DNA from: Gemmatimonadota bacterium
GTDB taxonomy: Bacteria > Gemmatimonadota > Gemmatimonadetes > Gemmatimonadales > GWC2-71-9
NCBI GenBank assembly: GCA_016209985.1
Contig: JACQVB010000158.1
Location: forward strand, 1-33,893
Length of the DNA stretch: 33,893 nucleotides
Direction: 5' to 3'
The notes beneath the pieces were generated by a model, which was given only the letters and a program-made list of their open reading frames with translations, was not told the DNA's origin and searched no databases. Position numbers and translations under genes: made by a program. Shown here one piece after another: positions 1-33,893 of the stretch (position 1 is the first letter of the stretch; the number at the start of each line of letters is the position of its first letter).

Positions 1-1101
1 ACGGCCGGCCTTTCGCGCCGCATTCTCCGTCAGGCCTACTCGGCCCAGCTCGGGATCGGTGTAGAGGGCGTAGGGCACCAGGCGGCCGGTAGTAGACCGT
101 TTGTCGGCGTCGAACAGGTTGTGGAACACGATCTGGAAGTCGTTGTAGCTGATGTGGGTAAACGCCGGACCGCCGTTCACATCTCCCAAGGCGTAGACCC
201 CGGGCACGTTCGTCTCCAGATACTCGTTGACCTTGATCCACCCGCGTTCGGTGTGGATGCCCGCGGCCTCCAGGCCGAGGTCCTCGGTGTTGGCCTTGCG
301 GCCCGCGGCCAGCAGCAGGTGTGATGCCGCAGTGGTACGGCGATCGCCACCTCCTCGAGGCTCGATGTGCGCTGTCAAACCACGGCCCTGGCGTTCGACT
401 TTGGTTACTCCGGCTCCAGTCAGAAAGGTGATCCCCTCCGATTCGAGTGCCTGCCGCAGCGCCAGCGCGACGTCATCGTCTTCCTGGGGCACGATCTGAT
501 CGGCGGTCTCTACCACCGTGACCCGGCTTCCGAAGCGGCGGAACATCTGCCCGAACTCGAGACCGATGTAGCTGCCGCCAACCACCAGCAAGTGCTCGGG
601 CACCTCGGTCAGGTCCATGATATTTCGGTTGGTGAGGTAGGGAACGGTGTCGAGTCCCTCGATCGGCAGCCGCAGGGGGTCACTGCCGGTGTTGATGAAG
701 ATGTAGCGCGCGGCGAGCACCTCGCCGTCGACGGCGATGGTGCGCGGCGCCGTGAAGCGGGCCGTCCCTCGCAGCACGGTGATGTTGGGCCGTTTGGCCG
801 CGTGTCCTTCCTGTCCCTTCCGCCAGCCGAGGACGATTTCGTTCTTGTGCGCGACCACGGCACCCAAATCGACCGATACCGCCCCGGCATGGACACCGAA
901 ATCCGCAGCCCGGCGGGCATAATGGGCAATCTGCGCGCTGGCGAGCATGGTCTTGGTCGGCGTGCATCCGTAATTGATGCACGATCCACCCATGTGGTCC
1001 CGCTCGATCAGCGCGACGGACCATCCCCGGTCCGCCAGGTTGTGCGACAGGGGATTGCCGGCCTGTCCCGACCCGATCACGATCGCGTCAAAGTTCCTCA
1101 T
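1..1101 (-). CDS. MerA-like FAD/NAD(P) disulfide oxidoreductase (3' end outside window)
   Basis: Class I pyridine-nucleotide disulfide oxidoreductase, expected to move electrons from NAD(P)H through FAD to a redox-active disulfide. The 367 visible residues are open to the window edge, so the C-terminal dimerisation domain is cut. Seen: an FAD Rossmann motif near residue 8 (VIGSGQAG), the active-site motif GGSCINYGC with C41 and C46, a second nucleotide-binding motif (VVGGSYIGLEFG), and the FAD-binding motif ALGDVNGG. The ATG at 1101 places the Rossmann motif right at the N-terminus, so no HMA metal-binding domain precedes it. Family members are often labelled mercuric reductase, but dihydrolipoamide dehydrogenase-like or other thiol reductase roles are equally possible because the C-terminal cysteine pair of true MerA cannot be inspected. 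It lies on the same strand as the AhpD-like and DsbA-like genes, which suggests a thiol-redox set. Confidence 0.88.
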   Translation of the reverse strand, partial: MRNFDAIVIGSGQAGNPLSHNLADRGWSVALIERDHMGGSCINYGCTPTKTMLASAQIAHYARRAADFGVHAGAVSVDLGAVVAHKNEIVLGWRKGQEGHAAKRPNITVLRGTARFTAPRTIAVDGEVLAARYIFINTGSDPLRLPIEGLDTVPYLTNRNIMDLTEVPEHLLVVGGSYIGLEFGQMFRRFGSRVTVVETADQIVPQEDDDVALALRQALESEGITFLTGAGVTKVERQGRGLTAHIEPRGGGDRRTTAASHLLLAAGRKANTEDLGLEAAGIHTERGWIKVNEYLETNVPGVYALGDVNGGPAFTHISYNDFQIVFHNLFDADKRSTTGRLVPYALYTDPELGRVGLTENAARKAGR

Positions 1102-1151
1102 CGGTTCACCGCTGGTTCGCGTGGTCGGTCTGATCGACGAACCCCAATAGC

Positions 1152-1727
1152 TTAGCGGCCCGGTGTCGCCGAGGCCTCCGCCGGCTCCCAGGCGAATCCC
1201 TTGAACTGCTCGTCAAGCGGGGTTGCGGCGATGTGGTTCACGTAATTGCTCAGGGTTTTCATCGCCACCGCGAGAAGAACCTCGAAGACCTGCGCCTGCT
1301 GGTAGCCCGCGTCGAAAAACCCCTGGAGAGTGTCGTCACTCACGCGGCCGCGCTGTTCCACCACCGCCGTCACAAAGGTCCGGAGCGCCTCCAGTCGGGA
1401 GTCAGCCAGGGCTCGACCCTGACGTACGGCATCGATCTGGTCCTGCGCCATTCCCGTCATCCGGAGGCCCGCGGAATGGGCGGCAACGCAATACTGGCAT
1501 CCGTTCGCGACGCTGACTGCCGTCAGCAAGAGCTGCTGCTCCGGCGGGCGAAAGGAGGTCTGCTCCAAGAAGCGGCCCAACGCCAGGTACGCTTCCGCTG
1601 CCGCGGGAGCCGCCGCCAATTCGCCGAGGAGGTTGGGTAGAAACCCGAACTTCTGTTTCGCGGCGCGAAGCGCCGGTTTCACGGCCTCCGGTGCCGACTC
1701 TAGCGTGTGGATGGTGAACTCTGCCAT
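1152..1727 (-). CDS. Carboxymuconolactone decarboxylase / AhpD-like protein
   Basis: 191-residue all-helical protein of the carboxymuconolactone decarboxylase (AhpD) family. Seen: the family signature CQYC followed by AAH, giving C77, C80 and H84, plus E63 in the preceding PPEQ turn, which matches the proton-relay and disulfide residues of AhpD peroxidases. The ATG at 1727 is chosen because GAAGGAG sits a few bases upstream; a longer reading frame without a ribosome binding site extends to 1910. AhpD-type proteins act as thiol-dependent (hydro)peroxidases or as adaptors handing electrons from a lipoyl/flavoprotein donor. The MerA-like flavoprotein 50 bases downstream could be that donor (inference). 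The N-terminal motif KFGFLPNL is typical of the alkylhydroperoxidase-like subgroup. Confidence 0.9.
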   Translation of the reverse strand: MAEFTIHTLESAPEAVKPALRAAKQKFGFLPNLLGELAAAPAAAEAYLALGRFLEQTSFRPPEQQLLLTAVSVANGCQYCVAAHSAGLRMTGMAQDQIDAVRQGRALADSRLEALRTFVTAVVEQRGRVSDDTLQGFFDAGYQQAQVFEVLLAVAMKTLSNYVNHIAATPLDEQFKGFAWEPAEASATPGR

Positions 1728-1906
1728 TATCTGCTCCTTCGGATGGATAACTGCAAATGGATTTTGATATTGACACAACGGCAAGCACCGACGGCCTCCA
1801 AAAGTTCCGCGACGCTGATCCTTGGGAAATGCTCCGTCTTGGAACTCTGCTCCTGAGCCGACCGCTCGCCGCAGTCGACCATCCTCCGGTTGCACTGGGG
1901 AACGAG
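1728..1906 (-). promoter_or_regulatory. Intergenic leader of the AhpD-like gene, probable promoter
   Basis: 179-base gap between the DsbA-like and AhpD-like genes. Around 1741-1790 it is clearly richer in A/T than the surroundings. On the minus strand it carries loose sigma-70-like elements (TTGTGT, then about 16 bases to a GTTAT-like box) ahead of the GAAGGAG ribosome binding site. It probably holds the promoter of the AhpD-like gene; the exact boxes are uncertain. No coding sequence is recognised here. Confidence 0.3.
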
Positions 1907-2554
1907 TCACCGTCTGGACGGCGACCGGGCAGCATCATTGCCCGTAGCAGTCTGGAGCAGCTCGCGAAACGGGGCCAGGGGGAGGGCGCCCTCGATACGC
2001 CGCGTGCGATTGAGGTAGAACGTGGGCGTCCCGCGCACGCGGTACTCACGCGCCAACTTGTCGTGCAGCCGCACCCGGGCCCGAGCCTCGGGTCCGCGGA
2101 AGCACGCCGCGAACCCTGCCGTATCCAGGGCCATGGCTGCGGCGTATCCGATCAACACGGAGTCCGGCCGGCGACCCCTGGACCACTCCCGCTGTCCGGC
2201 GAACAAACGATCGTGCATGGCAGGGAACGCGCCCTGCTCGCCAGCGCACTCCGCCGCGACGGCTGCCTCTCGCGAATGGGGGAACGCCCCGCTCACGTAG
2301 GGGATCGTCTTCCAGCGGACCCGCCCGGGACTCACGAACTCGGCCGTAAGGGTGGGAAGCACCTCCGCCGCGAAACGCGCACACTCCGGACAGCCGAAAT
2401 CCAGAAACTCCGCGACTTCAATTGCCGCCTGGGCAGCGGGGCTATCATGGCCGACGCCGTCGAGGGACGGGTAGGATTGCCGCCAGGATACGGGGAAGGC
2501 CAGCCACAGGATCGACCATTGGACGATCCACCATCCGCCGGCGTGCGCGATCAT
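1907..2554 (-). CDS. DsbA-like thioredoxin-fold protein
   Basis: 215 residues with a hydrophobic N-terminal segment (about residues 7-22, signal or anchor), then a thioredoxin/DsbA fold of the DSBA-like thioredoxin_4 type. Seen: active-site C55-P-E-C58 in the context DFGCPECARF, and the cis-proline loop RGTPTFYLN with T176-P177. It is expected to work in the periplasm as a disulfide oxidoreductase. The CPEC dipeptide is not the classic DsbA CPHC, so the redox potential and direction cannot be read from sequence. The start ATG is 6 bases after the stop of the upstream barrel gene, indicating co-transcription. The ribosome binding site is weak, so coupling to the upstream gene is likely. Confidence 0.85.
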   Translation of the reverse strand: MIAHAGGWWIVQWSILWLAFPVSWRQSYPSLDGVGHDSPAAQAAIEVAEFLDFGCPECARFAAEVLPTLTAEFVSPGRVRWKTIPYVSGAFPHSREAAVAAECAGEQGAFPAMHDRLFAGQREWSRGRRPDSVLIGYAAAMALDTAGFAACFRGPEARARVRLHDKLAREYRVRGTPTFYLNRTRRIEGALPLAPFRELLQTATGNDAARSPSRR

Positions 2555-2560
2555 GCCTTG

Positions 2561-3475
2561 CTAACGCCCCCACGACAACCGGTAGCCCAGGCTGACCCCG
2601 GCTCCCGTGGGAAGGTTACGGCCGACGACGGGAATGGCCGCCGTCGCCTCGAGATCCCCCGGCCCGAACCGCCCGCCGAGTGTGGGGGCCAACTGAAATA
2701 AGCGTCGCCGCGCGGTTGTCAGTTGCAGGCCGAAGAGCGTAGGCGCCGACCCGACCAGAACGTCCGACGCCAATTCCCAATGGAGCCCGCCCGCCGTGCC
2801 ACCCAGCGCGGCGTGTCCGAAGACTTCACGACCCGGTTGCCGTCCCACGGTCGTATTCTCCCCGCGCCACCGATGGCCGACCCAGCCGAGCAGGTACAGC
2901 GGCGAAAAGGCGTGCCCGGTCTCGACGCTTACCTCCCAGTCACGCTGGCCTTCGGTGAGCGGGATGATGGTCGCGTCGAGGGGAAACGCGGTGCCGGGCA
3001 CCTTCGCGCCCACCCGGACGGCGAGCGGAATGGCTGGGGCCCCGAAAAGGGCTGGTCCCACTCGGAGGGCGGCGCGCAGGTCCCCGATCCCGGTGCGCGA
3101 CGTGTCTACCCTGACATCGCGATAGCCCGCGACGTGAAGCGGGACCTGGAACCAGGCGTCCAGCCCCCGGATCAGGCCCACACCGGTCGTCAGATACATC
3201 GAGGTGATGCCCACGGTTCCGTCCGCCGGAAACGGCAGGCGATCCCCCGCGGCGTCGAAGTGCCGCGCCGATCGTTGACGGAACACCGAGAACTGCAACC
3301 AGCCTGATCCCGGCGCCGTGGTTCCCAGCGATCCGCCGCGGAGCGACGGGGACGAATGGGGGGCGCTGCAGAGCGCCTGGGGCAGCGCGGTCGGGGGCAG
3401 CGCCAAGTGTACGACGGCGGCGAGCGTGCCCGCGAGGGCGCCGAACACCTCAGGGTTTTGGCGTCTTGGCGGCAT
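2561..3475 (-). CDS. Putative outer-membrane beta-barrel protein
   Basis: 304 residues. The N-terminus has a long hydrophobic stretch (about residues 11-35) consistent with a signal peptide. The remainder is built of alternating hydrophobic/polar segments with glycine and aromatic residues, such as GITSMYLTTGVGLIRGLD, IGDLRAALRVGP and the terminal GVSLGYRLSW. This is the pattern of a small transporter-like outer-membrane barrel, and a terminal aromatic lies close to the C-terminus. I cannot name a specific family. The ATG at 3475 is supported by AGGGG about eight bases upstream and by the signal peptide; the frame continues upstream, but that part only shadows the DUF3179 gene. It sits 11 bases after the DUF3179 lipoprotein gene and 6 bases before the DsbA-like gene, making a three-gene minus-strand unit. 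Confidence 0.7.
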   Translation of the reverse strand: MPPRRQNPEVFGALAGTLAAVVHLALPPTALPQALCSAPHSSPSLRGGSLGTTAPGSGWLQFSVFRQRSARHFDAAGDRLPFPADGTVGITSMYLTTGVGLIRGLDAWFQVPLHVAGYRDVRVDTSRTGIGDLRAALRVGPALFGAPAIPLAVRVGAKVPGTAFPLDATIIPLTEGQRDWEVSVETGHAFSPLYLLGWVGHRWRGENTTVGRQPGREVFGHAALGGTAGGLHWELASDVLVGSAPTLFGLQLTTARRRLFQLAPTLGGRFGPGDLEATAAIPVVGRNLPTGAGVSLGYRLSWGR

Positions 3476-3486
3476 CTCGGGATCCC

Positions 3487-4653
3487 CTAGGTGCGCAGGC
3501 GAGTGTCGGGATGGAAAATGGACCAGGCGAACCAGAAGAGGGTGTAGGCATCGGCCACGGGGCGTAGGCGTCGCCCTTGGAGCGGCCCGGATACGGCGCG
3601 ACCCGCGAGATCCCAGGACGAACCGGTCTCGGCGTCCACCAGCAGTGCGCTCGGTGGATCGGGCACGGAGAAGGTGAGCGTCCGGTCGTCCAGCCGCCGG
3701 TCGAAAGCCCAGGCGGACCGGTGTACCGCGCCGTAGGTCACGACGATCGGGCGGTCGTTGAGCGTGTCGTTGAGTGCGACGGTAAGCCCGCGGAGGCGAA
3801 GGGCCTCCAACGGGTAGGCCGCGCTCACGGCCCCATCCTGGACGCCGAGCACCAGCTCCTTGGGTTCGCGGGCCCCGCTGTAGGGCGACCCGGGGAAGAG
3901 GCGGAATTCGTTGTTGGGCTGAGCGTAATCGCCGTAGGGATACTCTCCGTAGGGGCGGTTGTGCCCGGTGCTGGTGCTCACCGTCGTCGTCTGCGGGTGC
4001 CAGGCGCGCCATTGGCCCCAGGTTGTCTCCACCACCGGCACCCGCTTCAGCTCGGTTCCGCGGGCGGGACCGCATTGGGCGCCCAGCAGGAGTTGGTTCC
4101 ACAGGCTATTGGTCTCACGGTCGAACAGTATCATGTTGTTCTCGAACAGGAGACCGGATATGCCGAAGCTCCGCGGCGGGCCGTCGATTCGCGGGTCGAA
4201 GGCCAGACCCGAGCCCGTCAACGGGCAGTACGTGACCAACACCGGTGTCCCGCCCAGCGTATCGTTGACTGCTTCGTGCCACCACAACACGATCAGAGGA
4301 TACGCGCGGGCTGTTCCGTCGACTTCAAACCCGAGCACGCGATCCTCGTCCCGAAGGAACGTCGCGGCCGCCGCCTCTACCACGTGGGGCCGGTTCAGTG
4401 CCGGGATCCCATCTTTTCCCGGCCCGCCGTCAAACACGTTTTTCGACTGGGGAGAGCAGTCCAGCACCGGAGGCGCACCAGGGGTGGGCTGGGGCTGGAG
4501 AGCCACATCCGCGCCTCGGTCGGAGCAGGCGGCGCCGAAGATCAGCGATAGAGCGAGTGGCAACCAGCGCCGCGCCGTGCGCGTGCATCCCACGACGTCA
4601 TTGGTGGCAGCCGCCTTCGCCACGACCAGCCGGTCCGCGTTGAGGTTGCTCAT
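3487..4653 (-). CDS. DUF3179 domain lipoprotein
   Basis: 388 residues. The N-terminal region has basic residues, then LPLALSLIFGAAC, which fits a lipoprotein signal with C43 as the lipidated cysteine. The rest is a DUF3179 domain: GGPGKDGIPAL near residue 76, ARAYPL, VNDTLGGTPVLVTYCPLTGSG around residue 143, ILFDRETNSLWNQ, RPYGEYPYGDY, and the C-terminal FWFAWSIFHPDT. DUF3179 is a family of unknown function that databases label (seleno)protein because some members carry selenocysteine at the first position of the C-P-L-C motif. Here the motif reads C143-P-L-T, so the second cysteine is lost, unlike the paralogue at 6801. The true start could be an internal codon, because the segment before residue 27 is long for a signal peptide. 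It is first in the minus-strand unit with the barrel and DsbA-like genes. Confidence 0.9.
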   Translation of the reverse strand: MSNLNADRLVVAKAAATNDVVGCTRTARRWLPLALSLIFGAACSDRGADVALQPQPTPGAPPVLDCSPQSKNVFDGGPGKDGIPALNRPHVVEAAAATFLRDEDRVLGFEVDGTARAYPLIVLWWHEAVNDTLGGTPVLVTYCPLTGSGLAFDPRIDGPPRSFGISGLLFENNMILFDRETNSLWNQLLLGAQCGPARGTELKRVPVVETTWGQWRAWHPQTTTVSTSTGHNRPYGEYPYGDYAQPNNEFRLFPGSPYSGAREPKELVLGVQDGAVSAAYPLEALRLRGLTVALNDTLNDRPIVVTYGAVHRSAWAFDRRLDDRTLTFSVPDPPSALLVDAETGSSWDLAGRAVSGPLQGRRLRPVADAYTLFWFAWSIFHPDTRLRT

Positions 4654-4683
4654 CCGTCTCCCATTTTCTTCCAGCTTGGCGTA

Positions 4684-4743
4684 GTAACTGCGACCTGGTC
4701 TGGTAACTACGACAATTCCCGACCACAGGCGAAAGTTCCCGAC
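4684..4743. repeat. Two pairs of short direct repeats in a divergent promoter region
   Basis: Between the divergent DUF3179 and patatin genes, GTAACT(G/A)CGAC occurs at 4684-4694 and 4703-4713 (19-base period), and TTCCCGAC occurs at 4716-4723 and 4736-4743 (20-base period). Repeats spaced by about two helical turns in a divergent promoter are the usual arrangement for operator half-sites, but no regulator is identified. The rest of the 174-base gap shows nothing recognisable. Confidence 0.35.
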
Positions 4744-4827
4744 TTGGTCCCGCGTTTTCGAACCCTGTTCGCGTGGCGTTTAGGGTCGGGGAACCAATCC
4801 AGTGCTGCCCGTCTTCTTTGCGTTGTC

Positions 4828-5703
4828 ATGCACACGAGTCCAGTGAACCGGTCCGGCACCGCGTTCGTGTTCGCCGGGGGTGGCAGCCTCGGCGCCGTTG
4901 AAGTCGGCATGCTGAGGGCGCTCGCAGCCGCCGGGGTGGTGGCGGACTTCGTGGTCGGCTCCTCGGTTGGCGCGATCAACGCTGCTTGCTACGCGACCGA
5001 CCCCACCGCTGACGGGGTCGCCCGCCTCGAACGGATCTGGCGCCGGGTTCGCAGCGGGGACGTCTTTCCCCTATCGGCCATCGCCGGCGTGATCCGGCTG
5101 GTGTCCGGTCGCGACCACTTGGTCAGTCCCGCCAGGTTGCGTCGGCTGCTCGAGCGGGAGCTCCCTTTTGCACGGCTCGAGCAGGGCCGCATTCCGTGTC
5201 ACGTGATTGCCACGGATGTCCTGGCAGGCACGGCTGTGCGCCTGTCTTCCGGGCCGGCGGTCGATGCACTCCTTGCGACCACCGCGATTCCCGGTGTATT
5301 CCCTCCCGTTTGCATAGGCTCTCGAACTCTGGTGGATGGAGCGGTGGCCAGCGGGACGCCGGTCGCAACGGCGGTGGCGTTGGGGGCGGCACGCGTCGTG
5401 GTTCTGAGTTCCGGTTTTCCCTGCGCGCTGGCGCGGCCGCCGGGCGGCGTCGTCGCCCTCGGACTGCACGCCCTCAACATTCTGATCGTGAATCAGCTGG
5501 TGGCTGATTTGGAGCGTGTCGGCGGTGGAGCGGAGATCGCCGTCGTGCCGCCGCTCTGCCCGCTGTCGGTCTCGGCCTACGACTTTTCGCACAGCGGGGA
5601 GCTGATCGACCGGGCCGCGGCCGCAACCGCGGACTGGCTGCGGCAAGATGGCCTCCGCCGGCGCGAGATCCCGGACGCGCTTCGTCCCCACCGGCATGTC
5701 TGA
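4828..5703 (+). CDS. Patatin-like phospholipase family protein
   Basis: 291-residue patatin domain, a serine hydrolase with a Ser-Asp dyad acting on lipid esters. Seen: the glycine-rich oxyanion loop AGGGSLGA (residues 16-23), the nucleophile elbow G44-S-S46-V-G48, and the catalytic D170-G motif (LVDGAV), in the usual order and spacing. It has no signal peptide or membrane helix, so it is probably cytoplasmic or membrane-peripheral, like the RssA/YchK group of about 300 residues. The ATG at 4828 places the oxyanion loop about 16 residues in, as in homologues; an upstream in-frame ATG at 4744 would add an unconserved extension over the repeats. It is followed 31 bases later by the NrtS-epimerase fusion gene. 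Confidence 0.92.
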   Translation: MHTSPVNRSGTAFVFAGGGSLGAVEVGMLRALAAAGVVADFVVGSSVGAINAACYATDPTADGVARLERIWRRVRSGDVFPLSAIAGVIRLVSGRDHLVSPARLRRLLERELPFARLEQGRIPCHVIATDVLAGTAVRLSSGPAVDALLATTAIPGVFPPVCIGSRTLVDGAVASGTPVATAVALGAARVVVLSSGFPCALARPPGGVVALGLHALNILIVNQLVADLERVGGGAEIAVVPPLCPLSVSAYDFSHSGELIDRAAAATADWLRQDGLRRREIPDALRPHRHV

Positions 5704-5734
5704 GCGGTGGGGCATCGACCGAAGGATGGTTCCC

Positions 5735-6706
5735 ATGTCTCCGATTGTAAGCCGCGCAGTACGTGTCGCTCTGGTTGTAGGCACGATCCTGGTGGCGATC
5801 AACCAGGGACCGGCACTCTTCGGCGGTCATGTGAGCCTGACGTTGGCGGTTCGGATGGCGCTCACGTACGCCGTGCCTTTCTTCGTCTCACTTTACGCCG
5901 CCTCGCGGACCCAAGGGGATCGCCGTCTCGCCGAGCCGATCCGATCCACGCCTCCCGCCCTGACCATTGCCGGGAGATCACGGAGAGGTCGAACCTCGCA
6001 GTACGTCACCGCCGAGCAGATGATCGAGGTCGACCGGGCCATGGTCGAGGACTATCGCATCGAGCTGCTCCAGATGATGGAAAACGCCGGGCGGGGTCTC
6101 GCACAGCTAGCGCGTGACCGGTTCCTCGACGGCAGTGCTGACCGGAAGACCGTCATCGTGCTGGCTGGGGGCGGGAATAACGGCGGCGGAGCACTCACCG
6201 CCGGCCGGCACCTGCACAACTGGGGGGCCGAGGTGCGCGTGTTCCTTGCGACGCCGCCCGACGCGTTGACCGGCGTTCCGGCCCACCAGCTCGAGATTCT
6301 CAAGCGCATGGGGCTCTCCATTGCCCAGGCGATCCCCGCCTCGGGGCACCCACGCCCGGACGTCATCCTCGACGGGTTGATCGGATATCGGCTTTCCGGG
6401 GCGCCGCGGGGATCTGCCGCCGAGCTGATTCGCTGGGCCAACGCGCAGGACGCGCCTATTCTGGCGCTCGACGTCCCGTCGGGAGTGGATCCCACGAGCG
6501 GGGCCGTCTTTGATCCCGTCATCCGGGCGGCGGCGACGCTGACCCTCGCGCTGCCGAAGACCGGACTCAAGCTGCCCTCCGCGAGGGCGAACGTGGGGGA
6601 TCTGTATCTGGCCGACATCGGCGTGCCACCGGGTCTGTATGCGCGGTTGGGGATGATTCCGCCACGCGCGCTATTCGCTGAACGTGAGATTGTCCCGCTG
6701 CGGTGA
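5735..6706 (+). CDS. Fusion: NrtS-like membrane domain + NAD(P)H-hydrate epimerase-like domain
   Basis: 323 residues in one uninterrupted frame. Residues 1-60 contain two membrane helices with the pattern RAVRVALVVGTILVAINQG and ALTYAVPFFVSLYAA, resembling the small nitrate/nitrite transporter NrtS. After a basic linker (about 60-90), residues 91-323 form a YjeF N-terminal domain: VTAEQMIEVDR, MMENAGR, the phosphate loop GGGNNGG (145-151), ILDGLIGYRLSG and LDVPSGVDPTSG (245-256). This domain normally epimerises damaged NAD(P)HX. The loop ends in G where most epimerases have D (canonical NNGGDG), so activity may be altered. The start is chosen because GAAGGA lies 8 bases before the ATG at 5735. 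NrtS is normally a stand-alone protein of roughly 70 residues, so this tether of a nucleotide-repair domain to the membrane is unusual. Confidence 0.85.
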   Translation: MSPIVSRAVRVALVVGTILVAINQGPALFGGHVSLTLAVRMALTYAVPFFVSLYAASRTQGDRRLAEPIRSTPPALTIAGRSRRGRTSQYVTAEQMIEVDRAMVEDYRIELLQMMENAGRGLAQLARDRFLDGSADRKTVIVLAGGGNNGGGALTAGRHLHNWGAEVRVFLATPPDALTGVPAHQLEILKRMGLSIAQAIPASGHPRPDVILDGLIGYRLSGAPRGSAAELIRWANAQDAPILALDVPSGVDPTSGAVFDPVIRAAATLTLALPKTGLKLPSARANVGDLYLADIGVPPGLYARLGMIPPRALFAEREIVPLR

Positions 6707-6800
6707 AGCATCGTTGGCCGCGGAGGGGTACGCTGTGTCGTGACTCCACCAGCCGCGGGTACGGATGGGAGACGGCAGCCATGATTCTGGAGCACGTGGA

Positions 6801-7931
6801 ATGATCGCAACCTGGGCGGCGGTCACGATCACCCTGGTCGGGGCGGCGACGGTCCAATCTGTCCTGCCGCAGCACGCCGCCAGCGCGCCGGTCGAATGGC
6901 GGACCGACTTCTCGCGCCATACGGTGGCGCTGGCGGAGATTATTCCCGGCGGGCCGCCTAAGGACGGCATTCCGGCCATCGATCGGCCGCGTTTCGAGTC
7001 GGTGAAGGCGGCCGACCGCTGGCTCACCGACCGCGAGCCGGTCCTCGTGGTCGAACGCGGCGATCTGGCGCGCGCCTATCCGCTGCAGATCCTGCTCTGG
7101 CACGAGATCGTCAACGATCAGATCGGTGATCTCCCCGTCGCCGTGACCTATTGCCCCTTGTGCAACACCGCGATCGCGTTCGACCGCCGCCATCGGAATC
7201 TGGTGCTGGACTTCGGGACCACCGGCCGGCTGCGCCATTCCGATCTGGTGATGTACGATCGGCAAACCGAGAGCTGGTGGCAGCAGGCCACTGGTGAAGC
7301 GATTGTTGGCGAGTTCGCCGGCGACACGCTGCGCTGGGTCGGCGCGCAGATGGTGAGCTGGGTCGAGTTCAGGAAGTCCCATCCCGACGGCCAAGTGCTT
7401 TCGCGTGAAACCGGATTCGATCGTCCCTACGGCACGACGCCATACACCCGGTATGATGCACCGGGCGGCTCTCCCCTCGCCGGATTCTTCCGGTCCAAGC
7501 CGGATGCGCGACTGCCGGCGATGGAGCGGGTAGCGGCGGTACGGCTGGGCGATGAATCGGTGGCGTACCCGTTCACCGCGCTGCGGGAGCACCGCGTGGT
7601 CAACGATCGCGCGGCCGATCGACCCGTCGTGGTGTTCTGGGCGCCCGGCATGGCCAGTGCCGTCGACGCCGCGCGCATTGCCAGCGGGCGGGACGTCGGC
7701 TCGACCGGAGTGTTTGATCGCCGGCTGGACGGACGTACGCTCACCTTCGAGCCCGGCCCGGGCGACTCTTTCCGCGATCGCGAAACCGGCAGCACGTGGA
7801 GCCTGCGCGGGCGGGCCTTGGCGGGACCGTTGCGGGGCGCTCACCTGAGCCCCATAGCCGCCGGCGATTATTTCTGGTTCGCCTGGGCGGCGTTCAGGCC
7901 TGACACACGCATCTGGTCGAGGAAACGGTGA
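6801..7931 (+). CDS. DUF3179 domain protein, exported
   Basis: 376 residues, starting with a short hydrophobic signal-like segment (residues 1-20), then a full DUF3179 domain: GGPPKDGIPAI (50-60), ARAYPLQILLWHEIVND, VTYCPLCNTAIAFD with C118-P-L-C121, VMYDRQTESWWQQ, RPYGTTPY and FWFAWAAFRPDT. Unlike the first copy at 3487-4653, both cysteines of the CxxC motif are present; in some relatives the first is selenocysteine. The function of the family is not established; the conserved redox-type motif suggests extracytoplasmic thiol chemistry (inference). The ATG at 6801 is preceded by CTGGAG at a suitable distance; an upstream in-frame ATG at 6765 is less likely because it breaks the signal peptide. 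The stop overlaps a GTG that begins a decayed third copy. Confidence 0.9.
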   Translation: MIATWAAVTITLVGAATVQSVLPQHAASAPVEWRTDFSRHTVALAEIIPGGPPKDGIPAIDRPRFESVKAADRWLTDREPVLVVERGDLARAYPLQILLWHEIVNDQIGDLPVAVTYCPLCNTAIAFDRRHRNLVLDFGTTGRLRHSDLVMYDRQTESWWQQATGEAIVGEFAGDTLRWVGAQMVSWVEFRKSHPDGQVLSRETGFDRPYGTTPYTRYDAPGGSPLAGFFRSKPDARLPAMERVAAVRLGDESVAYPFTALREHRVVNDRAADRPVVVFWAPGMASAVDAARIASGRDVGSTGVFDRRLDGRTLTFEPGPGDSFRDRETGSTWSLRGRALAGPLRGAHLSPIAAGDYFWFAWAAFRPDTRIWSRKR

Positions 7932-8150
7932 TCCTTGCGACCGTCACGAGATTCCGGCGGTGGCTGGTGGTGTTGGCCGCGGCCGCACGTGGTGACTCGA
8001 CCGAGCCGAAGTCGCTGGAGCGACCGCACCACCGCTCGTGCACCTGCAGATCGCGCGGGCTCTCGCAAGCGTCCACGACCTGAACATCAGTTGCCGCATT
8101 CCGACCCAGCTGATTGTGAACGGCGGACCCGGAAAGGACGGAATTCTGGC
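7929..8150 (+). pseudogene. Truncated, frameshifted third DUF3179 copy
   Basis: A GTG overlapping the stop of the preceding DUF3179 gene (GTGA) opens a frame that begins like a signal peptide (RRWLVVLAAAARG) and stops after about 50 codons. In another frame the sequence continues as DLNISCRIPTQLI then GGPGKDGILA, which matches the start of DUF3179 domains in order and spacing (compare GGPGKDGIPAL and GGPPKDGIPAI in the two intact copies). Nothing DUF3179-like follows 8150. I read this as the 5' remnant of a tandem duplicate, broken by a frameshift and cut by a rearrangement. The whole 323-base interval 7932-8254 contains no intact gene. Confidence 0.55.
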
Positions 8151-8179
8151 AGCTCCGCCGCGACCAGACCCACGGTCTG
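8151..8179 (+). repeat. 29-base exact repeat, copy 1 (fragment of selenoprotein B-like gene)
   Basis: Identical over 29 bases to 11463-11491, where the sequence lies inside the selenoprotein gene just downstream of its UGA codon. Flanking bases differ on both sides. On the minus strand this copy could encode [10 protein letters not shown], the residues after the Sec motif, but no larger frame exists here. It lies exactly at the breakpoint of the decayed DUF3179 copy. Confidence 0.8.
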
Positions 8180-8193
8180 CGTGGCGCTTCTCG

Positions 8194-8208
8194 GGTTCCC
8201 TGGGAACC
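8194..8208. repeat. 15-base perfect palindrome upstream of the small membrane protein gene
   Basis: GGTTCCC-T-GGGAACC, with 7-base arms around one central base, lies 46 bases before the ATG at 8255. It could be an operator for the membrane protein/NADH dehydrogenase pair. The loop is too short for a stable hairpin, which favours a protein-binding site over a terminator. No further evidence of function. Confidence 0.3.
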
Positions 8209-8254
8209 GGAGCCGCGGGTTCGGCGTTGCGCTAGGATCACGCAGCTAAGGGCC

Positions 8255-8728
8255 ATGCGCGTTCTCCATCCGTTGTTCGTCCACCTGCACGTGGCCTTTC
8301 TGCTCATGGCCTTCGTGGCCATGTACGCCTGGTTGTTTCGCGGGCTGGCAACCAGTGTCTTCGAGGACCGCACCCACCGATTCGCGCGCGCCAATACCTG
8401 GGCGGGGATAGTGACGGTCGCGCTCTCCATGGTAGCAGGCATTCGCGACGGCATGTTCGGGACCGTCGCGCAGTTCCGGTCCGCCAGCGTGGGCGGCTGG
8501 CTGCTGGTCAAGGCGGTGCTGGCCACGTTCCTGTTGGTCAACTACGGGGTCTTCCTGTACCACAGCAGCAAGAAGCCCCGATACCTTCAGGAGGACGGCC
8601 GCCGAACGGCGTGGTGTCTCGGGACCCAGCTGGTGGGGATCGTCGTGGTCGCGTTCATCACGGCCATCGGTACCATGCTGGTGTATTATCAGGACTTGTT
8701 GCCCCGCTTTCCCTGGCCGCTGGAGTGA
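8255..8728 (+). CDS. Small four-helix membrane protein (DUF2231/CopD-like topology)
   Basis: 157 residues with four predicted membrane segments: about residues 8-30, 48-68, 76-100 and 122-146. The N-terminus HPLFVHLHVAF recalls DUF2231-type and CopD/b561-like small membrane proteins, whose histidines may bind heme, but I cannot assign a family firmly. The gene ends in GTGA shared with the start of the following type II NADH dehydrogenase, so the two are translationally coupled. This context suggests a role near the respiratory chain, for example as a membrane partner of the dehydrogenase (inference). Only a weak AAGG precedes the ATG. Confidence 0.7.
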   Translation: MRVLHPLFVHLHVAFLLMAFVAMYAWLFRGLATSVFEDRTHRFARANTWAGIVTVALSMVAGIRDGMFGTVAQFRSASVGGWLLVKAVLATFLLVNYGVFLYHSSKKPRYLQEDGRRTAWCLGTQLVGIVVVAFITAIGTMLVYYQDLLPRFPWPLE

Positions 8729-9975
8729 CTCCCGGAGCCCGCGTGGTCGTGCTCGGCGGGGGGTTCGCCGGACTCTACGCCGCCGCCTACCTCGGCCGAT
8801 CCGACCTGCCCGAACGCGGGGTCGACTTGCTCCTCGTCTCGGCGCGCAACTACTTCACCTTCACGCCCCTGCTCGCGGAAGTCGCGGCGGGCGCGCTCGG
8901 CCGTGAGCACGTTACCGTCGCCTACCGCACCCTCGCCCGGCACTACCGATTCCGGTTCCTCCAGGCGGAGGTGGAGGGATTCGAGCCGGGCGAGCGGCTA
9001 ATCGCCACCTCTCGGGGCCCGATTCTCTACGACCATGCGATCTTGGCTCTGGGCGCGGAGCCCCAGTACTTCGGTAACGACGCGCTGCGCGCGGCCTCGC
9101 TCCCGTTTACCACGGTGGAGCACGCGCTCAAGATCCGCGACTGCCTGGTGCAGCGGGCCGAGCGGGCCGCGACCGTCCCGGACCCAAAGGCCCGCGCCGG
9201 TCTCCTTTCCTTTGTCGTCGCCGGTGGCGGGCCGGCCGGGGTCGAGGTGGCCTCGGAAATCCGTCACCTGCTTCGCGATGTGCTGCCCCGCTACTACGAA
9301 GGGTTGGACGTAGCGACGGTCACGCTGATCGACAGCGGTGATCGTCTGCTGGCCGGGTTCGACCAACGTCTCGCGGAGCGCGGTCTCGGACTGCTGCGCG
9401 CGCGGGGCACACAGGTGCAGCTCAACACCCGGGTGCTCGATGCCGGCGACGGGTGGATCGAAGTGGAAGGATCGAGCGGCCGCGAGACCATGGCGGGCGT
9501 GCTCATCTGGACTGCCGGGACGCGGCCCGCCGGCGTCCTCGGCGGGCTGGATGTGCCGCGGGTCAAGGGAGGGTATATCGCGGTCGACCAGACGCTCCGA
9601 GTCGAGCAGACGCCCGGTCTCTACGCCATCGGTGATATCAGTGGAGTGCCCGATCCCCGGACCGGGCGGCCGTACCCCCGCGTGGCCCCCATCGCGATCA
9701 GTCAGGGGATTCGCGCGGCCGCCAACGTGGAAAATGAGCTGAACGGCCGAGCCCCCGAGCCGTACGCGGCCTTTCACGCGGGGAAGATCGTTTCCCTGGG
9801 CGATGGTCAGGCGCTGGTGGATATCCTCGGCCTCCCGATCACCGGCCGAGCAGCCTGGTCGATCTATCGTGCCGCCTACCTCCTCAAGCTGGTCGGCACC
9901 AAGAACAAGATTCGCGTGGCCTCCACCCTGGCCCTGAACCGCCTCTTCGGCCGCGACCTGACCTGCGAATGTTGA
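8725..9975 (+). CDS. ndh: Type II NADH dehydrogenase-like NAD(P)/FAD oxidoreductase
   Basis: 416 residues. Seen: an N-terminal FAD motif VVVLGGGFAGLYAA (about 7-20), the quinone-site region NYFTFTPLLAEVAAG, a second dinucleotide motif FVVAGGGPAGVEVASEI, and YAIGDISG near the C-terminal third, followed by RVAPIAISQG as in NDH-2 enzymes. NDH-2 is a peripheral membrane enzyme passing electrons from NADH to quinone without pumping protons. The length matches the family (about 400-430). The GTG at 8725 is the natural start: it overlaps the TGA of the upstream gene by four bases and puts the Rossmann motif at residue 7. The 3' end converges on the anti-sigma gene with a 16-base gap. Confidence 0.9.
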   Translation: MTPGARVVVLGGGFAGLYAAAYLGRSDLPERGVDLLLVSARNYFTFTPLLAEVAAGALGREHVTVAYRTLARHYRFRFLQAEVEGFEPGERLIATSRGPILYDHAILALGAEPQYFGNDALRAASLPFTTVEHALKIRDCLVQRAERAATVPDPKARAGLLSFVVAGGGPAGVEVASEIRHLLRDVLPRYYEGLDVATVTLIDSGDRLLAGFDQRLAERGLGLLRARGTQVQLNTRVLDAGDGWIEVEGSSGRETMAGVLIWTAGTRPAGVLGGLDVPRVKGGYIAVDQTLRVEQTPGLYAIGDISGVPDPRTGRPYPRVAPIAISQGIRAAANVENELNGRAPEPYAAFHAGKIVSLGDGQALVDILGLPITGRAAWSIYRAAYLLKLVGTKNKIRVASTLALNRLFGRDLTCEC

Positions 9976-9991
9976 ATCGCGCCGCGTGGGC

Positions 9992-10258
9992 TCAGCCCGG
10001 TGGCTTCCGCTCGCCGGTGAATAACGCGTCAAAGACACGCCGCCGCAGCGGTTCCGGCACCCTCCGCAGACGGGTACGCGCTTCGACGAAGCGGAGGAAG
10101 CCCCGCTCCAGCTCGAACTCGGGGGAACACCGGGCGCACACGGCCAGGTGTCGCCGGATGGCTCCCTCGATCTCCGCCGTGAGCTCCCCGTCGAGATACG
10201 GGTAAAGGTGCTCGATCGCTTCCGCGCAGTCGATCTCTCTTCCCGGTGTGGACGTCAT
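9992..10258 (-). CDS. Zinc-binding anti-sigma factor (RsrA/zf-HC2 type)
   Basis: 88 residues with the zinc-associated anti-sigma signature: C11, H37, C41 and C44 (HLAVCARC). In the RsrA-type family these ligate zinc and can form a disulfide under oxidative stress, releasing the partner ECF sigma factor. The ATG overlaps the TGA of the sigma gene by four bases (ATGA), the standard sigma/anti-sigma arrangement. The notable point is that the adjoining sigma gene is decayed, so this anti-sigma factor has either lost its partner or acts on another sigma factor elsewhere. Confidence 0.88.
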   Translation of the reverse strand: MTSTPGREIDCAEAIEHLYPYLDGELTAEIEGAIRRHLAVCARCSPEFELERGFLRFVEARTRLRRVPEPLRRRVFDALFTGERKPPG

Positions 10259-10606
10259 TCGGCCTTCCGCTTGATGTAACCCATCTCCACAGCATAGTCG
10301 TACAGCTGGCGCTGGAGCGCCTTGCGGGCGCGAAACAGCCGGGACTTGACGGTCCCGACCGGAACGACGGTGATCGCCGCGATCTCGTCATAGGAAAGGT
10401 CCTCGACGTCGCTCAGCACCAACGTCTCCCGAAATTCGTCGGGACGGTGGTCGATCGCACGGAGCACGGTGTCCACGATCTGGTCGAAGAACCGCTCTTC
10501 GGGATCGACCCTCCTGCACCGCCGGGTAGAGGGAGAAGTCGTCAACCACTTCGGCCTCGTCCAAGTCGGGACGGTGCCGCCTGCGGCGGCGCGAGTTCCC
10601 GGTCAG
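10255..10606 (-). pseudogene. ECF sigma factor remnant (region 4 intact, frameshifted linker, region 2 absent)
   Basis: Residues encoded by 10255-10545 form a good sigma-70 region 4: PEERFFDQIVD, LSYDEIAAI, the helix-turn-helix PVGTVKSRLFRARKAL and the SigR-like tail YAVEMGYIK. Upstream, in a different frame, the minus strand encodes RPDLDEAEVVDDFSLY, the typical linker of SigR-like ECF factors, so a single frameshift lies near 10510. Further upstream no frame encodes region 2 (core and -10 binding), and the next gene on the other strand begins at 10724. An ATG at 10545 could give a 96-residue region-4-only protein, but it could not act as a normal sigma factor. I infer a 5' deletion plus a frameshift; a sequencing error could explain the frameshift but not the missing region 2. 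Confidence 0.75.
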
Positions 10607-10723
10607 CCTCGGATCGCCAGCTCGCTATCGGCGGGCCCGGAGGCCGGCGGCGGGGAACCCCGCGCCCCGGGCCGGCGTTTCTGACGGCATGGCATCTGTC
10701 AACTTCAAGCGCGATGAGGGTCT

Positions 10724-11257
10724 ATGAGCACCGCGTCGCCGAGCAAGACGGTCGCCGGCTCTCGGGTCACGCTGGTCCATCTGATGCGGCCGCAGCACTC
10801 CAACTTCGCGAACAAGGTCCACGGCGGTACGATCCTGAGCCTCATGGACGAGGTGGCATATGTCTGCGCCAGCAAGTACGCCGAGGCCTACTGCGTGACC
10901 GTGGCCGTGGACCAGGTGGAGTTCCTCTCCCCGATCAAAGTCGGCGACATCGTGCGGATGGAGGCGGCGGTGAACTACGCCGGTAGCACGTCGGTAGAGA
11001 TCGGCATTACCATCACGGCCGAGGATCCCCGGCGACCCGATTCCACCCGCCACACCAACCGTAGCTTCATCACCATGGTCGCCGTGGACGAAGCCGGTCA
11101 GCCCACCAGCGTTCCCGGGCTGGTGTGCGAGACGGCCGAGGACAAGCGCCTCTGTTGCGAAGCGCAGCTGCGCCGCGAGTACCGCCGGCGGTTCAAGCAG
11201 GAGATCGAGGCCGGCGTCTGTCGCTTCGAGATGAGGGACGAAGACTCAGGAGTCTAG
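10724..11257 (+). CDS. Acyl-CoA thioesterase (hotdog fold)
   Basis: 177 residues of the YciA/ACOT-type hotdog thioesterase family, hydrolysing acyl-CoA to free acid and CoA. Seen: N-F-A-N-x-V-H-G-G-T-I-L-S-L-M-D-E around residues 27-43, the usual catalytic helix with N and D/E residues; VTVAVDQVEFLSPIKVGD in the central strand; and the trailing THTNRSF-like segment. The C-terminal tail (about 140-177) is charged and helical. The ATG at 10724 directly follows the sigma remnant region. Its 3' end overlaps the tail of the convergent selenoprotein gene by 12 bases. Confidence 0.9.
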   Translation: MSTASPSKTVAGSRVTLVHLMRPQHSNFANKVHGGTILSLMDEVAYVCASKYAEAYCVTVAVDQVEFLSPIKVGDIVRMEAAVNYAGSTSVEIGITITAEDPRRPDSTRHTNRSFITMVAVDEAGQPTSVPGLVCETAEDKRLCCEAQLRREYRRRFKQEIEAGVCRFEMRDEDSGV

Positions 11258-11986
11258 GAGCCGCAAGGCCGGCGGCGACAGCGCGGGGTCTTCCAGCAGG
11301 TGCAGCGCGGTTTCGATCACCGCGTGCTGCCGCGCGGGCGCGTCCGGCGCGTCGAGCGGATAGCCGTGGCGGAAGGGGACCAGCAGCGAGCGCGGTGCTC
11401 CGACCCGTTCCGCCGCCAGGCGCAGCAACTGAATGGCCACGGTGGCGATCCCCTGTCGCTCGAGCTCCGCCGCGACCAGACCCACGGTCTGGTTGCACAT
11501 GGGTCAGACCGGGACCAGGAGGACCGCGTCGGTCCGGTCCTCGACCAGTAGCTGGGCCGCCTGAGGCGCGGTTTCGCGAATGAGCCGGCCGGGCGCGGTG
11601 ATGGATCCCATGAACGACAGGTGCCGGGGACTCACCGTGCCGATTCGCCCCCGGGCCGCGAGCTCGTGCAGGCGGTCGAGCGGAAACGCGAGGTTCGGGT
11701 CGCGTTGCATGCCCTCATGATCGAACACCTCGCTCCGCTGGCAATCGACCAGGCGGGAGAGATCCGCGTCATTCGGCAGGACCCGGAAGCTCGTGTCGCC
11801 GCCTCTGACGGACCCGTCGAACGGCGATTGATCGGGCAGGACGAAGCCGGCGCTGGTCACCAGGGCCACCCGGCACTCCGCGAGCGGCCGCTTGAGCGGC
11901 GACCACGGGGTCGGCCGGATCCGCCTCCAACCGTAGGTCTTGAGAAAGAGGCGGTACCCCAGCGGGAACTCGCTCAGGTCACCCAC
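11246..11986 (-). CDS. GrdB/PrdB-like selenoprotein B family protein with in-frame UGA (Sec161)
   Basis: 246 residues if the UGA at 11504-11506 is read as selenocysteine. Frame before it: [54 protein letters not shown] and DAVLLVPV; then U; then [20 protein letters not shown] and 70 more residues to a TGA at 11246. The junction is therefore U-P-M-C, the U-x-x-C redox motif of the glycine/sarcosine/betaine/D-proline reductase selenoprotein B family. Coding similarity continues on both sides in the same frame. A perfect hairpin lies 10-30 bases downstream (separate entry). The GTG at 11986 is preferred because AAAGGGG precedes it; an in-frame ATG at 12022 is the alternative. Standard gene callers would split this gene in two. 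Its physiological substrate is unknown; stand-alone homologues in aerobes are thought to have thiol-redox rather than Stickland roles (inference). Confidence 0.85.
11463..11491 (+). repeat. 29-base exact repeat, copy 2 (inside selenoprotein gene)
   Basis: Same 29 bases as 8151-8179. Here it is part of an intact coding frame (minus strand, residues [10 protein letters not shown] after the Sec codon), so this is the source copy and the other a transplanted fragment. Confidence 0.8.
11475..11506 (-). promoter_or_regulatory. Bacterial SECIS-like hairpin with its UGA codon
   Basis: On the minus strand the UGA (11506-11504) is followed by 10 bases and then ACCAGACC-GUG-GGUCUGGU, a perfect 8-base-pair stem with a GUG apical loop at 11485-11483. 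The loop begins 19 bases after the UGA. Bacterial SECIS elements sit directly downstream of the Sec UGA with an apical loop about 16-37 bases away containing G and U, which SelB binds. Position, stem and loop all fit. The small loop is the main departure from the E. coli fdhF element. Confidence 0.7.
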
Positions 11987-12031
11987 CGCGTCCCCTTTCC
12001 CCGAGCGCGAACACCGGTGCAACTCACGAAC

Positions 12032-12493
12032 TCAGGTCCCGGCGGCCTGTCGCGCGCTCTTCAGACGAGCTTCATCCAGGGTCCATAGGTCGCCGTCGCG
12101 CAGGAGATAGAGTGTAAAGAAGCCCGCCAGCACCGGGACCCCTGCCAGGAAGAGATGATTGGGACGTCCGCCGCTCACGAGGCCCCACGGATCGATCAAC
12201 TGTTTCCAGGATGCCGCGACGGAGACAAAGTGGAGCACAAATCCGAGGCCATAGGAGATTCGCCGCCACAGCCCCACGGTAATGGCCAACGCGAGCACGG
12301 TTTCCAGAGCGCCGATCAGATAGGGAACGCTGGGACCGATGTCGATCAGGTAGAATCCCTTCCAGATCCCCACGGTGGTCTGGGGGATGAAGAACTTCTC
12401 CAGACTCCAGAGAAGCAGGAACAGTCCGAGAGAGATGCGGAGCACTGCCAAGGCGAGCGCCAGCGTGCGTGGCGACTGCGGCTCTGGAGTCAT
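12032..12493 (-). CDS. DoxX-like membrane protein
   Basis: 153 residues with four predicted membrane helices (about 13-33, 54-73, 78-100, 112-133) and a DoxX-type layout: an N-terminal LRISLGLFLLLWSLEKFF helix with a central charged residue and a final helix followed by a polar tail. DoxX proteins are small membrane proteins often linked to thiol/sulfur redox or respiratory functions. The ATG at 12493 has AAGGAAGG upstream; an in-frame ATG at 12562 would add 23 polar residues. It lies 45 bases upstream of the selenoprotein gene on the same strand, so the two may be co-transcribed, and divergent from the radical SAM fusion gene. Confidence 0.82.
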   Translation of the reverse strand: MTPEPQSPRTLALALAVLRISLGLFLLLWSLEKFFIPQTTVGIWKGFYLIDIGPSVPYLIGALETVLALAITVGLWRRISYGLGFVLHFVSVAASWKQLIDPWGLVSGGRPNHLFLAGVPVLAGFFTLYLLRDGDLWTLDEARLKSARQAAGT

Positions 12494-12517
12494 CGACCCT
12501 TCCTTGAAGGAGGAGTG

Positions 12518-12691
12518 GTGAGCGACCGCTGTTTCCCACTCACTCAATTCTTCGGGTGCCATGAAGGTTCCCGGAGCCGAGGGTGCGGTCCCACTGGCCC
12601 GCCGCCTCGCTTAGGACGCGCCGTCACCAGGCCCGGGCCCGTCGGGCTTACGGCGGGAACTAGCGGGCGGTTTCGGGGATTGGCTGATTGA
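12518..12691 (+). CDS. Candidate small Cys-containing ORF upstream of the RRE-radical SAM gene
   Basis: GTG-initiated frame of 57 residues preceded by a full AAGGAGG (12507-12513, spacer only 4 bases). It has three cysteines (residues 5, 14 and 23) in an otherwise Gly/Pro/Arg-rich sequence, and ends 72 bases before the radical SAM fusion gene. Its third-position GC content (about 64 percent by hand count) is lower than in clear genes here, which argues against coding. It is listed because genes with a PqqD-like recognition domain often act on a small peptide encoded nearby. Could well be spurious. The rest of the 270-base gap 12494-12763 should hold the operon promoter; no clear boxes were found. 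Confidence 0.18.
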   Translation: MSDRCFPLTQFFGCHEGSRSRGCGPTGPPPRLGRAVTRPGPVGLTAGTSGRFRGLAD

Positions 12692-12763
12692 CGAGCACGT
12701 CGTTCGTCCCGGGCGCGTCCGCCGTGCCGGGCACCGCACAGATCGCTTACTGGAGGCCAGGAA

Positions 12764-15238
12764 ATGCAGTTTGCCGAACGAGCTCCGCTCTATCTCCCTG
12801 AGATTCACCGGTTCGAAGCCGACGGTCTGGTGTACGTCCTCGACCCTGAAGCCCCCAACTGGATTGCCGTAGACGAGCGCGGGAGTCTGCTGCTGGGGGA
12901 GATCCATGCCGCGCCGGGCCGCACCCTCGCCGGATTGGTGGGCTGGTACGCGCGGCAGCACAACGTGGAACCCGGCAAGGCGTGGGTTCACGTGCACGAC
13001 TTCCTCCACCAGCTCGATCGGGCCGGTTTCCTCTCCACTACGCCGGTAGTCCGGCAGCCATACCCAGGGCGCTGGGCACTGGTGCAGCCGGACGGTCTGC
13101 GGGAACTGTGGATCCAGATCAACAACGCCTGCAATCTTTCGTGCCCTCACTGTCTGGTTTCCTCGGGGCCGGGAGAGGCGCGCGGTCTGCCGCTGGAGCA
13201 GGTGACCCGTGTGCTCGATCGGGCCGGTGCGCTCGGGTTGGAGCGGCTCTATTTGACGGGAGGCGAGCCCTTCGTCCGCAAGGACGTCTTCCGGCTGCTT
13301 CAGCACGCGACAGCCCAGCTGGGGATCGAGGCCGTGGTCCTCACCAATGGTACCGTCTTCACGGGACCAATCCGCAGCGGACTCGAGACCCTCGACCGGG
13401 CGAAGGTGCGGTTCCAGGTATCACTCGACGGCGCGACTCCGGCCACCAACGACGCGCTTCGGGGGCCCGGCATGTTCGCCAGGGCGCTGGACGGCACGCG
13501 GCTGCTCGCCGACCTGGGCTTCGACGTTTCCATCACAACCGTCACCACGCGCAAAAATCTGGCCGAGTTGCCGTCGCTACCGTCACTCGCGAAGGCGGCC
13601 GGCGCCAAGAGTCAGCATGTGATGTGGACCCACAAACGGGGCCGGGCGGCGGCAAGCTTGAACGGCTTCTTCCCCGACACTGCGGCGTTGCTGCGGGCTG
13701 TGATGGAGACCGTGCAGGCGGCTGAGACGGCCGGGATCGAGCTGGACAATCTGGAGGTCCTGAAACGGCGCGTGAACGGGATGCCGGGCGTGAAGTACGA
13801 CTTCGGCAACGGGGGGTGGGATTCGCTGTGTGTCAATTACGACGGCCGCGTCTATCCCACGGCCGCCCTGGCCGGCGATCCGCGACTGGTGTGTGGGGAC
13901 GCGACGCGAGACGAACTGGTGAGGATTCTCGACAGCTCACCGGTGGTGCGCCGCCTCCGAAATGCCACGGTGGCACGCAAGCCCTCCGTACGCGACGATC
14001 CGTTCCGCTTCTTTACCGGTGGCGGAGATTGGGAGCACGCCTGGAGCTTTTCCGGCGGGGATCCACTGGCGCCCGACCCCTACTATCCGATTACCCTCGC
14101 GTTGATCCGCCACGTCATGACTACGCTCGGTGAGGAGAAGCGGGCCCGCCGCAACCTGCGCTCGGGGTACGATGCCCCGCTGGTGCTCCACGCCATGGGG
14201 GAAGGGGCCATCGCCTGCGGCACGGCCGACGGGGCGCTGGCGGAGCAGCCGGTGCTCACGCTGCATTCGAACTGCGTGCTCTCCTTCGACGTGGACAAAC
14301 CGCGGGCCAAGGTGCGCGAGTTCTACGGCGCCGCGGCCGAGCAGCCAAAAGCCGATCTCTGCTGCCCGACCAAGTACGATGCCGGGGCGGTCGCTCACAT
14401 CCCGCAAGACGTGCTCGACCGCTTCTACGGGTGCGGCTCGCCCATGCTGACCGCGGGCATTGCGCCAGGTGAGACGGTGGTCGATCTGGGCTCGGGAGCG
14501 GGGATCGACGTATTCATCGCTGCCAAGCTCGTGGGTCCCGCCGGGCGGGCGATCGGCGTGGACATGACCAACGAAATGTTGGCGGTGGCGAACGACAACA
14601 AGCCGAAGGTGGCGGCCGCTCTGGGATACGACGTCGCGGAATTCCGCAACGGGTACCTGGAGCAGATCCCGGTGGACTCCAGAAGCGTCGACCTGATCAC
14701 CTCAAACTGTGTGGTCAACCTTTCCCCCGACAAGTCGCGCGTGTTCGAGGAGATGTGGAGAATTCTCAAGGACCACGGCCGGATCGTCGTGTCGGACATC
14801 GTGAGCGAAACCGAAGTCCCGCCACACCTCAAGGTGAACCCCGAGCTGTGGGGCGAATGCCTCGTGGGGGCCCTCACCGAGGAACAGTTCCTCTCCCAAC
14901 TGGAGCGGGCCGGCTTCTATGGCCTGACGGTTCTCGGCAAGACTTACTGGAAGGACGTGGAAGGCTATCCGTTCTTCTCGATCACGGTCCGGGGTTTCAA
15001 GCTCGAGAAAACCTCCGGCTGCATCTATCGGGGGCAGCGGGCCGTGTATCTCGGTCCCGCGAAGGCCTTCATCGATGAGGAAGGCCACCTCTTCCCGCGT
15101 AACGAACCCTATGAGGTGTGCACCGACACGGTCGCCAAGCTTTCCAGACCTCCGTATGTCGGGATGTTCGCCATTCTCGAGCCCGGCGTGAACCGGGCCG
15201 GGTACGCCTGCTGTGGCTCGGACGGAGCGTGCTGCTAA
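12764..15238 (+). CDS. PqqD-like (RRE) + radical SAM + ArsM-like methyltransferase fusion
   Basis: 824 residues in one frame. Residues about 13-95 form a PqqD-like/RRE domain. Residues about 113-400 are a radical SAM domain with C123-N-L-S-C127-P-H-C130 for the 4Fe-4S cluster, GGEP at 166-169 and a reduced SPASM-like segment (C356, C377) lacking the full auxiliary cysteine set. Residues about 400-530 are unassigned. Residues 531-824 resemble the As(III) methyltransferase ArsM: CC at 533-534, YGCGSP, SAM motif VVDLGSGAG (572-580), SNCVVNLSPDK (C649), GEC (C699) and the ArsM C-terminal part with EVC (C786). C534/C649/C699 are likely counterparts of the three arsenic-binding cysteines of ArsM. 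The protein ends ACCGSDGACC. The ATG is preceded by GGAGG. It heads an operon with a Pit permease (TAATG overlap) and two arsenosugar-type glycosyltransferases. Likely role: SAM-dependent methylation plus radical adenosylation or carbon transfer on a metalloid or thiol-bound substrate (inference). Confidence 0.88.
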   Translation: MQFAERAPLYLPEIHRFEADGLVYVLDPEAPNWIAVDERGSLLLGEIHAAPGRTLAGLVGWYARQHNVEPGKAWVHVHDFLHQLDRAGFLSTTPVVRQPYPGRWALVQPDGLRELWIQINNACNLSCPHCLVSSGPGEARGLPLEQVTRVLDRAGALGLERLYLTGGEPFVRKDVFRLLQHATAQLGIEAVVLTNGTVFTGPIRSGLETLDRAKVRFQVSLDGATPATNDALRGPGMFARALDGTRLLADLGFDVSITTVTTRKNLAELPSLPSLAKAAGAKSQHVMWTHKRGRAAASLNGFFPDTAALLRAVMETVQAAETAGIELDNLEVLKRRVNGMPGVKYDFGNGGWDSLCVNYDGRVYPTAALAGDPRLVCGDATRDELVRILDSSPVVRRLRNATVARKPSVRDDPFRFFTGGGDWEHAWSFSGGDPLAPDPYYPITLALIRHVMTTLGEEKRARRNLRSGYDAPLVLHAMGEGAIACGTADGALAEQPVLTLHSNCVLSFDVDKPRAKVREFYGAAAEQPKADLCCPTKYDAGAVAHIPQDVLDRFYGCGSPMLTAGIAPGETVVDLGSGAGIDVFIAAKLVGPAGRAIGVDMTNEMLAVANDNKPKVAAALGYDVAEFRNGYLEQIPVDSRSVDLITSNCVVNLSPDKSRVFEEMWRILKDHGRIVVSDIVSETEVPPHLKVNPELWGECLVGALTEEQFLSQLERAGFYGLTVLGKTYWKDVEGYPFFSITVRGFKLEKTSGCIYRGQRAVYLGPAKAFIDEEGHLFPRNEPYEVCTDTVAKLSRPPYVGMFAILEPGVNRAGYACCGSDGACC

Positions 15239-16323
15239 TGATGCTCCTTCTTGTGGCCCTGACTCTCGTCGTGGCGTTTGCGAACGGGGCGAACGACGCG
15301 TCCAAGGGTGTCGCCACGCTGGTGGGATCGGGCGTGACCGATCTCCGCCGGGCGCTACGCTGGGGTACGGTATGGACGGTTGCGGGCGGCGTCGTGGCCG
15401 CCTTTGCCGCCCGGGGTCTGGCAGAGGTGTTCTCCGGCACGGGCCTGCTTACCACGCCGCCCGGACCCGAGTTCCTGGCGGCGGTCGCCGCCGGCTCGAT
15501 TGGGTGGCTGATCATTGCGACGCGGACCGGGCTCCCGGTGTCGACGACCCATTCGCTCGTGGGCGGCCTGGTCGGGGCGGCCCTCGTTGCACAGGGGGTC
15601 GGGGGCGTCAACTGGACCGGCGTAGTCGCGAAGACCGCATTGCCGCTCGCGGTCTCGCCGGTGCTGTCGCTCTTCCTCATGCTGGTGGTCTTTCCGCTCA
15701 TCGGCTTCACCTTCCGGCGTGCTAACCGCTACTGCTTGTGCCTCGAGCGCACCGATCCGGTGGTGGTCATGTCAGGCTCGGCGGCGGCGCTGGCGACGGG
15801 ACCGTCGCTGAACGTGATCGCGGGCGCGGACTGCCCGCCGCAGGTGGTCGCGCGACTCCAGGCGATGGACTCCCTGCATTGGCTGTCGGCGGGGTTCGCC
15901 AGCTTCTTCCGTGGGTTGAACGACACGCCGAAGATTCTCGCCCTCGGCATGGCGGCCGCGGCAACGACGGGGATGGGAACCTCGGGGTTCTTCGCACTCG
16001 TGGCCGTCGCGATGGGGGTTGGCAGCTATGTCGCCGGGCGGCGCGTCACTGAGACTCTCGCCGGGAAGATCACACGCATCTCCCCGGATGACGGCTTCGC
16101 GGGCAACCTGGTGACTTCGGTGCTGGTGGGCCTCGCTTCGTTTCTGGCCGTGCCGGTCTCCACCACGCATGTGGCCGCAGGGGCAATCATCGGCATCGGT
16201 ATGCACCAGCGGCAGGTGCGGTGGACGATGGTACGGGACATGGGGCTCGCGTGGGTCGTGACCCTACCGGTCGCGGCGATTTTCGCCGGCCTGACGTACG
16301 TCGCCCTCACCCGCCTCGGATAG
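15238..16323 (+). CDS. pit: Pit-type inorganic phosphate (arsenate) permease
   Basis: 361-residue PHO4-family permease. Seen: the duplicated signature, GANDASKG at 17-24 and RGLNDTPK at 225-232, and paired VSTTH segments at 101-105 and 307-311, reflecting the inverted internal repeat. There are about ten membrane helices, and the central cytoplasmic loop is short compared with E. coli PitA (about 500 residues). Pit proteins move phosphate with a cation and also admit arsenate. The ATG overlaps the stop of the radical SAM fusion gene (TAATG), so the two are translationally coupled. This argues for delivering the substrate, or replacing phosphate, for the pathway of this operon. Confidence 0.92.
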   Translation: MMLLLVALTLVVAFANGANDASKGVATLVGSGVTDLRRALRWGTVWTVAGGVVAAFAARGLAEVFSGTGLLTTPPGPEFLAAVAAGSIGWLIIATRTGLPVSTTHSLVGGLVGAALVAQGVGGVNWTGVVAKTALPLAVSPVLSLFLMLVVFPLIGFTFRRANRYCLCLERTDPVVVMSGSAAALATGPSLNVIAGADCPPQVVARLQAMDSLHWLSAGFASFFRGLNDTPKILALGMAAAATTGMGTSGFFALVAVAMGVGSYVAGRRVTETLAGKITRISPDDGFAGNLVTSVLVGLASFLAVPVSTTHVAAGAIIGIGMHQRQVRWTMVRDMGLAWVVTLPVAAIFAGLTYVALTRLG

Positions 16324-16368
16324 ACGGGTGCATCCTCCGTGGATTCCAAGGCAGGTCGCGGCAGGCGA

Positions 16369-17055
16369 ATGATGATCAGCGTCGTCATTCCCACGGTCAA
16401 CGAGGCGCCGGTGCTCCCGGCGCTGCTCGACGACCTGCGCGAGCTGGCCAGGGCAGTGCCCCTCGAGGTGGTCGTCGTGGACGGCGGGTCGAGCGACGGG
16501 ACGCCCGCCCGAGCGGCCGCCGGCGGCGCGCGGGTGCTGCACGCGCCCCGCGGGCGCGCGAGTCAACTCAACAGTGGAGCGATGGTGGCACGCGGGGAGT
16601 GGCTGTTGTTCCTCCATGCCGACTGTCGCCTCGACCCAGGCACCCCACGGGCTCTCCTCCCGGCGCTCGAGCCCTCGGCCGGGGTGCAGGCCGCGGTGTT
16701 CCGGTTTGCCATCGACCTCCCGAGGTTCTGGCGGCACTTCATCGAAGCCGGACAGGCCGTCCGCGAGGCCCTGTCAGGCCTGGCCTACGGGGACCAGGGG
16801 CTGCTGATCCGGCGCGATCTCTTCGCGGCCGTCGGGGGGTACCCGGATCTGCCGCTCATGGAGGACGTCGCGATGATCTGCACGTTGCGAAGGCGGATCC
16901 GCGTCGCGCGACTGCCCGCGCCCCTGGTTACCTCCGGGCGTCGCTACCGACGCGGCGGCGTGCTGCGGACCTGGCTGAAGCACACTGCGTTGATCTCGCT
17001 GTACCTGATCGGCGCGTCCCCAACACGACTCGCCAGGTGGCGGGACGGTGTGTAG
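16369..17055 (+). CDS. TIGR04283-type family 2 glycosyltransferase
   Basis: 228 residues, GT-A fold. Seen: ISVVIPTVNEAPVLPALL at the N-terminus, VVVDGGSSDGT, APRGRASQLNSGA and LLFLHADCRLDP (metal-binding motif HAD), then YGDQGLLIRRDLF, GGYPDLPLMEDVAM and RRYRRGGVLRTW. These are the hallmarks of the TIGR04283 family, named arsenosugar biosynthesis glycosyltransferase because it co-occurs with the radical SAM protein ArsS. It probably transfers a sugar to or from the organoarsenical intermediate; the substrate is unproven. The ATG at 16369 places the first strand at the N-terminus; a GTG at 16339 is possible. The 3' end overlaps the next gene by 8 bases. Confidence 0.9.
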   Translation: MMISVVIPTVNEAPVLPALLDDLRELARAVPLEVVVVDGGSSDGTPARAAAGGARVLHAPRGRASQLNSGAMVARGEWLLFLHADCRLDPGTPRALLPALEPSAGVQAAVFRFAIDLPRFWRHFIEAGQAVREALSGLAYGDQGLLIRRDLFAAVGGYPDLPLMEDVAMICTLRRRIRVARLPAPLVTSGRRYRRGGVLRTWLKHTALISLYLIGASPTRLARWRDGV

Positions 17056-17686
17056 GTCCCTGCGTCCGGATGTCCTGGGCGTCTTGGTCAAGGCGCCCGT
17101 GCCCGGCCGGGTCAAGACCCGACTGGCCTCCACGGTCGGGGTGCGACGCGCGACCGAGATCTACCGGCGCCTCGGGCGGCAAATCGTCGGGGCGTGCGCC
17201 GGTCCCGGCCACGACACGGTGGTGTGGTACGCGCCGGCGGAGGCCCGGGCGGCGGTGCGCGACTGGTTGAAAGGACTGCCCGTCGCCGCATACCGAGCCC
17301 AGGTCTCCGGTGCATTGGGCGCGCGCCTCGCCGCGGCGTTTCAGCGGCACTTTGGCGAGGGGGCGCACCGGGTAATTCTGATCGGATCGGATTGTCCCCG
17401 GGTCGACGCCGGCCTCGTGTCGCGGGCGCTGGCAGCGCTCGACGATCACGCACTCGTCCTCGGCCCGGCGTACGATGGGGGGTACTACTTGATCGGGCTC
17501 CGCACGCCGGTCCCGCAGCTCTTTCGGGGGATCGCCTGGTCGACGGAAATGGTATTGGAGCAGACGCTGACTCGGGCGCGGCAACTCGGACTCCGCACGG
17601 TGCTTCTGCCTGTATTGCGGGACGTCGATACGGTAAGCGATGCTCGTGCCGCCGGTATGGTCGAACCAAGCGGCCTTCATGAGTAA
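17048..17686 (+). CDS. TIGR04282-type (DUF2064) glycosyltransferase-like protein
   Basis: 212 residues. Seen: LGVLVKAPVPGRVKTRLA near the N-terminus, GALGARLAAAF, VILIGSDCPRVDAGLV, LGPAYDGGYYLIGL and IAWSTEMVLEQTL with a closing VLRDVDT. These are the motifs of DUF2064/TIGR04282, a nucleotidyltransferase-like GT-A fold whose members pair with TIGR04283 proteins and are named for arsenosugar biosynthesis. It may activate or transfer the sugar used by its neighbour. The GTG at 17048 overlaps the previous stop by 8 bases, and its own stop overlaps the zwf start by 8 bases. Such tight coupling implies matched expression of the two enzymes and zwf. Confidence 0.9.
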   Translation: MCRSLRPDVLGVLVKAPVPGRVKTRLASTVGVRRATEIYRRLGRQIVGACAGPGHDTVVWYAPAEARAAVRDWLKGLPVAAYRAQVSGALGARLAAAFQRHFGEGAHRVILIGSDCPRVDAGLVSRALAALDDHALVLGPAYDGGYYLIGLRTPVPQLFRGIAWSTEMVLEQTLTRARQLGLRTVLLPVLRDVDTVSDARAAGMVEPSGLHE

Positions 17687-19088
17687 ATCCCAGTCCGACG
17701 TTTTGGTGTTCTTTGGCGCCACGGGTGATCTGGCTTTCAAGAAGATCTTCCCGGCGTTACAGGCAATGGCCAGACGCGGCCACCTTGATGTGCCGGTCAT
17801 TGGCGTAGGCAGGTCGGACTGGACTGCCGACCAGCTCCGGGCCCGAGCCCGCGAGAGCCTGGAGCAGCAGGGAGGAGTCGATCCCGCCGCTTGGGAAAAG
17901 CTCTGTGGCGTGCTGCGCTATGTGCGCGTCGACTATTCCGACCCGCCGACGTTTGAGGCACTGTGCAAAGAGCTGGGTGGAGCCGAACGGCCGGCGCATT
18001 ACCTGGCTATCCCTCCCCACATGTTCGAAACGGTGGTGGAACAACTGGAGAAGTCCGGCTGCGCCAAGGGGGCGCGCGTGCTCGTCGAAAAGCCCTTCGG
18101 ACGAGACCTGGCCTCCGCCCGGGAGCTGAATCGGATCCTGCTCAAGACCTTCGACGAATCGGCGATCTTTCGCATCGATCATTATCTCGGGAAGCGGCCG
18201 GTGAGCAACCTGCACTTCTTCCGCTTGGCAAATGGGTTTCTGGAGCCGGTCTGGAACCATACCTGCATCGAGAGCGTGCAGATCACTCTGGCGGAAGACT
18301 TCGGGGTCCAGGGCCGAGGCGGCTTCTACGAGGAAACAGGCGCCATCCGGGATGTGATACAGAACCACCTGTTCCAGGTGCTGACCAATCTGGCCATGGA
18401 ACCGACCGTCAGCACCGATAGCGAATCCATTCGGGATGAAAAGGTCGCAGTCCTCAAGGCCATCCCTCCGCTCGAGACGAAGGATCTGGTACGCGGGCAG
18501 TTCGTGGGCTATCGAAACGAGAAGGATGTGGCGCCGGATTCCGACGTGGAGACGTATGCCGCCATGCGACTGGACATTGACTCAGAACGCTGGCGCGGCG
18601 TCCCCTTCTATCTCCGAGCCGGGAAGTGCCTGCCCACCACCTACACGGAAGTCGTGGTTCGGCTCCGCCGGCCGGCGACCCGGTATCGAGACCTCCCTCT
18701 GAAACCAAACGGTTTGCGACTGCGGATCAGTCCCGAGATCCTCTTCGCGCTGAGCCTGAATGTGCTGGGTCCCGACGAGCAGAAGCCGGGCCAATCAGTG
18801 GAGATGGTGGCGTGCCGCCAACACGGCGCCGATGAGATGGCTGCCTACGAACGGGTGCTGGGAGATGCCATGAAGGGAGACGCCACCCTGTTCGCCCGGC
18901 AGGATTATGCGGAAGAGGCGTGGCGCATCGTCGATCCGGTCTTGCAGGCGGACACACCGGTCCATGCATACGAGCGGAATACTTGGGGGCCGAGCGAAGT
19001 CGACAAAATCCTCTCACCCGCCGGAGGCTGGCACAACCCGATCATAGCTGACGAGTCCGATGTAGAGCGGCAGCTTCCTGACGATTGA
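17679..19088 (+). CDS. zwf: Glucose-6-phosphate 1-dehydrogenase
   Basis: 469 residues. Oxidises glucose 6-phosphate to 6-phosphogluconolactone, reducing NADP(+) (or NAD(+)). Seen: the coenzyme loop FFGATGDLAFKK (11-22), VEKPFG (136-141), the substrate signature RIDHYLGK (165-172) and the catalytic histidine in QNHLFQ (H230). The family length of about 480-500 is nearly matched. The loop GATGDLA differs slightly from the common GASGDLA. The ATG at 17679 overlaps the TIGR04282 gene. Its unusual position inside this operon, rather than with gnd or edd, suggests it supplies NADPH or pentose units to the pathway (inference). Confidence 0.94.
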   Translation: MSKSQSDVLVFFGATGDLAFKKIFPALQAMARRGHLDVPVIGVGRSDWTADQLRARARESLEQQGGVDPAAWEKLCGVLRYVRVDYSDPPTFEALCKELGGAERPAHYLAIPPHMFETVVEQLEKSGCAKGARVLVEKPFGRDLASARELNRILLKTFDESAIFRIDHYLGKRPVSNLHFFRLANGFLEPVWNHTCIESVQITLAEDFGVQGRGGFYEETGAIRDVIQNHLFQVLTNLAMEPTVSTDSESIRDEKVAVLKAIPPLETKDLVRGQFVGYRNEKDVAPDSDVETYAAMRLDIDSERWRGVPFYLRAGKCLPTTYTEVVVRLRRPATRYRDLPLKPNGLRLRISPEILFALSLNVLGPDEQKPGQSVEMVACRQHGADEMAAYERVLGDAMKGDATLFARQDYAEEAWRIVDPVLQADTPVHAYERNTWGPSEVDKILSPAGGWHNPIIADESDVERQLPDD

Positions 19089-19098
19089 CATCTTTGCC

Positions 19099-19122
19099 GC
19101 GGCCGTTCGCGCGCGCGGCCGC
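19099..19122 (+). terminator. GC-rich hairpin after zwf
   Basis: GCGGCCG (19099-19105), a 10-base loop, then CGGCCGC (19116-19122), followed only by TTCG. A 7-pair stem just after the zwf stop could attenuate or process the transcript before the next gene, but it lacks a T run, so a strong intrinsic terminator is unlikely. Confidence 0.3.
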
Positions 19123-19181
19123 TTCGTCATGGCCGCGGTTGAAACAGATCAGACCCCCTATGAAGAAGGCGAAAATCCGTC

Positions 19182-20324
19182 GTGAGCCAACCGCACACGG
19201 TCATTCTGGTCGGGGCCGGCCACGCCCATCTCTATGTTGCTGCCCATGCCGAAACGCTCGTCGAGCGCGGGGCGCGGGTGGTGTTGGTCGATCCGGCCGA
19301 GTTCTGGTATTCGGGTTTGGCCACCGGAATGCTGGGGGGCATGTACCAGCCCACCGAAGATCAGGTGAACCCGCGGGCGTTGATGGAAGCCCATGGTGGC
19401 GAGTTCATCCAGGACCGGGTCGAAGCCGTGGAAACCGGCGCGCGGCGGCTTCGCCTGGCCGGCGGCGGTGAACTGGCCTACGATTATTTGTCGATCAATG
19501 TCGGCAGTCGGGTGAATGTCGGCGCCATCCCCGGCGCGGCGCACGATCCCAGCGTCTGGTCGGTCACACCCGTCAGCAATCTGTGGAAGGTGCGCGAGCT
19601 TTTGGACGCGCGGTTTCGAGGGGGCGAGACGCCGCGTGTGGCGGTGGTCGGCGGCGGGCCTACGGGTTCCGAGGTGGCGGCCAATCTGACTGCACTGGCC
19701 ACTCGTCATGACGTCGATATGCCAGTGACCCTGGTCACCCGCAGCGACCGCCTGATCAAGCAGGCCCCGGCCGGCGCCGCACGGGCGCTGCTGCGAAACC
19801 TGAACCGACGGGGCGTGGCAATCCGCACCCACACCAGGATCGTCCGTCGCGAGGGGGAGTCATTGATCGCTGACGACGGTGGCCACCTCAACGCCGATGT
19901 CGTCGTTCTGGCGACCGGACTCGAAGCCAACCCGCTGGTGCAGGAAACGGGCCTGCCGGCTCGTTCCAGGAAAGGTCTGCGTATCAACGCAAAGTTGCAT
20001 TCGATCGCCGACGAGCGGGTATTCGCGGGCGGTGATTGCGCCGCCATGGAAGGCTTCGATCTGCCCAAGCTGGGCGTGTTTGGTGTGCGCCAGGCCGCCT
20101 ACATCCACACCAACCTGCTGGCCAGTTTGGATGGGAAACCACTGGCCGAATACGAACCCCAGAAACGCTATCTCGCCATCCTCAACCTCGGCGACAGCAC
20201 CGCGTTGTCGACTTGGGGGCCGTTTTGGTGGAACGGCCGTTCCAGCATGTGGTTGAAAGACTTCATCGACCGGCGCTTTCTCGAAGGCTACCGGCAGCAT
20301 TCCGGCAACACGCAGCAGCATTAG
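19182..20324 (+). CDS. FAD-dependent oxidoreductase, NDH-2/SelD-associated type
   Basis: 380 residues. Seen: ILVGAGHAHLYVAAHAE at the N-terminus (FAD motif with the HAHL variant), EFWYSGLATGMLGG, VAVVGGGPTGSEVAANL (second dinucleotide motif) and VFAGGDCAAM (FAD ribityl motif). The GxGHAHL and YSGL features resemble the flavoprotein domain fused to selenophosphate synthetase in some bacteria as well as NDH-2. It probably oxidises NAD(P)H and reduces a quinone or a small oxidised substrate. The GTG at 19182 is inferred from homology; only a distant GAAGAAGG precedes it. It lies 93 bases after zwf and 10 bases before the TVP38 gene, forming the second half of the operon. Confidence 0.87.
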   Translation: MSQPHTVILVGAGHAHLYVAAHAETLVERGARVVLVDPAEFWYSGLATGMLGGMYQPTEDQVNPRALMEAHGGEFIQDRVEAVETGARRLRLAGGGELAYDYLSINVGSRVNVGAIPGAAHDPSVWSVTPVSNLWKVRELLDARFRGGETPRVAVVGGGPTGSEVAANLTALATRHDVDMPVTLVTRSDRLIKQAPAGAARALLRNLNRRGVAIRTHTRIVRREGESLIADDGGHLNADVVVLATGLEANPLVQETGLPARSRKGLRINAKLHSIADERVFAGGDCAAMEGFDLPKLGVFGVRQAAYIHTNLLASLDGKPLAEYEPQKRYLAILNLGDSTALSTWGPFWWNGRSSMWLKDFIDRRFLEGYRQHSGNTQQH

Positions 20325-20334
20325 GAGAGACGCC

Positions 20335-21093
20335 ATGACCACCGATCAGCGGGTCCCGGTGTCGAATCGTCGCCAGCGGATTGTTACGGTCGTGCGGTGG
20401 CTGTCGATCTTGTTGATTGTGGCCGCCCTGCTGACGATCGTCCGCTGGTTGCCGATTGGCCACGCGATGGAAGCGACGAAAGGCTGGATCTCCGGACTGG
20501 GAGTCTGGGGGCCGGTGGCCTTGGCGCTCTGGTACATCGTGGCCACGGTGCTGTTCGTGCCGGGAACGATTCTGACGCTGGCTGCCGGCGCAATGTTCGG
20601 ATTGGTGGTCGGGATGATCACGGTATCCATCGGGTCGACGCTGGGAGCGTCGCTCGCCTTCCTCATCGCGCGCTACGTGGCCCGGGACCAGATCGCCGCC
20701 ATGGCTGGCCGCAACCGCCGCTTTGGCGCGATCGATCGGGCGATCGGCGAAGGGGGCTGGAAGATCGTGGCCTTGCTTCGACTGTCGCCGGCAATTCCTT
20801 TCAATCTGCAGAACTACCTCTACGGCCTGATGCGGATTCGTTTCTGGCCGTACGTGGTCACCAGCTGGCTGGCCATGCTTCCCGGCACCTTTCTTTACGT
20901 CTATCTCGGGCACGTCACGGGCGTGGCCATGGAGGCCGACCGGTCGCGTACCCCCGGGGAGTGGACGTTGCTGGCCGTTGGGTTACTGGCGACGGTCGTA
21001 GTCACGGTGTACATGACGCGGCTGGCCCGCCGCGCACTGCACGAGCACATGAGCGAATCGGCCGCGGACAACGACGAATGGAGAACCTCGTGA
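20335..21093 (+). CDS. TVP38/TMEM64 (VTT domain) membrane protein
   Basis: 252 residues with about six membrane helices. Seen: the VTT/SNARE-associated core, VLFVPGTILTLAAGAMFG, GSTLGASLAFLIARY, LRLSPAIPFNLQNYLYG and WLAMLPGTFLYVYLG. These are the motifs of the DedA/TVP38 superfamily, whose members can move lipids or take part in envelope homeostasis. TVP38 genes often neighbour MerA-like oxidoreductases, as here: the stop lies inside the next gene (16-base overlap), and in many genomes the two are even fused. TAGGAGA precedes the ATG. A membrane channel or substrate-handling role for the adjoining oxidoreductase is inferred. Confidence 0.9.
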   Translation: MTTDQRVPVSNRRQRIVTVVRWLSILLIVAALLTIVRWLPIGHAMEATKGWISGLGVWGPVALALWYIVATVLFVPGTILTLAAGAMFGLVVGMITVSIGSTLGASLAFLIARYVARDQIAAMAGRNRRFGAIDRAIGEGGWKIVALLRLSPAIPFNLQNYLYGLMRIRFWPYVVTSWLAMLPGTFLYVYLGHVTGVAMEADRSRTPGEWTLLAVGLLATVVVTVYMTRLARRALHEHMSESAADNDEWRTS

Positions 21094-22646
21094 TTCCGGA
21101 AGAAAACACGAATCTCGCGGATCAGCCGGTCATCGAGCGATTGCCGCAAACCAGTCCGGCGGACCAGTTCAATCAGGAACTGGTTCGCAACGTTCATCCC
21201 TTGGACTGGGTAAACCCGCAGCCCGCCGGACGATACAACCTGGTCGTCATCGGCGCCGGCACCGCCGGCCTGGTGACCGCAGCCGGAGCGGCGGGTCTGG
21301 GGGCCAGGGTCGCGTTGATCGAACGCGACCTGATGGGCGGCGACTGCCTGAACGTCGGGTGCGTGCCGTCGAAGGGTGTCATCAGCGCGGCCCGCGTCGC
21401 CGCAGCCGTGCACCATGCAGGTGAGTTCGGTGTCGAGGTACCAGACGGTGTGAACGTCAACTTCGCCGGCGCCATGCGGCGAATGCGACGGCTGCGAGCC
21501 CGAATCAGCCCGAATGATTCGGCCCTACGATTCCGTAACCTCGGCATCGACGTCTATTTCGGGCGGGCACGATTCGTGGATTCCAGCACGGTCGACGTGG
21601 GCGGGACGCATCTCAACTTCAAGCGGGCGGTGATCGCGACCGGCGCGCGAGCCGCGGCACCGGCGATTCCCGGCTTGAATGCGGTCGATTACCTGACCAA
21701 CGAGACGCTGTTCTCGCTGACCCAGTTGCCCTCGCGACTTGGCGTCATCGGCGCGGGACCGATCGGCTGCGAGATGGCTCAAGCGTTCGCGCGGCTGGGT
21801 GCCGACGTGTGGTTGGTCGAGGTGGAACATGGCATCCTGCCGCGCGAAGACCGTGACGCGGCCGGGATCGTGCAACAGACGATGGAGCGGGACGGCGTCA
21901 GGCTGCTCTGTTGCGGCAAGAAACTCGAGATCAGGCAGGACGGAGGCATCCGGCTGGTGGTCGAATCGCACGGCACCGGATACGACGAGCCGATCGACCA
22001 GTTGTTGCTGGCCGCCGGCCGGGCGCCGAACGTCGAGGGGCTGAACTTGGAATCCGTGGGCGTGGACTACGACAAGAAAGGCGTCAAGGTCGACGAACGC
22101 ATGCAGACGACGAACCCCCGGATTTACGCCGCGGGAGACATTTGCTCGCCCTACCAGTTCACCCACGCAGCCGATTTCATGGCTCGCATCGTGATCCAAA
22201 ATGCGCTGTTCAAAGGCCGGAAGAAGTCCACCTCGCTGGTGATGCCCTGGTGTACCTACACCTCGCCCGAACTTGCCCACGTGGGGCTCTACGAGGGCCA
22301 GGCCAAAGAAAAGGGGATCGAAATCGACACGTTCGTCCAGGAGTTCCGTGACGTAGACCGTGCGATCCTGGACGGAGAGGACGGCGGCTTCGTCAAAGTC
22401 CACGTGAAGAAAGGCACCGACACTATCGTCGGCGCGACCATCGTCGCCCGCCACGCGGGCGACTTGATCTCCGAGATCACCCTCGCCATGACCCACGGTC
22501 TGGGGCTGAAGAAGATCGGCACCACGATTCACCCGTACCCGACCCAAGCCGAAGCCATCCGCAAACTGGGCGATCAATTCAACCGCACGCGGCTGACACC
22601 CTTTGTGACGCGGCTCTTCAACCAGTGGCTGGCCTGGACCCGCTGA
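21078..22646 (+). CDS. MerA-like pyridine nucleotide-disulfide oxidoreductase
   Basis: 522 residues. An N-terminal extension of about 50 residues (VHPLDWVNPQPAGRYN) leads to the FAD motif VVIGAGTAGLVTAAG, active site GGDC90-LNVGC95-VPSK, NAD(P)H motif LGVIGAGPIGCEMA, YAAGDICSP and the dimerisation domain ending with HPYPTQAEAI. The VHPxDWVNP extension is the hallmark of the TVP38-linked subfamily commonly labelled mercuric reductase. However, the protein ends LFNQWLAWTR, without the C-terminal vicinal cysteines that bind Hg(II) in true MerA, and has no HMA domain, so mercury is unlikely to be the substrate. Start: ATG 21078, or GTG 21090 with a GGAGA ribosome binding site. It is the last gene of the operon. 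Confidence 0.92.
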   Translation: MENLVIPEENTNLADQPVIERLPQTSPADQFNQELVRNVHPLDWVNPQPAGRYNLVVIGAGTAGLVTAAGAAGLGARVALIERDLMGGDCLNVGCVPSKGVISAARVAAAVHHAGEFGVEVPDGVNVNFAGAMRRMRRLRARISPNDSALRFRNLGIDVYFGRARFVDSSTVDVGGTHLNFKRAVIATGARAAAPAIPGLNAVDYLTNETLFSLTQLPSRLGVIGAGPIGCEMAQAFARLGADVWLVEVEHGILPREDRDAAGIVQQTMERDGVRLLCCGKKLEIRQDGGIRLVVESHGTGYDEPIDQLLLAAGRAPNVEGLNLESVGVDYDKKGVKVDERMQTTNPRIYAAGDICSPYQFTHAADFMARIVIQNALFKGRKKSTSLVMPWCTYTSPELAHVGLYEGQAKEKGIEIDTFVQEFRDVDRAILDGEDGGFVKVHVKKGTDTIVGATIVARHAGDLISEITLAMTHGLGLKKIGTTIHPYPTQAEAIRKLGDQFNRTRLTPFVTRLFNQWLAWTR

Positions 22647-22654
22647 CGGTCTAC

Positions 22655-22669
22655 TGCCGGCCTCCGGCA
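22655..22669. terminator. Short hairpin between convergent genes
   Basis: TGCCGG-CCT-CCGGCA directly after the MerA-like gene stop, in the 118-base gap between convergent genes. It has a perfect 6-pair stem but no T run. It may help end transcription from either side. Confidence 0.3.
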
Positions 22670-22764
22670 TGACCGTGACCTTCTCTCACCAGCAGCAGCC
22701 CCGCTACGCGTGCTTCAACGCGGACCGCTACTATCGTGCGCGTGTTTTCAAACGCGCTGCTGCA

Positions 22765-23382
22765 TCACCGGTACGCCCTCCATTGGCGCCGGACCACCAG
22801 CACGACCGCGGCCATGCCGGCAACGACCAGGGCGAAGGACAGAAACCGGCCCGTGCCGAGCTGGCCGCCGGCGTAGCTCCAAACGAAGGCAAAGGGCAGG
22901 ATGCCGACCAGCGAGGCCACGGCGTACGTCCGAAACCGCAGCCGCTTCAGGAGCCCGAGCGCGAAGCTCACGACGTCCACGGGCAGGATCATGCGCAGCA
23001 CCACGATACCGCCGAAGCCGACGTCGTCCGGCACTTTCTCCTCCAGGCGGTCGACGGCTTCCATCGAGGTGATGCGCTCGAGATAGCGGCGGCCGAGGCG
23101 CGCAATCCGGAAGGCGATCAGGCACCCGGTCCACCAGCCCGCCGCGCTGAGCAGCGCGGTCAGCACCACACCATAACTTCGCGCGGCCAGGGGACGCAGC
23201 GGCAGGGAAGAAAAGGGCAAGAGCACGACCGACGCCGCCACCAGGACCACGTAAATCCCAGCGCCGAGCACTGCGTGCTGCCCGATCCAGCTCTCGAGCC
23301 CCGATGTATCCCACTCCCACTGCCAGGCGGCGAGCGCGACGAGTGCAACCGCGACAACCGCGAGGATGATTCTGGCCTTCAA
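22765..23382 (-). CDS. TVP38/TMEM64 family membrane protein (second copy)
   Basis: About 205 residues from the TTG at 23382 with about six membrane helices. Seen: VLLPFSSLPLRPLAARSYG in place of the usual FPG-type motif, LSAAGWWTGCLIAFRIARLG, VLRMILPVDVVSFALGLL and VGILPFAFVWSYAGG. It belongs to the same VTT superfamily as the protein at 20335 but is clearly divergent (SLPLRP, and LPVDVVSF instead of SPAIPFNLQN). The start is uncertain: the TTG has AAAGGG at a good distance and places the first helix at the N-terminus, while the open frame extends to 23625 with other candidate codons. It is convergent with the operon. The gap up to the GH15 gene at 23604 (221 bases) holds no recognised gene and probably contains divergent promoters. 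Confidence 0.8.
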   Translation of the reverse strand: MKARIILAVVAVALVALAAWQWEWDTSGLESWIGQHAVLGAGIYVVLVAASVVLLPFSSLPLRPLAARSYGVVLTALLSAAGWWTGCLIAFRIARLGRRYLERITSMEAVDRLEEKVPDDVGFGGIVVLRMILPVDVVSFALGLLKRLRFRTYAVASLVGILPFAFVWSYAGGQLGTGRFLSFALVVAGMAAVVLVVRRQWRAYR

Positions 23383-23603
23383 TTGAGCAGCCCTTTCATG
23401 CGACGCCTTCGCCGAGTTCGCCGCCAGTCCTTGGCGGGAACCAATAGCCTCCACCACGGCTTTCTCATCGCCTGACTCGAACAGTGTGAAACGTATGGGG
23501 TCACTGCCGCTCACGCCGCATTCATCTGATACGGTGCCACCTGTGTCACGACCACCCGGGCCTTCGGTCGGAACGGTGGCCCAGCGATCGAGGAGACTAA
23601 ACC

Positions 23604-26105
23604 ATGGCCAGGTTTCGCGGAACACGTGACGCCTTCGGCAAGCCGGGCCACGAGCCCCGGTGGAGCCAGGGCGACAAGGACGGGGTGGGGACCGCCTACT
23701 CCGCCGACAGCCGTATCTGGTTCACGCTCCATGACGGTGCGGTCACCGAGGTCTACTACCCCGTGATCGATCGGCCGCAGGTGAGGGACTTGCAGCTCCT
23801 GGTGACCGACGGCGAGAGCTTCTTTCACGAAGAGCGCCGCGATCTCTTGACGCGTACGGAGCGCTGTTCACCACACGCCCTCGGCTATCGAGTCACGAAC
23901 TCGGATCCCCAAGGCCGATATCGGATCGAGAAGGAGATCATCTCGGCGCCGCACCAATCGTGCCTGCTCCAACGTACGCGGCTCGAGGTGAGCCAGGGCT
24001 TCGCGGGCAAGCTTCGATTGTACGTGCTCTGCAATCCGCATCTCGAAATTGGCGGTTGGGGAAACAATGCCCATGTCATTGAGGCGGCAGGACGACAGCT
24101 ACTGGCGGCCGAGAAGGACGGCGTCTGGCTGGTTATTGGAGCGACCGCTCCCTTTGGGCGTCTCTCGTGCGGCTACGTCGGGGCGAGCGACGGATGGACC
24201 GATCTCGCCCAGAACTTCCAGATGGACTGGGAGTTCGATCGGGCGGAAGGCGGCAACGTCGCGTTGACCGGTGAGCTGGACCTCCGAGGTGGCGCCGAAT
24301 TCACACTCGGTTTGGCGCTGGGTCATGGGCTTCAGCACGCGCTCTCGGCGCTGTTTCAGGCGCTCGGCATGCCGTACGAATCGCGCCGCAAACGGTTCAT
24401 TGAGCAATGGGATCGCCCGTGCCGGAACATCCTCCCGCTGGAAAAGGTCTCGGGAGACGGCGGGAATCTCTACCACGGCAGCTACAGCCTGCTCATGTCT
24501 CATGAGGACAAGACCTTCGCGGGCGCGTTCATCGCATCGCTGTCCATTCCCTGGGGCGAGGCCCGGGGCGACGAGGATATGGGTGGCTACCACCTCGTCT
24601 GGACGCGCGACATGGTCAACACCGTGACCGGTCTTCTCGCCGCCGGGAACACGTCCACTCCGCTCCGCGCTCTGGTCTACCTCGCGGTCAGCCAGCAGAG
24701 CGATGGCGGGTTCCCGCAAAACTTCTGGCTCAACGGAGAGCCGTACTGGCGCGGCATCCAGCTCGATCAGGTCTCGTTCCCCATCCTCTTGGCTTGGCGC
24801 CTCAAGCAGCAAGGGGGCCTGGGCGAGTTCGACCCCTATCCGATGGTGATGCGAGCCGCGGCCTATCTCGTCACGTACGGGCCGGCGACGCAGCAAGAAC
24901 GCTGGGAAGAGGCGGGCGGCTTCTCGCCCTCGACGCTGGCGGCCCACATCGGGGCGCTCATTTGCGCCTCCTGCTTCGCCCGAGAGCGTGGCGACCAAGG
25001 CGCCGCCCGGTACCTGGAGGAGTACGCCGACTTCCTCGAGGCCCACATTGAGGCGTGGACCGTCACCACCGATGGGATCGTTCATCCCGAGATCGCGCGG
25101 CACTATATCCGGATTCTTCCCGCCGATGTTCACGCCGCCTGCCCGGGCGAGGACCCCAATTGCGGAATGCTGGCGCTCGCCAACCGCCCCCCGGGTAGCA
25201 GCTGGCAATTTCCGGCCAAGGACATCGTCGATGCCGGCTTCCTCGAGCTGGTTCGTTATGGCATCCGCCGGCCGGATGACCCGCTCATCGTCGACTCTCT
25301 GCGTGTCGTGGATCACGTGCTGCGCGTGGAAACGTTCCTCGGTCCCTGCTGGCGCCGCTACAACAACGACGGGTACGGGCAGCGCGCCGATGGCGGCCCC
25401 TACCAAGGTTGGGGCCAGGGCAGAGCCTGGCCGCTGTTGACCGGCGAGCGCGCGCACTACGAGCTCGCCGCTGGGCGAGAGGTCGCGAAGCTCACCCGCA
25501 CCCTGGAGGCGTTCGCGTCGCCGACCGGCCTCCTGCCGGAGCAGATCTGGGATGAGGTGGACCGGAGAGAGCGCGGTTTGCGCTCGGGGCGCCCCACCGG
25601 CGCGGCCATGCCGCTCATGTGGGCGCACGCCGAATACATCAAGCTGCTCCGTTCGGTCCACGACGGGCGCGTTTTCGACCTTATTCCGGCCGCCGCCGAG
25701 CGGTACCTGCCTGCCAGGAGGCGTCCGAGCGCCCTTGAAGTGTGGAAATTCAATCGCCAGGTGAGCCTGGTCCGGCAGGGCCAGACACTGCGGATCCAGG
25801 CTGGAGCCCCTTTCCGCCTGCGTTGGACCGACGACGACTGGCGGACAACCCGTGATGAAAGTTCGGCGCCGACCGGGTTGGGTGGGTCGTACGCGGACAT
25901 CGCCATCGCCGCCGATCAGCGGGCGCCGCTCCGGTTCACCTTCTACTGGCCCGAGAGCGACAGGTGGGAAGGGCGCGACTTTGAGGTCGCAGTGCGGGAG
26001 GGCGGAGAGCTCGTTGGGCGCCCACCTCCGTCAGAGGCTAAGGAGCTTGCGGCAAAGGAGCAGGGCCCAGTGATGGTGCGCGACCGACGATCTCTTCCTT
26101 CATGA
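23604..26105 (+). CDS. Glycoside hydrolase family 15 glucoamylase-like enzyme
   Basis: 833 residues. Residues about 15-270 form the all-beta N domain of bacterial glucoamylases (YSADSRIWFTLHDGAVTEVYYP). Residues about 285-690 form the (alpha/alpha)6 catalytic barrel, with YHLVWTRDM (329-337), WEEAGGFSPST holding the general acid (E435 or E436) and LLPEQIWD with the catalytic base E646. Residues about 700-833 form a C-terminal beta extension. The enzyme releases glucose from alpha-glucans such as starch or glycogen, or from dextran-like oligosaccharides. No signal peptide is evident, so it probably acts on cytoplasmic glycogen or imported dextrins. The ATG has GGAGA upstream. It is not obviously linked to the preceding operon. 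Confidence 0.93.
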   Translation: MARFRGTRDAFGKPGHEPRWSQGDKDGVGTAYSADSRIWFTLHDGAVTEVYYPVIDRPQVRDLQLLVTDGESFFHEERRDLLTRTERCSPHALGYRVTNSDPQGRYRIEKEIISAPHQSCLLQRTRLEVSQGFAGKLRLYVLCNPHLEIGGWGNNAHVIEAAGRQLLAAEKDGVWLVIGATAPFGRLSCGYVGASDGWTDLAQNFQMDWEFDRAEGGNVALTGELDLRGGAEFTLGLALGHGLQHALSALFQALGMPYESRRKRFIEQWDRPCRNILPLEKVSGDGGNLYHGSYSLLMSHEDKTFAGAFIASLSIPWGEARGDEDMGGYHLVWTRDMVNTVTGLLAAGNTSTPLRALVYLAVSQQSDGGFPQNFWLNGEPYWRGIQLDQVSFPILLAWRLKQQGGLGEFDPYPMVMRAAAYLVTYGPATQQERWEEAGGFSPSTLAAHIGALICASCFARERGDQGAARYLEEYADFLEAHIEAWTVTTDGIVHPEIARHYIRILPADVHAACPGEDPNCGMLALANRPPGSSWQFPAKDIVDAGFLELVRYGIRRPDDPLIVDSLRVVDHVLRVETFLGPCWRRYNNDGYGQRADGGPYQGWGQGRAWPLLTGERAHYELAAGREVAKLTRTLEAFASPTGLLPEQIWDEVDRRERGLRSGRPTGAAMPLMWAHAEYIKLLRSVHDGRVFDLIPAAAERYLPARRRPSALEVWKFNRQVSLVRQGQTLRIQAGAPFRLRWTDDDWRTTRDESSAPTGLGGSYADIAIAADQRAPLRFTFYWPESDRWEGRDFEVAVREGGELVGRPPPSEAKELAAKEQGPVMVRDRRSLPS

Positions 26106-26157
26106 GGCCCAGAGCCACAGCGAACGTCTGGTTGCACACGATGATTTTCCGGTGAAC
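26038..26157 (-). pseudogene. PAS domain fragment
   Basis: The minus strand encodes a short stretch reading HRKIIVCNQTFAVALGL followed by MKEEIVGR, which fits the PAS-domain core (residues around the N-x-x-F and E-E-x-x-G-R positions). It stops 13 codons later, and no complete sensor gene surrounds it. It overlaps the 3' end of the GH15 gene, in the 246-base gap before the DUF4956 gene. Probably a decayed piece of a signalling gene; weak evidence because it is so short. Confidence 0.35.
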
Positions 26158-26351
26158 ACGTCCGCGGACGCCGACATGTCCGGCGCGTTCTCGTAGAGGT
26201 CTCGGCAAAGAAGCGTCGCACGTGTTCTCGATGGGCCGCGCGAAACCGTTCAGGCAGAAAGTGCATTGCTGGCTGCGTTCGGCCACGCGTCGGGGAACTT
26301 TCCCCAAGCGATCGGACTTGACGGGGTGAGCATCGCGAGGGAGGTGTAACC

Positions 26352-27254
26352 GTGCTGCGACGTTTCTTCGAATTCCTGACTCAGGCTCCGCGAGCGCCGA
26401 TTCGGCAGCTCGTGGCGTATTACGCCGTCGTCGCCGCCGCGACGACCGCCCTCGCCGCGTACATCCCCATCGTGCGTTCTGCGATCGTGGGAGGAGCGCG
26501 TGGCGCCGCACCGGACAGCGGCCTCAGCCAATTCCTCAACCCGTCGGCCGGCCCCGAAACGGGACGAACACTCGCGTTCGACCTGACCATGGTCATCGTG
26601 ATGATCGGGGCGTTCCTTGTTGCGCTTCCGGTCACCTGGACCTACATGGCGACCCGCTTCAAGCGGGGGTTCGATCAGTCGCTCGTGCAGACCCTGCTCG
26701 TCCTGCCCGTGCTGGTAGCGAGCATCATCATGATCGTGCAGAACAGCCTGGTCCTGGCGTTCGCGCTCGCCGCCGTGGTGGCAGCCGTGCGCTTCCGCAG
26801 CACGCTGAAGGACGCAGCAGACGCGATGTACATCTTCCTCGCCATCGGAATCGGGAGTGCGGCCGGTGTCCAGGCACTCACGGCGGCGTTCATCATGTCG
26901 TTGCTCTTCAGCGTCCTGAGTGTGACGCTGTGGAGCTGCGACTTCGGGCGGTGCCTGGTGCCTCCGGAGCCGGCCGCCGGCGGGGGGAAGGAGTCCCGCC
27001 GGGGTACGCTCGCCGTGCGCGTGGGGGACGCGGAGGCGCGTGCGGTGGTCGAGGACGTTCTCGCGCGCCGTACCAGGAAGTTCAAGTTCGGCGGAGCACG
27101 GCCCGACGGCAACAGTGCCAGCTTGCTGAACTACCGGGTGCAGTTCAAGAAGTCGGTGCAGGCCTCCGACGTCATCGCTGCGTTGCTGAAACGCCGCGAC
27201 GCCGCGATTCTGGATGCGTCCTTAGATGCGCGCCAATCGGCCTCGCCTGCGTAA
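26352..27254 (+). CDS. DUF4956 membrane protein
   Basis: 300 residues. Membrane helices at about 20-40, 75-98, 112-135 (QTLLVLPVLVASIIMIV), then the DUF4956 core ALAAVVAAVRFRSTLKD and helices to about 200, followed by a cytoplasmic domain of about 100 residues ending VIAALLKRRDAAI. DUF4956 proteins occur near VTC/CYTH-like polyphosphate polymerases in many bacteria; here a CYTH-PPK1 fusion lies about 4 kb downstream, which fits (inference). The GTG start is supported by GGAGG at 26341-26345. The extended N-terminus (first 70 residues) has an extra helix and a Gly/Ala-rich loop. Confidence 0.85.
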   Translation: MLRRFFEFLTQAPRAPIRQLVAYYAVVAAATTALAAYIPIVRSAIVGGARGAAPDSGLSQFLNPSAGPETGRTLAFDLTMVIVMIGAFLVALPVTWTYMATRFKRGFDQSLVQTLLVLPVLVASIIMIVQNSLVLAFALAAVVAAVRFRSTLKDAADAMYIFLAIGIGSAAGVQALTAAFIMSLLFSVLSVTLWSCDFGRCLVPPEPAAGGGKESRRGTLAVRVGDAEARAVVEDVLARRTRKFKFGGARPDGNSASLLNYRVQFKKSVQASDVIAALLKRRDAAILDASLDARQSASPA

Positions 27255-27390
27255 GGCACTGGTGGCGCGCAGGCCGCTCCGCCGATTCCTGCCTCTCGCG
27301 GCGGCGAGGTCTTGGGCCTGGGGGGAACTCGGCCCGCTCGGCAAATCGTCGGACCGGTTGGGGCTCGATGGCGGTCGGCGGACGCCGCGC

Positions 27391-28527
27391 GTGGGGCGTG
27401 CCATTGCGGCGGCGGCGTGGTTCGTCCTGGCGGGAGCATGCGGCGGGGCGGAAGCGCGCCCGCAACCCACTGCTTTAGTGCCTGTCGCCACGGACATCGA
27501 CGCGACGATCTGGCTGCTGGGCGACGCGGGCGGATCCCAGCCGGGTGACGTGGTCCTGGCTGCGCTCGCGCGGGCTGTCGGCGAGGAACCAGAACGCAGC
27601 GTGGTCGTGTTCCTGGGCGACAACATCTATCCGCGCGGGATGCCGGACAGCGGTTCCCTCGACTACCCGGAGGCGGTCCGCCGACTCGATGCGCAGGTCG
27701 CGGCGGGGCAGGCGGCCCGTCTTACGATGTTCGTTCCCGGTAACCACGACTGGGGGAAGCAGGGTTTGGACGGCTGGGAGGTCGTGCGGCGTCAGGGCCG
27801 GCATCTCGCGGCGCGCGGGGACTCCTCGGTGGTCCTGCTCCCGCCCGACGGCTGCCCGGGACCGAGCGTGCGGGATGTGGGCACGCGCCTCCGATTGGTC
27901 GCGCTCGATACCCAGTGGTGGTTGCACGGGGGCCCGCGGCCCGAGCACCCGACATCCTCGTGTCCGGCTGACTCGCCCCAGGAAGTCGCTGATTCGCTGC
28001 GCTCGGCGCTGGCGACCGCGGGCGACCGCGTCTCGGTTGTGGTGGCGCACCACCCCCTCGTCTCCGATGGACCGCACGGCGGGCACTTCGGCTGGCGGGA
28101 CCACCTTTTCCCACTCCGCCACCTCGCGTCGCGGCTGTGGGTGCCCGTGCCGCTGGTCGGATCCGCCTACCCGGCGGCGCGACGCCTGGGCATCGTGGCG
28201 CAGGACCGGGCCAACCCGGCTAACCGGCACATGCGGGCGACGTTCGAAGCTGCGTTCGCAGAGCATCGGCCACTCATCTATGCGTCCGGGCACGAGCATG
28301 CGCTCGAGGTCTACCGGTGGACCTCCGCCCGCTACGCGCTGGTTAGCGGCGCCGGGATGTTCGATCACACCGATCCGGTAGGAAGGCGCGACAGCACGTT
28401 GTTCGCTGCTGCACGCAGCGGGTACATGCGCATCGACCTCACCCGGGCTGGGCGCGCGCGCCTCGGGGTCGTGGCGGTAGATGGCCCCGACAGGGCCACC
28501 GAAGTGTTTTCGCTCTGGCTCGACTGA
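27391..28527 (+). CDS. Metallophosphoesterase lipoprotein (calcineurin-like)
   Basis: 378 residues from the GTG at 27391. The N-terminus RAIAAAAWFVLAGAC is a clear lipoprotein signal with C17. The calcineurin-like metal-binding motifs are complete: GDAG (44-47), GDNIYPRG (76-83), GNHD (117-120), HHP (220-222) and GHEH (300-303). The family contains purple acid phosphatase-like and phosphodiesterase enzymes; the location should be periplasmic membrane. The in-frame ATG at 27226 would put 55 basic residues before the signal and is less likely, though no strong ribosome binding site marks either start. Directly followed (1 base) by the Omp85 gene. In Bacteroidota the same two modules are fused in one long protein. 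Confidence 0.86.
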   Translation: MGRAIAAAAWFVLAGACGGAEARPQPTALVPVATDIDATIWLLGDAGGSQPGDVVLAALARAVGEEPERSVVVFLGDNIYPRGMPDSGSLDYPEAVRRLDAQVAAGQAARLTMFVPGNHDWGKQGLDGWEVVRRQGRHLAARGDSSVVLLPPDGCPGPSVRDVGTRLRLVALDTQWWLHGGPRPEHPTSSCPADSPQEVADSLRSALATAGDRVSVVVAHHPLVSDGPHGGHFGWRDHLFPLRHLASRLWVPVPLVGSAYPAARRLGIVAQDRANPANRHMRATFEAAFAEHRPLIYASGHEHALEVYRWTSARYALVSGAGMFDHTDPVGRRDSTLFAAARSGYMRIDLTRAGRARLGVVAVDGPDRATEVFSLWLD

Positions 28528-28528
28528 C

Positions 28529-31096
28529 ATGCGCCAACGCCCAGCTGTGAGGATAGCGCGCCGGATGCGGTTGCTCGTCGCATTCTTGCTCCCACTGCCG
28601 CTGGCCCGGGCGGCCGCGCAGGGCCCTCCGGCTGACACGGTCGTCGTAGCGCCCGGCCCCGAGTACCGCGCCGGCTGGCTGCACCAACTGTTGTTCGGCC
28701 GGCACTATCGCGGCCTCTGGGTCGAACCCATCCCCGCCCCGGTCTTGGACCTCGGCGCGTTCGCCGGCGGACTGGTGCCGGTACGTCGGGGCGGCGGCCG
28801 GCAGACGAAGTCGTTGCGGCTCCGCGCACCCGACGGGCGCGAGTACGTATTCCGCAGTATCGACAAGGATCCAGCAGCCGCGCTGCCCGAACCCCTCCGC
28901 CGCACCATCGCCGGACGGGTGCTCCAAGACCAGATCAGCTCGGGTCACCCGGCCGCGCCGCTCGTGGCAGCCCCGCTGCTGGACGCCGCCGGCATTCTGC
29001 ACGCGGATCCGATCCTCGCGTTCCTGCCCGACGACGCCCGTCTGGGAGACTTTCGCGCGGAATTCGGGAACATGCTCGGTATCATCGAGGAACGACCCGA
29101 CGAGGGCGACGGGGACGCGCCGGGATGGGGGGGATTCACGCGGATCGTCGGGTCGGAGCGGCTGCTTGAGCGGCTGCAGGAGAGTCCCAAGGACCGACTG
29201 GACGCGGGAGCGTTCCTGACCGCGCGACTCGTGGACATGTGGCTCGGCGATTGGGACCGCCACCCCGATCAATGGCGGTGGGCCGTGATCCAGCGCGGGG
29301 GGACCCGACGCTGGCTCCCGATCCCGCGGGACCGGGACCAGGCCTTCGTGCGGCTGGATGGCATCCTGCCCGGCCTCGCGCGGTACAGCCGTCCACAGCT
29401 CCAGAGCTTCGGCCGCGACTTCCCGAGCATCTCCGGACTGACATGGAGCGGCCGCCAGATGGACCGGCGATTCCTGGTCCAGCTCGGGTGGCCGCAATGG
29501 GACTCCGTGGTCCGCGACCTGGATGAACGCCTGACGGATTCGGCTGTGGCGGTCGCCGTTGGGCAATCGCCCACTCCTTACCTCGCGATCGATTCAGCCC
29601 GGCTGGCATCCGCGCTGCGCAACCGGCGAACCGGGCTCCCGAAGGCGGCTCGGCGCTTCTACCTCCAACTGGCGCGCGAGCCGGACATCCACGCCACCGA
29701 CCGCCCGGAGGTCGCCCAGCTCCATCGCGACGCCGACGGCTCGGTCGAGGTCGTGCTCCGTGCGACGGGGAACGATCAACCGTACTTCGCGCGGCGGTTC
29801 GATCCCGCGGAGACGCGGGAAGTGCGGCTGTATCTTCATGGGGGCGACGACAGCGCGGTCCTGACCGGGGCCGGACCGGACCGCATCACGCTGCGGGTGA
29901 TCGGGGGCGGCGGAGACGATGTCCTGCGGGACGCGACGGCGGTGGGTGGCGTCCGGTTCTACGACGATCGGGGCCGCACCCGGGTGAAGCTGGGGCCGGC
30001 GTCGCGGCTCGACGAGCGGCGCTGGCGACCGCTCCGCGCCTCGCCGGGACCGGATGGCGCCGGAGCGTGGCGGGACTGGGGAGACCGCTGGCTTCCGGTC
30101 CCGTGGATCACGTTCGGCCCGGATCTCGGCCTGTTTCTGGGCGGTGGAGCATCGTACCAGCGGTTCGGCTTCCGGCGTGAGCCCTATGCGTGGCGCGCCC
30201 GGTTGCGGGCGGGGTACGCGACCGGGGCGGCGCGGCCCCGGGTCGAGTTCGACGCCGACCGACGGGCCGAGAACGGTCCGCTCGTGTACACGGTCGCCGC
30301 CCGTGCGTCGGGCATCGAGACGATCCGCTTCTACGGCCTGGGAAACGCGACGCCCGGCGGCCCCACCGATGCCTTCAAGGTGCGACAGACGCAGATCACC
30401 GTTCGGCCCGCCGTGGGTATCGTCACGGCGGGCGCGAGCGTAACGGTGGGGCCCGTGCTCAGCTACGCGAAGACCGACCTGCTGGCGGGAACCCTGCTCG
30501 AGCGTACGCGGCCCTACGGCACCGAGCCGTTCGGCCAGCTGGGCGCGCGCCTGGAATTCTCGATGGACACGCGTGATACGACCGCAGCGGCCACGCAGGG
30601 CGCGCTCGGTCGGCTGGGTACCAGCGTCTATCCCGCGGTACTGGACGTGGAGTCGCCGTTCGGCGAGATCCATGGTGAAATGGCGACCTTTCTCTCCGCG
30701 GCCGGCGCCCTCCAGCCGACGCTCGCACTCCGGATCGGCGGGAAGAAGGTCTGGGGAGACTTCCCGTTCCACGAGGCTGCCTTCCTGGGCGGGGCCGGGT
30801 CGGTGCGCGGCTTGGCGGAGCAGCGCTTCGCCGGAACGGCTGCCGCGTGGGGGAACGCGGAACTACGCGTGGCGCTCGGGCGGTTTTTCATGGTGCTGCC
30901 GGGCCGGTTCGGCGTCTTCGGGCTAACCGACGCGGGCCGCGTCTGGGCATCTGGCGAGGCCTCCCGGACGTGGCACACGGGCGTTGGTGGCGGCGTGTGG
31001 TTCGCCTTTCTCTCCAGCGCCAACACGATATCAGCCGCGGTCGTGCGGAGTGCCGAGCGAAACGGTGTCTACGTGCGCGCCGGCTTCGCCTATTGA
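28529..31096 (+). CDS. Omp85/BamA-like outer-membrane barrel with N-terminal kinase-like module
   Basis: 855 residues. Signal peptide at 12-31 (MRLLVAFLLPLPLARAAAQ). Residues about 85-380 contain YVFRSIDKDP (107-114), DMWLGDWDRHPDQWRW (236-251) and PIPRDRDQAF (264-273), a series that resembles Lys, HxD-like and DFG-like elements of HipA/FAM20-type kinases. The C-terminal half (about 535-855) is an Omp85-type 16-stranded barrel: GGAGSVRGLAEQRFAG corresponds to the conserved VRGF/Y loop, and the protein ends in an aromatic (VRAGFAY). Not the housekeeping BamA, because POTRA repeats are not recognisable. The start at 28529 is one base after the metallophosphoesterase stop. Likely role: secretion or anchoring of a surface module, or lipid/glycan modification at the outer membrane (inference). 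Confidence 0.82.
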   Translation: MRQRPAVRIARRMRLLVAFLLPLPLARAAAQGPPADTVVVAPGPEYRAGWLHQLLFGRHYRGLWVEPIPAPVLDLGAFAGGLVPVRRGGGRQTKSLRLRAPDGREYVFRSIDKDPAAALPEPLRRTIAGRVLQDQISSGHPAAPLVAAPLLDAAGILHADPILAFLPDDARLGDFRAEFGNMLGIIEERPDEGDGDAPGWGGFTRIVGSERLLERLQESPKDRLDAGAFLTARLVDMWLGDWDRHPDQWRWAVIQRGGTRRWLPIPRDRDQAFVRLDGILPGLARYSRPQLQSFGRDFPSISGLTWSGRQMDRRFLVQLGWPQWDSVVRDLDERLTDSAVAVAVGQSPTPYLAIDSARLASALRNRRTGLPKAARRFYLQLAREPDIHATDRPEVAQLHRDADGSVEVVLRATGNDQPYFARRFDPAETREVRLYLHGGDDSAVLTGAGPDRITLRVIGGGGDDVLRDATAVGGVRFYDDRGRTRVKLGPASRLDERRWRPLRASPGPDGAGAWRDWGDRWLPVPWITFGPDLGLFLGGGASYQRFGFRREPYAWRARLRAGYATGAARPRVEFDADRRAENGPLVYTVAARASGIETIRFYGLGNATPGGPTDAFKVRQTQITVRPAVGIVTAGASVTVGPVLSYAKTDLLAGTLLERTRPYGTEPFGQLGARLEFSMDTRDTTAAATQGALGRLGTSVYPAVLDVESPFGEIHGEMATFLSAAGALQPTLALRIGGKKVWGDFPFHEAAFLGGAGSVRGLAEQRFAGTAAAWGNAELRVALGRFFMVLPGRFGVFGLTDAGRVWASGEASRTWHTGVGGGVWFAFLSSANTISAAVVRSAERNGVYVRAGFAY

Positions 31097-31106
31097 CGCG
31101 TAGCCG

Positions 31107-33893
31107 ATGACGCGGGCCGTCCCGCGCACACCTCTCCGGTTCGAGGCGGGGAGCGTGGAGGTACTCGAGCGAGTCGCGGCCGCGCCGTTGCCACCCGGCC
31201 TGACAGTGGGTGCCGAGCGGCGCCGCTTTCACCGCGACCAGTACCTGGACACGGCCGACGGCGCGCTGCAACAGCGGGGCGTCAGCTGCCGCTTCCGGAG
31301 CGATCCGGGCCCCGGCTGGGAACTGTCCGTCAAGGTGCGCGAGCCCGGCCCGCAGGGCGAGGCGGACGCGCACGCACTGATCCGGGCTCGGGTGCAGGCG
31401 GAGGACCAACGCGCTGCGCTGGCCGGCGACTCCGAGCCGGCACGCATCCTGCGGGCCATCGTGGATCCGGTTCGACTCGCGCCCGTGCTCGCGGTTGCTA
31501 CCGACCGCCGGGTACGCACCGTCCGCTGGCGTTGGTGGCCGCGGGATTTTGCCGAGTTGGCCTTCGACGCGGTGTCGATTCGGGCCGGGGAACCAGTTGC
31601 GGAGTTCCATGAAATCAAGCTCCGCCGGCTGACCGGCGGTGCGCTGGGCCTGGCGTGGCTTGCCCGGTACCTGTCCGGGGTTCCGGGCCTCCGCGCGTCG
31701 GCGACGGACAAGTTTGGGCGCGCGCGCCACCTGCTCCAGCTGCTGGAAGCGAATGCGCTGGCGCAAGCCCTCGATGCCAGCCATGAAGTCGCGGTGCTCC
31801 CGTTCAACGCCGGCCTGCTGGGATTGGCTCGTGAGGGTGGTGCATTACGCGTGCTGGGCGGGGCCGGCGCTGGTGAGGACGCCTGCCGCCAAGTGCTGCG
31901 GGCCGCGCTGGGCAGTGTGCAAGGCCAGGTACGACTCCTTGGTTCGGCGCCGGCGACGGGTGTCCGGCCGGCCACCGAAGTCTGGCTCGCCCGCCGGCTC
32001 CGACTTGATCGCACTGGTGCCCGGCTCGGCACGCTGGAGTGGGTGCCCTTCGATCGACTGACCGATCTCGTGGGATCGCGTACCGTCCGGGACGCGCGGA
32101 CCCTGGCTGCCCTCCACCTGACGGCACGGTCGGATCTCATGCGGGAGCGGCCGACGTGGGAACCATCTGCCCCCGCCTCGCCGGCAGAGGCATCGGCGGA
32201 ACGGTCGGCGACGGCTCCGTTCATCAATCCCGACCTCAGCCTGCTGGCGTTCCATGCCCGCGTGCTGGCGTCGGCCGAGGATCCACGTGTTCCGCTGCTG
32301 GAGCGCTTGCGGTTTCTGGCCATCGCGAGCGCCAATCTCGACGAGTTCTTCCAGGTTCGGGTGGGGGCGATCAAGGAGGATGCCGCACGTGGTGGCGGCC
32401 CGGCCAGCCTCGACGGCCTCTCCACCGCCGCCCAGCTCGACGCCATCGGGATCCACGCGCGGCGGCTCTACCAGCGGACCTATCGCTGCTTTTCGGACAC
32501 ACTGGCGCCGGCCCTTCGCGAACAGGGAGTCACCCTGGTCCGGTGGGATGACCTCACGGCCGCGGAACGCGACCTGCTGCAGGACCAGTTCCGTGAGCAG
32601 ATCTACCCGGTCGTCACGCCACTGGCCGCCACACCAGGCCACCCGTTCCCGTATGTGCCACATGCCGCCGTCTCGTTAGCCGTGATGGTGCGTCACGCGG
32701 ACACGCGGGTCAAACATTTCGCGACCGTGAACCTGCCGCGGCGCCTGCCGCGGTTCCTGTCGCTCCCGGGCGGCCGGTTCATCCCCGTCGAGGCCGTGCT
32801 CTGCGCCAATATTCCGGCGCTGTTCTCCGGGGTCGAGGTGCTGCAGGCTCACACGTTCCGCGTCACCCGCTCTGCGGACGTGGGGTACGAGGATCAGACG
32901 GCACCTGACCTCCTGCAGGCCGTCGACGAGGCGCTGGAACAGCGCCCGTTCAATCCGGTGATACGGCTCGAGGTGGAGCGTGCCATGCCTCGCGAGATGC
33001 GGGCACTCTTGCTTCAGGAGTTCCGGTTCGAAGCCCCCGGGCAGGTGAGCACCCTGAGCGAAGCGGACGTCTACGACTTCGAGTGGCTGCCCGGCCTGGT
33101 CGCCCTGAAGGAGATCGCGGCGCTGCCGCTCGCCGGGCTGCACTGGCCGGTCCTCGAAGCCGCAACGCCGAACGCCGACCACTCGTCCTTCCTCGCCGCG
33201 ATCGCCGAGCGCGACCTGCTGGTCCACTTTCCATATGACTCCTACCAAGCCACGGTGGAGCGCTTTGTGGATGAGGCCGCCGATGACTCGGCCGTCGAGG
33301 CGCTGCGGCTGACACTCTACCGGACGCACCAGGGCTCGCGCCTCCGCCAGGCACTGCTCCGCGCCCGCGCTCTTGGAAAAGAGGTGGTGGCCCTGGTCGA
33401 GATCACGGCCCGGTTCGACGAAGGACACAACATCGAGTGGGCCCGCGAACTGCGCGCGGCCGGGGTCCACGTCGTGTACGGTCAGGTGGGCCTCAAGACC
33501 CACGCCAAACTCATCCAAGTGGTGCGGCGGGAGACCGAGGGACTCCGGCGCTACACGTTCGTGGGGACCGGCAACTTCAACGCCAAGACGGCCTCGGAGT
33601 ACACGGACCTGGGCCTGTTCACCGCCGATGAGGCGATCGGGACCGACGTCACCGAGCTGCTGCACGACCTGACGGGTCACGCCGGCCAGCGCACGTATCG
33701 GCGCATCCTGGTGGCACCAACGACCATGCTGGCTGGACTCTCCGCGCTGATCGAGCGCGAGACGGAGCATGCGCGCGCGGGGCGGCCGGCCTCCATCAGG
33801 GCCAAGATGAACGGTCTCGACGACCCGGACATCATCGCCGCGCTGTATCGTGCGGCGCAGGCCGGCGTGGACATCCGGCTCGTGGTCCGCGCG
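31107..33893 (+). CDS. ppk: CYTH + PPK1 fusion: polyphosphate kinase (3' end outside window)
   Basis: 929 visible residues, open to the right edge. Residues about 10-215: CYTH/triphosphate tunnel domain, with YLDTADGALQQRG (46-58), WELSVKVRE, DRRVRTVRW, AELAFDAV and FHEIKLRR; the N-terminal ExExK motif is not preserved. Residues 226-345: a segment of unclear family (possibly a degenerate nucleotide-hydrolase-like fold). From 371 on: PPK1, with FINPDLSLLAFHARVL, SANLDEFFQVRV, LVHFPYDSYQ, TLYRTHQG, the catalytic histidine in GLKTH799AKL, and FVGTGNFNAKTA. PPK1 polymerises the gamma-phosphate of ATP into polyphosphate through a phosphohistidine. CYTH domains bind or cleave triphosphates and polyphosphate, so the fusion may sense, trim or channel the product. 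The ATG at 31107 lies 10 bases after the Omp85 stop. Confidence 0.87.
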   Translation, partial: MTRAVPRTPLRFEAGSVEVLERVAAAPLPPGLTVGAERRRFHRDQYLDTADGALQQRGVSCRFRSDPGPGWELSVKVREPGPQGEADAHALIRARVQAEDQRAALAGDSEPARILRAIVDPVRLAPVLAVATDRRVRTVRWRWWPRDFAELAFDAVSIRAGEPVAEFHEIKLRRLTGGALGLAWLARYLSGVPGLRASATDKFGRARHLLQLLEANALAQALDASHEVAVLPFNAGLLGLAREGGALRVLGGAGAGEDACRQVLRAALGSVQGQVRLLGSAPATGVRPATEVWLARRLRLDRTGARLGTLEWVPFDRLTDLVGSRTVRDARTLAALHLTARSDLMRERPTWEPSAPASPAEASAERSATAPFINPDLSLLAFHARVLASAEDPRVPLLERLRFLAIASANLDEFFQVRVGAIKEDAARGGGPASLDGLSTAAQLDAIGIHARRLYQRTYRCFSDTLAPALREQGVTLVRWDDLTAAERDLLQDQFREQIYPVVTPLAATPGHPFPYVPHAAVSLAVMVRHADTRVKHFATVNLPRRLPRFLSLPGGRFIPVEAVLCANIPALFSGVEVLQAHTFRVTRSADVGYEDQTAPDLLQAVDEALEQRPFNPVIRLEVERAMPREMRALLLQEFRFEAPGQVSTLSEADVYDFEWLPGLVALKEIAALPLAGLHWPVLEAATPNADHSSFLAAIAERDLLVHFPYDSYQATVERFVDEAADDSAVEALRLTLYRTHQGSRLRQALLRARALGKEVVALVEITARFDEGHNIEWARELRAAGVHVVYGQVGLKTHAKLIQVVRRETEGLRRYTFVGTGNFNAKTASEYTDLGLFTADEAIGTDVTELLHDLTGHAGQRTYRRILVAPTTMLAGLSALIERETEHARAGRPASIRAKMNGLDDPDIIAALYRAAQAGVDIRLVVRA

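Follow-up and report, generated by a model that had tools for sequence, protein, structure and literature searches.

The 33,893-nucleotide stretch of Gemmatimonadota DNA analysed here (the window) encodes a single uninterrupted protein of 824 residues that joins an RRE (PqqD-like) domain, a radical SAM domain and an ArsM-like arsenite methyltransferase domain (Table 1). From sequence comparisons, we consider it fairly probable that this fusion is a bifunctional replacement for ArsM plus ArsS, which would methylate As(III) and then adenosylate the methylarsenical by radical SAM chemistry.

A three-domain architecture conserved across phyla

Profile matches and fold bear out what a sequence-only reading of the window had proposed, namely an RRE, a radical SAM domain and an ArsM domain in one polypeptide. 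The full-length AlphaFold model (pLDDT 81.6) matches ArsM structures first and the RRE-rSAM-SPASM maturases SkfB, SuiB and CteB next, and an NCBIfam search found no curated equivalog that covers the fusion protein. Searches for relatives recovered the family in several phyla, and since over 20 genomes share the three domains in an identical order, a gene-fusion artefact or chance was ruled out; the architecture is confirmed as real.

Table 1. Features of the fusion gene and its neighbourhood (positions in the window)
Feature	Position	Strand	Evidence or remark
RRE / radical SAM / SPASM-like / ArsM fusion protein	12764..15238	+	single uninterrupted ORF, 824 aa/codons
RRE (PqqD-like) winged-helix domain, residues 8-90	12785..13033	+	AF2 model + Foldseek; PF05402 E 0.007
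Radical SAM core, residues 112-300	13097..13663	+	PF04055 (Radical_SAM, Pfam) at residues 118-261, E 4.4e-23; fold match SkfB/SuiB/CteB/PqqE
CX3CX2C motif C123, C127, C130 (radical SAM [4Fe-4S] site)	13130..13153	+	conserved in 22/22 readable relatives
SPASM-like region, residues 345-445	13796..14098	+	PF13186 E 0.012 here, 3.8e-6 in L013
Linker, residues ~446-510, with C485 and C504	14099..14293	+	23-fusion alignment
ArsM-like arsenite methyltransferase domain, C-terminal subdomain and CC tails included, residues 511-824	14294..15235	+	
PHO4/Pit-family permease	15238..16323	+	PF01384 E 4e-64; start overlaps fusion stop (TAATG)
TIGR04283 glycosyltransferase ('arsenosugar biosynthesis')	16339..17055	+	232 bits vs cut-off 182; likely start 16369
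TIGR04282 glycosyltransferase ('arsenosugar biosynthesis', CofC-like)	17048..17686	+	195.7 bits vs cut-off 134
Glucose-6-phosphate dehydrogenase (zwf)	17679..19088	+	TIGR00871 459 bits; overlaps TIGR04282 gene
FAD/NAD oxidoreductase, SelD-N-like family	19182..20324	+	TIGR03169 244 bits, below cut-off 310
VTT-domain (TVP38-like) membrane protein	20335..21093	+	PF09335 E 2.6e-30
MerA/lipoamide-dehydrogenase-like flavoprotein	21078..22646	+	homologue beside ArsS + TIGR04283 + TIGR04282 in L144
PrdB/GrdB-like protein	11504..12022	-	TIGR04483 86 bits, below cut-off 300
DoxX-like protein	12032..12562	-	divergent from fusion

Full-length relatives occur in Gemmatimonadota, a 'Chloroflexi' MAG, Nitrospinota, Nitrospirota and an archaeal MAG. 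In whole-genome searches, of 395 Gemmatimonadota genomes at least 10 carry the fusion; for Planctomycetota the tally is at least 11 of 246, and for the Nitrospirota/Nitrospinota group at least 4 of 77. The window's own genome carries additional, ordinary ArsM-like genes. Two otherwise intact fusion genes are interrupted by an in-frame TAG (L008, 8892-8894; L212, 3253-3255), at the Tyr442 and Ser220 equivalents. We considered these amber stops as recoded residues, but their positions are unrelated and sequencing error or a pseudogene is more likely. Literature searches, whose coverage of subscription journals was thin, returned no description matching this fusion. What is new is the fused, RRE-bearing enzyme; the ArsM/radical SAM type of organoarsenical pathway is already known.

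ArsM pairs with more than one type of radical SAM domain, as seen from a second rSAM-ArsM fusion of 609-627 residues that lacks the RRE (L016, from Ca. Loosdrechtia, and L204-L206, in planctomycete genomes) and from L219, where a standalone L016-type radical SAM protein is encoded close to an ArsM gene. TIGR04283 adjoins the RRE-less fusion at L206. An independent origin of the L016-type fusion is not provable (AU p 0.097). Standalone ArsM proteins of ~330 residues (L188-L203), whose identity with the fused ArsM domain is 44-52%, are common in Nitrospirota-group genomes, and no radical SAM gene of the queried types was found within 1.5 kb of them.

Domain conservation and cysteine content

Models of arsenite methyltransferases give the best matches to the methyltransferase region (residues 527-818; NF008823, E 1.5e-68; NF040538, E 6e-57), as do ArsM crystal structures (5evj, E 1.7e-40), and the fold of the region matches 6cx6, 4fs8 and 5evj. 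It shares with characterized ArsM structures (CmArsM 4fs8/6cx6, CrArsM 5evj, AS3MT 8xt7) the fold, the SAM motifs, the C-terminal subdomain and the equivalents of CmArsM C72, C174 and C224. By alignment these are C557, C649 and C699, invariant in 23 of 23 relatives, and the arsenic-binding cysteines claimed from the sequence are indeed in place. The fusion alignment shows C533, C534, C557, C649, C699, C753, C786 and C824 to be invariant in this domain, with 65% mean identity and 65 of 215 columns invariant in the ArsM core. Unlike those ArsM proteins, the domain sits behind an RRE and a radical SAM domain, is accompanied by an extra conserved linker Cys, and scores under the curated ArsM cut-offs (NF008823, 231 bits versus 263; NF038099, 149 versus 400). 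Judged from these alignments, the ArsM half would with high likelihood methylate arsenic.

The radical SAM core shows 49% mean identity and 40 of 191 invariant columns in the same alignment; its CX3CX2C site, which the sequence-only reading had called intact, is invariant in 22 of 22 readable relatives, and a GGE motif is conserved. These features, together with the pairing of ArsM with more than one radical SAM type, argue against a detoxifying ArsM fused by happenstance to a regulatory or vestigial radical SAM domain, a reading that the loss of the AuxII cysteines from the window's lineage (below) would fit but that we find scarcely credible. The best non-ArsM NCBIfam model for the domain is that of the Rv1681 family (NF049973, 132 bits versus a cut-off of 380), and NCBIfam scores put it nearer to Rv1681/MftC-type enzymes; it is not recognisably ArsS. 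In contrast to the fusion, the Rv1681 family has no ArsM domain.

Residues 400-530 had been thought to hold a new domain. They are instead accounted for by a degenerate SPASM region, a linker with two conserved cysteines (C485 in 22 of 23 fusions, C504 in 23 of 23) and the start of the ArsM domain at about residue 511; the SPASM remnant is recognisable in relatives, where the equivalent of residues 345-415 reaches the significance listed for L013 in Table 1. By eye, neither standalone ArsM nor the L016-type fusion shows a counterpart of C485 or C504. Four positions in the pattern CX2CX5C...C, which by comparison with anSME we take to be the AuxII set, are V409, D412, T418 and Y441 in the window's protein. 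The quartet is all Cys in 12 of the 23 aligned fusions and all non-Cys in 11, including that of the window; its loss maps to one change on the fusion tree (branch support only 73/53), and the pattern is consistent with one cluster lost as a unit. Most AuxI cysteines are also absent from the window's protein. The G084 fusion (L153 = L103, 1501-4251, minus strand) carries, after the SPASM CX2CX5C and before the final Cys, a low-complexity insertion of ~70 residues.

The PqqD match at the N-terminus is weak by sequence and lies below the Pfam cut-off. Structure prediction of residues 1-111, a check suggested along with the original proposal of an RRE, gave an AlphaFold model with pLDDT 89 whose top 16 PDB matches in Foldseek are all RRE domains or RRE-containing enzymes, among them TbiB1, PqqD (5sxy), ThcOx, McbB, PbtF and CteB; the predicted RRE fold is thereby confirmed at the level of the model. 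Such a fold, a PNW motif within it that is conserved among relatives, and the fact that the closest solved full-length folds are RRE-rSAM-SPASM RiPP maturases (CteB 5wgg, SuiB, SkfB), to which residues 1-445 correspond in domain order and fold, would all suit a RiPP-type enzyme in which the RRE recruits a precursor, the radical SAM domain modifies the peptide and ArsM methylates the peptide or a bound metalloid. However, of all the domains the RRE varies most (its mean pairwise identity is 37%, with 2 invariant columns among 92, versus the 65% of the ArsM core), and across the 16 loci compared no conserved small ORF lies within 4 kb of the gene. Unlike the maturases, the fusion has no precursor ORF that we could find in its vicinity, has lost AuxII in the window's lineage and carries a fused methyltransferase. 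We regard a RiPP-type function as quite unlikely. The few small ORFs shared near fusions were rejected as precursor candidates, as they appear to be antisense frames of genes that the loci have in common. Because the RRE is so little conserved and no conserved precursor ORF lies nearby, the peptide carrier held by the RRE that had been imagined from the sequence is unlikely and found no support here, although a precursor could be encoded at a distance.

Gene neighbourhood and relation to ArsS

Neighbour lists were built by BLAST with the window's proteins and simple ORF calls. The PHO4 permease that follows the fusion in the window also adjoins it at L007, L008, L093, L097, L157, L208 and L210-L212. 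TIGR04283 and TIGR04282 glycosyltransferases, both above cut-off, lie beside the fusion in the window and at L011/G381 (one contig); in G142 (L151) TIGR04283 passes its cut-off and is accompanied by a TIGR04282 homologue, L007 has homologues of both, and both the L015 archaeon and Planctomycetota have TIGR04282 above cut-off next to the fusion. At least one of TIGR04282, TIGR04283 and PHO4 occurs within 1.5 kb of 10 of 11 Planctomycetota fusions, whereas none of the 16 standalone Nitrospirota ArsM genes examined with the same flank has any of them (Fisher p 1.3e-6). No glycosyltransferase was found near the fusions of L009, L010 and L098, and TIGR04283 is present in only 7 of the 10 Gemmatimonadota fusion genomes (p 0.01). 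True ArsS is flanked by the same glycosyltransferases in the same phylum (L144, L146, L147, L149). The PrdB/GrdB-like and DoxX-like genes that diverge from the window's fusion have homologues near the L007 fusion as well.

The fusion differs from ArsS, as had been claimed: its best score against TIGR04167 is 64 bits versus a cut-off of 300 in its own genome (61.8 in the NCBIfam search), and Pfam gave no DUF3641 match at E<=1. Like the ArsM and ArsS pair of arsenosugar biosynthesis (e.g. Synechocystis SsArsM/SsArsS), it combines ArsM with a CX3CX2C radical SAM domain and has TIGR04282/4283 neighbours; unlike the pair, it is one polypeptide that includes an RRE and a SPASM-like region. ArsS was not found in any of the 10 Gemmatimonadota fusion genomes, nor in any of 9 genomes reached via other loci, a set that overlaps with the ten and includes L016 with its other fusion type. 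Within the window's family (f1), 7 of 14 TIGR04283-bearing genomes have ArsS, 5 others have the fusion and none has both. Across the phylum this mutual exclusion is not significant (p 0.40); we dropped it as a statistic and kept it as a pattern only. At L017 an ArsM that is 39% identical over residues 517-807 directly precedes a true ArsS (438 bits), and an ArsM of the fused-domain type also stands beside ArsS in L147. The free radical SAM tree separates the fusion from ArsS, but a joint clade is not rejected (AU p 0.08), and unrelated lineages are not provable.

Because the glycosyltransferase context is shared, fusion genomes lack ArsS and an ArsM of the same type precedes ArsS in L017, we read the fusion as a putative non-orthologous replacement of ArsM plus ArsS. 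Counting against this reading are the radical SAM score far under the ArsS cut-off, the ArsM scores under the curated cut-offs, the fusions with no glycosyltransferase close by and the many genomes that have TIGR04283 but neither ArsS nor the fusion. The same neighbourhood, ArsS absence and ArsM-ArsS operons support, as a possibility, the earlier idea of one enzyme that methylates and then alkylates or adenosylates arsenic. That idea, the three domains and the distinction from ArsS survive from the sequence-only reading; the peptide carrier and the new domain do not.

The radical SAM domain might instead move a different SAM-derived group, such as 3-amino-3-carboxypropyl in the manner of ArsL, or another carbon substrate onto arsenic, to give a non-sugar organoarsenical. 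ArsL chemistry is known (PMC8552651), and the fused ArsM domain scores well (193 bits) against NF040538, the arsinothricin ArsM model. ArsL and ArsM of arsinothricin biosynthesis resemble the fusion as a radical SAM protein and an ArsM that make C-As bonds, with similarity in the ArsM C-terminal part, but they are separate proteins in a different genomic context (arsQML). With TIGR04282/4283 recurring as neighbours, as they do around ArsS, and with the fusion and ArsS not found in one genome, we consider transfer of another group unlikely.

The 'arsenosugar' naming of TIGR04282 and TIGR04283 was given by association, and the label is suggestive only. As many as 83 of 120 TIGR04283-bearing Gemmatimonadota genomes have neither ArsS nor the fusion, which weakens TIGR04283 as a specific arsenic marker. 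At L175, L176 and L178-L180, in genomes without ArsS and fusion, a MerA-like flavoprotein accompanies TIGR04283/TIGR04282 (often one ORF). L182 (G033, 3386-8560) carries an Rv1681-family radical SAM gene (446 bits versus a cut-off of 380) beside TIGR04282 and TIGR04283 homologues, at a locus where neither ArsS nor ArsM was matched; by reading of the sequences, PhnD-like, acyl-CoA dehydrogenase-like and DoxX-like genes lie nearby. Since the cassette also occurs without ArsS or the fusion, the neighbourhood is strong evidence of a shared pathway context, short of proof that the substrate is arsenic. Such genomes, L182 and the SelD-N-like oxidoreductase near the window's fusion could be taken to mean that the enzyme acts on selenium, antimony or some other metabolite, and that the cassette serves that compound. 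The arsenic-site cysteines of ArsM are all invariant, however, and same-type ArsM proteins partner true ArsS; a substrate other than arsenic seems very unlikely to us. The putative arsenic assignment rests mainly on these cysteines and on the ArsM-ArsS operons.

Proposed reaction sequence and significance

Under the ArsM-plus-ArsS replacement that we favour, the C-terminal domain would bind As(III) on C557, C649 and C699 and, using SAM, convert it by methylation to MMAs(III)/DMAs(III), as homology and the invariant cysteines suggest. At the [4Fe-4S] cluster of the radical SAM domain another SAM molecule would be cleaved, yielding a 5'-deoxyadenosyl radical that would add to the methylated arsenic. 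Given the neighbourhood and the replacement pattern, the product may be of the 5'-deoxy-5'-(dimethylarsino)adenosine type, as for ArsS, and could then be elaborated by the TIGR04282 and TIGR04283 glycosyltransferases. Pit permeases carry arsenate, and the translationally coupled PHO4/Pit permease may supply arsenate/phosphate. The RRE would have been inherited from radical SAM ancestors that resembled RiPP maturases and probably now serves in structure or docking, and the AuxII cluster, lost in the window's lineage, would not be needed for the chemistry.

Radical SAM enzymes that form C-As bonds have precedents in adenosylation by ArsS and in ArsL (PMC12159101, PMC8552651). Radical chemistry on a methylated arsenical is likely for the fusion on sequence grounds, and by analogy with ArsS (PMC12159101) the balance tips towards 5'-deoxyadenosyl as the group transferred. 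A more detailed picture, which we put forward tentatively as possible rather than probable, is of a single enzyme that would build successive C-As bonds on one As atom, by polar methyl transfer and then 5'-deoxyadenosyl radical addition, with the toxic methylarsenical handed from one site to the other over the fusion-specific cysteines C485/C504, the RRE repurposed away from peptides and the auxiliary Fe-S cluster dispensed with.

The fusion ties ArsM to radical SAM chemistry as a Rosetta-stone link. In this one protein several ideas become directly testable: that a single metalloid is acted on with SAM in two ways, that metalloids are channelled, that an RRE can serve something other than peptides and that a SPASM cluster can be lost in nature. 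Surveys based on ArsS would miss fusion-bearing genomes that lack ArsS. If our reading is true, organoarsenical (arsenosugar-type) biosynthesis would extend to uncultured Gemmatimonadota, Planctomycetota, Nitrospinota/Nitrospirota and archaea.
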